A stretch of DNA of 64,000 nucleotides from Paludibacter sp. Its GTDB lineage: Bacteria > Bacteroidota > Bacteroidia > Bacteroidales > Paludibacteraceae. Location: the NCBI GenBank assembly GCA_024710005.1, contig JANJVQ010000016.1, positions 1 through 64,000 of the forward strand, in the 5' to 3' direction. The number at the start of each line of letters is the position of its first letter. Positions within the stretch are counted from its first letter, which is position 1. The notes beneath the pieces were generated by a model. That model saw nothing but the letters and a program-made list of their open reading frames with translations. It was not told where the DNA came from and ran no database searches. Position numbers and translations under genes: made by a program. Shown here one piece after another: positions 1 to 64,000 of the stretch.

Positions 1-33
1 GAGGCTGTCTCAAAATAAAAATGAGTCAGCCTC
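1..33 (+). repeat. Left terminal inverted repeat of the IS
   Basis: It matches the reverse complement of 1749-1781 at 32 of 33 positions. It is also an imperfect hairpin with 12-base arms and one mismatch. Its outer 15 bases recur at the right edge of the small element at 35473-35634. Confidence 0.9.
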
Positions 34-106
34 TTTTTTGTGTCCGATATTTTGGTTATTTGGATAAAAGTTATTATCTTTATATCCTTGATATACAATT
101 AAATAT

Positions 107-1633
107 ATGCGATTTAAAGAATATAATCAGAACAAACAAGAGTTATTTCCCTATACTTTTGATGATTTTATACCTCAAAACGACCCAGTTCGCATAGTAG
201 ATTCTGCCGTAGAGCATTTAGACTTGCGAAAACTACTCAACAGGTATAAAAATGTAGGCTGTCCGGGCTATCATCCCAAAATGATGATGAAAATAATCAT
301 CTATGCCTATTTACGTAACACCTACTCTTCTCGTAAGATAGAAGATTTTACAGCCAATGATATCCGTTTTATGTGGCTTGCAGGTATGCAACGTCCGGAT
401 CACAACACGATAAACACCTTTCGCAGCGGTAAACTTAAAGGAACATTAAAAGAAGTGTTTGGACAGATAGTTCATTTTTTGGTGGAACAAAAGATGGTAA
501 GTCTGGAAAAAGCCTATACCGACGGTACCAAGATAGAAGCCAACGCCAATCGCTATAGTTTTGTGTGGGGTAAAGCCATTCAAACCCGCATAGACAAGAT
601 GGCCGAACAACTCAATGACCTATGGGCGTATGCCGAGGCAGTTACCAAAGAAGAGTTGCTGGACAAAACTCCCATTACTTATCAAGATATTACTTCAGAG
701 CAGATTGAAGGCTTGGTAGAAAAGATTGACCAAGCTCTGAGTGATGTAGAGATTGACCCCAAAGTAAAAAACAAAATCAAGTACATTAAGAAGAACTGGC
801 CAGACAAGGTAAAGCAATACGAGGAGCAGAACAAAGAGTTGGGCGATAGAAACTCCATGAGCAAAACCGATCCGGATGCCACCTTTATGCGTATGAAAGA
901 AGACCACATGGGTAACGGTCAGCTCAAACCGGCATTTAACACTCAAATTTCTACTGAAGACGGCTTCGTAACAAATTACACTATCCATCAAACCACCACA
1001 GATACCACCACCTACCAGGAACACATGGATTCTTTCAAAGAGATGCATGGACAATACCCCAAAGAAAGCATAGCCGATGCCGGATATGGTAGCGAAGAAA
1101 ACTATCTGTTTGCAAAAGAAAACGACATTACTCCATTTATCAAATACAATTACTTCCACAAAGAACAAACAAAAAAGTGGAAGAACGACCCTTTCAAGAG
1201 CAGTAACTTTTATTACAACAAAGAGAAGGATTGCTGCTATTGCCCCATGGGACAACAAATGCACAAGATAGGAGAACGAACCACAAAAACTAAAACCGGA
1301 TTTATTCAAACCGCTTCACTTTATCAAGCCAAGCGCTGTACCGATTGTCCATTACGTTGTTTGTGTCATGATTCCAAAGAAGAGAGAATCATTCAAATCA
1401 ACCACAGGCTAAAAGATTTGAAGAACTGGGCCAAGGAATTACTTACCTGTGAGCAAGGTTTAAAACACCGAAGTCAGCGACCGGCAGATGTGGAACAAAC
1501 CTTCGGCAACTTAAAAGCCAACAAAAACTTTAAAAAATTCCTGCTACGCGGCATGGAAAAGGTCGACATTGAGTTTGGTTTGCTCTGCATATCGCATAAT
1601 CTGGCTAAATATGCAGTGAAAATGGCTAAATAA
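107..1633 (+). CDS. IS1182 family DDE transposase
   Basis: The 508-residue protein has the usual length and organisation of IS1182/IS4-like DDE transposases. The N-terminal DUF772-like region (about residues 15-110) includes the stretch around MWLAGMQRPDHNTINTFR. The catalytic core follows: a first Asp in YTDGTKIEANANRY (near residue 140), a second in ADAGYGSEENY (near 325) and a Glu in the C-terminal VEQTFGNLK segment (near 464). A cysteine-rich insert (CCYCPMG, CTDCPLRCLC, near residues 378-425) resembles the zinc-binding segment seen in this family. The frame is intact. It is expected to catalyse cut-and-paste or copy-out movement of the flanking inverted repeats. Confidence 0.93.
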   Translation: MRFKEYNQNKQELFPYTFDDFIPQNDPVRIVDSAVEHLDLRKLLNRYKNVGCPGYHPKMMMKIIIYAYLRNTYSSRKIEDFTANDIRFMWLAGMQRPDHNTINTFRSGKLKGTLKEVFGQIVHFLVEQKMVSLEKAYTDGTKIEANANRYSFVWGKAIQTRIDKMAEQLNDLWAYAEAVTKEELLDKTPITYQDITSEQIEGLVEKIDQALSDVEIDPKVKNKIKYIKKNWPDKVKQYEEQNKELGDRNSMSKTDPDATFMRMKEDHMGNGQLKPAFNTQISTEDGFVTNYTIHQTTTDTTTYQEHMDSFKEMHGQYPKESIADAGYGSEENYLFAKENDITPFIKYNYFHKEQTKKWKNDPFKSSNFYYNKEKDCCYCPMGQQMHKIGERTTKTKTGFIQTASLYQAKRCTDCPLRCLCHDSKEERIIQINHRLKDLKNWAKELLTCEQGLKHRSQRPADVEQTFGNLKANKNFKKFLLRGMEKVDIEFGLLCISHNLAKYAVKMAK

Positions 1634-1748
1634 CAGGAGAAATCCTCGTTTTTTGATCTAAAAACCAAAAAAACACTTAAAATCACTTCCTGAGATTTGA
1701 ACAGATAGAAATATCTTGAAAAAACAACTTTTTCTATTTGAAAGGAAA

Positions 1749-1781
1749 GAGGCTGACTCAATTTTATTTTGAGACAGCCTC
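1749..1781 (-). repeat. Right terminal inverted repeat of the IS
   Basis: Counterpart of bases 1-33 with a single mismatch, lying 113 bp beyond the transposase stop codon. It folds into a hairpin with 12-base arms. Confidence 0.9.
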
Positions 1782-1847
1782 ATTCTGTCACTAATTCTAT
1801 TGTAATCTGAAAATCAAATTTTGGGAAACCAAAGCTGATTTATCCCA

Positions 1848-2672
1848 TCATTTCAATAAAGGCATAACCTCATGCTCTTCAGCATATACCTTCACTCGTT
1901 CGATATCTTCCAATGCAACAAATTCAAATTTGCTGTAGTTACGTAAATCATTCCAGGCTGCATGGGATTTTGGGTACGCACTTTTATCTGGTTCATTTCC
2001 CACCAGAAAACTTTTGGGTTGTTGTTTTTCAAGGGCATTGAACAGAAATTCAAGTACAGCAACATCTTGTTGAATGAAATTCATGTTTCTTTCAAAATCA
2101 ATTATTTGTGAAAATACCGGCACTTCATTTTTACCTATCATATCCACATTTACTGACATGAGTAACTCGGGAATATCATTCCTTGATAATTCACGTTCGA
2201 TATTGAAATGTGTATTTACTTTGGGTAAGAACTCGGATTTTACGGCTTCTACTGATTTGGTTCTCTTTGGAGCTGTTTCTGTTGCGTCAATGTATTTTGA
2301 GAACAGGAAGTTAAATAGATTTTGATCGGCTTCCATTTCAATTTGTACCGGTGAAGAAAAACTAATCAGATTGTTACTGTAACGGTTCATGTAGGATAAA
2401 TATCCTTCCGAAAATTGCGCATGATGATCTGATGATGAAAATATTGTTCCCTTGTTGGCAACCTCGGTTTCAATTGCCAAATCAATCTGACGGATGGTAT
2501 CATTTAAAAAGCGGAATAGGGATTTGTCGATTAAGGAACGTACAACTGCCAGCTTATTTCTTGAGCATGAAAAATACAGGCCGGTAGTTGACACTAACAG
2601 TAAACCTATGCTGATTTTTTCCTGAATTTCAGGACGAACTACAGATGATATAATGGTATAATGTGATTTCAT
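1848..2672 (-). CDS. DUF3037-like protein, partner of a HipA-like kinase
   Basis: The protein has 274 residues, no signal peptide and no membrane segment. Its first 60 residues (YTIISSVVRP...SIGLLLVSTTGLYFSCSR) resemble the start of DUF3037 proteins, which commonly sit next to HipA-like kinase genes; here such a gene lies immediately upstream on the same strand, 11 bp beyond the small ORF at 2684-2893. The rest is alpha-helical in appearance with no motif I recognise. The family assignment rests on weak similarity plus context. Function is unknown; a role in a kinase-centred toxin-antitoxin or defence-like pair is inference only. Confidence 0.5.
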   Translation of the reverse strand: MKSHYTIISSVVRPEIQEKISIGLLLVSTTGLYFSCSRNKLAVVRSLIDKSLFRFLNDTIRQIDLAIETEVANKGTIFSSSDHHAQFSEGYLSYMNRYSNNLISFSSPVQIEMEADQNLFNFLFSKYIDATETAPKRTKSVEAVKSEFLPKVNTHFNIERELSRNDIPELLMSVNVDMIGKNEVPVFSQIIDFERNMNFIQQDVAVLEFLFNALEKQQPKSFLVGNEPDKSAYPKSHAAWNDLRNYSKFEFVALEDIERVKVYAEEHEVMPLLK

Positions 2673-2683
2673 GTTCTTATTGT

Positions 2684-3429
2684 TTATTTGAATGGAGAAT
2701 TGATGTAATCAAGAAAAGTATCAAACACCTCATCTTCCCATTTTTTTGAGAATACCTGGTTTTTGATTTTGTCGGCGACCTTTTTCAGGTCAGGTACCCA
2801 GTCGGGTGGTATGTAATTCAGTATTTCATCGAAATTCTGTTGGCATTTTAGCGTGCAAAGATAAAAATTATCTTTTAATTCTGATATAAACATTCTGTTT
2901 CAGTCAAAACCGAAATAGCAGGATCCAACAAACGCGTGTTCAGGATAGCGCCATGATCAATTGGAATAAGGTTATAGCCATTGCTTACATCAAGCAGTAA
3001 ATTCAAATTATTGAAATTTCTATCTTCATTTGCCAACCATATATCAAACAACCCAATTTTGAGAATGTTCAACTTTTGCTCCTGCACTACATCCATTTTC
3101 TTAAACCCCGGTTCATCATTAAACCATGTAAGCTCAACAAAGTTTTTGTTAAATTTACTTCCAAAACAGGTTTTATCAACATGATGCTTTGGTATTGCAA
3201 ATTGTTTTACGTGCTCATAATTAACATTAATGAAACAAAAATCAGGAACAGATAGTTCCCATACTTTTAAAAATGAAGCAGCTCTATATTCACAAATCAA
3301 ATTCACGGCATTCCCATTCAATGCGTGTTTGCAAACATAATCCTGCATGTCGCTGCACAGCAATAAAACCGGTGAATCACCAGTTTGATAGATACGATTT
3401 GCAGTTTGTATGGATTTGAGGGTTTGCAT
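2684..3429 (-). pseudogene. HipA-like kinase gene, probably frameshifted
   Basis: Two overlapping frames make up this locus. The upstream one (2875-3429, 184 aa) has kinase-like features of the HipA_2 type: YVCKH (possible nucleotide-binding Lys), LICEYRAASFLKVW, the catalytic-loop-like IWLANEDRNFNNLN and the metal-binding-like IPIDHG. It stops soon after the DHG motif. The downstream frame (2684-2893, 69 aa) overlaps it by 19 bp and supplies a helical tail with no recognisable start of its own. Fusing the two would give about 250 residues, which fits my recollection of the family's length. A single-base indel near 2876-2893 is the simplest explanation. Alternatives are a sequencing error or a genuinely short kinase followed by a separate small protein. 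Confidence 0.5.
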
Positions 3430-3477
3430 GAAATCAGTCTTCTACAGGAGTATTTCTATTCGCAAAAAATCTCTTAG

Positions 3478-3678
3478 TTAGCGTTTGAATTTATATACAG
3501 CATAGTTCATCAGGGCTTTCATGGATGCTTCTTGTTGTTCGGCTACCCGTGTCTGTGCATCGCGATCAATGTACCCTATTTTCAATAATCCGGCATGCGT
3601 GTTCACCCCTATTAATTCATAGGCATAAATGGTAGGATTGGTTCGCGGGCGGGGAGGGAAAAACTGTTTCTTGCTCAT
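3478..3678 (-). pseudogene. Truncated GIY-YIG/T5orf172-like fragment
   Basis: The 66-residue product starts like the N-terminal module of large Bacteroidota restriction or helicase proteins: a Pro-rich leader (PPRPRTNPTIYAYEL), then LLKIGYIDRDAQTRVAEQ, which matches the GIY-YIG/T5orf172 beta-hairpin. It then runs into an unrelated basic tail (YAVYKFKR) and stops. The catalytic remainder and helicase domains are absent. It sits 2 bp downstream of the KilA-N gene, on the same strand. I read it as the remnant left by a deletion joining two genes. It could be expressed but is unlikely to be a functional nuclease. Confidence 0.5.
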
Positions 3679-3680
3679 GA

Positions 3681-4493
3681 TTATTTCAGTAATTTGCGTT
3701 TATCCACATTTCCAAGTATTTGCATTTGCTGTATGGCTATTTTATTTAGTCGAATAAGTCTTTCAGTCTGTGGTAAGCCTTCATTGATAAAAAGTGCATT
3801 CAGATTTTCCATGTTCGAGAGACAAATTAGTTCATTAATGCCGGCATAATCACGAATATTCCCTTTCAAACCGGGATTAGTATCGCGCCATTGTTTGGCA
3901 GTCTTTCCAAAAAGAGCCATGTTCAGCACATCAGCTTCGTTGGCATATACATAGTTTATTTGTTCTTTAGTAAGCACAGCCGGAATCAGGTGCTCTTTAA
4001 CGGCATCAGTATGAATATGGTAGTTGATTTTGGCTAATTCTCGTTTTGCCGACCAGCCGAGTTGTTTTTGTTCTTCTTCCTTGAGGCGTTGGAATTCTTC
4101 GATCAGATACAATTTAAAAGGTATGCTTATCGCAGATCCAAATTCAAATGCAATATCTTTATGTGCATAGGTGCCTCCATACTTACCTTTCTTTGCAATT
4201 ATACCTTCGGCATCAGTTTTCTCAATCCATTCTGATACACTTAACACAAAACCAGGTAAACCTGCCTGACTTTTAAAGTGGTCAAATTCGACCACTTTAA
4301 AACGCGGATTGTGAATTGCTTCCCAGGTACCCAGAAATTCAAGCGTATATCTGTTCCGCAACCAGTTTTTAATAACATCTGCTGCTCTGCTTTCACCAAT
4401 TCGAGCATTTGCCATATCAGTGAGCGAAATATAATCTTTCTCCTGATAGGATACAATTGTTATTTCAGCATTTTGCACATTTATTTTTGCCAT
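3681..4493 (-). CDS. KilA-N domain protein
   Basis: The 270-residue protein begins with a KilA-N DNA-binding domain over about residues 1-110: the beta-strand start ITIVSYQEKDYISLTDMANAR, then ADVIKNWLRNRYTLEFLGTWE, and YGGTYAHKDIAFEFGSAISIPFKLYLIEEFQRL, the typical end of the domain. The C-terminal half (about 130-270) is helical and matches chromosomal KilA-N proteins of Bacteroidota whose function is unknown. KilA-N domains come from phage and large DNA viruses and usually bind DNA. It faces away from lysS across a 535-bp gap with dyad repeats that it might bind; this is untested. A TAAATTTG box on its strand at 4555-4562 is the likely promoter. Confidence 0.8.
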   Translation of the reverse strand: MAKINVQNAEITIVSYQEKDYISLTDMANARIGESRAADVIKNWLRNRYTLEFLGTWEAIHNPRFKVVEFDHFKSQAGLPGFVLSVSEWIEKTDAEGIIAKKGKYGGTYAHKDIAFEFGSAISIPFKLYLIEEFQRLKEEEQKQLGWSAKRELAKINYHIHTDAVKEHLIPAVLTKEQINYVYANEADVLNMALFGKTAKQWRDTNPGLKGNIRDYAGINELICLSNMENLNALFINEGLPQTERLIRLNKIAIQQMQILGNVDKRKLLK

Positions 4494-4537
4494 AAAAATT
4501 CATATTTAGGTTTGCTTAGTTTAAAAAGACATTAATA

Positions 4538-4578
4538 GTTTAAGCTTTTCAGCCCCAAATTTAAGCATTCCACTTCAT
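4538..4578 (-). promoter_or_regulatory. Promoter-like repeat, copy 1 (for KilA-N)
   Basis: This 41-bp segment matches 4876-4916 at 37 positions. On the minus strand it contains TAAATTTG (4562-4555), a perfect TAnnTTTG -7 box, placed to start a transcript about 50 nt upstream of the KilA-N ATG. No clear -33 element was found. Confidence 0.45.
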
Positions 4579-4638
4579 ATATTTTAACATCAGTCCTTAT
4601 TTTTTTCTTTCTTTGTTTAGGCGTATATTTTTCATGCC

Positions 4639-4763
4639 ACTCGAACACTTCTATTCGACCTACTCGAACTTCTCTATTCGACTCACTCGAATAACTCTAT
4701 TCGATCCACTTGAATAACTCTATTCGAGTCATTCGAATAACCTTATTCGACCCGATCGAATAG
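4639..4763. repeat. 23-bp tandem array with TATTCGA/TCGAATA dyads
   Basis: Five full 23-bp units occupy 4639-4753 and a partial unit occupies 4754-4763. Across unit borders lie dyads of TATTCGA, five bases, TCGAATA. Three are perfect, one has one mismatch and the first is weaker. The units differ mostly in the five-base spacer. This looks like a row of operator sites for a dimeric protein, one every 23 bp, rather than coding sequence. Confidence 0.8.
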
Positions 4764-4770
4764 TGCACAA

Positions 4771-4888
4771 CAAAAAAAGGTCTTTTCATCTCACAATGAA
4801 AAGACCTGCAACCATCATGGTTCTGACTGTCAATTCTTTTATCGTTAATTTCATTTCATTTCTCATAGATTTACTGTTTAAATTTTTC
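4771..4888 (-). ncRNA. Candidate small RNA of about 115 nt
   Basis: On the minus strand a perfect TAAATTTG box (4901-4894, in promoter-like copy 2) lies about 120 bp ahead of a canonical intrinsic terminator (4807-4772), with no convincing ORF between. The arrangement predicts a short untranslated transcript. I see no similarity to a known RNA family. The prediction rests only on promoter plus terminator. Confidence 0.3.
4772..4807 (-). terminator. Intrinsic terminator on the minus strand
   Basis: Perfect 12-bp arms (4778-4789 and 4796-4807) with a six-base loop are followed, reading the minus strand, by seven T residues. No gene ends here, so it would terminate a transcript started in the intergenic region. 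Confidence 0.7.
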
Positions 4889-4916
4889 AGCCCCAAATTT
4901 AAACATTCCAATTCAT
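4876..4916 (-). promoter_or_regulatory. Promoter-like repeat, copy 2
   Basis: Second copy of the 41-bp segment, 338 bp from copy 1. This copy forms a perfect 10-bp dyad (GTTTAAATTT and AAATTTAAAC around nine bases). It carries TAAATTTG on the minus strand, pointing towards the terminator at 4772-4807. Confidence 0.45.
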
Positions 4917-4996
4917 TTACTACCACGCAATTCGTAAAACATTTTTCCACTAAATCCTGCAATTTCAAAAATATGGTATATTCCGCCCTTTTTTTG

Positions 4997-5004
4997 TACT
5001 TTTG
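4997..5004 (+). promoter_or_regulatory. lysS promoter, -7 box
   Basis: TACTTTTG matches the Bacteroidota -7 consensus TAnnTTTG and lies 24 bp before the lysS ATG, which predicts a short leader. The -33 element is not clear. Confidence 0.6.
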
Positions 5005-5028
5005 CAACAATTTTGAAACAAACTATAT

Positions 5029-6564
5029 ATGAGCATAGAATTAAGTGAACAGGAACTGTTCAGACGTGAGAGCCTCAATCGTTTACGTGAAATGGGCATT
5101 GACCCCTATCCCGCTGCCTTGTACCCGGCAGATGCGTATTCAACAGATATAAAAGCTGAATTTAAGGATGAAGAATCGGGTAAACAGGTGTGTATCGCCG
5201 GTCGTTTGATGAGCCGTCGCATCATGGGAAAAGCTTCTTTCATCGAAATCATGGACTCGAAAGGTCGTATCCAGGTGTATGTGAGTCGCGATGACATCAA
5301 CACGGAGGAACAGCCGGAAATGTACAACACGGTCTTCAAGAAGTTATTGGATATCGGTGATTTTATCGGCATCAAAGGCTATGTTTTCCGCACGCAGATG
5401 GGTGAAATTTCGGTACATGCACAGGAACTTACCGTACTCTCCAAATCATTAAAACCCCTTCCGATTGTAAAATATAAAGATGGTGTTGCCTACGATGCGT
5501 TCGAAGATCCGGAGCAACGTTACCGCCAGCGTTATGTGGATTTGGTTGTCAACGATGGGATTAAAGATATTTTCATCAAACGCACCAAAGTTTATAATTC
5601 GATGCGCGAATACTTCAACGCGCAGGGCTATATCGAGGTTGAAACGCCGGTATTGCAGTCTATCCCCGGTGGTGCAGCTGCCCGTCCGTTTATCACCCAC
5701 CACAACGCGCTCGACATTCCGCTTTACCTGCGTATCGCGAACGAATTGTACCTGAAACGCCTCATCGTGGGTGGTTTCGAAGGGGTTTACGAGTTTTCGA
5801 AGAACTTCCGCAACGAAGGTATGGACCGTACCCACAACCCGGAATTCACCGCCATGGAAATTTACGTGGCGTACAAGGATTACAACTGGATGATGGAATT
5901 CACCGAAAAGATGGTGGAAAAAGTTTGTTTAGATGTGAACGGCACAACAGATGTTCAGTTTGGCGACAAGACCATCTCGTTCAAAACGCCCTTCAAACGG
6001 GTTACCATGATTGATGCCATCAGAGAACATACCGGCATCGACATCAATGGGATGAACGAAGATCAGTTGCGGGATGTATGCAAACAATTGCACATCGAAA
6101 CGGATAAATCAATGGGAAAAGGAAAGATGATTGACGAGATTTTCGGGGAGAAATGCGAAGGCAAATACATCCAGCCGACATTCATCACCGATTACCCGAT
6201 TGAAATGAGTCCGCTTTGCAAACGCCACCGCAGCAACCCTGAACTAACAGAACGTTTCGAACTGATGGTCAACGGAAAAGAATTAGCCAATGCGTATTCG
6301 GAACTGAATGACCCCATCGACCAGCTCGGACGTTTTCAGGAACAATTAAAACTAAGCGAAAAAGGCGATGACGAAGCCATGCATATCGACATGGATTTCG
6401 TACGTTCATTAGAATACGGCATGCCCCCGACATCCGGCATGGGAATCGGAATGGACAGGTTAGTCATGCTGATGACCGGACAACAAGCGATACAGGAAGT
6501 GTTGTTTTTCCCGCAGATGAAACCAACAACAAGCGGAGAACGAAAAACAGAGGAAGGGGATTAA
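5029..6564 (+). CDS. lysS: Lysyl-tRNA synthetase, class II
   Basis: The 511-residue protein charges tRNA-Lys in the cytoplasm. An OB-fold anticodon-binding domain spans about residues 50-150 ([21 protein letters not shown]). The catalytic domain shows class II motif 2 ([20 protein letters not shown], near 262-281) and motif 3 ([15 protein letters not shown], near 475-489). Length matches bacterial LysRS, and the start ATG follows a good promoter box. The last residues (GERKTEEGD) are a low-complexity tail just ahead of GGAAAACGG-type repeats. It is probably transcribed alone or with gpsA and pgi, which follow on the same strand. Confidence 0.97.
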
Positions 6565-6565
6565 A

Positions 6566-6690
6566 GCGGAAAACGGAGAACGGAGAACGGAAAACCAATG
6601 AATTTAGTAAGGAAAGTATCAAAAAGAGAATTCTGGAAATATAATTGTTCTATGAAAAAGCTTTTCGCTTTTCGCTCTCCGCTTTCCGCT
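6566..6690. repeat. Inverted pair of GGAAAACGG / CCGCTTTCCGCT repeats
   Basis: An arm of degenerate GCGGAAAACGGAGAACGG words (6566-6596) faces an arm of CGCTTTCCGCTCTCCGC words (6659-6690) across about 60 bp. The same pairing occurs at 9094-9267 and 43001-43149. Confidence 0.7.
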
Positions 6691-6727
6691 AAATACTGCT
6701 TTCAAAATTTTAAAACGAATTAAGATC

Positions 6728-7723
6728 ATGGCCGAACGACATAAAATCGCGATATTAGGAGGTGGTAGCTGGGCGACAGCGATTGCCAAGATATTGCTGA
6801 ACAATGTCAGCGAAATAAACTGGTACATGCGCAGGCAGGAGCAAATTGATGAGTTCATTCGCCTGAGCAAAAACCCTTCGTACCTCACAGGGGTGAAGTT
6901 CGACACCGACCACATCCGTTTCACCAGCAACATCAACCACCTGGTTTCTACTTCCGACATCCTGATTTTCGCGACACCATCACCCTTTCTGAAACAACAT
7001 CTCCGTAAATTACGCAAGCGGATTGATAAGAAAATCATTGTTTCAGCCATCAAAGGAATCGTGCCGGAAGAAAACCTGATTATCACGGATTTTTTTGAAC
7101 AGGTTTATAATGTGCCGAAAGAAAACATAGCCGTATTGGCAGGTCCCTGTCATGCCGAAGAAGTGGCCCTGGAAAGGTTATCGTACCTGACCCTGGCTTC
7201 CGCTTCACGCGACAAAGCGAAAATGCTGGCCCAGTTATTCTCGACCAGTTTCATCAAGACTTCTACCAGTGAAGATGTGATGGGCATGGAATACTCCTCG
7301 GTGATGAAAAACATCTACTCCATCGCTGCCGGTATTTGTCATGGCTTGAAATATGGCGACAATTTCCAGTCGGTACTCATATCCAACGCCATTCAGGAAA
7401 TAAACCGGTTCTGTAACGCGACCAACCCGATGTACCGTAACATCAGCGAGTCGGCTTACCTCGGTGACCTGTTGGTAACGGCTTACTCAAAATTCAGTCG
7501 CAACCGCCTGTTTGGCAACATGATTGGCAAAGGATATTCGGTCAAAACCGCCCAGATAGAAATGGAAATGATCGCGGAAGGATATTATGCCACCAAATGC
7601 ATTTACGAAATCAACCAAAAATATCAGGTGGATATGCCCATAGTGGATACGGTTTACGAGATATTGTACAACAGGGCTTCACCACTACTAAAAATCAGAG
7701 AACTAACAGACAAACTAAAATAA
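6728..7723 (+). CDS. gpsA: Glycerol-3-phosphate dehydrogenase [NAD(P)+]
   Basis: The 331-residue cytoplasmic enzyme reduces dihydroxyacetone phosphate to sn-glycerol-3-phosphate for phospholipid synthesis. The N-terminal Rossmann motif is visible ([17 protein letters not shown], residues 7-23). The catalytic region has [25 protein letters not shown] (catalytic Lys in the MKN position) and the substrate-binding [20 protein letters not shown]. Length is normal for the family. It lies between lysS and pgi on the same strand; the 163-bp gap to lysS holds repeats only. Confidence 0.95.
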
Positions 7724-7742
7724 AAATTTACGAATTACAGGT

Positions 7743-9086
7743 ATGCAAAACATCAAACTGACTATCGACAAAGCATTCGGATTTGTTTCGAAAGAATCCG
7801 TAGCAGGGTACAAAAACACGGCATCAGCTGCTAATAAAGCCTTACATGAAGGCACCGGAAAAGGAAACGACTTCTTAGGCTGGTTAAACCTGCCGACTTC
7901 TATTGATGAAGCTCATTTGGCAGATGTGGAAAATACAGCAAAAATATTGCGTGAAAACTGTGAAGTAGTCGTTGTTATTGGTATCGGCGGAAGTTACCTC
8001 GGTGCCAAAGCCGTGATCGACGCGCTATCAAACAGCTTTGACTGGCTTCAAACTGACAGAAAAGCGCCGGTGGTGGTTTATGCCGGACAAAACATCGGAG
8101 AAGATTATTTATTTGAATTACAGGAACTGCTGAAAAATAAGAAATTCGGTATTATTTCTATCTCCAAATCCGGAACAACAACCGAACCTGCATTGGCTTT
8201 CCGCTTGCTGAAAACTCAGTTGGAACAACAACAGGGAAAAGAGGCTGCCAAACAACTGATAGTGGCAGTAACCGACAAAGCCCGTGGTGCCTTGCGTACC
8301 TTAGCTGTTCAGGAAGGGTACAAAACTTACGTGATTGAAGATAATATAGGTGGACGATATTCTGTGTTATCACCAGTTGGTTTATTACCCGTTGCCGTGG
8401 CAGGGTTCGACATCCGTCAGTTGGTACAGGGTGCCGTAAGCATGGAAAAATTATGTGGCGTTGAAACTCCGTTCGAAGATAATCCGGCTGCTCAGTATGC
8501 TGCTGTACGCAACGAGCTCTATAAATCAGGTAAGAAAATTGAAATTCTGGTAAACTACCACCCCAAACTCCACTTTGTATCCGAATGGTGGAAACAGCTC
8601 TACGGGGAAAGTGAAGGAAAAGACAACCTGGGGATATTCCCGGCAGCAGTCGATTTTACTTCTGATTTACATTCAATGGGTCAGTGGATTCAGGAAGGTG
8701 AAAGAACCATCTTCGAAACCGTAATTTCTGTAAACGAGCCCAACAACAAAGTATTGGTGCCGGGCGACGATGCCAACCTCGACGGGTTGAATTTCTTAGC
8801 CGGCAAACGTGTGGATGAAGTAAACAAAATGGCCGAACTGGGCACTTTACTCGCTCACATAGATGGTGGTGTTCCCAACCTGAAAATTGAATTGCCGAAA
8901 CTGAATGAGTTCTACCTCGGACAACTACTTTATTTCTTCGAAAAAGCCTGCGGTATCAGCGGTTATATCTTAGGGGTTAACCCATTCGACCAGCCCGGCG
9001 TGGAAGCATACAAGAAAAACATGTTTGCCCTGCTCGAAAAACCGGGATTTGAAGAAGCGACAAAGGCGATAAAAGCGAGGTTGTAA
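7743..9086 (+). CDS. pgi: Glucose-6-phosphate isomerase
   Basis: The 447-residue enzyme interconverts glucose-6-phosphate and fructose-6-phosphate. Conserved pieces are the SIS-type phosphate-binding motifs [15 protein letters not shown] (near 79-93) and [13 protein letters not shown] (near 137-149), the PGI signature [14 protein letters not shown] (near 203-216), and the C-terminal [16 protein letters not shown]. The size is that of the short bacterial form. It starts 19 bp after gpsA, so the two are probably co-transcribed. A bidirectional hairpin follows at 9182-9215. Confidence 0.96.
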
Positions 9087-9093
9087 TTAAATA

Positions 9094-9267
9094 GCGGAAA
9101 ACGAAAAGCGGAGAACGGAAAGCTGGTAGTGAATAGTGAGAAACTACAGCTATTATCATTATGAATATTGTTATAGAAATTAAAAGCGAATAATCAGTAA
9201 TGGTTGTTCGCTTTTATTAAATACAATCTAATTTCACTAATAGCTTTCAGTTCTCCGCTTTCCGCTT
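9094..9267. repeat. Inverted pair of GGAAAACG / CTCCGCTTTCCGC repeats
   Basis: Arms at 9094-9122 and 9242-9267 of the same word family as 6566-6690. Here they enclose the pgi/M23 terminator. Confidence 0.65.
9182..9215. terminator. Bidirectional intrinsic terminator, pgi and M23 genes
   Basis: Nine-bp arms AAAAGCGAA (9182-9190) and TTCGCTTTT (9207-9215) with an A-rich left and T-rich right side lie between convergent genes, so the hairpin can serve both. Confidence 0.65.
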
Positions 9268-9274
9268 ATAAAAG

Positions 9275-10243
9275 TTAATCAAACATCTGCCCCGCGTTAT
9301 TACTCAACTGCACCATGCGGTCGTATTCTTCGGGACTTAAATCGAGGAAGTAAAATTGTTGCGGGTTCATGACCTTGCCGCGCAGATTGACTTCATAATG
9401 CAGGTGGGGTCCGGTTGATTTACCGGTATTTCCGACCGTACCGATGACATCCCCTCGATTTACCTTTTGCCCTACCCTCACCCTGATTTGGTGCATGTGG
9501 CCGTATAAGGTCTTATAACCGAAACCATGATTGATTTCCACCGTATTGCCATACCCCTGTCGCCACCCGGCTAAGCGCACTGTCCCGTTACCGGTAGCAT
9601 ATATCTCCGTTCCGATAGGCGCGGTAAAGTCCATCCCCTCATGAAACCGCCGGGTTCTGTAAACCGGGTCGATTCGCCAACCGAAACCGGAGGCTGTACG
9701 GGTCAGATCTTTATTCAGAATGGGTTGTATTGCAGGTATGTGCTTTAACATCTCCTCCTGATTACTGGCCAATTTAACCAATTCATCATACGATTTAGAC
9801 TGGATATACAATTGCTTCTTTAATTCGTTATATTTTTGCGTGGTAGAAACTGCAATTTCAGAATTGGTCATCGTTAACAGCTGTCGGTAATATTCCGCAT
9901 TTCCGGCAGTTGACTTGCGAATTGAATATGGTATCGGATCGGCCTGAAAAATAACGCGATAGAGATTATCGTCCCGTTGTTGTAAGTCAGACAAAATATC
10001 ACTGACCTCATCCATGTTCCGTTCAAGTAGCCGGTATTGAGCGTGAAGCCTGTTTTTCTCCTGAATCAACTGCACTTCTTCCGGAGAACTAACTAATGAC
10101 ACAAAAATAAAGAAGAACACCACTCCCAACGACACACCGGAAAACAAATGAATCAGTAAGCGCTTCAACTTAAAAAGCAGGGTATTGTCTGTTTCCTCGT
10201 AACTCAGGGTTTCTGGGTTGAAGTAATATTTCTTCTTCGCCAT
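9275..10243 (-). CDS. M23 family (LytM-like) metallopeptidase, membrane-anchored
   Basis: The 322-residue protein probably trims peptidoglycan cross-links or activates an amidase in the periplasm. A basic N-terminus is followed by one membrane helix (about residues 32-52, SGVSLGVVFFFIFVSLV), then a periplasmic coiled coil (about 60-180). The C-terminal LytM domain (about 185-300) keeps the zinc ligands: His and Asp in HEGMDF, and HxH in GPHLHYEV. It is transcribed divergently from alaS, with a likely promoter box at 10285-10292. Whether it cleaves or only regulates cannot be told, but the ligands look complete. Confidence 0.9.
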   Translation of the reverse strand: MAKKKYYFNPETLSYEETDNTLLFKLKRLLIHLFSGVSLGVVFFFIFVSLVSSPEEVQLIQEKNRLHAQYRLLERNMDEVSDILSDLQQRDDNLYRVIFQADPIPYSIRKSTAGNAEYYRQLLTMTNSEIAVSTTQKYNELKKQLYIQSKSYDELVKLASNQEEMLKHIPAIQPILNKDLTRTASGFGWRIDPVYRTRRFHEGMDFTAPIGTEIYATGNGTVRLAGWRQGYGNTVEINHGFGYKTLYGHMHQIRVRVGQKVNRGDVIGTVGNTGKSTGPHLHYEVNLRGKVMNPQQFYFLDLSPEEYDRMVQLSNNAGQMFD

Positions 10244-10284
10244 GTTTTTTAGCTCAATTTTAAACTTTTATCGTGCAATTGGTG

Positions 10285-10292
10285 CAAAAGTA
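10285..10292 (-). promoter_or_regulatory. Promoter -7 box of the M23 gene
   Basis: Reading the minus strand this is TACTTTTG, a perfect TAnnTTTG box, 42 bp before the start codon. Confidence 0.55.
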
Positions 10293-10304
10293 ATAAAATT
10301 GAAG

Positions 10305-10312
10305 TATTTTTG
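10305..10312 (+). promoter_or_regulatory. Promoter -7 box of alaS
   Basis: TATTTTTG fits TAnnTTTG. A TTGG at 10279-10282 is a possible -33 element. The predicted leader is about 120 nt and contains the dyad and repeats at 10381-10430. Confidence 0.5.
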
Positions 10313-10380
10313 CAGTCCTTATAAGGGGATTTTACCATTTATTAAAAGATTAATGAATTGCTGACAGCTAAAATCCTCTT

Positions 10381-10430
10381 TTACAATTATAAATTGTAAG
10401 TGATTAAATTGTAAATTGTAAATGATTAAA
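10381..10430 (+). repeat. Dyad and direct repeats in the alaS leader
   Basis: TTACAATT (10381-10388) and AATTGTAA (10392-10399) form a perfect dyad. ATTGTAAgTGATTAAA (10393) recurs as ATTGTAAaTGATTAAA (10415), 22 bp later, ending 12 bp before the alaS ATG. This could be a binding site or leader structure; it could also be AT-rich chance repetition. Confidence 0.4.
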
Positions 10431-10442
10431 TAGTATATATTA

Positions 10443-13055
10443 ATGACTTCACAGGAAATTCGTCAATCATTTCTCGATTTTTTCGCATCGAAAGACCACA
10501 AAATTGTACCTTCAGCTCCCATGGTTATCAAAGACGATCCGACTTTGATGTTTACCAATGCCGGGATGAACCAGTTCAAAAACATCATACTCGGGAATGA
10601 CCCGATTAAATATGCCCGGGTTGCCGACTCACAAAAATGTCTGCGGGTGAGCGGGAAACACAACGACCTCGAAGAGGTTGGTCACGATACGTACCACCAC
10701 ACCATGTTCGAAATGCTGGGTAACTGGTCGTTTGGTGATTATTTCAAGAAAGAAGCCATTGAATGGGCCTGGGAATATCTTACCGGGGTAATCAAATTAG
10801 ACAAGGACCGTCTCTATGTTACTGTATTCGAAGGATCTCCGTCAGAAGGACTATCCCGCGATGACGAAGCAGCTGAAATCTGGTCGCAGTTCCTGCCGGC
10901 AGCACGCATCATCAATGGCAACAAAAAAGACAATTTCTGGGAAATGGGCGATACCGGTCCCTGCGGTCCCTGTTCAGAAATCCACATCGATATCCGCGAT
11001 GATGCAGAAAGAGCTAAAATTGACGGACTAACACTCGTGAATGGCAGTCACCCGCAGGTGATTGAAATCTGGAACAACGTATTCATGCAATACAACCGCA
11101 AAGCCGATGGCTCATTAGAAGGACTACCTGCTAAAGTAATCGACACCGGTATGGGATTCGAACGCCTTTGCATGGCTATCCAGGGTAAGAAATCAAATTA
11201 CGACACCGATATTTTCCAACCCATCATACATGCAATAGGTAAAATTTGTGGTATTGTTTACGGACAAAATGAAAAAACAGATGTGGCCATGCGCGTGATT
11301 GCCGACCACATCCGCACCATTGCATTTTCTATTACCGACGGACAATTACCTTCCAATGCCAAGGCAGGTTATGTAATCCGCAGGATTTTGCGCCGTGCCG
11401 TGCGTTACGGTTACACTTTCCTGAATCAGCGTAGCGCGTTCATGTACAAACTGATTGATGCACTGTGTGAAGTCATGGGAGGTGCTTATCCGGAGTTGAT
11501 TGCACAAAAAACATTAATTGAGAAAGTAATCAAAGAAGAAGAAGATTCTTTCCTGAGAACATTGGAGACCGGGATACGCTTGTTGGAAAAAAACCTCCCC
11601 CCAACCCCCTCCCAGGGAGGGGGCGTGTTGAGTGGGAAAGTGGCCTTTACATTATATGACACCTTTGGATTCCCGCTGGATTTGACCGAACTCATCCTTC
11701 GTGAAAACAACATGAGCGTCAATATTGATGAGTTTAATGCTGAAATGCAACAACAAAAGGAACGTGCCCGCAATGCAGCAGCGATTGAAACCGGCGACTG
11801 GGTGATTGTAAGTGAAGGCGACAGCAAATTCGTGGGCTACGATTTCACAGCTTATGATACGGAAATTCTGCGTTATCGCAAGGTAAAACAGAAAAACCAG
11901 GAGTTTTATCAGCTTGTATTGTCGAACACACCATTCTATGCTGAAATGGGTGGACAGGTTGGTGACAGCGGCGTGTTGGTTTCAGAATCAGAAACCATTG
12001 AAATCATCGACACGAAGAAAGAAAACAACTTAGCTGTACACATCGCCGCAAAACTACCGGCTGATGTAACGGCTGCTTTTACCGCAAAAATAAACTTAGA
12101 AAAACGCCGGGCAACCGAAAGCAATCACTCGGCAACCCACCTGTTGCACGAAGCCTTGCGCGAAGTACTGGGCACACACGTTGAACAAAAAGGGTCTTAT
12201 GTGAGTCCGGAAAGCCTGCGTTTCGACTTCTCTCATTTCCAGAAGATGACCAAAGAGGAGATTCGGGCGGTAGAACGCATCGCCAATCGCAAAATCAGGG
12301 AAAACCATCCGCTGCATGAAATGCGTGAAACGCCGATTGCAGAAGCACAGGCTATGGGCGCCATGGCTCTGTTCGGGGAGAAATACGGGGAAGTGGTTCG
12401 TGTCATTCAATTTGGATCCTCCACCGAGCTTTGTGGGGGTACCCACGTGGATGCAACGGGTCGGATTGGTATGGTACGCATCATCTCCGAAAGTTCAATT
12501 GCTGCCGGCATCCGGCGTATCGAGGCCATCTCGGGAGAGGCGGTAGAATTGCTACTGGACACGCAACAGGACATCTTATCAGATGCCAAAGAGATGTTAC
12601 ACAATGCACCCGATATCCTGACAGCCATCCGCAAACAAACGGAAGAAAATGCAGAATTGAAAAAACAATTCGAAGTTTTCAATCAGGAAAAAATCATGCA
12701 ACTGCGGGATGACCTGCTGCAAAAGGCAACCATAGTAAATGGCATCAAAACTGTCCGTTATGAAGGCTCACTCACTACCGACCAGGCCAAAACGCTGGCC
12801 TTCCAGATTCGTAACATCCAACAAACAAACTTGTGCTTTGTTGCCGGTTGTGTACATGAAAACAAACCTTCGCTAACCGTATTGCTGAGTGATGATTTGG
12901 TTGCTAAGGGACTGAATGCTGTTAATATCGCCCGCGAAGCAGCCAAAGAAATCCAAGGAGGTGGTGGCGGTCAGCCCTTCTTTGCTTCAGCAGGAGGAAA
13001 AAACCCGGATGGAATCAAACAAGCGATTGCAAAGGCGGTGGCGTTGGTGGGGTAA
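10443..13055 (+). CDS. alaS: Alanyl-tRNA synthetase
   Basis: The 870-residue enzyme charges and proof-reads tRNA-Ala. The catalytic domain (about 1-240) carries [14 protein letters not shown] and [20 protein letters not shown]. The editing domain has the metal-binding ATHLLHEAL (HxxxH) and CGGTHVD. The C-terminal DHHA1/C-Ala domain ends with the glycine-rich [15 protein letters not shown]. An unusual in-frame insertion encodes [11 protein letters not shown] near residues 385-395, between the tRNA-recognition region and the editing domain; at DNA level it is a GC-rich palindromic repeat (11594-11624). All key residues appear present, so the enzyme should still work. Confidence 0.97.
11594..11624 (+). 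repeat. GC-rich palindromic repeat read in frame inside alaS
   Basis: CCCCCTCCC (11605-11613) and GGGAGGGGG (11615-11623) form perfect 9-bp arms around one base, preceded by a C-rich run. Its composition differs sharply from the gene around it. It encodes a Pro/Gly linker (PPTPSQGGG) of the sort produced by a mobile intergenic repeat family. Confidence 0.7.
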
Positions 13056-13069
13056 TGCCATTCGAATGT

Positions 13070-13119
13070 ATATAATATTGGTAAAGACGCGATGCATCGC
13101 GTCTTTACCAATATTATAT
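13070..13119. terminator. Perfect 25-bp palindrome, bidirectional terminator or repeat
   Basis: Two perfect 25-base arms meet at GATG|CATC with no loop, between the convergent ends of alaS and the 1356-residue secreted protein. The GTAAAGACGCGATGCATCGC core resembles dispersed palindromic repeats I know from other bacterial genomes, so it may be both a mobile repeat and a shared terminator. Confidence 0.65.
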
Positions 13120-13146
13120 GCGTTTCTACATTTTTATAATACCAGG

Positions 13147-16100
13147 TTAATCCTTGATAAATCTTTCAAACAAGGTGTAATTTTCACCCATAATTTTCAT
13201 AAAATACACTCCTTTTTTTAATTGATTAACAACAATATTATTCTCTACGGGTTTATCCATGAACTGCATAAGTTCGCCTTCCAGATTATAAATTTCAAGC
13301 CTATTTATCTGATATTCATCTTCTAACTCAATCGTCAAAGCATACTTAACTGGACTAGGATAGAGCTTTATTCTTTTTTTGTCAAGTATAGTTAGTCCTG
13401 TATTGGGATTGACAAAAACCTGCAAACCAGACTCCTCTCCTGCTCCACAATCAGTCATATTACGAACCTTTACCATCCCATTTACCGCATCCTGACCAAT
13501 CAAAACCTCAATAGTATCTGCATTGCTTTCACCCGAGAATCCGGTTGGCAAGATCCATTCGTATCTAAGTGACTCGGATACATGCGGAATCCTGAAAACA
13601 ACTTTTTGTCCACTAAATACTTCAAGTGGACCTGTAATCAAACCACATGCAACAGGCAGAGCTTTCACCTTAATCAACAAAGTCGTATCCACACTGCCAC
13701 AATCACATTCACCATGTATGACAATTGTACCTGAAACCGCATCCGGTGAAAGGTCAAATATGAGTGTTCCGGTCGAACTGTTTCCAACAAACCCGGATGG
13801 TAAAGTCCATGTATATTTATCGAAACAATTTGAATACACCTCAATCTTATTCTGACGGGTACCTGCACAGAATTCAGTTAGGTTGTTTTGTGTATCGATG
13901 TAAATATCAGGTTGTAAAGGCATATTCACATACAATTTAGCCGGCGGTGCATAGCCACAATCATTCTTGGAATACACCAAGAACTCTCCGCCCCAGAAAT
14001 TCTTTTTAATTCTTACAGTTATGGTATCTTTATTCGGATTACCTACAATTTCTGCATCGAAAGGTATTTTCCATTCAAACCCTTCTGCCAGAAACGAAGT
14101 TTCAGCAATAAGTCTGAAAATAGAGTCACCATAACAAACATATTTGTTCCCGTTTTTTTGAGATAACAGTTTTATACTGCTTACCGGTGCCGGGAAACTA
14201 CAATCTTCAGGGTAAAATACCCCAAAATTTGACATGACGGTACCTTTGTCTCCATTCCCGAATCGTCCGCCAACAACAAGTTTTCCATTACAAAAAACAC
14301 CTGAAAATATTTCCTGACAAATATTCTCTGGCATCGTGTTCCAATTCTTTCCATTCCATCTCATAACTGAAGGCTCATCGTATTTAAATCCAAAAGCATA
14401 TGGGATATCACCGTTGAATGTCAGATCATTTACATAAAAATACCGGGGGAGCGAAGTGTTTTGAAATGACGTCCAGTAATTATTTACCAATTGAAACAAT
14501 CCAAACGGACCACCAACAAATATATCAGTTGCAGCATCAGTTTTGCGAACGAAAACTTTGTAAACGGTATAATTTAACCTGGAAAACGGTGCCGGATTTT
14601 CCCACTTAATACCATCCCATCGTGCAATGAAATCGAAATTTGAATCACCGCCAACGTCATAAAAATCGCCTCCTGCATATACCACCGTACCGTCATGTGA
14701 CAGTGAATTTACATAGTTAGGCAATCCTCCGGCCAAGGCTAACCATTGATTACCATCCCATTTTGCAACATAGGAAGTACCGGCTATTTGATTAATATGG
14801 TTGAAACGTCCACCTGCATACAAACCATTCAGATAACATAAATCATGGATATCATCATTGGTTGTACCGATGATTGTCAGTCCGACAACATCTTTACGTG
14901 CTATAACACGTGTAAAATCAACCAACTCGGCTGCAATATACAATTGGTCGTGATGATAAACAGCGGCAGTAACTTTACGAATATTGCTCAACAATTCATC
15001 ATTACCATAAGAAAGCCAGCCAGTATCTTCATCCCAATAGGCAATATCCCGGATAAGGGTATCATTGGGAAGAGCAAAATCACCAATGACTAAAACGCGT
15101 TTTGAACATCCGGGAACTGGCATTATTTTTCTTATTTCACCTCCCGGTCCAAGATTAGCAAGCTGTTTCCATTGCCCGTTTCCGCGTGTTATCAAATTCT
15201 CACTCCATCCTTTTCTTTCGTATCCGGGTAAATATCCGGAAGTAATGAAATAGATTGTATTGTCGTATTTTTTAATTTTATTAAACACCAGATTTTCATT
15301 AAAATCCTGTGGTTTATTATCATAATCCGACCAGTTATTTGAAAACAAATTTAACCTTGCTAAACCTTTCTTTGCACGAACACTTCCATCAACATCCTTT
15401 ACCTGTGTAAAATTACCACTTACAACCAAATGATTATCTTCAATAGACATAGCTTTACACTCCCCATTTACACCATACCACTTTACGATGTAATCTGTTC
15501 CCCATTTTTCACGGTTTCTTCTGGTAAATGAGACCAGTCCCTCTGTAATATACATATCATTTTCTTTATTGACAATCAGAAACTTCCCGACAGCAAATAA
15601 AGTATTACCAGATACCAGCAACTGATTGTGTTCATAATGTGGAAACACCTGTGTATAACTAATTAAAGTATCGGTGATTGTTTTTATGTACTCATAATTT
15701 TCAACAGGAGTATCATATTCACAACCATCTTTCACCCACCGGGTATATTGTATAAGCGTATATTCCCGTTGTTCCAGTTTTATTATTTCACCATCATCAC
15801 AAATTTCCGACATATAAGAAAATTCATCGTTTTTTTTGTTTCTAAGGTATCCGGATACATAATATGTATCGCGATCTGATGGCACAATAATATTCGAATT
15901 AGGTTCAAAATAGTTTGTATCCAGCACATGTGTTAATCTGGTTCCATCAATCAAGGCATGATAGGCTATATTATTATCACCGGATTTGGTAAAATCACCG
16001 GAAGCAATGAGTTTCCCGTTGCTTGCATGCAGATTTTTAACATTTGAATCAGGACTATTATCCACCGGATGCCAGGTTACACCATCGAACCAAATGAGAT

Positions 16101-17217
16101 TATCGGCGTTAATATTTCCACCTGCATCCTGGAAAGCACCTCCTGCAAAAAGCCGATTCCCCGAAACTTCAAGTGTTTCAATATTTCCCTGATTGATTCC
16201 TGTTGTAACAGAATCCCAGGTAAATCCATCCCATTTCATAATTTTTCCATGTTTACTTCCTACTGCTAACGCGGTTCCACACACGTAGACAGCACCCTTA
16301 TAAACAGCTAGATCATTAACATGTCCTTTCAGGCTACCGGCAAAGCGATTATCCCATACTCCATGTTTTGGAGATGCAGGGACTACGTTGACTGTAAATG
16401 ATTCACTTGTTCTTTCAGCACATTTTCCAATTGCAGTTACCGAAATGTAGTACTGCCCGGGAGATGTATTCCCATTGGCTGAAACAAGACAACTGTTACG
16501 AAAACCGGTTATATTCAAACCTTCAGTAGCTGTCCATTGGTAAATTTCTGCTTGTTCATCATAAGGAACTGAAACTGTAATCATACCGTATTGTTCCAGT
16601 ATACCCGGACCGGTTATTGGTCCGGGAGGTTGCAACGAAGAACTAAATGTCAACATGATACGAGATTCTTCACCAGATCCGCAATCATTGACCCCCCTGA
16701 CAGCTAAAGTACCGGGAGTAGCATTCGGAGTATAATTTATGGTAATCGTATTGGTAGAACCGTATCCTGTGAATCCATCAGCGATTATCCACTCGTAAGA
16801 TGTTGCATTGAGAGCCGGCTCCACGGAAAAAGTAGCTGTACCCGCTTCCGGGCATAAAACAGGCTCCCCGAAAATCTTACCCACACGTGCAGGTAAATCA
16901 CCTTTGAATAAAAGCAATGTGCAGGTTTCACTCCAACCGTCTTGATTTCCTGCCTTTACTTTTAACATTCCACCGGCAAATGAAGCATCAAACATTAGTT
17001 CTATGGAATCAACTATACTTGTTCCAGTGACCCCAGCGGGAAGTGTCCATTCATAGGTAGTAACACCCAGTACTGGGTTAACCTTATAAACCTGTCGTTC
17101 TGTATCAGGGCAAATTTTGACAGCACCCAAAATTGTATCCGGTTTTTGAGGAACAGAAGCTGTTGCCATTACAACAGATAAGACAACACAAAAAAAATGT
17201 GCAATTAACAGTTTCAT
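13147..17217 (-). CDS. Large secreted propeller/Ig-like protein with T9SS sorting domain
   Basis: The 1356-residue protein has a signal peptide (about 1-20, LLIAHFFCVVLSVVMATASV). Ig- or PKD-like domains follow near residues 25-280 (repeated YEWILPTGFSG-type strands). A long propeller-like region (about 290-1000) contains repeated WDG..W / AGG.F segments such as YAGGDFYDVGG. More YEW/YTW Ig-like domains lie near 1010-1260. The last 75 residues form a type A T9SS sorting domain (KLYPSPVKYALTIEL, IYNLEGELM, KGVYFMKI). It is expected to be exported by T9SS and attached to the surface or released. The ligand is unknown. The TPR-AraC regulator lies just upstream on the same strand. Confidence 0.85.
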   Translation of the reverse strand: MKLLIAHFFCVVLSVVMATASVPQKPDTILGAVKICPDTERQVYKVNPVLGVTTYEWTLPAGVTGTSIVDSIELMFDASFAGGMLKVKAGNQDGWSETCTLLLFKGDLPARVGKIFGEPVLCPEAGTATFSVEPALNATSYEWIIADGFTGYGSTNTITINYTPNATPGTLAVRGVNDCGSGEESRIMLTFSSSLQPPGPITGPGILEQYGMITVSVPYDEQAEIYQWTATEGLNITGFRNSCLVSANGNTSPGQYYISVTAIGKCAERTSESFTVNVVPASPKHGVWDNRFAGSLKGHVNDLAVYKGAVYVCGTALAVGSKHGKIMKWDGFTWDSVTTGINQGNIETLEVSGNRLFAGGAFQDAGGNINADNLIWFDGVTWHPVDNSPDSNVKNLHASNGKLIASGDFTKSGDNNIAYHALIDGTRLTHVLDTNYFEPNSNIIVPSDRDTYYVSGYLRNKKNDEFSYMSEICDDGEIIKLEQREYTLIQYTRWVKDGCEYDTPVENYEYIKTITDTLISYTQVFPHYEHNQLLVSGNTLFAVGKFLIVNKENDMYITEGLVSFTRRNREKWGTDYIVKWYGVNGECKAMSIEDNHLVVSGNFTQVKDVDGSVRAKKGLARLNLFSNNWSDYDNKPQDFNENLVFNKIKKYDNTIYFITSGYLPGYERKGWSENLITRGNGQWKQLANLGPGGEIRKIMPVPGCSKRVLVIGDFALPNDTLIRDIAYWDEDTGWLSYGNDELLSNIRKVTAAVYHHDQLYIAAELVDFTRVIARKDVVGLTIIGTTNDDIHDLCYLNGLYAGGRFNHINQIAGTSYVAKWDGNQWLALAGGLPNYVNSLSHDGTVVYAGGDFYDVGGDSNFDFIARWDGIKWENPAPFSRLNYTVYKVFVRKTDAATDIFVGGPFGLFQLVNNYWTSFQNTSLPRYFYVNDLTFNGDIPYAFGFKYDEPSVMRWNGKNWNTMPENICQEIFSGVFCNGKLVVGGRFGNGDKGTVMSNFGVFYPEDCSFPAPVSSIKLLSQKNGNKYVCYGDSIFRLIAETSFLAEGFEWKIPFDAEIVGNPNKDTITVRIKKNFWGGEFLVYSKNDCGYAPPAKLYVNMPLQPDIYIDTQNNLTEFCAGTRQNKIEVYSNCFDKYTWTLPSGFVGNSSTGTLIFDLSPDAVSGTIVIHGECDCGSVDTTLLIKVKALPVACGLITGPLEVFSGQKVVFRIPHVSESLRYEWILPTGFSGESNADTIEVLIGQDAVNGMVKVRNMTDCGAGEESGLQVFVNPNTGLTILDKKRIKLYPSPVKYALTIELEDEYQINRLEIYNLEGELMQFMDKPVENNIVVNQLKKGVYFMKIMGENYTLFERFIKD

Positions 17218-17328
17218 TTTTTTAAAATTTTAATGGTTAATGTTAAAAGCACAAATGTAATATGTATGAAAATAACAAGGGTGTGTAATTCGTAAATACC
17301 TCTTTGTAATTCCGAATTTAAAAGGAAA

Positions 17329-18951
17329 TCACGCGATATGCTTCCGTGAATTCCTGAAAAAAGAGGGAGTTAGTCCGGTATAGCGTTTAAAAGCCATCAC
17401 GAACGATGAGTTTGAATTAAAACCAGTCATTTGACCAATTGCTTCAATTGTATAGTGATTGTATTCCTTACTCACCAACATACAACGAGCCTCTTTGACC
17501 CTGAGTTCATTAATGAAATTAGGAAATGACTGATGGTAGGTTTGATTGATGATTTGCGATAAATATTTTGTATTTGTATTTAATTTATTAGCGATTTTTT
17601 CAAGGGTAATATCACCCTGTCGCCACAATTTTTCTTCATTCATCATATTGATAAATTCAATCTCGATGATTTCTTTTGATGATGAACTCAAGGTTGATTT
17701 TTTATATTTTTCTTCAATAACCGGTTTTTTAAAACATGAGTTTTCCATTAATATATTACTCTGTTTTTCTGCTTCCATTGCCTCAATATTTTTTTCAACT
17801 AACTGAAGCAACATCTTATTACGTCTCTTGTACACGATTACACCTGAAATCAAGATAAAAATCAGAAAAAAGAGAATTATCAACAAAACAATATTTTGGA
17901 TGTGAGCTTTTTGAATGTCTTTCTCTTGTTCAAGAATAATTTTTTCTTTTTTCTCATTTTCATATTTTGTTGACAAGGTAAGAATCTCATGTTGAACTTT
18001 ATCATTGAAAATAATGTCTTTTACATGAACATATTCTTTATAATATTTCAAAGCCTCAGATGGGTTGTTCATCGACTGTTTAATCTCATATAAAGCCTGA
18101 TTTGCCGACATAATTTCATCCCTGGCATTTGTTTTTTCAGCTAACAACAGCGCTTCTTTAGCATACTCCTCTGCCGGGATAAAACGACCTGCTTTCAACT
18201 CAATTTCAGAAAGGCTGATTAGACAGGTAAGTAGTTGATCCAGGTTGTTAATTTTTCGGGACATTGCTGCTGCATCAACTAAATATACTTTTGCTTTATT
18301 CAGATTACCTTTACTTTTCTCAATATCAGCCATATTAATCCCAAAAGTAACCATTGAAATCTCCAAATTATGTTGTTTAGAAAGCAAATAACCCTGATGA
18401 TAATATATTAAGGCACTATCTGTCTTATTCATTTCATAATAACAATTTCCCAAGTTCATCAATGAACTTACGTAGCCCTGAAAATGATCTGCTTTCAGCG
18501 CTTTCTTTCCAATCTCCCGAAAATGGCGAATAGCAAGGTCGAAATGTCCAAGACGAGCCTTGATAACGGCCATTGAATTCAAGGCTAAAACAGCCGTTGA
18601 ATCATTTTTAATTTCCTCAGATAAACGATAAGATTTATCAAAATTCAGGTATGCTTCAGTTAAATCAGCGTGGTAATAATCAGCTAATGCAATCGCGTAA
18701 TATCCTTTTATTATCCATATTTTTTTATTCTCAGTTTGTCCGAGCCTGATAAGTTGTTGTGCAAAGTTTTTTGCCTCTTGTGGTTGTGAATCGTAATATC
18801 CATTGCAAATCGAAATCAGCAAAGAAGCCTTTTCTTCTCCTTTTGAGAGTTTTAACAAGTGAACAAGTGAATCACTGGTTGATTCAGAAACTTTTCCACT
18901 GAGATTGGATGCCAAGAAAACCAATCCAATAATAAAAAGGATTTTTTTCAT
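17329..18951 (-). CDS. TPR sensor with AraC-type DNA-binding domain
   Basis: The start used is the ATG of MKKILFI; the longer frame begins with TTG. The protein has 540 residues: a signal or anchor segment (1-20), tetratricopeptide repeats over about 40-330 (AVIKARLGHFDLAIRHFREI, ALIYYHQGYLLSKQH), one membrane helix near 350-370 (NIVLLIILFFLIFILISGVIV), a linker, and an AraC helix-turn-helix domain in the last 110 residues (IANKLNTNTKYLSQIINQ, IGQMTGFNSNSSFVMAFKRY, TPSFFR). This is a one-protein transmembrane regulator with TPRs in the periplasm and DNA binding in the cytoplasm. Its gene lies 111 bp upstream of the T9SS cargo gene, which it may control. Confidence 0.88.
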   Translation of the reverse strand: MKKILFIIGLVFLASNLSGKVSESTSDSLVHLLKLSKGEEKASLLISICNGYYDSQPQEAKNFAQQLIRLGQTENKKIWIIKGYYAIALADYYHADLTEAYLNFDKSYRLSEEIKNDSTAVLALNSMAVIKARLGHFDLAIRHFREIGKKALKADHFQGYVSSLMNLGNCYYEMNKTDSALIYYHQGYLLSKQHNLEISMVTFGINMADIEKSKGNLNKAKVYLVDAAAMSRKINNLDQLLTCLISLSEIELKAGRFIPAEEYAKEALLLAEKTNARDEIMSANQALYEIKQSMNNPSEALKYYKEYVHVKDIIFNDKVQHEILTLSTKYENEKKEKIILEQEKDIQKAHIQNIVLLIILFFLIFILISGVIVYKRRNKMLLQLVEKNIEAMEAEKQSNILMENSCFKKPVIEEKYKKSTLSSSSKEIIEIEFINMMNEEKLWRQGDITLEKIANKLNTNTKYLSQIINQTYHQSFPNFINELRVKEARCMLVSKEYNHYTIEAIGQMTGFNSNSSFVMAFKRYTGLTPSFFRNSRKHIA

Positions 18952-19035
18952 ACGTAAATTACAAGACAAATTATCGAGATAAAGATTTGATTCTCTTAAA
19001 TCATAAGAACCTGAAGAAATACCTTATATAAAAAT

Positions 19036-19069
19036 GTCTGAAAAGATTCATTTTGTAATCTTTTCAGAC
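19036..19069 (-). terminator. Intrinsic terminator of the small barrel-like protein gene
   Basis: Perfect 13-bp arms (19036-19048 and 19057-19069) lie just beyond the stop codon of the 19086-19532 gene. The minus-strand continuation is T-rich. Confidence 0.6.
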
Positions 19070-19085
19070 ATCCAAAAATTATCGA

Positions 19086-19532
19086 TTAAAATTTATACCT
19101 CACACCTAATGCAACACCATTCCAGCCTAAACCAATACCCGGCACAAGACTGATTACAGGACGCCAATCGAGGGAGGCCATCAAAGGGATACCACCAAAA
19201 TGATATTCAATACCTACTTGTCCCAATACGCCAAGTCCCAAACCGTTATTAATTCCAAGAGAAGCACCGGCACCATAATACCAATTAAAACCATCAGCAA
19301 GTGCTGATAAATCTTTCACCCATTGGTAGGTACCATTCAGGTAAACACCGCCAAAAGCCCAGTTACCAACTCCCAGATCTAATTCAAGTCTGTTAGCATC
19401 ACCCAGCGGATGTTGATAGGAAATTTCACCCACACCTCCAAAACGAACACCAATGGCTTTACCATCTACCTGTGCACTCGCGAAACCTGCGAACCCGATA
19501 ACGAGGGCTGCAACAATAAACATTTTTTTCAT
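19086..19532 (-). CDS. Small secreted, probably outer-membrane barrel protein
   Basis: The 148-residue protein has a clear signal peptide (MKKMFIVAALVIGFAGFASA, cleavage near 20/21). The rest alternates hydrophobic and small residues with many glycines and aromatics (LELDLGVGNWAFGGVYLNG, GLGVLGQVGIEYHFGG) and ends VALGVRYKF, with a terminal Phe as in outer-membrane barrels. Four or more transmembrane strands are plausible. I do not recognise a named family. It has its own terminator and is probably monocistronic. Confidence 0.65.
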   Translation of the reverse strand: MKKMFIVAALVIGFAGFASAQVDGKAIGVRFGGVGEISYQHPLGDANRLELDLGVGNWAFGGVYLNGTYQWVKDLSALADGFNWYYGAGASLGINNGLGLGVLGQVGIEYHFGGIPLMASLDWRPVISLVPGIGLGWNGVALGVRYKF

Positions 19533-19589
19533 AACATGTAATTTTAAATTAATAATTAGAGATATATTTGATTTTAAAAATGCCGGTTT

Positions 19590-21380
19590 TTAATCATGCC
19601 AATCGCCATTCACTTTGATCAATTCAACCAACTTGTCGACGGCTTCCTCTTCGTTGATATTTCTTTCCAGAATTTCTTTCTTTTTATATAAGCTTACCTT
19701 GCCGCGACCAGCACCCACGTATCCGTAATCTGCATCCGCCATTTCTCCCGGACCGTTCACAATACAGCCCATGATGGCAATTTTCAGTCCTTTCAGGTGT
19801 GAGGTGGATGCTTTTACCCGGGCTATGACTGTCTGCAAATTAAACATGGTACGACCGCAACTGGGACAGGAAATGTATTCCGTCTTGGTCACACGCACCC
19901 GGCAGGCCTGTAAAATGCCAAAAGCAACCGCATTGATTTGCTCCACGCCAATTGATTTCTGCGACATTTCTTCATCCTTTTCAAGGAAGATACCATCACC
20001 AAAGCCATCTAAGAACAATACACCCAAGTCAGCAGCGGACTGTATCTGTAAAGAAGCTAAATCATTTACCACATATTTCCGGCAAAGAATCACCGGGTTC
20101 AGCAACTGATTATTCAGCAGGGTATGAAAGAAAGCACGCATTTCACCTACCTGATTCTGATGGGTTGAATGCAGTAATATTATGGTATTGCTTTGTTTTT
20201 TCAAACAATCAAGGACATTTTCATTTAAATCCGGATAGCTGAGTCGGATGAATTTCATTTCGGCTTCATCCTGCATTAATTGATCAATTTGCTCAGCAGC
20301 AAAAACCGGATAAACGGCGCCCGTCTGACTAAACACCTGGTTCCCTTTCAACAAATAATCCGGAATGGTCGTAAATCCGCCATCCTTATTCATCAACACC
20401 ACCGGCACCTGATCGCCACCGATATTCAATATCTGGTTTGTTTTTCTTCTGTTGTATTCAAACACTGTAAATTCAGGAGAAGCTGTAGCCTTAATTTCGG
20501 GATGACCGTTCTTCCGGGTGATGTAATCGACAAGTTGCCTTGCCACCGGAATTTCTGCTTCAGGCTCTTCACTCAACGAAACACGGATGGTGTCACCGAT
20601 GCCATCATGCAACAAGGCTCCGATTCCGACAGCAGATTTAATCCGCCCATCTTCCCCGTCACCTGCCTCGGTAACACCCAGGTGAAGCGGATAGCACATG
20701 CCATGCTTTTCCATTTCCGACACGAGAAGCCGTACTGCATGTACCATCGACAAGGTGTTCGAGGCTTTCATCGAAATCACCACATCGTGAAAATCCTCTT
20801 CAAGACAAACCCGTAAAAATTCGAGACAAGACTCAACCATCCCCCGTGGTGTATCACCCCAGCGATTCATCATTCTTTCACTCAACGAACCGTGGTTTAC
20901 GCCAATTCTGACAGCCCTTCCATGAGTTTTACAAATATCCAGCAATTGCTTAAACCTAACTTTAATCTTTTCATATTCAGCCTGATATTCTTCTTCCGTA
21001 TAATCAGGAGAATCGCGCCTGACTAATCCGATAAAGTTACCCGGGTTGACCCGCACCTTTTCAACATATTGCGCAGCTACATCAGCAGCATTGGCATTGA
21101 AATGGATGTCGGCCACCAAAGGCACATCAAAACCCTGGTTAAATAATGCTTCGCGGATATTTTTCAGATTTTCGGCCTCACGAACTCCCTGTGCCGTAAA
21201 TCGTACAATTTCCCCTCCGGCTTCAACAATCCGGATGCATTGCGCGACTGAATTTTCGGTGTCATTGGTGTCGGTGTTGGCCATCGATTGTACCCTGATT
21301 GGCTCCGGGCCACCGAGCAATACTTTGCCAACCCTTACGGTATCTGATTTCCTTCTTTTGTAGTTAAATTGATTGTACAT
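19590..21380 (-). CDS. ispG: 4-hydroxy-3-methylbut-2-enyl-diphosphate synthase, long form
   Basis: The enzyme performs the penultimate step of the MEP isoprenoid pathway using a [4Fe-4S] cluster. The N-terminal TIM-barrel (about 1-270: VRVGKVLLGGPEPIRVQSM, VNPGNF, IGVNHGSL) and the C-terminal cluster domain (ISCPSCGRTMFNLQ and MGCIVNGPGEMADADYGYVG) are clear. The three cluster cysteines are CPSC and GCIVNGPGE. At 596 residues it is the three-domain form, with a central insert (about 270-500) found in Bacteroidota, Chlorobi and plants. It appears monocistronic. Confidence 0.96.
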   Translation of the reverse strand: MYNQFNYKRRKSDTVRVGKVLLGGPEPIRVQSMANTDTNDTENSVAQCIRIVEAGGEIVRFTAQGVREAENLKNIREALFNQGFDVPLVADIHFNANAADVAAQYVEKVRVNPGNFIGLVRRDSPDYTEEEYQAEYEKIKVRFKQLLDICKTHGRAVRIGVNHGSLSERMMNRWGDTPRGMVESCLEFLRVCLEEDFHDVVISMKASNTLSMVHAVRLLVSEMEKHGMCYPLHLGVTEAGDGEDGRIKSAVGIGALLHDGIGDTIRVSLSEEPEAEIPVARQLVDYITRKNGHPEIKATASPEFTVFEYNRRKTNQILNIGGDQVPVVLMNKDGGFTTIPDYLLKGNQVFSQTGAVYPVFAAEQIDQLMQDEAEMKFIRLSYPDLNENVLDCLKKQSNTIILLHSTHQNQVGEMRAFFHTLLNNQLLNPVILCRKYVVNDLASLQIQSAADLGVLFLDGFGDGIFLEKDEEMSQKSIGVEQINAVAFGILQACRVRVTKTEYISCPSCGRTMFNLQTVIARVKASTSHLKGLKIAIMGCIVNGPGEMADADYGYVGAGRGKVSLYKKKEILERNINEEEAVDKLVELIKVNGDWHD

Positions 21381-21472
21381 GCTTGTATGTTAAAAGCAAT
21401 GAGTTTCTTGATGAATATATTGTTAACATTTCTGAATACAAAAAGTTGCATTTCAGGTTGATTTTATTGTAT

Positions 21473-22501
21473 TTATTTTTTCATCACCCTGACAGAATCC
21501 GGTGCAATTTTAATTTTTTTCCTGTAATGGTCAATAAATAAATTGGGTTCTGATCTTTCTTTGAAAAACGGTTCATTTTTATCAAAATCAATTTGTGTGG
21601 CATCAAACATTAATCCGGGAACCCCATTTTCCTCCATGGGAAGATAGACTTCACCCGGTTTGCTCCTCTTATCGATGATCCAGTCGAACATGACACTTGG
21701 TTCGTAAACCGAATAGGGAACATAATCGACATTCGGCTCTCCCGCTCCTTCATACCAACTATCTGTCTTCCTGATGGTGGTATATTTCACCTTTTTCCCT
21801 TGATTGAATTTTCCGCCTATCAACTCCATCGGGATTCTCACATTGAGTTCCCATTCCTTCACATGTTCATCCGGCAATAAATTCACCAAATCCAGCAAGG
21901 CCATGCCAAAAGCCGAACATCCGGCACCTTCCTGATGATACCTTGGCCAGAAAGCGCCTCCGTAAAAATCGGATGGAGCGTAATGCTCATTCATCTTGGC
22001 AGAATATTGCGCTACAAAATCCAGCATACGCTTCATAGCCGGTTCACTTACCCTATATCTGATGAATGCGAGTTTGTCCCTTTTTGCATACACTTCCAAC
22101 TTATGTTTGAGCTCCTCATGTCCTTCAATTCTACCCTGCAAAGCAGCGCCCATAATCGCGTATCCAACTTTATGCTTGAAAATCAAATCCAACTTTTCTT
22201 TTAATTCTCCTGAAGTCTGCGCAACCAACAAGGTATCCGGAAGCAGTGGCGTATTAAACCCGACTGCAACATGTCCCAACAAATAATTATCTTTTACACC
22301 GATGGTTTTGATGTAACATTTGCGCATGGTTTTATACAATGCCGAAGGACTTTCCCAACTCAACGGATGCAGCGTGGGCATCACATATACTGTAAACTCA
22401 TGTATATCATCACCTTTACTTTCCGGCTCAACGGCTTGCACCTTCATCAACAATATAACCAGAACAGCAATCAAAACGCTAAATCTTGAAAAATGACCCA
22501 T
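21473..22501 (-). CDS. Secreted protein of unknown function, possibly papain-like
   Basis: The 342-residue protein has a signal peptide (about 1-23, VLIAVLVILLMKVQA). Two features recall permuted NlpC/P60 (YiiX-like) folds: a His in LLGHVAVGF near residue 78, and a Cys in GAGCSAFGMALLDL near residue 194. In such folds the catalytic His precedes the Cys. The overall similarity is too weak to assign a family. The protein is rich in conserved-looking Trp, Tyr and Pro residues. Neighbours (ispG, a SulP transporter) give no functional hint. Treat enzymatic activity as speculation. Confidence 0.5.
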   Translation of the reverse strand: MGHFSRFSVLIAVLVILLMKVQAVEPESKGDDIHEFTVYVMPTLHPLSWESPSALYKTMRKCYIKTIGVKDNYLLGHVAVGFNTPLLPDTLLVAQTSGELKEKLDLIFKHKVGYAIMGAALQGRIEGHEELKHKLEVYAKRDKLAFIRYRVSEPAMKRMLDFVAQYSAKMNEHYAPSDFYGGAFWPRYHQEGAGCSAFGMALLDLVNLLPDEHVKEWELNVRIPMELIGGKFNQGKKVKYTTIRKTDSWYEGAGEPNVDYVPYSVYEPSVMFDWIIDKRSKPGEVYLPMEENGVPGLMFDATQIDFDKNEPFFKERSEPNLFIDHYRKKIKIAPDSVRVMKK

Positions 22502-22690
22502 AAAAAACTGAAAACTTAATAATTTTGTTAATGCACGTAAAAATAAGCAATTTTATTACATGACACAACCTGATTCTTTTTTTTTATTTGAATAATTTTG
22601 GCGGTATATCGCTTGTTTCTGTCTATCAACAAAAACAATTACTATCATGTTCATTTTAATGTAAATAAGAAGTGATATTTTATAAATAAA

Positions 22691-22869
22691 AAACCTTATT
22701 TCCAACCTTATTTTCTGACAAAACAACCTTAGTAGCAAATGAATATCCTACTCAACCTAACCTTATTACCTTATTTGAAAAACCTATCAATTAAAATAAG
22801 GTAATAAGGTCAGAGTAAATTATGGTCAAATCTCTGCTACTAAGGTTGTTTTATCAGGAAATAAGGTTT
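22691..22869. repeat. Long imperfect inverted repeat, about 179 bp
   Basis: Outer arms AAACCTTATTTC match exactly. A 23-base block containing AACAACCTTAGTAGCA matches with one mismatch, and the inner 17 bases ACCTTATTACCTTATTT match exactly around a 17-base loop (22777-22793). The left arm has an extra 13-base copy of CAACCTTATTTTC. It could be a MITE-like element or a structured RNA; no transposase is nearby. Confidence 0.7.
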
Positions 22870-23009
22870 AACTATAATACATTAAATCAATTTATTACAA
22901 CACACAAATCTCTTCTTCTGAGTTATAAAATCAATTTATTAAGATTAAATTTAACACAAAACACTTTACTTTTCAGCACAATTTTTCACTTTTAATAAGA
23001 AAAAAGCAT

Positions 23010-23017
23010 TACCTTTG
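23010..23017 (+). promoter_or_regulatory. SulP gene promoter, -7 box
   Basis: TACCTTTG matches TAnnTTTG exactly and lies 25 bp upstream of the ATG. Confidence 0.6.
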
Positions 23018-23041
23018 CATCGTTTCTAAAAATGTATATTT

Positions 23042-24715
23042 ATGCGTTTTCGACCAAAACTATTTGAAGTATTTAAAAATTACTCGAAAGAACTTTTTTA
23101 TAAAGATTTGATGGCCGGCATCATTGTCGGCATAGTCGCTCTCCCTCTTGCCATTGCATTCGGTATCGCATCCGGCGTTTCGCCCGAACAGGGACTGTTT
23201 ACCGCCATCATTGCCGGCTTTATTATTTCATTTTTTGGTGGCAGCAAAGTACAAATCGGGGGACCAACCGGTGCATTTATTGTAATTGTATACGGAATTG
23301 TACAGGAATTCGGTATAACCGGACTCGCGGTTGCCACCATCATCGCAGGGGTCATGCTGGTTGCCATGGGGATACTAAAGTTAGGTGTTGTTATCAAGTT
23401 TATACCCTACCCGATTATTGTTGGATTTACGAGTGGCATTGCATTAACCATTTTCGCGACCCAAATCAAGGATCTTTTCGGGATGAGCATCGACAAAGTA
23501 CCGGCAGATTTCATCAGCAAATGGGGCGTATACGCAGAAAACATCGGCACAACCAATCTACCTGCATTGATAATCGGCATATTAACCATTGTCATCATAG
23601 CTGTCACACCCAAATTCTCCAACAAGATACCGGGCTCGCTAATTGCCATTATCCTGATGACTGTCGTTGTCTATTTCTTAAGGGAGCATTTCGGCATGAC
23701 TTCAATCGAGACCATCGGCGACCGCTTCAGTATTAATGCTGCGTTACCGAAAGCCGAAAGACCGGTCATCACCTTTGAAATTATCCAAACCCTGATGCCG
23801 GCAGCCTTTACCATCGCCATGCTCGGGGCCATCGAATCGCTCTTATCCGCCACCGTTGCCGATGGGGTGATTGGCGACAAACACCATTCAAACACTGAGC
23901 TAATCGCGCAGGGAATAGCCAATATCGTCACGCCAATTTTTGGTGGTATACCGGCAACAGGCGCTATTGCCCGTACCATGACGAATATCAACAATGGAGG
24001 CCGAACCCCTGTCGCGGGCATCATACATGCTGTTGTACTGCTGCTGATTTTACTGTTTCTCGGGAACCTGACCAAACACATCCCGATGGCCTGCTTAGCC
24101 GGCGTATTGGTCATCGTAGCTTACAACATGAGCGAATGGCGCACTTTCAAATCGCTGCTGAAAGGACAAAAATCGGATGTGGCCGTTTTGATTGCCACTT
24201 TTTTGTTGACAGTCATTTTCGATCTGACAATAGCCATTGAACTTGGGCTGGTATTGGCAGTGGTACTCTTCCTGAGAAGAATTTCGGAATCTACGCAAAT
24301 ATCCATCTTCAAACATAATATTGAAGAAGCAGAATATATTGAAGGGAATACGGAAGCAGAAAAACTGGTACTCCCGAAAGGAGTGGAAGTCTATGAAATT
24401 GAAGGTCCGTTTTTCTTTGGTGTTGCCAATAAATTTGAAGAAACCATGAAAATGCTGGGCGACAAGCCAAAAGTCAGAATCATCAGGATGCGCAAGGTTC
24501 CGTTTATTGACTCAACCGGCATCAACAACCTGAAAAGTTTGATCCGGATGTCGGTGAAAGACAAAACAAAAATCCTGCTTTCGGGAGTAAACGAGCAGGT
24601 ACACACTGCCCTTGACAAGGGAGGGGTTGCAGATCAAATCGGACAGGAGAATATTTGCAGCAATATTACAGAGGCATTAGCACGTGCAGAGGAAGTAATA
24701 AATAAAAAATGTTGA
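23042..24715 (+). CDS. SulP family anion transporter with STAS domain
   Basis: The 557-residue inner-membrane protein has many hydrophobic segments over about residues 20-425. It shows SulP hallmarks: DLMAGIIVGIVALPLAIAFGIASG, the substrate-site region KVQIGGPTGAFIVIV, GFTSGIALTI and GGIPATGAIARTMTNINNGG. A C-terminal STAS domain (about 435-550) carries MRKVPFIDSTGINNLKSLI. The substrate could be sulfate, bicarbonate or another anion; sequence alone does not decide. No dedicated sulfate permease lies in the sulfate-reduction operons downstream, so this is the only candidate in the window, but it is about 10 kb away and lacks the shared sulfur operator. Confidence 0.9.
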   Translation: MRFRPKLFEVFKNYSKELFYKDLMAGIIVGIVALPLAIAFGIASGVSPEQGLFTAIIAGFIISFFGGSKVQIGGPTGAFIVIVYGIVQEFGITGLAVATIIAGVMLVAMGILKLGVVIKFIPYPIIVGFTSGIALTIFATQIKDLFGMSIDKVPADFISKWGVYAENIGTTNLPALIIGILTIVIIAVTPKFSNKIPGSLIAIILMTVVVYFLREHFGMTSIETIGDRFSINAALPKAERPVITFEIIQTLMPAAFTIAMLGAIESLLSATVADGVIGDKHHSNTELIAQGIANIVTPIFGGIPATGAIARTMTNINNGGRTPVAGIIHAVVLLLILLFLGNLTKHIPMACLAGVLVIVAYNMSEWRTFKSLLKGQKSDVAVLIATFLLTVIFDLTIAIELGLVLAVVLFLRRISESTQISIFKHNIEEAEYIEGNTEAEKLVLPKGVEVYEIEGPFFFGVANKFEETMKMLGDKPKVRIIRMRKVPFIDSTGINNLKSLIRMSVKDKTKILLSGVNEQVHTALDKGGVADQIGQENICSNITEALARAEEVINKKC

Positions 24716-24770
24716 AAATTTTATTTTTCCGATTCATTTAACTATTTTTGTCTGAGAATTTTTAATAAAG

Positions 24771-25064
24771 ATGACAAATCGTTACGAGGAACTGATAAAC
24801 GCGTTTGAAAAAAAACTGCGAAAATTGATTTCGGAGTACGAGTCATTACAAATTCAAAACAACAAGCTACAGGCTGAACTGGCGCAAAAACATGAAAATC
24901 TGATTATTGCACACGGCGAAATCCTGGAGCTGAGAAAAAAAAACGAACACCTGTCATTGGCAAACCAGCTTAGCGGGCCCGGTGAGGGACGAGCAGAAGC
25001 AAAAAAACAAATTGATAGGATGGTGCGGGAAATTGATCAATGTTTGGCTCTTTTAGATGATTAG
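24771..25064 (+). CDS. Small coiled-coil protein, upstream partner of ZapA
   Basis: The 97-residue protein is almost entirely a charged coiled coil (about residues 1-65, with NNKLQAELAQKHENLIIAHG), then a short tail (IDRMVREIDQCLALLDD). It has no signal peptide or membrane helix. It lies 5 bp upstream of zapA, so the two are translationally linked. By size and position it could act like ZapB at the division ring, but I see no sequence family that proves this. Confidence 0.7.
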   Translation: MTNRYEELINAFEKKLRKLISEYESLQIQNNKLQAELAQKHENLIIAHGEILELRKKNEHLSLANQLSGPGEGRAEAKKQIDRMVREIDQCLALLDD

Positions 25065-25069
25065 AGCAT

Positions 25070-25363
25070 ATGAACGACGATATTTTTACTATAAATGTAC
25101 AAATCGGAGGCTTTCCAATGGCACTTCGGATTCCCCGTGGCGACGAGGAAGTATACAGGAAAGCTGAAAAGCTGGTTTCCAATCTGATAGAAGAATTCCA
25201 CCTCAGGTACAAACAACGGGCCTATGAGGACATTCTCAAATTAGTGGCGTACCAGTTAGCCGTAAGGGTTTCAAAAAACGATCTGACAGAAGACACAGCC
25301 CCTCTTGCCGACAGAATAAAACAACTGGAGAAAGAGCTGGACGCTGTACTGAATCAGGAATAA
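25070..25363 (+). CDS. zapA: Cell division protein ZapA
   Basis: The 97-residue protein starts with the ZapA head (FTINVQIGGFPMALRIPRGDEEVYRKAEKLV), then helices ending in a coiled coil (LADRIKQLEKELDAV). ZapA cross-links FtsZ filaments at midcell. Length is typical. It follows the coiled-coil partner by 5 bp and ends before a terminator hairpin at 25389-25434, so the two genes form a small unit. rny lies beyond. Confidence 0.88.
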   Translation: MNDDIFTINVQIGGFPMALRIPRGDEEVYRKAEKLVSNLIEEFHLRYKQRAYEDILKLVAYQLAVRVSKNDLTEDTAPLADRIKQLEKELDAVLNQE

Positions 25364-25388
25364 GTTTGTCGTAAACATCAATCATTCC

Positions 25389-25434
25389 CGCATGTCATCA
25401 TGATTTTAATCATGCTTTGACGTGCGTTTTTTTT
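25389..25434 (+). terminator. Intrinsic terminator after zapA
   Basis: The outer stem CGCATGTCA pairs with TGACGTGCG (one mismatch), with an inner CATGAT/ATCATG stem, followed by eight T residues. Confidence 0.7.
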
Positions 25435-25443
25435 AGGTCTAAC

Positions 25444-25481
25444 GACCGTAGACTGTAGACTGTAGACCGTAGACTGTAGAC
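25444..25481 (+). repeat. GTAGACTGTAGAC-type word repeat
   Basis: Five near-identical GAC(C/T)GTA words run in tandem upstream of rny. It is a low-complexity intergenic repeat similar in style to the GACCGGAGACTGG words at 37414-37444 and 44183-44255. Confidence 0.6.
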
Positions 25482-25520
25482 ATTAAAAAAGTAAACTTTT
25501 AAACAAAATAAATAAAAAAC

Positions 25521-27035
25521 ATGGTACTATACATCATAATCGGACTGGTTATCGGCGGTGGAGGGGCTTACCTGGTACTGACCGGCATCCATAAAAAGAC
25601 GAAGCGGGATGCTTTGGCTGAGATAGAGTTACTTAAGAAAGATCAACTTATAGAAGTAAAAGAAAAATTCATTGCGCTGAAAGCAGAGCACGAACAACAA
25701 GTTCAGCAACGCAATGCCAAAGTGCAGGAACGGGAAGTGAGAGCACAGCAACGCGAAATGCAACTAAACCAGAAACAGGGGGAACTGCAACGCAAGGCGA
25801 ATGAAGTTGAAGTACTCAGGGAAACACATGAACAGCAACTGCACCTGCTGGAAAAGAAAAAAGCGGAACTCGACCACCTGACCCGTCAGGCTCAGGAACA
25901 ATTAGAAAGCATCTCCGGTTTATCTGCAGATCAAGCCAAAGAAAAGCTGGTTGAATCCCTGAAAGATGAGGCAAAAACCAATGCCATGTCGTACATCAAC
26001 GACATCATGGAAGAAGCCAAGATGACTGCGAATAAAGAAGCAAAACGTGTGATCATCAACACCATCCAGCGGGTATCGACTGAAACAGCCATTGAAAACT
26101 CAGTCACTGTTTTCCACATTGAATCCGACGAAATCAAAGGACGCATCATCGGACGCGAAGGACGAAACATCCGTGCCTTAGAAGCAGCTACCGGCGTTGA
26201 AATCATCGTCGACGACACCCCTGAGGCCATCGTATTATCTGCTTTTGACCCGGTACGCCGCGAAATTGCCCGCTTGTCGTTACACCAATTAGTTACCGAT
26301 GGCCGTATTCACCCGGCTCGTATCGAAGAGGTTGTTAACAAGGTAAAAAAACAAATCGAAGAAGAAATTATTGAGATAGGAAAACGTACTACCATCGACC
26401 TGGGTATCCACGGATTGCACCCGGAACTGATTCGTTTGGTCGGAAAGATGAAATACCGTTCCTCTTACGGACAAAACCTCCTGCAGCACTCCCGTGAAGT
26501 TGCCAACCTGTGCGCCACCATGGCGTCAGAACTGGGATTGAACCCCAAGACAGCCAAAAGAGCTGGTCTGCTACACGATATAGGTAAAGTACCTGATGAC
26601 GAACCGGAATTGCCACATGCTATCCTCGGGATGCGTTTAGCAGAGAAATACAAAGAGAAACCAAACGTTTGCAACGCCATCGGTTCACACCACGATGAAG
26701 TGGAAATGGAAACCCTGATTGCGCCGATTGTCCAGGTTTGTGATGCCATCTCCGGCGCTCGTCCGGGTGCCCGTCGCGAAATTGTGGAAGCCTACATCAA
26801 ACGTCTGAAAGATCTGGAAAACTTAGCCGCTCAATATCCCGGTGTAGTGAAGACTTATGCCATCCAGGCCGGTCGCGAGTTGCGTGTCATTGTAGGAGCA
26901 GACAAAATTGACGACAAGGAAACTGAATTACTGTCATTCGATATCGCCAAGAAAATTCAGGATGAAATGACTTATCCGGGACAGGTTAAGATCACGGTAA
27001 TTCGTGAAACAAGAGCCGTAAGTTACGCTAAGTAA
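25521..27035 (+). CDS. rny: Ribonuclease Y
   Basis: The 504-residue membrane-anchored endoribonuclease takes part in mRNA decay. An N-terminal membrane helix (about 2-22, [18 protein letters not shown]) is followed by a long Gln/Glu-rich coiled coil (about 30-190), a KH RNA-binding domain (about 205-270, [21 protein letters not shown]) and an HD metal-dependent domain ([37 protein letters not shown]). Length and order match the family. The 157-bp gap behind zapA contains a terminator and a word repeat, so it probably has its own promoter, which I could not identify. Confidence 0.96.
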
Positions 27036-27064
27036 TTAAAGATAAGTCAGACTGAAATAATTTT

Positions 27065-27113
27065 CAGCATTGATGTTTAAATTTGATTTTGAACATTAAT
27101 GCTGATTTTTTTT
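27065..27113 (+). terminator. Intrinsic terminator after rny
   Basis: CAGCATTGATGTT pairs with AACATTAATGCTG (one mismatch), followed by eight T residues. Confidence 0.7.
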
Positions 27114-27146
27114 ACTTAAATGAATGTTTACCATTTGATTTACCTG

Positions 27147-27154
27147 TAAATTTG
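27147..27154 (+). promoter_or_regulatory. Promoter -7 box of the secreted PHP-like gene
   Basis: TAAATTTG is a perfect TAnnTTTG match, 25 bp upstream of the ATG. Confidence 0.55.
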
Positions 27155-27178
27155 CTGTGAATTTTAAATTAAATACAC

Positions 27179-28519
27179 ATGAAACGTACAGTTTATTCAG
27201 TCATTTTACTTTTATGCATGATGAGCATCTCATTCACAGGTGCTGCAAAAGGTAAATCAAGCAATCAGTCATCTGATCAACAAAAGCCTTTGTCGTATTT
27301 CAAGGCATACAAAGGAAACTCACACGCGCACACCATTTTCACCTGGACACACGGGGCTCATCGTGATAAGAGTGTTGAAAAACTTTCAGAACCGACTCCA
27401 TTTCATCCAGACTTTCATGTACCCGAAGGGATGGACTGGAAAGATTACAAAACAATCAGTCTGGATGCAAAAGCATACAAAAACCTGCAAGCGCTTCCCG
27501 ACAATCATTATGAACTTGCCATCAAGAATGGTTATGACTTTTATGTAGTAACCGAGCACAGTCATGAACCGGTACTCCAGCCTGTTTCTGCTGAAAATGC
27601 TATATGGAAGTACATGCAAAAAACGGCAAAAAAGTATACAAAAAATGGTAAATTCATTGCAATGGTTGGTTTCGAATTCAGTCGTAACACGGATGCAAAT
27701 GGAGGCGAAGGTCATATCAACGTCATCAATTCTGCTGATTATGTTAGCGCTGATTATGGACAGCGCGGTCCGGCACCGGCATGGCCTGAAGCCAACTGGA
27801 CCATTCCACAATTCTACAAATGGACAAAAACAGCCAAACCTTATGCCAATAAAGGTTCCATAGCAATTGGTTTCAATCATCCGAAAAACGACCAGTACAA
27901 TGACTGGGATCACCTGGATGAAGAAGTCGTAAAACAAATCAGCACCTTCGAAATTCACACCAACTTTAAAACCCCACGCTGGGAAGCCTATGTAAGAGCC
28001 TTGAACAAAGGGTGGAAGGTATCTCCCATCGGCGTTTACGACAACCACAGTATCAATGTTATTGCAAACAAAGACAAGTTTCCGCCCACGCAGGTTATTG
28101 CTCCCAAACTAACCCGGGAAGAAATTACCCGTGCCATGAAAGAAAGACGCACCTATGCATCCTGGATCAGGGATGTTGAAATTAAATACGCGGTTAACGG
28201 CAACATCATGGGGTCAACCATTCAAAAATCAGATGCATATCAGTTTGAAATCGTACTGAACTCCAATCCGGCAAATCCGGCTGATTGTGCAAAACGCATT
28301 CAGATTCTAAAAAATCATCCACAGGGCAAAGACGACATGGTCGTGGTGGAAGAAATCAATTTCGATGACAATAAATCTGCAATCAGTTGGAAACCTGTCA
28401 TTAAAGACAAAGATGCCAAATTCTTTTTAGTCAGGGTTTTCCATGAAAGTGACAAGAATAAAGAAGGTGAATTTAAAAAACACGGTTCAACCTTTGCTGC
28501 ACCGGTTTGGATAAATTAG
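27179..28519 (+). CDS. Secreted PHP-like metallohydrolase
   Basis: The 446-residue protein has a signal peptide (about 1-22, VILLLCMMSISFTGAA). It carries a series of metal-ligand motifs in PHP (polymerase and histidinol phosphatase) order: HAH in KGNSHAHTIF, EHS in YVVTEHSHEP, Glu in VGFEFSRN, His in GHINVIN, His in IGFNHPKND and DNH in GVYDNHSINVI. A beta-rich C-terminal domain follows (about 330-446). This points to a tri-metal phosphoesterase or related hydrolase acting in the periplasm. The substrate is unknown. A terminator hairpin follows at once, so the gene is monocistronic. Confidence 0.75.
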   Translation: MKRTVYSVILLLCMMSISFTGAAKGKSSNQSSDQQKPLSYFKAYKGNSHAHTIFTWTHGAHRDKSVEKLSEPTPFHPDFHVPEGMDWKDYKTISLDAKAYKNLQALPDNHYELAIKNGYDFYVVTEHSHEPVLQPVSAENAIWKYMQKTAKKYTKNGKFIAMVGFEFSRNTDANGGEGHINVINSADYVSADYGQRGPAPAWPEANWTIPQFYKWTKTAKPYANKGSIAIGFNHPKNDQYNDWDHLDEEVVKQISTFEIHTNFKTPRWEAYVRALNKGWKVSPIGVYDNHSINVIANKDKFPPTQVIAPKLTREEITRAMKERRTYASWIRDVEIKYAVNGNIMGSTIQKSDAYQFEIVLNSNPANPADCAKRIQILKNHPQGKDDMVVVEEINFDDNKSAISWKPVIKDKDAKFFLVRVFHESDKNKEGEFKKHGSTFAAPVWIN

Positions 28520-28526
28520 CATACAC

Positions 28527-28566
28527 AAAAGAGGTGATTAACAACAAGCTAATCACCTCTTTTTTT
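28527..28566. terminator. Bidirectional intrinsic terminator
   Basis: Perfect arms AAAAGAGGTGATT (28527-28539) and AATCACCTCTTTT (28551-28563) with T-run extension lie between convergent genes, serving the PHP-like gene and the DUF349 gene. Confidence 0.8.
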
Positions 28567-28582
28567 ATCACGAATTAAATGC

Positions 28583-30460
28583 TTACAGACTCTCCTCAAT
28601 CAGGGTTATTTTCTGTTCAATCAAAGCTGCTTCCTCCTTCAGTGCTTCAATTTTCCTTTCCATTTCTTTTATCAATCCACTACCCTTTTTATTGGTTGAC
28701 GTCAGGAAACCGATGTTATTCTCATACGTGGCAATTTCAGATTTCAGGTGCTCATAAGCCCGCATCAGTTTTTCACGTTCGCGCAACAGTTTGTTCTCCC
28801 CTTTTGTCGACATATCCTTCAGGTTGGTTTTGAAGGTATCGAGACGACGCTGATTGGCATCCACGTTGAGTTTTTCAAACATCCTATCGACAGCAGAACG
28901 ATATTCCTTGTAAATCTTATCCTTATCCCGGAAAGGCACGTGACCGGTTTCATTCCACCGGGCAATGTATTCCCTCAACGTAGTCAATACCTCAGCCGGA
29001 GTTTTGTCGGCAACGGCATCCAGTTCATTGATTTTTGCTATCAACTCTTTCTTCTTTGTCAGATTTTCAAGCTCTTCTGTTCTCTGACCCGAAGTATTCT
29101 TTTGCTTTTGCTCAAAGAAATAATCACAGGCCGAAATAAAGCGTTTCCAAACCTCATCAGAATACTTTTTGGCAACAGGACCGATGGTCTTCCATTCTTT
29201 CTGTAACCGAATCAGGGTTTCTGATGTTTCTTTCCAGTCGGTACTGTCCTTCAACTTCTCAGCCTGCTCACACAAAGCTTTTTTCTTTTCCAGGTTATCA
29301 CTCAACACATTCTTGGAAGCCTTGTAGAATTCTGCTTTAGCATTGAAGAAGGCATCACAGGCTGCCCGGTACCGGTCGAATATCTTATGATTCGATTTAC
29401 GGGGAGCAAAACCAATCGTGCGCCACTCTTCCTGCCATCCCATGATGGTTTTGGTGGCTTCATCCCAGGCCTTATAGCTATTCAATGATGAAAAATCAAA
29501 TGCTTCAATTTTTTCGCATAATGCCGTCTTGGCAACCAAGTTATCTTCTTCAATCTTTCTGATTTCGTCGAAATGTCCCTGATGTTTGCGATTGATAACA
29601 GCTGAAGCTGCTTTGAAGCGATTCCATATTTCTTCCCGGAATTCCCGTGCAACCGGACCGGTTTCGCGCCACTCATCGTGCAGTTTTTGCAATTGATGAA
29701 AAGCAGAAATAACATCTGCTTCTTCATCCAAACGTTCTGCTGCCTCACAAATCACCGTTTTCAATTCCAGGTTTTTCTTGAAATCGTATTCGCGTAATTC
29801 GTTATTTATTTTGATTAAATCCCAGAAAGACTCCTGACAGGCAGCATAGGATTTCCACAAATCGTTGACATGTTCCTGAGGTACCTGACCGATTGTTTTC
29901 CATTTCTTCTGCAACTCTCTGAACTCATTGATATGAGAGGAAACATCGTCATTACTTTCAACCAACACTTTCATCCGATCCAGGATGTGCTGTTTTTGAA
30001 TCAGGTTATTTTCTTTATCTGCTTCTGTTTTGGCAATTAATGCTGCCTTTTTGGTTTTATATTCATTCAGCAGGGTTTTCAGCTCCTCATCCAGTCCGTC
30101 TTTTACAGGCTTATAATCATGTTCCTCGCCTCCACTCTCAAGAAATGCTTTCTTATTTTCCTCATTATCAGCTTTCAATTTTTTATAGAACAGCAGTTTG
30201 ATGTGTTCCACTTCGTCTTTGATAGCTTCAATTTCAAGGGTAAGCAATTGCTTCAAATGCGCCACCAGCTCTTCCCGCGACAATGCCTGCAAATCGGTAG
30301 AGTTAGATACAGCTGTTTCTACCTCATCCTCCTGTTGAACATCATCGGCTGGCTGATTAACAGGGAGTTCTTCCGTAACCTGTGGATTTGTCTGATCGGG
30401 TTGTTGGGTTAAATCGTTGTCCGCAATTTCAGCATCCTTGTTTAATTCAAGTGGGTCCAT
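28583..30460 (-). CDS. DUF349 repeat protein
   Basis: The start used is the ATG of MDPLELNKD; the longer frame opens with TTG. The protein has 625 residues with an acidic, Gln-rich N-terminus (about 1-60). Five DUF349 repeats follow, each marked by a W..(I/T)G.(V/A)P core: WKTIGQVP, WRETGPVA, WRTIGFAP, WKTIGPVA and WNETGHVP. It ends with a coiled coil (EMERKIEALKEEAALIEQKI). It is cytoplasmic and highly charged. DUF349 proteins are widespread in Bacteroidota and Actinobacteria; their role is not settled. A good -7 box lies upstream at 30533-30540. Confidence 0.92.
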   Translation of the reverse strand: MDPLELNKDAEIADNDLTQQPDQTNPQVTEELPVNQPADDVQQEDEVETAVSNSTDLQALSREELVAHLKQLLTLEIEAIKDEVEHIKLLFYKKLKADNEENKKAFLESGGEEHDYKPVKDGLDEELKTLLNEYKTKKAALIAKTEADKENNLIQKQHILDRMKVLVESNDDVSSHINEFRELQKKWKTIGQVPQEHVNDLWKSYAACQESFWDLIKINNELREYDFKKNLELKTVICEAAERLDEEADVISAFHQLQKLHDEWRETGPVAREFREEIWNRFKAASAVINRKHQGHFDEIRKIEEDNLVAKTALCEKIEAFDFSSLNSYKAWDEATKTIMGWQEEWRTIGFAPRKSNHKIFDRYRAACDAFFNAKAEFYKASKNVLSDNLEKKKALCEQAEKLKDSTDWKETSETLIRLQKEWKTIGPVAKKYSDEVWKRFISACDYFFEQKQKNTSGQRTEELENLTKKKELIAKINELDAVADKTPAEVLTTLREYIARWNETGHVPFRDKDKIYKEYRSAVDRMFEKLNVDANQRRLDTFKTNLKDMSTKGENKLLREREKLMRAYEHLKSEIATYENNIGFLTSTNKKGSGLIKEMERKIEALKEEAALIEQKITLIEESL

Positions 30461-30532
30461 TTTCAGCAATTTTTTCAGAATAAATCTTCGTTAAGAAAAC
30501 TATCTATGTTGATTTTATTGTATTTAGCTGTA

Positions 30533-30540
30533 CAAAAATA
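30533..30540 (-). promoter_or_regulatory. Promoter -7 box of the DUF349 gene
   Basis: Reading the minus strand this is TATTTTTG, matching TAnnTTTG, 73 bp upstream of the ATG used here. Confidence 0.5.
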
Positions 30541-30584
30541 GATTAATTTTTTAAATATCCTTGTGTTTTATTAAAAAAACCTGA

Positions 30585-31790
30585 TTAGTCGTTCAGGATA
30601 TGTCCCATCCTGTTCTTCTTGGTTTCCATGTAAAACTTGTTGTGCGGATTCGGTTTGATGACCAGCGGAACATTCTCTACGATGGTCAGATTATAGGCTT
30701 CCAGACCGATTCTTTTCACCGGATTGTTCGACATCAGTTTCAGTTTTGTTACCCCCAGGTTCATGAGAATCTGAGCTCCTACTCCATAGTCCCGTTCATC
30801 GGCATTGAATCCGAGGTGCAGGTTGGCATCCACCGTATCCAGACCCTGTTCCTGCAATTTATAGGCTTTAATTTTATTCATCAGTCCGATTCCCCGGCCT
30901 TCCTGGTTCATATATACCAACACGCCTTTCCCTTCTTTTTCGATTAACTGCATGGCTTCATGCAATTGTTCTCCACATTCGCAACGCTGAGAACCAAAAA
31001 TATCGCCGGTCATACAGGAAGAGTGAACGCGAACCAGTATCGGCTCATCCTTTTCCCAGGTACCTTTAATCAATGCCACATGCTCCATGCCGTTGGAAAT
31101 CTGGCGGAAAGGTATCAGTTTAAAATCGCCGTAAGCCGTTGGCATCATAACTTCCACTCCCATCTCAACTAAAGACTCTGTTCTGAGACGATATGCAATG
31201 AGGTCAGCAATACTGATGATTTTGAGTTTAAACTTTTTAGCAAGTTCGATGAGTTCCGGTAGTCGGGCCATGGTACCATCCTCATTCATAATTTCAATCA
31301 AGGCGCCTGCAGGATACAACCCTGCCATCCTGGCCAAATCGACAGCAGCTTCGGTATGTCCGGCACGACGAATCACCCCGCGGGTTTTTGCTCTCAACGG
31401 GAAAATATGACCCGGACGACCGAAGGTTTCCGGTTTAGAGGTAGGATCGCACAATGCCTGAAGTGTAGCCGCCCTGTCTTTAGCCGAAACACCGGTTGTA
31501 CAACCCTCCAGTTTATCAATGGTAACTGTAAACGGAGTCGCGTGTACCGATGTGTTATTGGTAACCTGCATATCAAGGTCAAGTTCCCTGCATCTTTCTT
31601 CTGTTAAAGGTGCACAAAGTACACCACGACCGTGGGTAATCATAAAATTGACGATTTCCGGCGTTACTTTTTCAGCAGCACAAATGAAATCTCCCTCATT
31701 TTCACGATCTTCATCATCGACAACAATGACTACCTTACCTTCCTTGATGTCCTGAATCGCTTCGTCGATTGAATTTAAAAACCTCTTCAT
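30585..31790 (-). CDS. ribBA: Bifunctional DHBP synthase / GTP cyclohydrolase II
   Basis: The 401-residue enzyme feeds both branches of riboflavin synthesis. The N-terminal half (1-200) is 3,4-dihydroxy-2-butanone-4-phosphate synthase, with the acidic loop [13 protein letters not shown] and the [13 protein letters not shown] segment. The C-terminal half (about 205-401) is GTP cyclohydrolase II, with zinc ligands in [19 protein letters not shown] and the NQEGRGIGL motif. Length is typical of RibBA. It starts 8 bp after the LptF/LptG-family gene on the same strand, so the two are probably co-transcribed. No FMN riboswitch was seen. Confidence 0.96.
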
Positions 31791-31798
31791 ATATTGAA

Positions 31799-33283
31799 TT
31801 ATTTTGATTGATCAGGTTCATCTTCTACGGAAACCCGGATGAACTGATATATTTTTATTTTAATAGCATGGAAAAACTTCACATAAGTTTCGGGGTTAAA
31901 CAAGGTAGCATCTACTGCTGCTTTATAGGTCAGAAAAACCCCGACAGGAAATAACACGGCAGCACTGAGCCACATGCCCTGATAGGCTTCCCAAATGCCT
32001 TCACGCGCCATCTTGTAACCGGTCAGGTCGATGATGTAATACACCACAAACATCAAAACCGAGATAACTACCGGGAAGCCAAAACCACCTTTCCGGATAA
32101 TAGCTCCCAAAGGCGCTCCGATGAAAAAGAAAATCAGACAGGCGAATGACAGGGCAAATTTCCGGTGCCACTCGCTGGCATGGCGGTTCATATACATCTG
32201 AGGTTCACCGAGCAACAACTTGTTATACTGAATATGGTCGAGCATGCTTTTAGAACGTTCAATGGCATTATCGACTGCCATCGTCATTTGACCCTTTTCG
32301 AGTTTAAGAAATGCAGAATCAGGATTGTAGCGTGTTAAATCAACATCCGGTTTCACATCAAGGAAAGCTTGTGAACCTCCATAAGCCATGAAATACCGGT
32401 ATTGCAACATTTCCTGTACCTGTGAGACACTCCTGACCTTAATAATCTGTTTAATGGAATCTATAGATTGAGATAATTCTTTTATATTTTTGCTGACGTG
32501 TGTATCTTCTAACAACGACTCATCATACCGGTTAAAATCAGAATCAAAATCATATAAAATTTCTTTCAGGGAGAAAGTTTCTCTGCGGTACGGTATATTC
32601 CGGGTGCCCGCCAGTTTTTGTTGCCGGAGGTTCTCGAAGCTTTCGCCATTATACAGGGTAAGCAGCAGGTGCTTTTTATCTCCAGTAGGCTGTATTCTAC
32701 CTGAATCAGCCAGCAATACGGCGGCATTGTCGAAACCATTAGAGAAATCATAAATCATCAGGTCCTTCAACAAACCCTTTTCTTTTGCCCGGACATACAG
32801 ATTCACGCCATTGATACCCGAATAAAACTCCCCGACCGGCACATCCAGTTCCGGAGATTTATGCCGGATGGAAAACAGGAGCGTGTACATATTTTTCTGT
32901 GATTTCGGCAGTACGTTATTGGAAAAGAAGAAAGCCGCTACAACAATCAGTCCGACTGTAATCATCAGGGGACGAATAATCCTGAACAAAGAAATACCAG
33001 CCGACTTCATGGCGGTCAGCTCAAAATTCTCACCCAGATTACCAAAAGTCATCAGCGAAGCCAACAACAAAGCCAGCGGTAAAGCCAGCGGCACTAAGGT
33101 CATGATGGCATACATGAAAAACTCTGCCAGCACATCCCATCCGATACCTTTACCCACCAAATCCGCGAAATGCTTCCACAAAAACTGCATCAGCAGGATG
33201 AAGATGACAATCAAAAAGGTCATCACAAAGAGCGTGAAGAAGCGTTTGAGGATGTATGAATCAATCTTTTTGATGACAGACAT
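31799..33283 (-). CDS. LptF/LptG (YjgP/YjgQ) family permease
   Basis: The 494-residue inner-membrane protein is a predicted part of the LptB2FG lipopolysaccharide exporter. Three N-terminal membrane helices (about 15-37, 60-80, 97-120) include [27 protein letters not shown], split here by a cytoplasmic-loop motif typical of the family. A large periplasmic beta-rich domain (about 125-360) is followed by three C-terminal helices ([49 protein letters not shown]). Sequence alone does not say whether it is the F or the G subunit. It is divergent from the sulfate operon; its likely promoter box is at 33304-33311. Confidence 0.9.
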
Positions 33284-33303
33284 GGAGATTTGCTTTGGAC
33301 GTG

Positions 33304-33311
33304 CAAATTTA
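33304..33311 (-). promoter_or_regulatory. Promoter -7 box of the LptF/LptG-family gene
   Basis: Reading the minus strand this is TAAATTTG, a perfect TAnnTTTG match, 21 bp upstream of the ATG. Confidence 0.55.
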
Positions 33312-33349
33312 CTTTATTTTGTTCAATAAACAAGGGGATACCATAAGCA

Positions 33350-33409
33350 GGGTATAAAAATGCCATCGGGATGGTATGGCATATCCAGGTACATTCTCTG
33401 AATTTTGCA
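33350..33409 (+). promoter_or_regulatory. Shared sulfur operator and promoter, copy 1 (DUF2061-cysJI-siroheme operon)
   Basis: A 28-bp block (33350-33377) starts GGGTATAAAAAT and ends TGGTAT. It matches the block at 43169-43196 at 23 of 28 positions. It contains two direct GGTAT repeats 22 bp apart. Exactly 22 bp downstream lies GAATTTTGCA (33400-33409), a one-mismatch TAnnTTTG box that is identical in the second copy. The spacer between is not conserved. This arrangement suggests an activator that binds upstream of a promoter lacking a -33 element. Confidence 0.75.
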
Positions 33410-33437
33410 AAACATAAATTTTACATACCCGTTGCAG

Positions 33438-33665
33438 ATGAAAGAAAAAAATTACCGCAGTCTTGTTAAATCCATATCTTACAGAATTACAGGCACTATC
33501 GCCACATTTCTCATATCCTATATCGTCACCGGTCAGTTGAAATTCGCGGTCTCCATCATGAGCGTTGATTTCATTTCGAAGATTGTCATCTTCTATCTGC
33601 ACGAAAGAATGTGGAACCGGATTAAGTTTGGGAAGGTAAAAGGAGGACCGGAATACGAAATTTAA
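33438..33665 (+). CDS. DUF2061 membrane protein, first gene of the sulfate operon
   Basis: The 75-residue protein is read from the ATG at 33438 (the longer frame opens with TTG inside the promoter box). It is a DUF2061 protein: RSLVKSISYRITGTIATFL, a first membrane helix, a short loop, then FAVSIMSVDFISKIVIFY as the second helix and the conserved HERMWNRIKFG end. It lies 6 bp upstream of cysJ and downstream of the shared operator, so it should be produced with the sulfate-reduction enzymes. A role in sulfate or sulfite handling at the membrane is inference from this position only. Confidence 0.85.
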   Translation: MKEKNYRSLVKSISYRITGTIATFLISYIVTGQLKFAVSIMSVDFISKIVIFYLHERMWNRIKFGKVKGGPEYEI

Positions 33666-33671
33666 AATAAA

Positions 33672-35474
33672 ATGCAAATGAATTTACCTATTGCTCCTTT
33701 TACGGAAGAACAATTAGAAAACATAAAGAACCTGATTAACCCATTGAATGAAATTCAGTTAGCCTGGATCTCGGGTTATCTGGCAGGGCGCAGTCAACTG
33801 CCCTTACCGCAACAAAACGGCAAAGCAGCGGAAGTCCCGGCTGCCGATCAGGTAAATCGTAAACTGACCATTTTATACGGTTCGCGTACCGGCAACGGGA
33901 AAGGATTAGCGAAGATGACAGAAAAGATGGCTGCTGATATCGGCTTACCCGTTGAGGTCAAAAGCATGGAAGATTATCAGCCCAAAGAACTTATTAACGA
34001 GAAATACCTGTTGATAATCGTCTCTACCCATGGCGATGGAGTACCGCCTTTTCAGGCCAAGGCAGTGTACGATCACCTGCACGGGAAACGGGCGCAACGA
34101 CTCGAAGAAACCCAATATGCAGTACTTGCACTCGGCGATTCATCCTATTTTCACTTCTGCAAAACCGGAAAGGACTTCGACAGCAAATTAGAAGCACTCG
34201 GCGCGAAACGCATCCGGGAGATACTGTGCTGCGATGTGGACTACAAACAGTCTGACGAAGTTTGGATACAGGAAACCCTCGCGGATTTCAAACGATTAAC
34301 AGGTAGTGGCAGTGCAGAGACAACCGTAAAACCGGTCGGGGTTGAAACAGAAAAAAGTGTCCTGTTTACGAAACAAAACCCGTATGCTGCACAGGTATTT
34401 GAAAAAATTAACCTGCACGGTCGAGGTTCAGAACGCACCACCCTGCACATTGAATTGCAGGCCGATGTAGCCGGTTTATCCTACGAACCCGGCGATTCAG
34501 CAGGCATCATTCCGGTTAATGCGAAAGGACTGATTACAGAATTATTGCAGGTAACCGCGTTAAATCCGGATCAAACCATTGAAATCAACAGGAATAAACG
34601 GAAGTTGGGTGAAGCGTTGTACCGCGATCTCGAATTATCTAAAATAACGCCGGATGTCATCAAAAGATACCTGGAACAGTTTCCGGACAACAAATTAGAA
34701 GCGGTTTACAAGGATCAGCAAGCTTTACAAACTTATATTTACGGCAGAGACATTGTTGATTTGCTGACTGACTATCCGGTCAAACTGACTGCCACGCAAT
34801 TGGTCAGCATCCTGAAGCCCCTTCAACCACGCTATTACTCTATCGCTTCCAGTCCGAATGCCTATCCGGGCGAAATTCACCTGACCGTTGCTTTGGTGGA
34901 TTACGAACAAGGAGGACGCAACAAACGGGGCACGTGTACCGGGTTTCTGTCGGACGTACTGGAGGAGGATGAACATGTACCAGTCTTCATTGAATCGAAT
35001 CCTAACTTCCGGCTACCTGCTTACCCGGAAACTCCCATCATCATGATTGGAGCGGGAACCGGCGTGGCACCTTACCGGGCATTTGTGCAAGAACGTGCAT
35101 TGAATCCCGATTCAGGTAAAAGCTGGCTTTTCTTCGGGAACCGCCATTTCGAAACGGAGTTTTTATACCAGACTGAATGGCAGCAACACCTGAAATCCGG
35201 CGCGCTTACCCGCATGGACGTGGCCTTTTCGAGGGATGGAGAAAAACCGGTTTACGTGCAACACCGGTTGCTGGAACAGGCCGGAGATATTTATCAGTGG
35301 ATAGAAGAAGGTGCACACCTCTATATCTGTGGTGATATGAAGAAAATGGCAGTGGATGTACAAAATGCCTTGTCAACCATCCTGCGTCAGGAAGGCGGAT
35401 ACAATGCCGATGAAGCACAGGAATACTTGAACAGCATGCAGCAGGAAAAAAGATTGCAATTGGATGTATATTGA
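33672..35474 (+). CDS. cysJ: Sulfite reductase [NADPH] flavoprotein, alpha component
   Basis: The 600-residue protein passes electrons from NADPH through FAD and FMN to CysI. An N-terminal extension is followed by a flavodoxin domain (about 63-205: ILYGSRTGNGKGLAKM, VSTHGDGVPPFQAK, ALGDSSYFHFC). The FAD-binding domain (about 235-440) shows RYYSIASSP and GTCTGFLSD. The NADPH-binding domain (about 450-600) shows MIGAGTGVAPYRAF, SWLFFGNRHFETEF, YICGD and the usual DVY C-terminus. Length matches E. coli CysJ (599). The small repeat at 35473-35634 begins at its stop codon. It is cytoplasmic and paired with cysI downstream. Confidence 0.96.
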   Translation: MQMNLPIAPFTEEQLENIKNLINPLNEIQLAWISGYLAGRSQLPLPQQNGKAAEVPAADQVNRKLTILYGSRTGNGKGLAKMTEKMAADIGLPVEVKSMEDYQPKELINEKYLLIIVSTHGDGVPPFQAKAVYDHLHGKRAQRLEETQYAVLALGDSSYFHFCKTGKDFDSKLEALGAKRIREILCCDVDYKQSDEVWIQETLADFKRLTGSGSAETTVKPVGVETEKSVLFTKQNPYAAQVFEKINLHGRGSERTTLHIELQADVAGLSYEPGDSAGIIPVNAKGLITELLQVTALNPDQTIEINRNKRKLGEALYRDLELSKITPDVIKRYLEQFPDNKLEAVYKDQQALQTYIYGRDIVDLLTDYPVKLTATQLVSILKPLQPRYYSIASSPNAYPGEIHLTVALVDYEQGGRNKRGTCTGFLSDVLEEDEHVPVFIESNPNFRLPAYPETPIIMIGAGTGVAPYRAFVQERALNPDSGKSWLFFGNRHFETEFLYQTEWQQHLKSGALTRMDVAFSRDGEKPVYVQHRLLEQAGDIYQWIEEGAHLYICGDMKKMAVDVQNALSTILRQEGGYNADEAQEYLNSMQQEKRLQLDVY

Positions 35475-35634
35475 CGGTGTCTCATAAGCGCCCAACTGCT
35501 TCGTTGCTTTCGATATGAGTGCTCGGTCACGTACTTTAGTACGCTCCCTCCCCCTCAATCTCAGCGCCTTGCATTTGAACACTTCTGAAACACCTTGGCT
35601 GTTTCTCGCGTGAAAATACTTTTGAGACAGCCTC
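35473..35634 (-). mobile_element. MITE-like element with IS1182-type ends
   Basis: This 162-bp non-coding element lies between cysJ and cysI. Its right edge, read on the minus strand, starts GAGGCTGTCTCAAAA, identical to the first 15 bases of the IS at 1-1781. Its left edge GACGGTGTCTCA matches the same end at 10 of 12 positions, giving imperfect terminal inverted repeats. Inside is the small dyad CGTACT/AGTACG. With no ORF of its own it looks like a non-autonomous derivative mobilised by an IS1182-type transposase. It starts at the cysJ stop codon and so separates cysJ from cysI. Confidence 0.6.
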
Positions 35635-35670
35635 ATTTTTAAAGTACTAACATGAATAAAATTTTAAAAA

Positions 35671-37371
35671 ATGAACACACAAGATAAAAACCAGGTTTCT
35701 GCTTTCGAAGTACTGAAAGAAAACAGCAATTACCTGCGGGGAACCATCAAAGAAAGTTTAGAAAATCCAATTACAGGTTCACTTGCACCTGATGATCAGT
35801 TATTGATTAAATTTCACGGCACCTATCAGCAGCAAAACCGTGATTTGGACGAAGAGCGATTGAAACAGAAGTTAGAACCGCTGTACAGCTACCTCATCCG
35901 CATCCGGGTGCCGGGAGGTGTTACGACACCGCAACAGTGGCTGGCCATTGATGCATTGGCAGACAAATATGCCGACAAAGAACTCAAACTCACCACCAGA
36001 CAAGCGTTTCAGTTTCATGCGGTATTAAAACGAAATCTGAAGAAAACAATCAGGGAAATCAACGACACGCTGCTGGACACACTGGCAGCCTGCGGGGATG
36101 TGAACCGCAACGTGATGTCATCGGCCAACCCATTTGAATCGCCGGTACATGCAGAAGTCACCGATGATGCCCGCAAGATATCCGCGCATTTGAGTCCGCA
36201 AACCGGCGCTTACCACGAAATCTGGCTCGACAAAGAATTAGTGGCCGGCGGAGAAGCCGAGTCGGAACCTATCTACGGGAAAGTATATATGCCCCGTAAG
36301 TTCAAAATCGCCATAGCTATTCCACCCCGCAATGATACCGATGTGTTATCCAACGACCTGGGTTTCATTGCCATTGTAGAAAAGGATATACTGAAGGGCT
36401 ACAACCTGACAGTGGGCGGTGGCATGGCTTACACCTTCGGAAACACGAATACATTCCCGCGGGTAGCTGATGTGGTAGGCTATTTCCCGAAAGAAAAAAT
36501 CGTGGAAGTTGCCGAAGCCGTGGTGGTATTTCAGCGTGACCATGGCAACCGTTCCGACCGGAAACAAGCACGTTTGAAATATACGATAGAAAAATACGGC
36601 CTGGATTATTTCAAAGCAGAACTGAAAAGGACGCATGGCATTGAACTTGAAGCATCCAAACCTTATCAGTTTGAATCACAGGGAGATGTTTATGGCTGGA
36701 CTCAGGGAGCAGACGGATACTGGCATTACACCCTGTTTGTGGAAGGGGGTAAACTAACGGATTTCAACGGGATAAGCACCAAAACTGCCGTAAAAGAAAT
36801 CGCCCGCATCCATGACGGCACCTTCATCCTTACCGGAAATCAGAATTTGGTCATCGCACAGGTATCGACCACAAATAAAAAGAAAATTGAAGCCATCCTG
36901 AAAAAACACCAGGTGAAAGAGGGCAAAAGCATTTCACAATTGCGACAACATTCGATTGCCTGCGCAGCCCTGCCCTATTGCGGTTTATCTTTTGCCGAGG
37001 CCGAAAGATACCTGCCCACGGTGGTCGACAAGATTGACGTTATATTGCAACAACTGGGCTTGTTCAACGAACCCATTTCCATTCGCATGACAGGCTGTCC
37101 GAATGGTTGCGGACGCCCCTTCTTAGGCGAAATAGCCCTGGTAGGGCGCGCTCCCGGTCGCTACAACCTATACTTAGGAGCAGGGTTCAAAGGCGACCGG
37201 CTGAACAAGCTTTACAAAGAAATGCTGAATGAAGATGAGATACTGGCAACACTGGAACCCTTACTGACCGATTATGCCCACAACAGAAACGAACAGGAAC
37301 GTTTTGGTGATTTCGTCATCCGGAAAGGATATATCGAAGCAGTACCCGCAGGCAATCAGTTTCACTCATAA
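35671..37371 (+). CDS. cysI: Sulfite reductase hemoprotein, beta component
   Basis: The 566-residue enzyme reduces sulfite to sulfide at a coupled siroheme-[4Fe-4S] centre. Two ferredoxin-like/sirohaem domains repeat. The N-terminal half shows LTTRQAFQFHAVLKRNLK and CGDVNRNVMSSANP (substrate-binding Arg and Asn). The C-terminal cluster motifs are CAALPYCGLSFAEAERYLP and MTGCPNGCGRPFLGEIALVG, supplying all four cysteines. Length is that of E. coli CysI (570). The gene sits between its reductase partner and the genes that make its siroheme. Confidence 0.97.
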   Translation: MNTQDKNQVSAFEVLKENSNYLRGTIKESLENPITGSLAPDDQLLIKFHGTYQQQNRDLDEERLKQKLEPLYSYLIRIRVPGGVTTPQQWLAIDALADKYADKELKLTTRQAFQFHAVLKRNLKKTIREINDTLLDTLAACGDVNRNVMSSANPFESPVHAEVTDDARKISAHLSPQTGAYHEIWLDKELVAGGEAESEPIYGKVYMPRKFKIAIAIPPRNDTDVLSNDLGFIAIVEKDILKGYNLTVGGGMAYTFGNTNTFPRVADVVGYFPKEKIVEVAEAVVVFQRDHGNRSDRKQARLKYTIEKYGLDYFKAELKRTHGIELEASKPYQFESQGDVYGWTQGADGYWHYTLFVEGGKLTDFNGISTKTAVKEIARIHDGTFILTGNQNLVIAQVSTTNKKKIEAILKKHQVKEGKSISQLRQHSIACAALPYCGLSFAEAERYLPTVVDKIDVILQQLGLFNEPISIRMTGCPNGCGRPFLGEIALVGRAPGRYNLYLGAGFKGDRLNKLYKEMLNEDEILATLEPLLTDYAHNRNEQERFGDFVIRKGYIEAVPAGNQFHS

Positions 37372-37413
37372 CGAAATAAGAATTTAAGTAAAACATCGAT
37401 AAGTATAAAAAAT

Positions 37414-37444
37414 GACCGGTGACTGGAGACTGGTGACCGGAGAC
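37414..37444 (+). repeat. GACTGGAGACTGGTGACC-type word repeat
   Basis: Degenerate tandem words between cysI and the Met8-like gene, of the same family as 44183-44255. Confidence 0.6.
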
Positions 37445-37454
37445 TTTTAATAAA

Positions 37455-37937
37455 ATGAAAAGAGAAGACATGAATTTCCTACCCATTTCCATCAACGTCA
37501 CCAACAAGAAGATTCTGTTGATTGGCGGGGGCAAGGTAGCAACACATAAAGCATCAATCATTGCACGTTTTATCACGGATAATGTGACGGTTATATCACC
37601 TGATTTCACTTCGGAAATCAGACAGTTACCCTTTACATTCATCCAAAAAAACTATGACAAAAACGACCTGAAAGATTTCTTCTTAGTTTACGTATGCACG
37701 GGCGATCACGAACTGAACCGCCAAATCAAAACTGATGCAGAAGAGCTGGGTATACTCACCAGCGTATGCGATGCTCCCCTGCTCTGCGATTTCGTATCGC
37801 CGGCTATTTTTAAACAGGAACACCTGACCATCGCGGTGTCGTCGAATGCACAAAACGTGTATCAGTCGATTGCCGTGCGCGACAGGATTGCAAAATTAAC
37901 GGATGATGGTTTATTACAGCTCGATCAGTCAGTTTAA
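37455..37937 (+). CDS. Met8/CysG-N-like precorrin-2 dehydrogenase
   Basis: The 160-residue protein corresponds to the N-terminal half of CysG or to short Met8-like proteins. It oxidises precorrin-2 to sirohydrochlorin and probably inserts iron to give siroheme. The Rossmann motif is KILLIGGGKVATHKASII (near 19-36). The NAD-domain end VCDAPLLCDFVSPAIF carries the conserved Asp (in the D of VCDA or CDF) thought to act in both reactions. It ends soon after SIAVRDRI, without the C-terminal dimer or helical domain of larger homologues. The gene overlaps hemA by 35 bp, indicating tight co-translation. Confidence 0.9.
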   Translation: MKREDMNFLPISINVTNKKILLIGGGKVATHKASIIARFITDNVTVISPDFTSEIRQLPFTFIQKNYDKNDLKDFFLVYVCTGDHELNRQIKTDAEELGILTSVCDAPLLCDFVSPAIFKQEHLTIAVSSNAQNVYQSIAVRDRIAKLTDDGLLQLDQSV

Positions 37938-38808
37938 CACCGGCATAACAGCCCGGGAAGATTACCTGAAAATACTTCGCATTCCGGAGGAAGAGCCACA
38001 TGTGTTGCTGAAAACCTGCAACCGCATTGAGCTTTACCGGGGTGCGGGTGATATTCCGGTGGAAATCGTCAGGCATTTATTCCGGGTAGTAGCCGGCTTA
38101 GAATCCGGTCTGACCGGCGAATCGGCCATACAGGGACAAGTCAAGCTGGCGTATGAGACTGCCAAAACAAACTACAAGCTTTCACCGGCCTTGCACCGCC
38201 TGTTTCAGCAGGCATTGCGGGTAGGTAAATTAGTACGCACCCAATCGGGCATTGGCAAAGGAGCTGTTTCGCACGGACAAGCCACCGTGGAAATGATTGC
38301 TTCCAGCGGCATTGAATTAGATAAAGCCAGGATAACACTCATCGGGGTGAACAAACTCACCGAGGACACCATCCGGTTTTTGCAGCAAAGAGGTGCAGAG
38401 ACTTTGTTTGTTGCCAACCGCAGCTACCACAAAGCGTTGCCTTACGCCGAAAAATACAATTGTAAGATTTTTCACTTTGAGAATCTGACGGAAGTCCTGA
38501 TGCGTACTGATGTCCTGATTTCCGCCACTTCGGCACCATACACGGTTGTGCGCACCGATAAATTTCCGAAAAACAAACCGATGCACATTTTCGATCTGGC
38601 TTTCCCCCGGGATGTAGATGCTGCAATCGCGGATTATGCCGGTATCAGTCTATATAATATTGAAGACATTGAAGCGCGCATCCGAAAGAACCTGCACAAA
38701 CGAAGCAAAGAAATTGCCATCGCGGAAAACATCATCGCGCAGGAAGTAACATCATTTTTTAAAAGAAAACACCATGTCAGCAACATTGAAAGTCATCAGC
38801 AGAAATAG
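37903..38808 (+). CDS. hemA: Glutamyl-tRNA reductase, short form
   Basis: The enzyme would reduce glutamyl-tRNA to glutamate-1-semialdehyde, the first step of tetrapyrrole synthesis. The nucleophilic Cys is in LLKTCNRIELY (near residue 40); the conserved GQVKLAYETA and VSHGQATVEMI follow. The NADPH domain ends in VANRSYHKALPYAEKY and ISATSAPYTVV. Two oddities stand out. The protein is only 301 residues and lacks the C-terminal dimerisation domain of the roughly 420-residue form, and the Rossmann glycine motif reads LIGVNKLTEDT rather than GxGxxG. It overlaps its neighbours by 35 bp on both sides. Assignment is firm; full activity is less certain. Confidence 0.88.
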   Translation: MMVYYSSISQFNTGITAREDYLKILRIPEEEPHVLLKTCNRIELYRGAGDIPVEIVRHLFRVVAGLESGLTGESAIQGQVKLAYETAKTNYKLSPALHRLFQQALRVGKLVRTQSGIGKGAVSHGQATVEMIASSGIELDKARITLIGVNKLTEDTIRFLQQRGAETLFVANRSYHKALPYAEKYNCKIFHFENLTEVLMRTDVLISATSAPYTVVRTDKFPKNKPMHIFDLAFPRDVDAAIADYAGISLYNIEDIEARIRKNLHKRSKEIAIAENIIAQEVTSFFKRKHHVSNIESHQQK

Positions 38809-40810
38809 CAAACTTGCTATCTTGCAAACACAGGAATTCTTCGGTGAATTTCCGGAGCTGACCTATACCCTCATCACCCTGCCTTCATTTGGAGACAAAC
38901 GAAAAGACATTTCGCTGCTTGAAAATCCACCGGCAGATATTTTCACACGGGAATTAGATGCGCAAATCCTTTCGGGCGAAGCTGACATCGCCATTCATTC
39001 GGCCAAAGACCTGCCCTATCCCCTGCCGGAAGGGTTGGCATTAATTGCCCTCACACAAGCTTTTGATGAAACAGACTCTTTGGTAAGCAAACAAAATAAA
39101 AAGCTGAATGAGTTATCACCCGGCTCGAAAGTCGGCACCAGTTCGCCGGTTCGCAAACAAGAACTACTGGCATTGCGTCCCGACCTCGAAGTGGTAAGCA
39201 TCCGGGGCACCATCGAAGAACGCATCGCGCAGGTAGAGAATGGCGCCGTAGATGCCCTGATTGTTGCCAGTTGCGCCCTGAAAAGACTGAACCTGTTTCA
39301 CAGGGCAGCGGAGGTATTGCCGTTCCGCACCCATCCCTTGCAGGGTAGTCTGGCCGTAGTCGCCAAAACCGGTCGCACCGACCTGCAACAATTGTTTGCA
39401 AATGCAGACATCCGCAGAGAATACGGCAAAGTCACCTTAGTGGGTTTTGGTCCGGGCAACCCTGACCTGCTCACCATCGCCGGAGAAAAAGCGCTGCAAC
39501 AAGCCGATATCATTTATTACGACGACCTGACCGACCACGAGTTTCTGAAACAATACAAAGCAGCACAAATCTATGTGGGCAAACGAAAAGACAAGCACAG
39601 TCATGCTCAGGAAGACATTCAGCGGCTGTTACTCGATGCAGCCAGAGCCGGCAAATCGGTGGTGCGACTCAAGGGAGGCGACCCAATGGTCTTTGCCCAT
39701 GGTGGTGAAGAAGTGATTTACCTGCAAAGCAATCATGTACAAACGGAAGTCATACCGGGCATCTCGACCGGTTTAGCTGTTGCATCTTTAACGAGCATAC
39801 CCCTTACCCATCGCGGCATTGCATCTTCTGTAGCTTTTATCAGCGGACATGCAGCCGATGTGCAACTGCCCGATACCGATACCGTTGTGATTTACATGGG
39901 TGGAGCAAACATCCGTCCCATTGCTGAAAATGCCATCAGTAGGGGCAGAAAACCGGGGACAGAAGTCATGCTGGTTTACAACGTTTCCAGAAGTGACCAG
40001 CAAATATTCTTTTCTACTCTTGCTGAACTCAGTCGGGAAGAACGCACATACCCCACTCCACTCATCATCGTGGTGGGAGATGTGGTTAGCCTGAGAAATT
40101 ACCTGACACCCCAAAAACGGTCTAAGATGCTGGTTACCGGCACCCATCGCGAACAGTTTGACAAACTGGGCGAAGTCATCCATCAGCCACTGATTGAAAT
40201 TAAACGGACATCTGAAGAAGCATTAAAAGATAAAATAACAAAGTTGAAAAACTACGACTGGCTCTTTTTCACCAGTCGTTACAGCGTGCAATTCTTCTTC
40301 GAAACCCTGCATGGCATGGGCAAAGACAGTCGGTTCTTAGGAAACATCCGCGTTGCATCAGTGGGACGAGTAACTTCCGAAGCATTGAAAACAGCAGGCA
40401 TTATGCCCGACATACAACCCGATGACGAATCATCCGAAGGTTTACTCAGACTGATACAGGAAAAACAAATCGAACCCGGAAAGGTTTTTATTCCCCGTTC
40501 CAACCTGGGTTTAAAAGTTTTACCCGAAGGATTGCAACAACTGGGCTGGCAAGTCGAAACATTCGCCATCTACGAAAACAAGATGCCCGACAACCTGCAA
40601 CCCATCGATTTAAATGAGATAGATACAATCGTTTTCTCCTCACCTTCCTGCGTGACCAATTTTCTTCAATTATACGGAGGATTTCCCGAAGGAAAAGAAT
40701 ATGTTTTCAGGGGAAGGGAAACCGAGAAAAGATTCAAAGACATTAACATCAACCCAGACCTGTCAGGTTATAAAAACCTGACAGGTCTAATGGATAGAAC
40801 AACTACATGA
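38774..40810 (+). CDS. HemC-CobA-HemD triple fusion, HemC part truncated
   Basis: One 678-residue protein carries three consecutive siroheme steps. HemC-like residues 1-212 keep SRNSKLAILQTQ, the catalytic Asp of IHSAKDLP (D79) and GTSSPVRKQELLALRPDL with RGTIEERI. This covers only domains 1 and 2: the third domain, with the Cys that binds the dipyrromethane cofactor, is missing, and the only Cys in this part is C167. CobA (about 218-455; uroporphyrinogen-III methyltransferase) shows LVGFGPGNPDLLTI and RLKGGDPMVFAHGGEEV. HemD (about 460-650) shows LFFTSRYSVQFFF, ASVGRVTSEAL and VFSSPSCVTNF. The last 20 codons include a palindromic repeat (40756-40788). The protein overlaps hemA by 35 bp and hemB by 4 bp. 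Confidence 0.92.
   Translation: MSATLKVISRNSKLAILQTQEFFGEFPELTYTLITLPSFGDKRKDISLLENPPADIFTRELDAQILSGEADIAIHSAKDLPYPLPEGLALIALTQAFDETDSLVSKQNKKLNELSPGSKVGTSSPVRKQELLALRPDLEVVSIRGTIEERIAQVENGAVDALIVASCALKRLNLFHRAAEVLPFRTHPLQGSLAVVAKTGRTDLQQLFANADIRREYGKVTLVGFGPGNPDLLTIAGEKALQQADIIYYDDLTDHEFLKQYKAAQIYVGKRKDKHSHAQEDIQRLLLDAARAGKSVVRLKGGDPMVFAHGGEEVIYLQSNHVQTEVIPGISTGLAVASLTSIPLTHRGIASSVAFISGHAADVQLPDTDTVVIYMGGANIRPIAENAISRGRKPGTEVMLVYNVSRSDQQIFFSTLAELSREERTYPTPLIIVVGDVVSLRNYLTPQKRSKMLVTGTHREQFDKLGEVIHQPLIEIKRTSEEALKDKITKLKNYDWLFFTSRYSVQFFFETLHGMGKDSRFLGNIRVASVGRVTSEALKTAGIMPDIQPDDESSEGLLRLIQEKQIEPGKVFIPRSNLGLKVLPEGLQQLGWQVETFAIYENKMPDNLQPIDLNEIDTIVFSSPSCVTNFLQLYGGFPEGKEYVFRGRETEKRFKDININPDLSGYKNLTGLMDRTTT
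40756..40788 (+). repeat. Palindromic repeat inside the hemD end of the fusion gene
   Basis: AGACCTGTCAGGTT and AACCTGACAGGTCT form perfect 14-bp arms around five bases. It encodes DLSGYKNLTGL at the C-terminus. The word resembles dispersed intergenic repeats seen in other Bacteroidota. Confidence 0.75.
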
Positions 40811-41772
40811 AACGATTCAGACCATACCGTACTGATGCGGCAACCCGCGAGCAATACTCCGATGTACAAGTACAGGCACCCGATTTTATCTATCCGCTTT
40901 TCATCGTGGAAGGGAAAAATCAGCAACAAATCATCAATACCTTGCCGGGGGTATTTCGGTTTTCAATCGACAGGCTTTCGGATGAACTTGCTGAGATAAC
41001 GGCGTTAGGCATCAGCAAGGTTTTATTATTCGGGGTAATTGACGATGCCCTGAAGAACCCCGAAGGAACAGCCGGCTATGATCCGGATTCCCTGGTTTGT
41101 CGCACTGTACGCTATATCAAACAACACTTCCCGCGAATCACGGTTTTCACGGATGTTTGTCTGTGCGAATACACGTCGCACGGTCACTGCGGATTATTGC
41201 ACGGCGACCAAATCGAGAACGACAGCACCTTGCCCGTGCTTGCCCGCATCGCCTTGTCGCACGCGCAGGCCGGGGCCGACTTCGTAGCGCCATCAGCCAT
41301 GATGGACGGACAGGTACAGGCCATCCGGGAAGCATTGACATCGGCCGGATTGAAAACAAAGATTTTGTCCTATTCGGCCAAATACGCATCTTCGTTTTAC
41401 GGTCCTTTCAGGGATGCGGCAGGTTCGGCGCCTTCGTTCGGTGACCGCAAAAGCTACCAGATGGATTACCGCACCCGCGATCAGGGATTAGCTGAAATTG
41501 CCGCAGACATAGAAGAAGGAGCAGATTGGGTGATGGTGAAGCCCGCGCAGACTTACCTTGATATCATCCAGCGGGCAGCGGTTGCATTTCCGAAAACGCC
41601 TTTAGCCGCCTATCAGGTTTCCGGAGAATATGCCATGCTGAAAAATGCGGCAGAAAGCCATTTATTAAACGAAGAGCAGGCATTCAAAGAAAGCTTAACT
41701 GCCATCAAACGTGCCGGCGCTCAATACATCATCAGTTATTATGCAAAAGAGTTTATCCGAAAAGGCTTATAA
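40807..41772 (+). CDS. hemB: Delta-aminolevulinic acid dehydratase (porphobilinogen synthase)
   Basis: The 321-residue enzyme condenses two 5-aminolevulinate molecules to porphobilinogen. The zinc-site cysteines are in DVCLCEYTSHGHCG (near 117-130). The active-site lysines lie in LKTKILSYSAKYASSFYGPFRDA (split across residues near 182-205) and DWVMVKPAQTYLDII (near 239-253). Its ATG overlaps the stop of the fusion gene by 4 bp, and its 3' end overlaps hemL by 32 bp. Length is typical for the zinc-dependent bacterial enzyme. Confidence 0.97.
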   Translation: MKRFRPYRTDAATREQYSDVQVQAPDFIYPLFIVEGKNQQQIINTLPGVFRFSIDRLSDELAEITALGISKVLLFGVIDDALKNPEGTAGYDPDSLVCRTVRYIKQHFPRITVFTDVCLCEYTSHGHCGLLHGDQIENDSTLPVLARIALSHAQAGADFVAPSAMMDGQVQAIREALTSAGLKTKILSYSAKYASSFYGPFRDAAGSAPSFGDRKSYQMDYRTRDQGLAEIAADIEEGADWVMVKPAQTYLDIIQRAAVAFPKTPLAAYQVSGEYAMLKNAAESHLLNEEQAFKESLTAIKRAGAQYIISYYAKEFIRKGL

Positions 41773-43060
41773 AGAAGCGGTTGAATTCATCCCCGGCGGG
41801 GTGAACAGTCCGGTACGCGCCCTGAAAAGCGTGGGTGCAACCCCCATCTTTGTAAAAAATGCAAAGGGAGCTACCTTCACCGACATCGACGGCAACGACT
41901 ACATCGACTTTTGTCTCTCGTGGGGCGTTTTCATCCACGGACATGCACATCCTGCCGTTAATCAGGCAGCAGTCGATGCCATACAACACGGTACCAGTTA
42001 CGGCATCCCTTCCTTACAAGAAACCACGCTGGCTAAGTTGGTAGTCGGCGCTGTACCCTCCATCGAGAAAGTCCGCTTTGTCAACTCAGGCACCGAGGCG
42101 GTTATGAGCGCTATTCGTTTAGCCAGGGCATACACCGGCAGGGACCTTATCGTGAAATTCGACGGGTGCTATCATGGTCATGCCGACCACCTGTTGGTAG
42201 CTGCCGGTTCGGGAGTAGCCGGACTAAGCGCTTCTTCGTCCAAAGGAGTACCGGCAGATTTCACGCGACATACCATCAGTCTGCCCTTTAACGACCTGGC
42301 CGGTGTAAAAGATTTATTCACTACCCATGGCGATAAGATCGCGGCCGTCATCACCGAACCCGTACCTGCCAACATGGGCGTGGTGTTGCCCCATGAAGAC
42401 TTCCTGCCGGGATTGCGCGAAATCACCCAACAACACGGTGCTTTACTGATATTCGACGAGGTTATAACCGGCTTCCGGCTTTCCAAGGGTGGTGCTCAGG
42501 AACTCTATGGCATTCAACCCGACCTCACCACCCTTGGCAAGATCGTTGGAGGAGGCTTTCCCGCAGCGGCATTTGGTGGCAGGGCAGACATCATGGACAT
42601 GCTGGCGCCGCTGGGCGAGGTCTATCAGGCCGGGACGCTCTCGGGCAACCCCGTGGCCATGTCGGCAGGCATCCGGACCCTGCAACTGCTCGAATCCGCT
42701 GATTTTTATCCGGATTTACAAGCCAAAACCGATTGGTTTATAAACGAACTTAAACAAATCATCAAAGGAAAAGACATCCAGCTGAATCACGTTGGTTCTA
42801 TGTTCACCCTCTTTTTCTCACGGGATAAAATCAACAATTTCGAAGATGCAGCCAAGGCCGATGCTACCCGGTTCGGACAATTCTACCGGAATATGCTCGA
42901 ACAGCACATCTATTTATCTCCCTCACCCTTCGAAGCCAATTTTATTTCTGTCGCCCACACGAAAGAACAGCTGGAGAGGACGCTGGAAGCGTTTGTGAGA
43001 GCGGAAAACGGAAAGCGGAAAACGGAAAACGCATCTAATTCTGAAATACTGTTCGCATAA
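41741..43060 (+). CDS. hemL: Glutamate-1-semialdehyde 2,1-aminomutase
   Basis: The start used is the ATG of MQKSLSEKAY; a longer frame opens with GTG. The 439-residue PLP enzyme converts glutamate-1-semialdehyde to 5-aminolevulinate. Visible motifs are EFIPGGVNSPVRALKSVG, FVNSGTEAVMSAIRLARAYTGR, FDGCYHGHADHLL, LIFDEVITGFRL and the PLP-binding Lys in TLGKIVGGGFPAAAFGG. The last 20 residues (from RAENGKRKTEN) are translated from a GGAAAACGG-type intergenic repeat, so the C-terminus is a recent, probably neutral, extension. It is the last gene of the first operon. Confidence 0.96.
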   Translation: MQKSLSEKAYKEAVEFIPGGVNSPVRALKSVGATPIFVKNAKGATFTDIDGNDYIDFCLSWGVFIHGHAHPAVNQAAVDAIQHGTSYGIPSLQETTLAKLVVGAVPSIEKVRFVNSGTEAVMSAIRLARAYTGRDLIVKFDGCYHGHADHLLVAAGSGVAGLSASSSKGVPADFTRHTISLPFNDLAGVKDLFTTHGDKIAAVITEPVPANMGVVLPHEDFLPGLREITQQHGALLIFDEVITGFRLSKGGAQELYGIQPDLTTLGKIVGGGFPAAAFGGRADIMDMLAPLGEVYQAGTLSGNPVAMSAGIRTLQLLESADFYPDLQAKTDWFINELKQIIKGKDIQLNHVGSMFTLFFSRDKINNFEDAAKADATRFGQFYRNMLEQHIYLSPSPFEANFISVAHTKEQLERTLEAFVRAENGKRKTENASNSEILFA

Positions 43061-43149
43061 TCCTACTTTTTGTTTACTTTTTTGTAAACTTATTTCAGGA
43101 CTAGACACTCCGCTTTCCGCTTTCCGTTTTCCGCTCTCCGCTTTCCGCT
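43001..43149. repeat. Inverted pair of GGAAAACGG / CCGCTTTCCG repeats
   Basis: The left arm (43001-43032) lies inside the hemL coding end. The right arm (43108-43149) lies just ahead of the second sulfur operator. The pair has the same design as 6566-6690 and 9094-9267. Confidence 0.7.
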
Positions 43150-43168
43150 AAAAAACCTACCGCAAACA

Positions 43169-43228
43169 GGGTATAAAAATCCCATTCCGGTGGTATTTGG
43201 TAAGGCCGAATATTGAGCGAATTTTGCA
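43169..43228 (+). promoter_or_regulatory. Shared sulfur operator and promoter, copy 2 (cysDNH operon)
   Basis: Block 43169-43196 starts GGGTATAAAAAT and ends TGGTAT, with GGTAT repeats 22 bp apart. After 22 non-conserved bases comes GAATTTTGCA (43219-43228). The match to 33350-33409 is 23/28 in the operator and 10/10 in the -7 region with identical spacing. The cysD ATG follows 43 bp later. Confidence 0.75.
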
Positions 43229-43271
43229 TCAGCATAACGAAACAACGTAACGATATTAAATAAAAAACAAC

Positions 43272-44177
43272 ATGCCCCATCAGCATTTAACACACCTGAA
43301 AGAATTAGAATCCGAATCGATATACATCCTCCGGGAAGTGGCGGCGCAGTTCGAACGTCCCGCGCTGCTGTTTTCCGGAGGAAAAGATTCCATCGTGATG
43401 GCTTACTTAGCCTACAAAGCCTTTTATCCGGCTGCCATCCCCTTCCCTTTCGTGCACATCGACACGGGACATAATTTCGAGGAAACCCTGACTTACCGCG
43501 ATGACTTAATAAAGAAACTCGGCGCTCGTTTGATTGTCGGCTCTGTGGAAGAATCCATCCGTCAGGGTCGTGTGGTGGAAGAAAAAGGATTTTCTGCCAG
43601 CCGCAATAAACTGCAAACTGTCACCCTGCTCGACACCCTGGCCGAATATAAATTCGATGCTGCAATGGGTGGAGCGCGGCGCGACGAGGAAAAAGCCCGC
43701 GCCAAAGAGCGGTTCTTCTCTCACCGCGATGAGTTCGGACAGTGGGATCCGAAGAACCAGCGACCAGAGCTCTGGAATATCTTCAACGGAAAAAAACAAC
43801 CGGGCGAGCATTTCCGGATATTTCCTATCAGCAACTGGACGGAAATGGACATCTGGCAATACATCCTGCAGGAAAACATTCCGCTGCCTTCGTTGTACTA
43901 CACCCACGAGCGGGAGGTTTTCGAACGCGACGGTATCATCTATGCCGCTTTACCGGCCATGCCCCGCCGTCCGAAAGAAACCCCTGTGGTGGAAAGGGTT
44001 CGCTGCCGTACCATAGGCGACATTACCTGTACGGGCCTCACCCGCTCCAATGCGAATTCATTAGAAGACATCATCGCCGAAATTGCGGGTTCACGCATCA
44101 CCGAGAGAGGTGGCCGCGCCGACGATAAACGTTCCGAAGCCGCCATGGAAGACCGCAAAAAAGCGGGGTATTTTTAA
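43272..44177 (+). CDS. cysD: Sulfate adenylyltransferase subunit 2
   Basis: The 301-residue protein is the ATP-sulfurylase catalytic subunit that makes adenosine phosphosulfate (APS) from sulfate and ATP, driven by GTP hydrolysis in CysN. The PP-loop is LLFSGGKDSIVMAYLA (near residues 33-48). Other family motifs are HIDTGHNFEETLTYRD, GGARRDEEKARAKERFFSHRDEFGQWDPK (split) and the C-terminal RCRTIGDITCTG and RGGRADD. Length matches E. coli CysD (302). It is the first gene after the second sulfur operator. Confidence 0.97.
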   Translation: MPHQHLTHLKELESESIYILREVAAQFERPALLFSGGKDSIVMAYLAYKAFYPAAIPFPFVHIDTGHNFEETLTYRDDLIKKLGARLIVGSVEESIRQGRVVEEKGFSASRNKLQTVTLLDTLAEYKFDAAMGGARRDEEKARAKERFFSHRDEFGQWDPKNQRPELWNIFNGKKQPGEHFRIFPISNWTEMDIWQYILQENIPLPSLYYTHEREVFERDGIIYAALPAMPRRPKETPVVERVRCRTIGDITCTGLTRSNANSLEDIIAEIAGSRITERGGRADDKRSEAAMEDRKKAGYF

Positions 44178-44182
44178 TTCAT

Positions 44183-44255
44183 GTCACCAGACACCGGACG
44201 CCAGACGCCAGACACCGGACATCAGACTGGAGACCGGAGTCTGGTGTCTGGTGAC
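44183..44255. repeat. GACACCGGACGCCAGAC-type word repeat with inverted ends
   Basis: Perfect 13-bp ends GTCACCAGACACC (44183-44195) and GGTGTCTGGTGAC (44243-44255) enclose tandem CCAGAC/GGAGAC words between cysD and cysN. This can form a strong hairpin in the operon mRNA. Confidence 0.7.
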
Positions 44256-44269
44256 TAAAACAAAAAAAA

Positions 44270-45571
<1,302 letters not shown>

Positions 45572-45631
45572 GGTAATGTATAGTATGTAAATAAACCATA
45601 TAAGTCATATAAGATCATATTAGCTAATCAC

Positions 45632-46339
45632 ATGAACCCCGAAAAAAACATTGCACAATTTAACCAACAATTCGCGGGCAAGTCACCGGAATTTGTACTT
45701 ACCTATTTCCTGCATGCCTACAGTGGCCGGATAGCCTTGTCGTCGAGCCTTAGCATCGAAGACCAGATGCTCACCGACCTGATTGCCAACATCGCACCGG
45801 CTACGCGGATATTCACGCTGGATACCGGCCGCCTGTTTCCGGAGACTTACAGCCTGATTGAAAGAACCAGGATGAAATACCCCATCACGCTCGAAGTATT
45901 CTTTCCGGATGCTGCCGAAGTGGAAAACATGGTTCGGGAATATGGCATCAACCTGTTCTATGAAAGTGCTGAACTTCGCAAAAAATGTTGTCATGTCAGG
46001 AAAATACAGCCACTGAAGCGGGCCTTTCAGGGACTGGAAGTCTGGATATGCGGGTTACGCCGCGAACAATCCGTCACCCGGCACGACATGCAACTCATTG
46101 AATGGGATGCATCAAACGGACTCATCAAACTGAATCCGCTGATTGATTATACCGAAGCACAGGTTTGGGAGTACATCAAAACCAATCAGGTTCCTTATAA
46201 TAAGCTGCACGACCGTGGTTTTCCGAGCATTGGCTGTCAGCCCTGTACCCGCGCTATTGAACCCGGGGAAGATGTCCGTGCCGGCAGGTGGTGGTGGGAA
46301 AACCCGGAGCAAAAAGAATGCGGACTACATAAAAGGTAA
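45632..46339 (+). CDS. cysH: Adenylyl-sulfate (APS) reductase, [4Fe-4S] type
   Basis: The 235-residue enzyme reduces APS to sulfite with thioredoxin. The modified PP-loop region is IALSSSLSIEDQMLTDLI. The cluster cysteines are both present: CC in KKCCHVRKIQPL and CxxC in SIGCQPCTRAI. The catalytic Cys is in the terminal KECGLHKR. The cluster cysteines and the lack of cysC indicate use of APS rather than PAPS. Its last 258 bp are duplicated at 56015-56272. It is the last gene of the second sulfate operon. Confidence 0.95.
   Translation: MNPEKNIAQFNQQFAGKSPEFVLTYFLHAYSGRIALSSSLSIEDQMLTDLIANIAPATRIFTLDTGRLFPETYSLIERTRMKYPITLEVFFPDAAEVENMVREYGINLFYESAELRKKCCHVRKIQPLKRAFQGLEVWICGLRREQSVTRHDMQLIEWDASNGLIKLNPLIDYTEAQVWEYIKTNQVPYNKLHDRGFPSIGCQPCTRAIEPGEDVRAGRWWWENPEQKECGLHKR
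46064..46321. repeat. 258-bp direct repeat, left copy (inside cysH)
   Basis: It matches 56015-56272 with three differences that I can see, at a constant offset of 9951 bp. The left copy is part of the intact cysH gene. Confidence 0.93.
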
Positions 46340-46492
46340 TGTGCTGTATCCGTTAAAGGGGTAAGGTAAAATTTTTCCGCAGGATAACAAAACGTTAACA
46401 ACCCACCCAAAAATATGGTGCTACACAAAGCTACAATAATACTTTCATAGAAAAACAGTTAACCGTTTTTTACTTTGGGCAGGTCATCAACA

Positions 46493-48100
46493 TTAATTAT
46501 CTTTGATTATAAATCGCTTAACAGTACCTTTCTTGCAATACATAAAGTATAAACCATCAACTAACTTACTTACATCAATTGTGTTGATACCTTTGTTTAG
46601 ATGTTCTTTCAAAACTACACTTCCTAAGACATTGAGAATTCTAATATCAGTATTATCTTCAGAAGTTATGTTGAGAGTATTCCTGGTGGGGATAGGATAA
46701 ACAACTAAATCGTCATCAGCAACTATTTTTTTTGTATCTGATGCATCGTCTTCCCACTTCCAGAGTTCGTAACCATAAGTTGCACTTGTGCCGATGGCAA
46801 AAGTTCCGATGGGGGTACTTAACAGATTGTCGTAGGTGCTCGTAAAGTCAGTATTAGCCAATGTATTTGCCCCGTTGTTGTATCTGTAAATAGCATGATT
46901 AGTATAATCACCCATATAAAGAAAATCATTTCCGATGGGTTGGAGAAAATTGACTAAATAGTTAAAATATCCGGGTGTTGTTCGGGTGATGCTATCCACA
47001 TTCATCCCGTTTAATTTGGCAATATAATCTCTGGAAGAAGAATTAACCTGGTCATTACACAGGAGATACAATTCTCCATTAAATTCCTGAAAGGCTCTTA
47101 TGAGTGTTTTATTCAAGGTATCGACAACAACAGTACCCGCTATAGTTCCATCCGATTTTGTAAGCGATCGTTTATTACCTGCATGAAATTGATTAAAATA
47201 CATGTGATTATTGAAAGTACACATTGTTATCACCTGATTAGCGCCATAATTTGCACCATTTAATTCCAGTGTAGTACCGGCTGTTGTTCCGTCAGTCTTG
47301 TAGATTCCCCCGAAACCAACAAAATATACGGCATTATTAAAGGAGAAAAACTTCATTTCGCTTCCAGCATAACCACCGTAAGTTGAAGCCATTTGATTGC
47401 TGCAATGTCCGCTGGGATTTGAATTGATCAGCATAAACGTACCAGCTTCAGTACCATCACTTACCCATGGCTCCCATCCATTTGTAACATCATTTGCAAA
47501 AAAGTATAATTTATTATTAATGACTGTACCTATGTGATGTCTTGACGACGACGGGAAAAACCCAAGCCCTCCCGGAACCATATCTTTTACTATTTGTGTC
47601 CCATTTGCCGAGCCATCACTTACCCATAACTCATAACCGCTTACACCATCATGACCGACCAAAAACAGCTTATCATCATTAGCGCCTAAAATAGACTTAA
47701 CGCCATAAAATTTGGATGAATCTGTGGGATGAATATCCGTTACAATTTGTGTCCCTGGGGCAGTACCATCAGTTACACATAGTTCGTTTCTACGATTAAT
47801 ATAATATAGTTTGCCACCCATCGGCACAAATCTGTTTTTTCTGAAATCCATTGCAGTCATTTTTTGCATTCCTATATTCGAGAGTATGGATGTACCTGCA
47901 GATGTCCCGTCGGAAGCAACTATATCACCGTAATAAGAGGTGAAATATACTTTCCCATTAAAAAAAGTCATACCAGCATCGTAATCATACAATATGTTTT
48001 CTGTTTGAGGGTACAAGTCTTTGACTAATTGAAATGACTGAGCATTTGCGGTGTAAAACAAAGCATAAAAAATCAGGAGTGTAAAACTTACTTTTTTCAT
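46493..48100 (-). CDS. Secreted ELWxxDGT-repeat protein with T9SS sorting domain
   Basis: The 535-residue protein has a signal peptide (about 1-20, FTLLIFYALFYTANAQ). At least six ELWxxDGT-type repeats follow (ELCVTDGTAPGTQIV, ELWVSDGSANGTQIV, EPWVSDGTEAGTFML, IYKTDGTTAGTTLE and others), probably a beta-propeller. The last 75 residues form a type A T9SS sorting domain (VVYPIPTRNTLNI, IRILNVLGSVV, VDGLYFMYCKKG). It is expected on the cell surface. It is the last of five minus-strand genes, 40 bp after the SBBP/PKD protein, and is probably co-transcribed with it. Confidence 0.87.
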   Translation of the reverse strand: MKKVSFTLLIFYALFYTANAQSFQLVKDLYPQTENILYDYDAGMTFFNGKVYFTSYYGDIVASDGTSAGTSILSNIGMQKMTAMDFRKNRFVPMGGKLYYINRRNELCVTDGTAPGTQIVTDIHPTDSSKFYGVKSILGANDDKLFLVGHDGVSGYELWVSDGSANGTQIVKDMVPGGLGFFPSSSRHHIGTVINNKLYFFANDVTNGWEPWVSDGTEAGTFMLINSNPSGHCSNQMASTYGGYAGSEMKFFSFNNAVYFVGFGGIYKTDGTTAGTTLELNGANYGANQVITMCTFNNHMYFNQFHAGNKRSLTKSDGTIAGTVVVDTLNKTLIRAFQEFNGELYLLCNDQVNSSSRDYIAKLNGMNVDSITRTTPGYFNYLVNFLQPIGNDFLYMGDYTNHAIYRYNNGANTLANTDFTSTYDNLLSTPIGTFAIGTSATYGYELWKWEDDASDTKKIVADDDLVVYPIPTRNTLNITSEDNTDIRILNVLGSVVLKEHLNKGINTIDVSKLVDGLYFMYCKKGTVKRFIIKDN

Positions 48101-48140
48101 TTTGTTGTTGTTATAGAAGTAAATAATTAATATATCTATT

Positions 48141-51100
48141 TTAATGGCGAATTAGTTTCACATGATAAACTTTATCGTTGAGTGTGATCTTGCATAAATA
48201 TAACCCTGAAGTTCCTGGTTCTGGAATAAATTCAACTTCATTTTCCTGATTAGCCGAAACATATTGATTAAGCAGCGTTTTCAGTTTTCTCCCTGTCGCA
48301 TCGTAAATGTCAATTCGGGCATTCGTGTTAGCGTGTGACTGGAATTTAATCTGAACTTTATCGCTGAAAGGATTTGGATAAGCCCTGAACTGACTCAATT
48401 CCGTTCCTTCAATATTGATTAATGTGTTTGGAGTTTCCGATACAGTAATCAATACACATTTGGAAGCCGAGCCATGATTATTAGATGCAGTTAAACACAC
48501 CTGATAATCGCCTGAATTGACATAAGCATGTGTTGGACTTGAAATATATTGAGGATAGGGGTGGTTAAAATTCCATTCCCAAAAAAGTGGACTATTTGTC
48601 GATTGATCTGTAAAGGAGACCGTATTCCCGTCAACCACATAGCTGAAATCCGGAACAGGTATTTGCGACTCGTCTCCCATCATTGATTTAATCAGGTAAT
48701 TAATAGTCGAACCATATGCTACACTATCGGAAATATACTTCAGGTTAAAGATGCCAAAAGTCCCCCAAGTACCATGATTGGTAACCACATGTCTGCTAAT
48801 GGTATCCGTTACCCAGGTTTGTCCACCGTCTTCTGTCCTTTGTATGCGGGCATCAACAGAGGCAATTCCTTTCTGTTCATTCAGAAACGATATTGCACCC
48901 ATGTTTCTTGCTGAACCAGGAACAGTAGACCAGGTTGCACCGCCATCAGTGGATTTCAACAGACCAAGGGAATTACTTCTTGCAATATAAATAACATTAC
49001 TATTCACCACTTCAATATCCCTTAAAGGATAGGTTTCAGTATAAACAGGAGTCCAGGTTGCACCTCCATTTATCGTTCGAACAATCTGATTACCGGCAGT
49101 CGCTATACCATTATTCGCATCAAACATGACCAAATCATAGACAGTTTCCTTCGAAATAACATGAAAATTCCAGGTATTCCCACCATCAGCAGTTATTGAC
49201 ATCAGACTGACCACGTCATCATCACTTAATCTGAGTGTATTGCCACGACCATAAGCTATATTGCTGTCAGCAAAGTAAAGTCCGCCAAACGCGCCAAATG
49301 CTGTAGGTGCATATGTTTCTGAAAAATCAATCAAATCAATATTAGTCCAGTTTTCCCCACCATCCGTGGTTTTGAAAGTGCTGATAGTTCCATTCAAGAA
49401 AGCCGTAGAGCTCGTATAACCAGCAGCAAAACCAAACATCATGGCTTCATCATAGAACGTAAGTGCAGATAATAATTCAACTGGCTTATTAACCAATTCC
49501 AGTGTAACTCCTCCATCAAATGTCTTATAATAATTGCTATTGGATGACAACAGACCATTTTGTTCGTTGAAGAAACGGATAAAATTGCCTTCGAACGAAG
49601 TAGAGGTACCTTCGTGCACATCGTACCAAGCCTGATACGGAGGACTTGATACGGTTATTTCTTTGCACACTGTTGCTATTCCACCGGCATTTGACGTTGT
49701 CAAGCATACATTATAGGTACCTTTTTGAGCAAAGTGATACACCGGATTTTGATTTTCAACTGTACCTGACGAGTCTCCAAAGTCCCACGACCAACCTGTA
49801 TTGGTCGTTCCGGTTGCCGTGAAAGTAACCTTATTTTTTTCTACACTATAGGTAAAAGAAGCATCTGGCAAGGGGTAGATAATCAGTTCAAAAACTTGCT
49901 CATCCACACATTCGCCATCCGTGAGGATCAACTTAACGTTGTAAGTACCCGGTTCAGCATAAATATGACTGATATTACCAACAGTTGTATAGTCAGTGAC
50001 GCCATCACCATCCACATCCCACGCATAGCTTGTATTTTCAGTGGTATTCAAACTGGCATCAGTAAACGTGACCGATGTGCCAACCTGGGCATGTACTGCA
50101 CTAAACGCTGCTTTCACAACACAGGTTCCAGCAGTTGCATTACCCAGTTTCGCCACGAAAAACCCGTCATTCGATTGGTTTAGTGTTGTTTCTCCAAACT
50201 TCTTTGTTCCGCTGAATTTCCCGGTGACAAATAAATTACCCGCCACATCAGTTGAAATACCGACTATCTGATCTGCCCAGGTACCAAATGAAATTGCTTC
50301 GATACTCAAAGCGGACTGCAAAGCACCTGTCGATTTATTGAACGCCAGCAGCGCCATTCCGCCCGGATGTGTTATGCCATCAATTTGCGTATTATTTGCA
50401 AGTTTACCACCTGCATATAATAAACCATCTGATGCTGCATGAATACTGTAGATATTATTGTAAGTTGTATTGGAATTTTTCGCCCACAAAACTGCCCCAT
50501 TGTTATCCAGACCAGCCACAAACAGGTCATCATACCATTCATCAGCCGCAGTGAGGGTTATCGTTCCAAAACCGGCAACCTTCCGATAGCCTCCTGTAAG
50601 ATATATCTTGCCATCCGAATCAGTTGTGATGGATGTCGGAGAGTCAGCTGCCGTACCGCCAAAAGTTTGATGCCAATGATAGTTCCCTGCACTATTGTAT
50701 TTAAAAACAAAGATATCCTGTTGCCCCAACGAAGTTAGAGAAACCCCATCCGCATTACTTGTATCATTAAAATTACCTGTCCATAAAATACTTCCATCGT
50801 TTGTAATGGTAATATCTTTACCTTCGTTTACAAATGAACCGGTACTTGTTATTGTTTTAATAGATTCAAATGCACCGTATTGATTTAATTTAACCAGATA
50901 AGCACCTTTTTCTGTTGGTGTAAAACCAAATATTGTTGCATTATTAAAATAATAACCGGTTAAGTAAATGCTATTATCAGCATCAATGGCAACGGAATTA
51001 ACATTTTTCATTCCATTGCCGGAAGTGGTAAATACCCAAAAATTATTGCCATCAGCATCAAACTTGGCAACAAACACATTGGAGGATGAACCAACAGATG

Positions 51101-51491
51101 TAACCGACTGACGGCCAAAACTAACAGTCCCCGCATAGCTTCCACATATTACCACGTTACCTTCCTGATCCATCGCGATGTCTACTCCCTGATCATCTCC
51201 GGTATTGCCAAAGGTTTTGCCCCATACGTAGTTACCTTCCGCATCAAATTTCACCAGTAAAATATCCTGACCGCCATACTTAGTCAACACATTTGAACCG
51301 AACGAAATCGGCGATTGAGGCCAACCACTTACTGTTCCCAGCACATAGCTATTTCCCAGGGGATCGGTCACCAACGCTTTTCCTTCGGCACCCGAACTGG
51401 CACCATTCTGCACAGCCCAGCTGAAATCCGGTTGAGAGAAAGAAGCCAACGACAAAGTCAGCAAGACTGATAATATATTAATTTTATTCAT
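48141..51491 (-). CDS. Secreted SBBP/PKD/YCF48-like protein with T9SS sorting domain
   Basis: The start used is the ATG of MNKINIL; the longer frame opens with TTG. The 1116-residue protein has a signal peptide (about 1-20, ILSVLLTLSLASFS) and an SBBP-type propeller (about 25-450: GNSYVLGTV, GNVVICGSY, GKIYLTGGY, GNLFVTGKF). Two PKD domains follow (YAWDVDGDGVTDY...AEPGTYNVKL and WSWDFGDSSGTVE). A second, YCF48-like propeller has five DGGxTW motifs (DGGENW, DGGNTW, NGGATW, DGGATW, DGGQTW). A third PKD domain and a T9SS sorting domain end it (RAYPNPFSDKVQIKF, IYDATGRKLK, GLYLCKI). A surface adhesin- or scaffold-like role is possible. The ligand is unknown. Confidence 0.88.
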   Translation of the reverse strand: MNKINILSVLLTLSLASFSQPDFSWAVQNGASSGAEGKALVTDPLGNSYVLGTVSGWPQSPISFGSNVLTKYGGQDILLVKFDAEGNYVWGKTFGNTGDDQGVDIAMDQEGNVVICGSYAGTVSFGRQSVTSVGSSSNVFVAKFDADGNNFWVFTTSGNGMKNVNSVAIDADNSIYLTGYYFNNATIFGFTPTEKGAYLVKLNQYGAFESIKTITSTGSFVNEGKDITITNDGSILWTGNFNDTSNADGVSLTSLGQQDIFVFKYNSAGNYHWHQTFGGTAADSPTSITTDSDGKIYLTGGYRKVAGFGTITLTAADEWYDDLFVAGLDNNGAVLWAKNSNTTYNNIYSIHAASDGLLYAGGKLANNTQIDGITHPGGMALLAFNKSTGALQSALSIEAISFGTWADQIVGISTDVAGNLFVTGKFSGTKKFGETTLNQSNDGFFVAKLGNATAGTCVVKAAFSAVHAQVGTSVTFTDASLNTTENTSYAWDVDGDGVTDYTTVGNISHIYAEPGTYNVKLILTDGECVDEQVFELIIYPLPDASFTYSVEKNKVTFTATGTTNTGWSWDFGDSSGTVENQNPVYHFAQKGTYNVCLTTSNAGGIATVCKEITVSSPPYQAWYDVHEGTSTSFEGNFIRFFNEQNGLLSSNSNYYKTFDGGVTLELVNKPVELLSALTFYDEAMMFGFAAGYTSSTAFLNGTISTFKTTDGGENWTNIDLIDFSETYAPTAFGAFGGLYFADSNIAYGRGNTLRLSDDDVVSLMSITADGGNTWNFHVISKETVYDLVMFDANNGIATAGNQIVRTINGGATWTPVYTETYPLRDIEVVNSNVIYIARSNSLGLLKSTDGGATWSTVPGSARNMGAISFLNEQKGIASVDARIQRTEDGGQTWVTDTISRHVVTNHGTWGTFGIFNLKYISDSVAYGSTINYLIKSMMGDESQIPVPDFSYVVDGNTVSFTDQSTNSPLFWEWNFNHPYPQYISSPTHAYVNSGDYQVCLTASNNHGSASKCVLITVSETPNTLINIEGTELSQFRAYPNPFSDKVQIKFQSHANTNARIDIYDATGRKLKTLLNQYVSANQENEVEFIPEPGTSGLYLCKITLNDKVYHVKLIRH

Positions 51492-51516
51492 GCTCAATAT
51501 TTTTAGCTATAAAAAT

Positions 51517-53205
51517 CTAATAATCAATTCTAATTAAACTCAGTTCTTTTCCACCAGGGGCTTTGATTCTTCCCGGAAAATAGATGGCGTCACTGGTAAA
51601 TAGTGCAGGTGTATCACCCATCGAATTAAAGTTCTTCTGAATATCACTTAACAAATTCAATTCACTTTTTCCCGAAACCCCATCAATGACAAACAATTGC
51701 GTAAGGTGGTAGATTTCAAAAATCTGCTGCTTAGTAGTTGTAGTGGTTGTTATCTTCAGGTTCCCGGAAGTTCTGGAGTTGCTTGAGGTTGACTCCTGCA
51801 CCGCATTGGAGAGTTCGTGTGGCTGGTCACTGTTCACCAGGTAAATCTGATTTCCCTTCACCTTAAACTGATGGGTATAATAGTTATTTTTGGTTACATC
51901 AGCGTGAGGAAAAACATAGTATTTTATCAACTCATGTCCGGCTGAAAGAAGTATCCCATGATGGAAACCATCTGATTTACCCAATATAAATACATTTCCG
52001 TTTTCGAGCGTTTTCGCCTGATAAAAATTAGGGCCACCGGTAAATTTCTGAAGTTTTGCTTTCCCAGCTCCTGCTAATTCGAATTTGGCAGCAAAATCTT
52101 TATCTAAGTAAGTCTTCGTAGTAATTAATTTTCCATCCGCATTCAACACAGCGTAGGTCACACCCGACAAAGCTGTTTGTCCTCCATAGAACATCCTCCA
52201 TCCTTTCCCCGCTGCACCTGTACCAATCACAATCGTTTTATCGTCGGTTGCTACTGTTTGAAAATTTACGGTCCGCAAATCCGATTTGTGCATCGCTTCT
52301 GAAACAACCTGATTATTGGCGTCAATTTCATAGATATAAAGATTATTCCTATCTTCTTCGGGAGCAATTAATTCTTTTTGTGCTTTTACGTTTGATGGGG
52401 CATTCAGGGGCATTGTCAGGGCAATGAAATTACCTTTGGCTGAAATGCCTGAACCAACCCCCTGCATGGCATAAGGCATGATGTGGATGTTACTCGATTC
52501 GTCCAATGATTCCCCTCCTGCTTTAAAAACGACCAATCGGTTAAAATGATTGGAAGAAGGTTCTCTGATATTGATTTTCTCGGTAATTATACCAGCACTT
52601 TGAATATATCCACTAATTGGGGCCATGGCTGCAACGCCAACCGGAGCAAAAGTATAGGACATGTGTCGACCGTTCTGACCTTTAAATTTCACCACCTTTA
52701 AATCATCCGGAATAATCGCCCTGTTACCTATGACAGTCGTTCTCCAGGTATCCTCAGCTTTCAATTTACGGTCTTCAATCTTTTTATAATCATACCCGTA
52801 AATGAAGTTATCATCACTCTTTAAACCTAAAACCCCTTTTTGCAGTTTCAGGGCACCCCAGCTTGAGCCAACAAACATGACTTCCATACTGGTAAATTCT
52901 TTCATATTAACTGCTGTCGAATTTCTATCAGTATCATAGGTCTTATTCAATAAATCTAAAGCAGCATTTTTTTGATGTATTTTGGCATGCGATGCATCGG
53001 CATTAAATTCATAGGCTGACATACCGGCTTTATGCATGTAGAATAAAGCAACATTGCCACTCTCGAGCGGGAATATTCCCCCAAAACTTCCTTTTTCTGA
53101 ATCTTTGTCTAATTTTATTTTTCCACTTTTAACCTGTGCTGGTAATTGAAACAGGGAAATAGACAGACACCATAACAAAATAAAAAAGTAATTATTTTTT
53201 TTCAT
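51517..53205 (-). CDS. Secreted protein of unknown function
   Basis: The 562-residue protein has a clear signal peptide (about 1-24, YFFILLWCLSISLFQLPAQ). The mature part is beta-rich with repeated segments of the kind ENGNVFILGKSDG and GNVALFYMHKAG, suggesting a propeller. A Ser/Thr-rich patch (near 460-480, TSSNSRTSGN and a run of Thr) may be a flexible linker. I find no T9SS sorting domain; it ends LSLIRIDY. It lies between the response regulator and the SBBP protein on the same strand, so it may be a periplasmic or outer-membrane partner of the cargo. I do not recognise a named family. Confidence 0.65.
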   Translation of the reverse strand: MKKNNYFFILLWCLSISLFQLPAQVKSGKIKLDKDSEKGSFGGIFPLESGNVALFYMHKAGMSAYEFNADASHAKIHQKNAALDLLNKTYDTDRNSTAVNMKEFTSMEVMFVGSSWGALKLQKGVLGLKSDDNFIYGYDYKKIEDRKLKAEDTWRTTVIGNRAIIPDDLKVVKFKGQNGRHMSYTFAPVGVAAMAPISGYIQSAGIITEKINIREPSSNHFNRLVVFKAGGESLDESSNIHIMPYAMQGVGSGISAKGNFIALTMPLNAPSNVKAQKELIAPEEDRNNLYIYEIDANNQVVSEAMHKSDLRTVNFQTVATDDKTIVIGTGAAGKGWRMFYGGQTALSGVTYAVLNADGKLITTKTYLDKDFAAKFELAGAGKAKLQKFTGGPNFYQAKTLENGNVFILGKSDGFHHGILLSAGHELIKYYVFPHADVTKNNYYTHQFKVKGNQIYLVNSDQPHELSNAVQESTSSNSRTSGNLKITTTTTTKQQIFEIYHLTQLFVIDGVSGKSELNLLSDIQKNFNSMGDTPALFTSDAIYFPGRIKAPGGKELSLIRIDY

Positions 53206-53299
53206 ATCATTTTATTTAAAATTATTACAAATACAAAATTCAATCAATTGATTGCCTGTTACAATAGGTACATATAGGTATTTTTATAGGTACAAATAC

Positions 53300-53956
53300 C
53301 TATAACTGATTTGTAAGTGCGAATTTGACCAGACCAATCGTGTTTCTACATCCGGTTTTATAAAGAATATTCGCTCTGTGTTGATCAACGGTCTTCTTGC
53401 TGATAAACAACTTTTGAGCAATTTCCTCACTGGTACATTCCTGTACAATCAACTTTAAAATCTCTTGTTCCCGGTTCGTTAGTATTTTCAGATTTTCTTT
53501 GTTTATTTTTTCTTTTTCGATTTGTCCCAATACAATGGGAATGAGTTCACTTGAAAACCATTTACCATTTTGAGACAATCGAAAAAAAGCATCAAAAAGC
53601 TCATCACGACTGGCATTTTTAAGCATGAAACCATCCGCTCCGGCTGCAATACATTCTTTGACAATGGCTGCATTATCATACATACTCAAAATCATTACCT
53701 TTATTTGAGGAAACATTTTTTTTACACCTCGACACAGTTCAATGCCGTTCATACCCGGCATATTAATATCGGAAAGTAAAATTTGGTATTGTTCCGGATT
53801 ATTTGTAATCAGGTTAAAAGCCGTTTGACCATTGTTACATTCAGCAACAACAATATACCCTTTATTATTGCCAATCATGGTTTTTAACCCATCGATTATC
53901 ATCTGATGATCATCAGCAATCAAAATAGTAACCGGACTTTGTATTAAGTTGTTCAT
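53300..53956 (-). CDS. NarL/LuxR-type response regulator
   Basis: The 218-residue protein has a receiver domain (about 10-130) with the acidic pair in IADDHQMIIDGL, the phospho-acceptor Asp in ILLSDINMPGMNG, Ser/Thr in ILSMYDN and the Lys in GFMLKNAS. A LuxR-type helix-turn-helix follows (about 155-218): LTNREQEILKLIVQECTSEE and ISKKTVDQHRANIL. It shares a 4-bp ATG/TGA overlap with the histidine kinase, so the two form a cognate pair. The secreted-protein genes just downstream are the likely targets, by position only. Confidence 0.93.
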   Translation of the reverse strand: MNNLIQSPVTILIADDHQMIIDGLKTMIGNNKGYIVVAECNNGQTAFNLITNNPEQYQILLSDINMPGMNGIELCRGVKKMFPQIKVMILSMYDNAAIVKECIAAGADGFMLKNASRDELFDAFFRLSQNGKWFSSELIPIVLGQIEKEKINKENLKILTNREQEILKLIVQECTSEEIAQKLFISKKTVDQHRANILYKTGCRNTIGLVKFALTNQL

Positions 53957-55917
53957 ATATTAACCGGAATAATTAGTTTAATGGTAGTTCCTTCATTACT
54001 ATATGATTGCATATTAAGTTCTCCACTCAGGAATCTGACACGGGCACTGATATTTTTCCAACCCAGTCCTTCATTAGCAACCAGATTACGGGTATCGAAA
54101 CCAACCCCATTGTCTTTTATCGAGACAAATAGTTGGTTTTTTATCAGGTTCATGTCAATACTGATACGGGTAGCCCGGGCATGTTTAATCAGGTTGTTAA
54201 GTATTTCCTGTACAATACGGTACACAGTGATTTGTTGCTCAATGGGCAATGCTCCCTCCTTCAGTTGAATGGCGTTCAGATTCAGTTCTACCCCAACATT
54301 TCCGGCGAATCGTATGCGTTCAGCGGTATCTTCAATCGCTTTCAGCAACCCGAGATTCAGTTCTGCAGGAATCAGATTATGTGAGATTGTGCGGACTTCT
54401 GTAATTGTTTCGTCAATCAAGACAGATACCCTAATCAGTTCATTTCGATCATTTTCTGCAGATTCACTGATTAATTTACTAATCATCATTTTTTGCAACG
54501 CAAGTTTTTGTCCTATGCTGTCATGCAGGTCACGGGCAATGCGGATACGTTCATTTTGTTCACTCTTGAATACGGCATTTTGCAAAGTCTGTTCACTTTT
54601 CAAACGAGTATTAAACTGTTTCCAACGGTACCAAGCAATACAGCCAATAATGACAAACAAAGCAAACAAAGCTATAGAATAAAGTAAGGTATTCTTTTTG
54701 TTTTGCGCCAATTCCATCCGGGCTAACTGCCATTCGGTTTTTTCATGTTGCTGTTTTAATTCAAGTATCTCCTTTTCCTTTAATGCTGTATTATATTTTG
54801 TCTCCATTTCAGCCAGCTTGCCGGCATGGTCATCAATAAATCTTTGTTCTATTTGTTTTTCATACAATTGTTGATAATATTGTCCCTTTTGAGTATCTCC
54901 TGATAAATAATAGCCCAGTGACGCATTCTTATATACCGGACTTGCAAAAAAGTACAAATCAGGTTCCTTGTCTAATATTTTCAGGGCTTTATGAGCATAT
55001 TTCACAGCCTGTGCTGGTTGTTTCAGATGAATGTAGTTACCAGCAATCATGGCATACACATTCATCAAAAATTTATTACGCAATGGAATGGATTTAGACT
55101 CTGCCAGTATGACCAGGTTTAGTTTCAGACTTTCATTGTGCCTGTTGAGTTCAGCGTACAGATTGGCCAGATTACTCATACTCTCGAAATACTGTGTTTG
55201 ATTATCGTATTTTTTACTTACAGCCATCGCATCCTGATAAGCTTTTTCTGATTCAGGATATTTCTTCAGGTTGCGATAACATATCCCAATATTGTTATAT
55301 GAATGAGCAACAACTCCTTTCAAATTTGGATTCGCCTGGCGAATGACCAGTGCTTTTTTGTGGTAACTGAGTGCTTTTTCGTAGAAACCCATTTCCTGGT
55401 AAATGAGGCCTATGTTGTTTTGGATGATACTCTCGTCCATTTTTTTGTTTTCAGGAAGTGTTTGATTTAATTCCAGACATTGATTGAAAAATGCCAGCGC
55501 TTCAGTTTTCAACCCCTGGTTCCAATGATACATACCCAGGTTATTGAGCAGTTTAATCTCCATGTCGGGAAAATGATACGTTTTGCTGAGTTCTAATGCT
55601 TGCTCAAATTGTATTCGGGCTGAATCTGAATTGCCTGTTACATCATAAAACACCCCTTTTATACTGAGGGCATTCACAATCCCATATTTGTTATTTATTT
55701 TTACCGATAGGGCATAACCATCCTCAATGTATTTACGTGCCTGCTTTGTATCTTTAAAGACATACTGAAAACCAATCTTCAATTGTGTAAGCGCTTTTAT
55801 GGAATCATTAGTGGTGGTTTCTACAATGGTTATCATGCTATCCAGCGGGGTTTGCTGAGCAACAATTTGATTTAAAAACAACCAATAAAGCAGATGAAAG
55901 ATTAGCTTTTTATTCAT
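53953..55917 (-). CDS. TPR-containing sensor histidine kinase (HisKA_3 type)
   Basis: The start used is the ATG of MNKKLIF; the longer frame opens with TTG. The protein has 654 residues with a signal peptide (about 1-20), tetratricopeptide repeats over about 35-360 (YVFKDTKQARKYIEDGYALS, NIGLIYQEMGFYEKALSYHKK, NIGICYRNLKKYPESEKAYQ), one membrane helix near 405-425 (LLYSIALFALFVIIGCIAWYR), and a cytoplasmic kinase core. The phospho-acceptor His is in RIARDLHDSIGQKLALQK. The ATPase end shows IVQEILNNLIKHARA and SIKDNGVGFD. The TPRs would lie in the periplasm, where they could sense protein partners. Confidence 0.92.
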   Translation of the reverse strand: MNKKLIFHLLYWLFLNQIVAQQTPLDSMITIVETTTNDSIKALTQLKIGFQYVFKDTKQARKYIEDGYALSVKINNKYGIVNALSIKGVFYDVTGNSDSARIQFEQALELSKTYHFPDMEIKLLNNLGMYHWNQGLKTEALAFFNQCLELNQTLPENKKMDESIIQNNIGLIYQEMGFYEKALSYHKKALVIRQANPNLKGVVAHSYNNIGICYRNLKKYPESEKAYQDAMAVSKKYDNQTQYFESMSNLANLYAELNRHNESLKLNLVILAESKSIPLRNKFLMNVYAMIAGNYIHLKQPAQAVKYAHKALKILDKEPDLYFFASPVYKNASLGYYLSGDTQKGQYYQQLYEKQIEQRFIDDHAGKLAEMETKYNTALKEKEILELKQQHEKTEWQLARMELAQNKKNTLLYSIALFALFVIIGCIAWYRWKQFNTRLKSEQTLQNAVFKSEQNERIRIARDLHDSIGQKLALQKMMISKLISESAENDRNELIRVSVLIDETITEVRTISHNLIPAELNLGLLKAIEDTAERIRFAGNVGVELNLNAIQLKEGALPIEQQITVYRIVQEILNNLIKHARATRISIDMNLIKNQLFVSIKDNGVGFDTRNLVANEGLGWKNISARVRFLSGELNMQSYSNEGTTIKLIIPVNI

Positions 55918-56014
55918 TGTGTTGGGTTTTGATAACAAACACTTAATTTGGTTAACATTTCAAATGGTAAAATTGTTCTTAAACCCGCATCTTATCCACC
56001 ATCGACAACAAACT

Positions 56015-56272
56015 GAACAATCCGTCACCCGGCAAGACATGCAACTAATTGAATGGGATGCATCAAACGGACTCATCAAACTGAATCCGCTGATTGATTA
56101 TACCGAAGCACAGGTTTGGGAGTACATCAAAACCAATCAGGTTCCTTACAATAAGCTGCACGACCGTGGTTTTCCGAGCATTGGCTGTCAGCCCTGTACC
56201 CGCGCTATTGAACCCGGGGAAGATGTCCGTGCCGGCAGGTGGTGGTGGGAAAACCCGGAGCAAAAAGAATGC
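56015..56272 (+). pseudogene. cysH 3' fragment, right copy of the 258-bp repeat
   Basis: The native frame is still open and encodes the last 86 residues of CysH up to the KEC, then runs into unrelated sequence (WLRFLLQS). It has no start, no PP-loop and no first cluster cysteine pair, so it cannot be functional. It differs from 46064-46321 at three bases, which implies a recent duplication or continued gene conversion. It lies 55 bp upstream of gldL. Confidence 0.9.
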
Positions 56273-56327
56273 TGGCTCCGCTTCTTGTTACAATCAATTA
56301 ATTTTTAAACTCAAAATTCTACGATAT

Positions 56328-57143
56328 ATGAAACTGGCTCAATTAATGCAAAACAAAAAATTCAAAGGATTTCTGACTATGCTATATAGTTTGGGCGCTT
56401 CGGTGGTTGTACTGGGCGCGCTGTTTAAAATCCAACACTGGCCGGGTGCCGGCTTTATGTTGTCGGCAGGACTTATCACCGAAGCTTTGATTTTCTTTAT
56501 TTATGCATTTGAAAAGGATGATGATGCAGCACATGAAAATGAAAAAACTACTACCGGGATTACCGAAGGTAATGAATTTCTTTCCGGCTACGGCATCACA
56601 GCAGGCGAAGCGGGCGCAGGCTTCCCAGCCTTAGTCAGGTTCGACCGTATGCTGGAAGAAACCAACATAACACCCGATATGCTCTTCAAACTCGGCGATG
56701 GGATGCGGAAACTCGGAGAAACAACTGAAAACATGAGCGCCATGGTCGATATCTCAGCGGCTTCCACCCAATACCTGAAGACCATCAAAAGAGCCGACGA
56801 GTCTCTCTTAAAAACAGCCAAATCCTACGAAACCGTCATCTCCAATGTCACTGTCAAAACGGTATTTAAATACAAGAGCATTTCCAATTCACTCTCCAAT
56901 ATCGAATCCGGCTCTATTGAATTTCAGCAACAAATGAAATCGCTGAATAAGAATCTCTCTTCACTTAACAATACTTTCCGTTTACAGCAAAAAAGCTCCG
57001 AAGATTTTCTGAAAGACCAGGAAGCCTGCGCGGCAGAATCAAGAAAATACCGGGAGCAAATGAAAAAACTGAACGAAAACCTGACTGCGCTGAATCAGGT
57101 TTACAGCAATATGTTGTCGGCTATGGATGGTAGGAAAAATTAA
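56328..57143 (+). CDS. gldL: GldL-like type IX secretion protein
   Basis: The start used is the ATG at 56328; longer frames run back into the cysH fragment. The 271-residue inner-membrane protein begins as GldL/PorL does: a short charged head (KLAQLMQNKKFKGFLTML), one membrane helix with VVVLGALFKIQHWPGAGFML, and a second with ALIFFIYAFE. The large cytoplasmic C-terminal region is coiled coil, with two similar segments (MKSLNKNLSSLNNTF and MKKLNENLTALNQVY). GldL with GldM forms the proton-driven motor of T9SS. The usual neighbours (gldK, gldM, gldN) are absent here, so it may be an orphan or paralogous copy. Confidence 0.88.
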   Translation: MKLAQLMQNKKFKGFLTMLYSLGASVVVLGALFKIQHWPGAGFMLSAGLITEALIFFIYAFEKDDDAAHENEKTTTGITEGNEFLSGYGITAGEAGAGFPALVRFDRMLEETNITPDMLFKLGDGMRKLGETTENMSAMVDISAASTQYLKTIKRADESLLKTAKSYETVISNVTVKTVFKYKSISNSLSNIESGSIEFQQQMKSLNKNLSSLNNTFRLQQKSSEDFLKDQEACAAESRKYREQMKKLNENLTALNQVYSNMLSAMDGRKN

Positions 57144-57235
57144 CAAATACACCATAGAAAAAACAATAATTAATTGTAATCAAGCCTCAGTCAGTTAATA
57201 AATAAAAAAAGAAACCACATGTAAATATTGTTTTA

Positions 57236-57243
57236 TACCTTTG
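57236..57243 (+). promoter_or_regulatory. Promoter -7 box of the metal-efflux genes
   Basis: TACCTTTG matches TAnnTTTG exactly, 51 bp upstream of the HYC_CC_PP gene start. Confidence 0.5.
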
Positions 57244-57294
57244 TCAAACATTTTTACATGCTCTTTTGTTAGAAAGATATTGAAAGTGAACAGA

Positions 57295-57765
57295 ATGAAA
57301 AAGATTTACGCCACAATACTACTATCAGTAATGATGTTTATTGCAATACAGCCTGTTATTGCAGTACACTTTTGTAGTGGAAAACTCTATTCATTCAATC
57401 TGATTGACAACGCTGATGCATGTTGCGATACCGCATCCCATGCTGCCGAAAAACAATCGTGCTGTGCAACAACAGGACACGAAATGCATGCTAACGTCAA
57501 TAACTGTGATGCCTTTGATGGATCAAGTTGTTGTGACACGCATACAATTCAGGTTCAGACGGATGAATTTCAAAGTGAGCTAAAACAGATCAGTTTTAGT
57601 CAAATCGTACGCGCTTTTGACATTCCCTGGTTAACGCTCGAAAACTTATTCAAACAGTATGACCCTGAAAGTAAAGCTCCTTTGCTGTCAGAGGCCTTCC
57701 CCCCGGACGGACTTTTCCTGAGAGACGTGAGTATCAACACTTTCGTCTGCATTTACCGTATTTGA
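57295..57765 (+). CDS. HYC_CC_PP family secreted protein
   Basis: The start used is the ATG of MKKIYAT; the longer frame opens with a TTG inside the promoter box. The 156-residue protein has a signal peptide (about 1-22, ILLSVMMFIAIQPVIA). The family's three marks are present: HFCSGKL, a CC pair in DACCDTAS (with further CC in QSCCATTG and SSCCDT), and the PP of EAFPPDGLF near the end. The cysteine and histidine content suggests metal binding in the periplasm. It lies upstream of a CusA-type pump, fitting a role in metal resistance. Confidence 0.8.
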   Translation: MKKIYATILLSVMMFIAIQPVIAVHFCSGKLYSFNLIDNADACCDTASHAAEKQSCCATTGHEMHANVNNCDAFDGSSCCDTHTIQVQTDEFQSELKQISFSQIVRAFDIPWLTLENLFKQYDPESKAPLLSEAFPPDGLFLRDVSINTFVCIYRI

Positions 57766-57775
57766 TTATTTGATG

Positions 57776-57802
57776 GTCAATAATCAACCACATTGATTAT
57801 TG
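57776..57802 (+). other. Perfect hairpin between the HYC_CC_PP and CusA genes
   Basis: TCAATAATCAA and TTGATTATTGA form 11-bp arms around five bases, just beyond the first stop codon. There is no T-run, so it may be an RNA-processing or partial-termination site rather than a strong terminator. Confidence 0.45.
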
Positions 57803-57841
57803 ATTGAACATTTTCAGTCATTTATAAATTTAAATCCATTT

Positions 57842-57849
57842 TAAATTTG
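57842..57849 (+). promoter_or_regulatory. Promoter -7 box of the CusA-type gene
   Basis: TAAATTTG matches TAnnTTTG exactly, 61 bp upstream of the pump gene start. Confidence 0.45.
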
Positions 57850-57909
57850 TAAGTGCCTTGATTTTATCTATATGCTAAAAAACATGTTCACCAATCAAAT
57901 AAACTCAAT

Positions 57910-60900
57910 ATGCTAAATAAAATTATCAGATATTTTCTTGATAACAAAGTTATCACTATTTTATTTCTATTGGCAGTAATTATGTGGGGAATATCGACAG
58001 CCCCGTTTAACTGGAAAGGTTCTATACTGCCAAGAGACCCGATACCTGTCGATGCCATTCCCGACATTGGCGATAATCAACAAATTATCGCCACAGAATG
58101 GATGGGGCGCTCTCCAAAAGATATTCAGGAACAAATTACTTATCCATTAACAACTTCATTACTTGGTATCCCCGGAGTGAAAACCATACGCAGCACTTCC
58201 ATGTTCGGTATGTCGTTCATCTATATCATTTTTGACGAGGATATAGAGTTTTATTGGAGCCGCTCCCGTATACTCGAAAAATTAAACTCACTACCATCCG
58301 GTACGCTTCCCGATGGTGTTCAGCCAAGTCTCGGTCCGGATGCAACATCCCTGGGGCAGATTTTTTGGTACACACTGGAAGGCAGAAATCCAGAAACCGG
58401 CGCTCCAACCGGCGGATGGGATCATGATGAACTCCGCAGCATACAGGACTTTCAAGTCAGATATGCATTATCGTCGGCCGGGGGAGTTTCTGAAGTAGCT
58501 TCAATTGGTGGTTTTGTGAAGGAATATCAGGTAGAAATCAATCCTGACGCCATGCGCGCATTCAACGTTACCATCATGGATGTGATGAACGCAGTTCAGA
58601 AAAGTAATATCGATATAGGCGCTGAAACCATCGAAATCAATCAGGTGGAATACCTTGTCCGTGGTCTCGGCTATATAAAAAACGTTACCGATCTGGAAGA
58701 AGCCGTAGTAACAGTTCGCAACGGAGTTCCTGTCAAAATAAAAGACATCGCATTTGTCAATTTAGGTCCAGCCACGCGTCGTGGAGGCCTGGACAAAGAG
58801 GGTGTGGAAGCTGTTGGAGGTGTAGTAGTGGCCCGGTATGGCTCTAACCCACTTCAGGTTATCGACAATGTAAAAGATAAAATCAGGGAACTTGAAACCG
58901 GTATGCCACAGAAAACACTTCCTGACGGCACCGTTTCGAAAGCAACCGTAATTCCTTTTTACGATCGGTCCGGATTAATCCAGGAAACAATCGGCACACT
59001 GGAAAGTGATTTAACGCACGAAATACTTATCAGTATCATCGTGATTATCATCATCATTGTCAACCTGCGCGCATCCGTTGTAATCTCGGCTTTACTTCCG
59101 ATTGCTGTGCTGGCTACCTTTATCATCATGCGATTATTGAAAATCGACGCCAATATTGTCGCACTTTCAGGCATAGCAATCGCAGTCGGCGTTATGGTTG
59201 ATATCGGTGTTGTCTTCGTAGAAAACACCATACAGCACATGGAAAAACCAGAGAATAAGGGCATTACAAAAGGAAAAGCATTTGTAGATCTGATTTATCG
59301 TGCTGTAAGTGAAGTTTCCACACCCACCATTGTGGCCATGCTTACAACAATTATCAGCTTTATTCCTGTTTTCTTTTTAGAGGCACAGGAAGGCAAGCTT
59401 TTCAAGCCACTGGCATATACCAAAACTATTACATTGATATCCGCCCTCGTTTTGAGTATGACAATTGTCCCCACACTGACTTACTATTTTTTCTCCGTTA
59501 AACTTTCTTCTAAAACAGTACGCAGGTATCTGAATATTGCTTTAGTTGCAGGAGGAATGCTGATATTTATATTTACGGGTGTAGCCATCGCGCTGATTTT
59601 ACCTTTGTTCGGTGTCAGCAATCTGTACGCACATAAATGGAAAAATAAAAAAACGGCATCTTATATTACAGCCGGAATCGCGATTGCAGGAGCTGTTTCT
59701 TTCCTCACATCTGAATGGCTACCGGTAGGACCGCAAGCGGGTTTTATTGCCAATCTTTTGGTAGTTGCCGTATGTATCGCCCTGATACTCGGGTTTTTCA
59801 CATTCCTGATATCCCGTTACGAACAAATTATACGGTGGTGTCTTGCCAACCGGTGGAAGTTTATGTTGTTACCCGTTTTCACGGTGGTGTTTGGAGTTAC
59901 CATCTGGCTCGGATTTGATACCACGTTTGGATTTATGGCCAAAGGATTCGAAGCAACAGGTTGGAAAAATTTCCGTCAGACAACAGCCTGGAGTACCATA
60001 TCCAAAAAATTTCCGGGTATCGGTAAAGAGTTTATGCCAAGTCTGAATGAAGGTTCATTCCTGCTGATGCCAACAAGCATGCCGCATACCGGAATAGAAC
60101 AAAATCTGAAATTCATTGAAGCACTCGACAAACGGATAAAAAATATTCCGGAGATAGAAACGACTGTGGGTAAATGGGGAAGAGTAAATTCGGCGCTTGA
60201 TCCGGCTCCTGCTCAAATGTTTGAAAATGTAATCAATTACCGACCGGAATATATCCTGGATGAAGACGGACACCGGGTTCGGTTTAAGGTAAATAGAAAA
60301 GGAGAATACCTCCTGAAAAACGGGTCGTATTATCATCCAAAAAATGGTTTCAGGTTAGTCCCGACTGACAGTTTAGTTGTTGACAAACGTGGAGATTACT
60401 ACCGGCAGTGGAGACCGGAAATCAAGAGCGAAAATGACATCTGGCAGGAGATTGTCAATGTTTCACATTTACCGGGACTAACTTCAGCCCCTAAGCTTCA
60501 ACCCATTGAAGCACGCCTGGTGATGCTCTCAACAGGTATGCGTGCACCCATGGGTGTTAAGGTGTCGGGACCCGATCTGGAATCGATTGAAGCAGGTGGT
60601 AAGATCATTGAAAGCGCTCTGAAAGATGTGCCTTCCATTTTACCCTCAACCGTATTTTACGACCGTGCTGTAGGCGCTCCTTACATCGAAATTAAGCTTA
60701 ACCGGCAAAATCTGGCTCGCTATGGAATCACGATTGCCGACTTACAGGACATCATCAGTTCGGCTGTTGGCGGAATGCCGTTAAGTACGACAGTGGAAGG
60801 ACGTGAACGTTTCCCGGTACGCCTGAGATATCCACGGGAATTGAGAGGGAACCCGGAAGAACTGGGAAAACTTATTATTCCGACCGCTACCGGAGCGCAA

Positions 60901-61734
60901 ATTCCGTTGAGTGAGGTTGCTGATATCGGTTATACCCGGGGGGCACAAATGATACAAAGTGAAAACACCTTCCTGTTGGGGTACGTGATTTTTGACAAAG
61001 TAGCCGACAAGGCAGAAGTGGATGTGGTTATGCAAGCCGATAAAATACTGAAAGAAAAAATCAGCACAGGAGAAATACAACTACCCAAAGGCGTATCCTA
61101 TCAGTTTGCAGGAAATTATGAACAACAACAAAGAGCGTCGGCTCGATTGCTACTGTTAATCCCGCTTTGTCTGGTTTTGATTTTAGTCATTTTGTATTTC
61201 CAGTTCAAATCGGTTACCGCTTCGTTTATCCACTTTTCGGGCGTATTTGTGGCATTTGCAGGTGGATTTATACTGTTGTGGTTATATGGTGAGCCCTGGT
61301 TTATGAACATTACTATCGGTAATTTGAACTTACAGGATTTATTTCAGATTCACCCCATTAATTTAAGCATCGCTGTGTGGGTAGGATTTATCGCGCTGTT
61401 TGGTATCTCCACCAGCGACGGCGTTCTGATGGGTTCATTTATTCATGATACATTCCTGGCGAGAAATCCACAAACAGTGGAAGATATACGGGAAGCAGTT
61501 GTTTACGCGGGATTGAGGCGTGTAAGACCTGCTTCTATGACCACAGCGGTTACACTGATTGCTTTATTACCGATTTTAACCTCTACCGGAAGAGGTTCGG
61601 ACATCATGATTCCTATGGCTATTCCAACATTTGGTGGCATGCTTATTCAGTCGATGACCATCTTCGTTGTGCCTGTACTGCAAAGTATGTGGCGCGAAAA
61701 TGTGATAAAGAAAGAAAAAAAATTAAACGAATAA
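57910..61734 (+). CDS. CusA/CzcA-type heavy-metal RND efflux pump, long form
   Basis: The 1274-residue inner-membrane proton antiporter exports metal ions. RND hallmarks are visible: first helix VITILFLLAVIMWGIS, IRSTSMFGMSFIYIIF, the proton-relay helix VALSGIAIAVGVMVDIGVVFVEN, EAQEGKLFKPLAYTKT, SLNEGSFLLMPTSMPHTG and GAQIPLSEVADI, ending with the C-terminal helices. It is about 230 residues longer than E. coli CusA (1047). The extra length comes from added membrane segments near 540-640 and a periplasmic insert near 778-845 rich in charged and Tyr residues. The metal could be copper, silver, zinc or others; the CusB-type and Met-rich partners favour copper or silver. Confidence 0.92.
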   Translation: MLNKIIRYFLDNKVITILFLLAVIMWGISTAPFNWKGSILPRDPIPVDAIPDIGDNQQIIATEWMGRSPKDIQEQITYPLTTSLLGIPGVKTIRSTSMFGMSFIYIIFDEDIEFYWSRSRILEKLNSLPSGTLPDGVQPSLGPDATSLGQIFWYTLEGRNPETGAPTGGWDHDELRSIQDFQVRYALSSAGGVSEVASIGGFVKEYQVEINPDAMRAFNVTIMDVMNAVQKSNIDIGAETIEINQVEYLVRGLGYIKNVTDLEEAVVTVRNGVPVKIKDIAFVNLGPATRRGGLDKEGVEAVGGVVVARYGSNPLQVIDNVKDKIRELETGMPQKTLPDGTVSKATVIPFYDRSGLIQETIGTLESDLTHEILISIIVIIIIIVNLRASVVISALLPIAVLATFIIMRLLKIDANIVALSGIAIAVGVMVDIGVVFVENTIQHMEKPENKGITKGKAFVDLIYRAVSEVSTPTIVAMLTTIISFIPVFFLEAQEGKLFKPLAYTKTITLISALVLSMTIVPTLTYYFFSVKLSSKTVRRYLNIALVAGGMLIFIFTGVAIALILPLFGVSNLYAHKWKNKKTASYITAGIAIAGAVSFLTSEWLPVGPQAGFIANLLVVAVCIALILGFFTFLISRYEQIIRWCLANRWKFMLLPVFTVVFGVTIWLGFDTTFGFMAKGFEATGWKNFRQTTAWSTISKKFPGIGKEFMPSLNEGSFLLMPTSMPHTGIEQNLKFIEALDKRIKNIPEIETTVGKWGRVNSALDPAPAQMFENVINYRPEYILDEDGHRVRFKVNRKGEYLLKNGSYYHPKNGFRLVPTDSLVVDKRGDYYRQWRPEIKSENDIWQEIVNVSHLPGLTSAPKLQPIEARLVMLSTGMRAPMGVKVSGPDLESIEAGGKIIESALKDVPSILPSTVFYDRAVGAPYIEIKLNRQNLARYGITIADLQDIISSAVGGMPLSTTVEGRERFPVRLRYPRELRGNPEELGKLIIPTATGAQIPLSEVADIGYTRGAQMIQSENTFLLGYVIFDKVADKAEVDVVMQADKILKEKISTGEIQLPKGVSYQFAGNYEQQQRASARLLLLIPLCLVLILVILYFQFKSVTASFIHFSGVFVAFAGGFILLWLYGEPWFMNITIGNLNLQDLFQIHPINLSIAVWVGFIALFGISTSDGVLMGSFIHDTFLARNPQTVEDIREAVVYAGLRRVRPASMTTAVTLIALLPILTSTGRGSDIMIPMAIPTFGGMLIQSMTIFVVPVLQSMWRENVIKKEKKLNE

Positions 61735-61746
61735 AATCATCCTGTT

Positions 61747-63189
61747 ATGACTAAATTAAAGAAAACAATCATTTTTATGATATTAGCAATGATAAGTTTC
61801 GGGATGTCTGCTCAACCGGAGCGTTTGACTGATTATCTTGAAACAGCCGTACAAAACAATCCCGGCCTAAAAGCTGATTTCCTCGCCTATCAGGCAGCAT
61901 TGCAAAAAATACCTCAGGCAGGAACCATTCCTGACCCACAACTTGACATGGGATTTTTCCTGAAACCAATGGATATTATCGACGGAAGCCGGGTTGCTGA
62001 TTTTACGCTTATGCAGATGTTTCCGTGGTTCGGCACGCGCAAATCCGCGCAAACGGAAGCAAATCACATGGCAAATATGGCATTTGAGAAGTTCAGAGAA
62101 ACGAGAGACAATCTGTATCTAAACGTTTATACCCAATGGTTTATACTTTGCAGTTTGCAACAAAAACTGATTAACAGTCAGGAACACAAGCAATATCTCG
62201 AACAACTGGAAACATTGTCTGTCCGGAAATACGCATCGCCAACCGATACATCCCCGGGTTATTCTGTTTCAATTCCGACACCTCAACCAGGTTCTACTGC
62301 TACAACAAGTAGTGGAATGGGCGGAATGAAAGGAATGGGCGCGACCGGCAATCAGGCATTATCAGGAAACAACACGATGTCTTCAATGGGAGGTTCTCAG
62401 GGGAATATGGGTTCAGGTGTATCCGGCCTGTCGGATGTATTAAGAATTCAGCTTGAAACAGCTGAACTGGAAAACAATATTGAGCGTCTTCTTTCCGAAA
62501 TAAAGTCAGAAAAAGCCAGGTTTAACACTTTACTCAACCGGCCGGCAGAAAGCGAAGTAGAAGTGCCTGATACTTTTGAGCAAATCCCTTTCATACTGGA
62601 CATTCCATCAGCTATGGAAAGAATTGCAACACAAAATCCGATGTTGGGAATGCTTAACGAAGAAGCTCTTGCTTATAAAGTCAAACAAGAAATGGATAAA
62701 AAAATGAGCTATCCGATGTTGGGTGTTGGACTTCAATATTCGCTGCTTAAAAAACGAACAGCAACGGAAATACCTGTTACATCCATGAATGGTATGGATA
62801 TGCTGATGCCGATGTTGTCAGTAAGTATTCCCATTTACCGCAACAAATACAAAGCACAGCAAAAAGAGGGACAATTAAGATGGCAATCGAGCCGGGAAAA
62901 ATATGCAAACACGATGAATGCACTGGAAACAGAATTATTTCAAACAAAACACCTGCTTGACGATGCATCGAGACAAATCAGGCTGTTAGAAAAACAAACA
63001 AAGCTTGCAAATACTGCATACAACCTGATGGTTCAGGAATTTGTAACAGGGAAAAGTGATCTGACCAATGTCATTCAGGTGCAACGTCAGCTACTGGATT
63101 ATCAACTAAGGAAAGCAGAAGCCATTGCTTCATTCAATACAATGGTAGCAAATGCGCAACGCTTAATCTCATTTAATGAAACTAAATAA
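61747..63189 (+). CDS. TolC-family outer-membrane efflux protein with Met-rich insert
   Basis: The 480-residue protein has a signal peptide (about 1-22, FMILAMISFGMSA) and then the two TolC-type helical repeats (LTDYLETAVQNNPGLKADFL and LSDVLRIQLETAELENNIERL). It starts 12 bp after the pump gene. A Gly/Met/Ser-rich insert near residues 186-226 (SSGMGGMKGMGATGN, MSSMGGSQGNMGSG) lies between the two halves where the family normally has a short loop. Such Met clusters bind copper(I) or silver(I), so the insert may be a metal-collecting loop; it may also be a repeat expansion. Confidence 0.88.
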   Translation: MTKLKKTIIFMILAMISFGMSAQPERLTDYLETAVQNNPGLKADFLAYQAALQKIPQAGTIPDPQLDMGFFLKPMDIIDGSRVADFTLMQMFPWFGTRKSAQTEANHMANMAFEKFRETRDNLYLNVYTQWFILCSLQQKLINSQEHKQYLEQLETLSVRKYASPTDTSPGYSVSIPTPQPGSTATTSSGMGGMKGMGATGNQALSGNNTMSSMGGSQGNMGSGVSGLSDVLRIQLETAELENNIERLLSEIKSEKARFNTLLNRPAESEVEVPDTFEQIPFILDIPSAMERIATQNPMLGMLNEEALAYKVKQEMDKKMSYPMLGVGLQYSLLKKRTATEIPVTSMNGMDMLMPMLSVSIPIYRNKYKAQQKEGQLRWQSSREKYANTMNALETELFQTKHLLDDASRQIRLLEKQTKLANTAYNLMVQEFVTGKSDLTNVIQVQRQLLDYQLRKAEAIASFNTMVANAQRLISFNETK

Positions 63190-63199
63190 AAAAAGCAAT

Positions 63200-64000
63200 A
63201 TGAAAAACAAGATAAAAAAAGTATTAAACAGCAATATTCTTCGTCATAAATACGTAAAATACGGACTGTTATTGACCATTGGTTTATTTCTCGGATGGTT
63301 ATTCTTCGGCAATTCATCCGGAAATCAAGATGAACACGCTCACACCCACGAGCTGACAGATGATACTGTCTGGACATGTTCCATGCACCCACAGATAAAA
63401 ATGGATAAACCCGGGAAATGCCCAATCTGTGCTATGGATTTAATTCCACTAAAGAAATCGGGAAATGGAGGCGATGCTATAAATCCGGATGCCATTCAGA
63501 TGTCGGACGAAGCCATTGCATTGGCAAATATACAGACAACTCTGGTTGGCAGACAACATGCTGTAAAGGAAATTCAACTTTACGGCACGATCCGGGTGGA
63601 TGAACGCCTGTCGCAATCTCAAACGTCTCATGTAAACGGACGTATCGAGAAACTCTATGTCAACTTTACAGGTGAAAGCATCAAACAGGGACAAACAATT
63701 GCCTCGGTTTATTCACCCGACTTGCTGAATGCACAACAAGAGTTGCTGGAAGCTTTGAAAATGCAACCTGTACAGCCCATGTTGGTTGAAGCTTCAAAAG
63801 AGAAATTGAGGTTATGGAAGTTAACAGATAATCAGATTGATGCAATCATTAAATCAGGGAAAGTTAATCCTGTCATTGACATTAAATCCAACACAAACGG
63901 CGTAGTTATCAGCAAAAATGTAAGTCAGGGCGATTATATCAATCAGGGAACTGTTTTGCTGCAAGTAGCCAATCTGTCACAGGTTTGGGCTATGTTTGAT
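63200..64000 (+). CDS. CusB-type periplasmic adaptor, N-terminal part (runs off window)
   Basis: The frame is open from ATG 63200 to the window end (267 codons). A basic start leads into one membrane helix (KYGLLLTIGLFLGWLFFG, near 21-38), then a His-rich segment (DEHAHTHE). A heavy-metal-binding domain follows (WTCSMHPQIKMDKPGKCPIC, then AMDLIP, near 59-84). Next come membrane-fusion-protein strands (VNGRIEKLYVNFTGESIKQG, IASVYSPDLLNAQQELLEAL, SNTNGVVISKNVSQGDYI). It bridges the CusA pump and the TolC channel across the periplasm. It starts 10 bp after the TolC gene; the rest of the protein is beyond the window. Confidence 0.9.
   Translation, partial: MKNKIKKVLNSNILRHKYVKYGLLLTIGLFLGWLFFGNSSGNQDEHAHTHELTDDTVWTCSMHPQIKMDKPGKCPICAMDLIPLKKSGNGGDAINPDAIQMSDEAIALANIQTTLVGRQHAVKEIQLYGTIRVDERLSQSQTSHVNGRIEKLYVNFTGESIKQGQTIASVYSPDLLNAQQELLEALKMQPVQPMLVEASKEKLRLWKLTDNQIDAIIKSGKVNPVIDIKSNTNGVVISKNVSQGDYINQGTVLLQVANLSQVWAMFD

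Follow-up and report, generated by a model that had tools for sequence, protein, structure and literature searches.

Gene content of the two operons

The window, which is the whole stretch of 64,000 nucleotides of Paludibacter sp. DNA that was analysed, carries two operons on its forward strand, one for siroheme and sulfite reductase (operon 1) and one that begins with cysD (operon 2), and each is preceded by a palindromic site. Their genes are listed below.

33438..33665, +, DUF2061 small membrane protein, first gene of operon 1 (Pfam PF09834, 71.3 bits)
33672..35474, +, cysJ, sulfite reductase flavoprotein (NCBIfam TIGR01931, above cut-off)
35671..37371, +, cysI, sulfite reductase hemoprotein (TIGR02041, above cut-off)
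37455..37937, +, siroheme dehydrogenase/ferrochelatase resembling the N-terminal part of CysG (named by eye; no NCBIfam match at 1e-30)
37903..38808, +, hemA (TIGR01035, above cut-off)
38774..40810, +, hemC-cobA fusion, C-terminal part presumed HemD-like (TIGR00212 and TIGR01469, above cut-off)
40807..41772, +, hemB (NF006762, above cut-off)
41711..43060, +, hemL (TIGR00713, above cut-off; translated from 41744)
43272..44177, +, cysD, operon 2 (TIGR02039, above cut-off)
44270..45571, +, cysN, operon 2 (TIGR02034, above cut-off)
45632..46339, +, cysH (APS/PAPS reductase), operon 2 (TIGR02055 and TIGR00434, above cut-off)

A DUF2061-like gene was also seen by eye downstream of the same type of site in loci L143 and L148.

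Structure of the operators

The elements that precede the two operons are the following.

33338..33355, +, distal palindrome of operator 1, ATACCATAAGCAGGGTAT (ATACC-N8-GGTAT), predicted centre about -65.5
33360..33377, +, proximal palindrome of operator 1, ATGCCATCGGGATGGTAT (ATGCC-N8-GGTAT), predicted centre about -43.5
33400..33407, +, -7 box GAATTTTG of the siroheme/sulfite-reductase operon, 22 nt past operator 1
33412, +, predicted transcription start of operon 1, from the position of the -7 box
43157..43174, +, distal palindrome of operator 2, CTACCGCAAACAGGGTAT (CTACC-N8-GGTAT)
43179..43196, +, proximal palindrome of operator 2, ATCCCATTCCGGTGGTAT (ATCCC-N8-GGTAT)
43196..43199, +, -33-like TTTG, overlapping the end of operator 2, N19 to the -7 box
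43219..43226, +, -7 box GAATTTTG of the cysD operon, 22 nt past operator 2
43231, +, predicted transcription start of operon 2, from the position of the -7 box

The comparison of the window sequence reproduced two features reported in the first-pass annotation: positions 33350-33377 and 43169-43196 are identical at 23 of 28 bases, and the spacers that follow (33378-33399 and 43197-43218), each of exactly 22 nt, lead to an identical GAATTTTGCA (33400-33409 and 43219-43228). The GGTAT repeats described there do lie 22 bp apart, but they are not direct repeats. Each GGTAT closes an 18-bp palindrome as its right arm, and therefore the site starts 12 bp upstream of the start first given. Both operators consist of two tandem palindromes of the form ATACC-N8-GGTAT, 22 bp apart, followed by 22 nt and the -7 box. 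Direct repeats, either of GGTAT at 22 bp or of the 11-bp OmpR type, were dropped as an explanation because ATACC-N8-GGTAT pairs are present in other loci. A poor promoter with no -33 element had also been proposed; the lack of this element holds for operon 1, which has no TTTG at -33, and not for operon 2, where TTTG is present. In the account of Flavobacterium psychrophilum promoters in PMC9723704, the -7 box corresponds to -12 to -5.

Genomic scans and regulon membership

The motif scan proposed with the first-pass annotation found sites that precede sulfur genes, both here (cysK-metY) and in further genomes. In the 3.24-Mb genome, allowing up to 3 mismatches, the 39-bp tandem pattern gave 11 strand matches, against 1 for the reversed control. 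At up to 2 mismatches it occurs in four places, the two window sites and two new ones, and at 3 mismatches in three more; together with the -7 box it gave 4 matches, against 0 for the control. The two new sites precede cysK-metY and a DUF4395 gene, and all four sites lie 22 nt from the -7 box. A scan with the single palindrome gave 27 matches against 12 in the reversed control, and thus weak matches in this genome are not interpretable.

In other Bacteroidales the module is found upstream of cysK, metY, cysD, cysJ, a cysE-like gene, metK and transporter genes. The scanned loci contain 45 distinct sites scoring above 27, window site 1 being outside this set. Cysteine, methionine or siroheme enzyme genes follow 17 of them (by our own naming, examples of which were tested), and transporter or DUF2061 genes, counted by context, follow 7 more. 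The other 21 precede genes that could not be tied to sulfur, or no gene: six are at TonB-receptor-like genes, six at serine-hydrolase genes and nine elsewhere. The weight matrix was built from 35 of 40 sites, leaving out those of G149, G170, G287 and G327 and one reverse-strand reading in G487; since some sites come from sister genomes (G336/G416 and G142/G255), the 35 are not all independent. The operator appears to belong to a cysteine/sulfur regulon in a range of Bacteroidales. The joint control of sulfate reduction and siroheme synthesis first proposed covers both window operons, but the regulon is wider and extends across cysteine and sulfur genes.

The candidate regulator REG

The regulator had been supposed to be encoded outside the window, and the best candidate, named REG here, indeed sits on another contig (G000:C7:162867-163517). 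REG is an orphan NarL/LuxR-type protein of 217 aa. Its GerE helix-turn-helix is clear (PF00196, 46.8 bits against a cut-off of 23.5), and its receiver match is weak (PF00072, 21.8 bits, under the cut-off of 30.2); GerE and Response_reg are its only domain matches, LysR and Rrf2 domains being absent. The AlphaFold2 model (pLDDT 93.8) presents a receiver-like alternation of five strands with helices. Foldseek searches with this model placed VraR and LiaR first and RcsB and NarL further down; the alignments to VraR, LiaR and RcsB run over the whole length, with TM-scores of about 0.5. In the phosphorylation pocket of 50 sequences, Asp54 is present in all 50, Lys105 in 49 and Asp8 in 47, while 35 have Asn at the second acidic position.

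Relatives of REG were called at an E value of 1e-35, a limit set by judgement on a gradual lower tail. REG is present in 14 of the 17 genomes with the operator and in 30 of the 375 others (Fisher p = 3e-12, G149 dropped), a p value that is too small because related genomes are not independent. The 17 include G170, G287 and G327, which have single matches without REG, probably due to chance; the matches in G149 form a satellite-like tandem repeat, and this genome was taken out of the operator counts and retained in the cysK test. All 9 genomes with at least two matches in the scan for tandem site and -7 box carry REG. On the other hand, the strict tandem site (up to 2 mismatches) occurs in only 12 of the 44 genomes with REG (G149 dropped), and at 3 mismatches a match is also found in 6 of 35 REG-negative ones.

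At the promoter of the best cysK gene, a palindrome with at most 1 mismatch lies exactly 22 nt before the -7 box in 24 of the 44 genomes with REG and in 0 of the 25 without it, although the cysK genes of the latter are on the whole more distant from the query (44-66% identity) and the control is therefore not perfectly matched. Seven more REG-positive promoters have the distal palindrome alone, at 44-45 nt, which brings the total to 31 of 44; the remaining 13 have no palindrome at 22, 44 or 45 nt.

A sulfur-linked gene lies within 3 kb of REG in 27 of 47 loci, as a raw, uncontrolled count. Among these 27, 23 have a clear cys or met enzyme gene, which is cysK in 18, and in L006 and L009 REG is inside cys clusters. 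The other 20 loci, that of this genome included, have no gene of the sulfur reference set within this distance. The REG gene of this genome adjoins a gene read as mnmA. Unlike NarL, REG has no partner histidine kinase adjoining in its visible flank, the contig ending 328 bp upstream.

Another protein is improbable as the binder of these sites. A hemerythrin-GerE protein (G000:C25:137131-138078) has a recognition region like that of REG, as judged by eye, and in G039 (L084/L160) the site has a hemerythrin-like and a GerE gene as neighbours. Relatives of this protein, however, occur in 250 of 393 genomes; of the 17 genomes with the operator, 14 have one (p about 0.13, too small for the same reason as above), and it was rejected as too widespread to account for the operator distribution. 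The NarL-type response regulator of the window (53300-53956) is paired with its own histidine kinase (53953-55938). A CymR-like Rrf2 protein was rejected also: the genome encodes three Rrf2 proteins, but among the operator-scan loci then examined the only relative elsewhere is in L061.

Comparison with known regulators

CysB, of the LysR family, is a single activator of the sulfate activation, sulfite reductase and cysK genes in enterobacteria. REG resembles it in its proposed role, one activator across the cysteine genes, but has no LysR domain, and the CysB site differs from the operator described here. CymR, an Rrf2-family protein of Firmicutes, acts on cysteine synthesis and uptake genes through a palindromic operator. 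Both its targets and the outline of its operator are similar to those proposed for REG, but CymR is a repressor and REG has no Rrf2 domain.

NarL, which is among both the sequence and the fold matches of REG, shares with it the GerE-type helix-turn-helix. The NarL heptamer is TACYYMT, and that of the operator is TACC(A/C)(T/C)A: TACC is conserved and positions 5 and 6 partly fit, but the letters of the second half differ, position 7 being A and not T in 26 of 35 distal sites. The core TACC-N8-GGTA is 16 bp long. Its arms are kept in the 35 aligned sites, the search pattern having selected for them, and are also present before cysK when the spacing to the -7 box is left free. According to the sections on ogt of Escherichia coli in PMC7419079, NarL binds 7-2-7 repeats, and ogt needs two NarL sites, at -44.5 and -77.5, while an engineered single site at -67.5 works. 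The operator of the window is similar to that described there, with a 16-bp 7-2-7 inverted repeat and two sites, the near one abutting the -35 element. The spacing of the dimers differs, 33 bp at ogt against 22 bp here, as does the function, since NarL responds to nitrate and the putative targets of REG are cysteine and sulfur genes.

Proposed mechanism

We consider it likely that this site serves a cysteine/sulfur regulon of Bacteroidales as its operator, with REG as the activator. The 7-2-7 half-site geometry (16 bp) and the positions -43.5 and -65.5 resemble those of NarL at ogt, and therefore REG most probably acts as a class-II-type activator of the cysteine regulon, its binding, signal and direction of control being inferred. 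One REG dimer would bind each TACC-N8-GGTA palindrome, whose two heptamers are separated by 2 bp. At their 22-bp spacing the two dimers may lie next to each other on the same face of the DNA. Centred near -43.5, the proximal dimer would contact the edge of a weak or missing -33 element and recruit RNA polymerase to the fixed -7 box. Shortage of reduced sulfur or of cysteine is the presumed signal, on which the genes for sulfite reductase and siroheme, sulfate activation, cysK-metY and the DUF4395 gene would be turned on. The single activator first proposed for both operons is favoured by the link between site and sulfur genes and by the 22-nt spacing kept in 24 of 44 against 0 of 25 promoters; activation itself we infer.

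The same operator and regulon could be read in the opposite direction: under ample cysteine, REG or another GerE-type protein would act as a repressor and shut RNA polymerase out from -52 to -35. This would fit the position of the proximal palindrome, which borders on or overlaps the -33 region, and TTTG lies at N19 in 3 of 35 sites, including that of window operon 2, and at N18 in two more. The other 30 sites, however, have no TTTG at N18 or N19. Repressors usually accept variable positions, whereas those 24 cysK promoters all keep exactly 22 nt up to the -7 box. In addition, NarL activates from comparable positions at ogt, as described in the ogt sections of PMC7419079, and we regard a repressor as unlikely. 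A shared RNA element or riboswitch is hardly credible: the palindromes can form hairpins, but their position upstream of the -7 box puts them outside the transcript of that promoter, and an Rfam scan of 33200-43400 at gathering level gave 0 matches.

Somewhat speculatively, REG may be the missing cysteine master regulator of the Bacteroidales, whose atypical receiver would sense a sulfur metabolite, or oxygen status via the hemerythrin protein, and would not be driven by a kinase.

Significance

In agreement with the first-pass annotation, which knew of no Bacteroidota sulfur regulon with this site, no published description of the operator, the regulon or REG was found in the literature searched (search listings and selected passages), nor was a description of how Bacteroidota control cysteine synthesis and sulfate assimilation. 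This work yields an operator with exact geometry, a candidate regulator and a target list. LysR and Rrf2 proteins are known to run cysteine regulons, and REG would place a NarL-type protein beside them as a controller of such a regulon. In the Flavobacterium johnsoniae data, according to PMC7366714, the -33 element could not be identified; the 22-nt rule suggests that an activator may stand in for this element at Bacteroidota promoters. The regulon also marks DUF4395, DUF2061, a serine hydrolase, TonB receptors and an SDF-family symporter as candidate sulfur genes.

Operator structure and sites in the genome

Re-reading of the sequence confirmed the two matching 28-bp blocks that the first-pass annotation had placed in front of the sulfate and siroheme operons, as well as their distances. 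Their shared middle and the GGTAT repeats, which are right arms, had been recognized, but the true unit consists of two 18-bp inverted repeats of the form ATACC-N8-GGTAT, spaced 22 bp from centre to centre; GAATTTTGCA follows 22 nt downstream of both operators. The absence of a −33 element, also proposed for both promoters, holds for operon 1 (DUF2061-cysJ-cysI-siroheme genes) but not for operon 2 (cysD-cysN-cysH), where TTTG occurs at 43196–43199, with N19 to the −7 box. Nine of ten genes of these operons matched an NCBIfam model above cut-off, and the DUF2061 gene of operon 1 was identified with Pfam.

A 39-bp tandem pattern, allowing up to three mismatches, gave 11 strand matches in this genome (G000) versus one in the reversed control. 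With up to two mismatches there were four places, two of them outside the known window sites, and in both of these TATTTTTG lies exactly 22 nt past the operator.

Operators in the Paludibacter genome
33338–33355 and 33360–33377, window: palindromes of operator 1
43157–43174 and 43179–43196, window: palindromes of operator 2
G000:C24:6353–6421, minus strand: operator before cysK-metY, tandem pattern with up to two mismatches
G000:C31:46464–46532, minus strand: operator before a DUF4395 gene, tandem pattern with up to two mismatches

A single-palindrome-like site with the 22-nt spacing (L385, G000:C28:49823–49870, minus strand) lies ahead of a gene resembling, by eye, a FeoA-FeoB fusion, and could be a weak fifth regulon member or chance. 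Inspection by eye revealed GGAAAGCGGAAAACGGAAA-type repeats at 43005–43035 of the window, to one side of the stop codon of hemL; the complementary repeats are at 43108–43149, immediately upstream of operator 2. A partial cysH duplicate (263 nt, 56015–56277, 98% identical to the cysH 3′ part at 46064–46326) lies 9.95 kb downstream, behind a histidine kinase–response regulator pair.

Conservation of the operator and regulon content

When the 22-nt gap and the −7 box were added to the tandem palindromes and up to three mismatches allowed, this full pattern occurred at 40 places in 18 of the 393 genomes of the order, and nowhere in the genome rows of its reversed control. Matches in genome G149 belong to a satellite-like repeat and were therefore dropped from the operator counts; its TACCACTCCAGTGGTATGATC-type units, with a period of about 22 bp, resemble the operator and are found on contigs C26, C27, C72, C73, C79, C99 and C136, and no ORF of at least 100 aa was listed near or after such a unit in its locus L116. 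A weight matrix built from 35 of the 40 sites gave those same sites scores of 31 to 58, and 4.69 million positions of reversed sequence gave a single score above 8, at 18.8. Conservation extends to bases that the search pattern left free, namely the T following GGTAT (33/35 sites), A at position 7 of the distal-site heptamer (26/35) and T as first base of the −7 box (22/35).

The link with sulfur genes, for which the first-pass annotation had proposed such a scan, was borne out: sites precede cysK-metY here, and cysK, metY-type, cysD and cysJ genes in other loci, including cysD and cysJ in L003 and L004, which come from named Paludibacter. Matrix scores above 27 defined 45 distinct sites in loci L001, L003, L004, L006, L007 and L143–L252, a list from which window site 1 is absent. 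Enzyme genes, with names assigned by us, follow 17 of them: cysK (seven, one after a 525-nt leader), metY-type (four), cysD (two), cysJ, metK, cysE-like and hemC (one each). Seven more were assigned by context, to genes for a substrate-binding protein (three), an ABC ATPase (one), an SDF-family symporter (one) and DUF2061 (two), the last also heading window operon 1. The remaining 21 comprise six before a serine-hydrolase-family gene, six before TonB-receptor-like genes and nine before something else or no gene. The cysK, metY and metK examples matched NCBIfam models above cut-off, and the cysE-like protein matched the serine O-acetyltransferase model below it. The small secreted substrate-binding protein of L143 (6378–7307) matched PstS-family models below cut-off and PF12849 weakly; it is operator-linked in two genera, the copy in L217 being similar by eye, and from its context it is perhaps a sulfur-compound binding protein.

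A candidate regulator

TACC-N8-GGTA, a unit of 16 bp, shares its 7-2-7 geometry with NarL-type sites, which suggests a GerE-type protein. This genome has ten GerE matches, four of them spanning the model completely or almost so. The candidate among them, here called REG, is an orphan NarL/LuxR-type protein (G000:C7:162867–163517) with relatives encoded within sulfur clusters in L009 (49% identity) and L006 (36%). A profile of these three proteins, with a cut-off of E 1e-35 set by judgement along a gradual tail, detected REG in 45 of the 393 genomes. It is present in 14 of the 17 operator-positive genomes versus 30 of the 375 others (Fisher 3e-12, optimistic owing to genome relatedness), and in every one of the nine genomes that have two or more full-pattern matches. 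Disregarding the −7 box, tandem sites with up to two mismatches occurred in 12 of 44 REG-positive genomes (G149 dropped) versus 0 of 35 REG-negative genomes, six of which match at three mismatches.

The GerE domain of REG scored above the Pfam cut-off and its putative receiver domain below it. Among 50 sequences, Asp54 is present in all and Lys105 in 49; at the second acidic position, 35 have Asn. The AlphaFold2 model (34 sequences; pLDDT 93.8, pTM 0.68) aligned over its whole length in Foldseek with VraR, LiaR and RcsB, and further down the list with NarL. The overall TM-scores were about 0.5, low values that we read as differing domain orientation.

By simple count, sulfur-reference-set genes lie within 3 kb of REG in 27 of 47 loci, which come from 45 genomes, two of them carrying REG twice. 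A clear cys or met enzyme is found in 23 of these, with cysK in 18, and the other four are based on a distant metY-like gene or an ABC transporter. In G336 and G416 a site occupies the divergent region separating REG from an ABC transporter. In its own genome REG adjoins, by our reading, an mnmA gene close to the contig end. Beside the REG gene of L006, 696–3014 encodes a 773-aa protein with a NirA/sulfite-reductase-like part and a C-terminal YedF/TusA-like part, all below cut-offs.

The NarL-type response regulator encoded in the window with a TPR-containing histidine kinase (53300–55938, minus strand) seems unlikely to control the sulfur operons. A hemerythrin-GerE protein was rejected as the regulator, its relatives being too widespread (250/393 genomes; 14/17 operator-positive; p about 0.13). 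A relative of it is encoded near cysK and REG in G503 and G375, and in G039 a strong operator (L160:6136–6204) stands ahead of a TPR protein gene, preceded by one hemerythrin-like and one GerE gene. These neighbourhoods hint at oxygen sensing tied to cysteine synthesis.

Promoters of cysK

The cysK promoters served as an independent test. The best cysK was found in 44 of 45 REG-positive and 25 of 35 REG-negative genomes, and its upstream region was searched for a palindrome, one mismatch being allowed, that is followed after exactly 22 nt by a −7 box of the form [TGC]AnnTTTG. Such a promoter was present in 24 of the 44 versus 0 of the 25, the latter an imperfect control since their cysK genes are mostly more distant (44–66% identity). 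The 24 genomes span 16 families by handle labels; families f1, f29 and f42 include both REG-positive and REG-negative genomes, each fitting the rule, and f19 and f38 include a REG-positive genome also without a cysK site. Seven further REG-positive genomes have the distal palindrome alone, at 44 or 45 nt, and 13 have neither arrangement. Second cysK copies carry the palindrome and 22-nt spacing in two of six inspected, one being that of G149, which is among the 13. Other ORFs in the REG loci did so in 2 of 351 cases, one a cysE-like gene. Since a good share of cysK promoters have a single palindrome, the tandem arrangement is a variant and not a necessity.

Possible mode of action

Proteins and sites of these kinds are already known; a search of largely open-access literature found no description of such a pairing with a cysteine regulon. 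With the −7 box placed at −12 to −5, the span given for Flavobacterium psychrophilum in PMC9723704, the palindrome centres are predicted at −43.5 (proximal) and −65.5 (distal). These compare with −44.5 and −77.5 for activation of ogt by NarL in PMC7419079, where an engineered NarL site at −67.5 was functional. The −33 TTTG is scarce (3/35 sites at N19 and two at N18). The fixed distance, this scarcity and the NarL/ogt precedent favour activation, in which the putative regulator would contact RNA polymerase from the operator.
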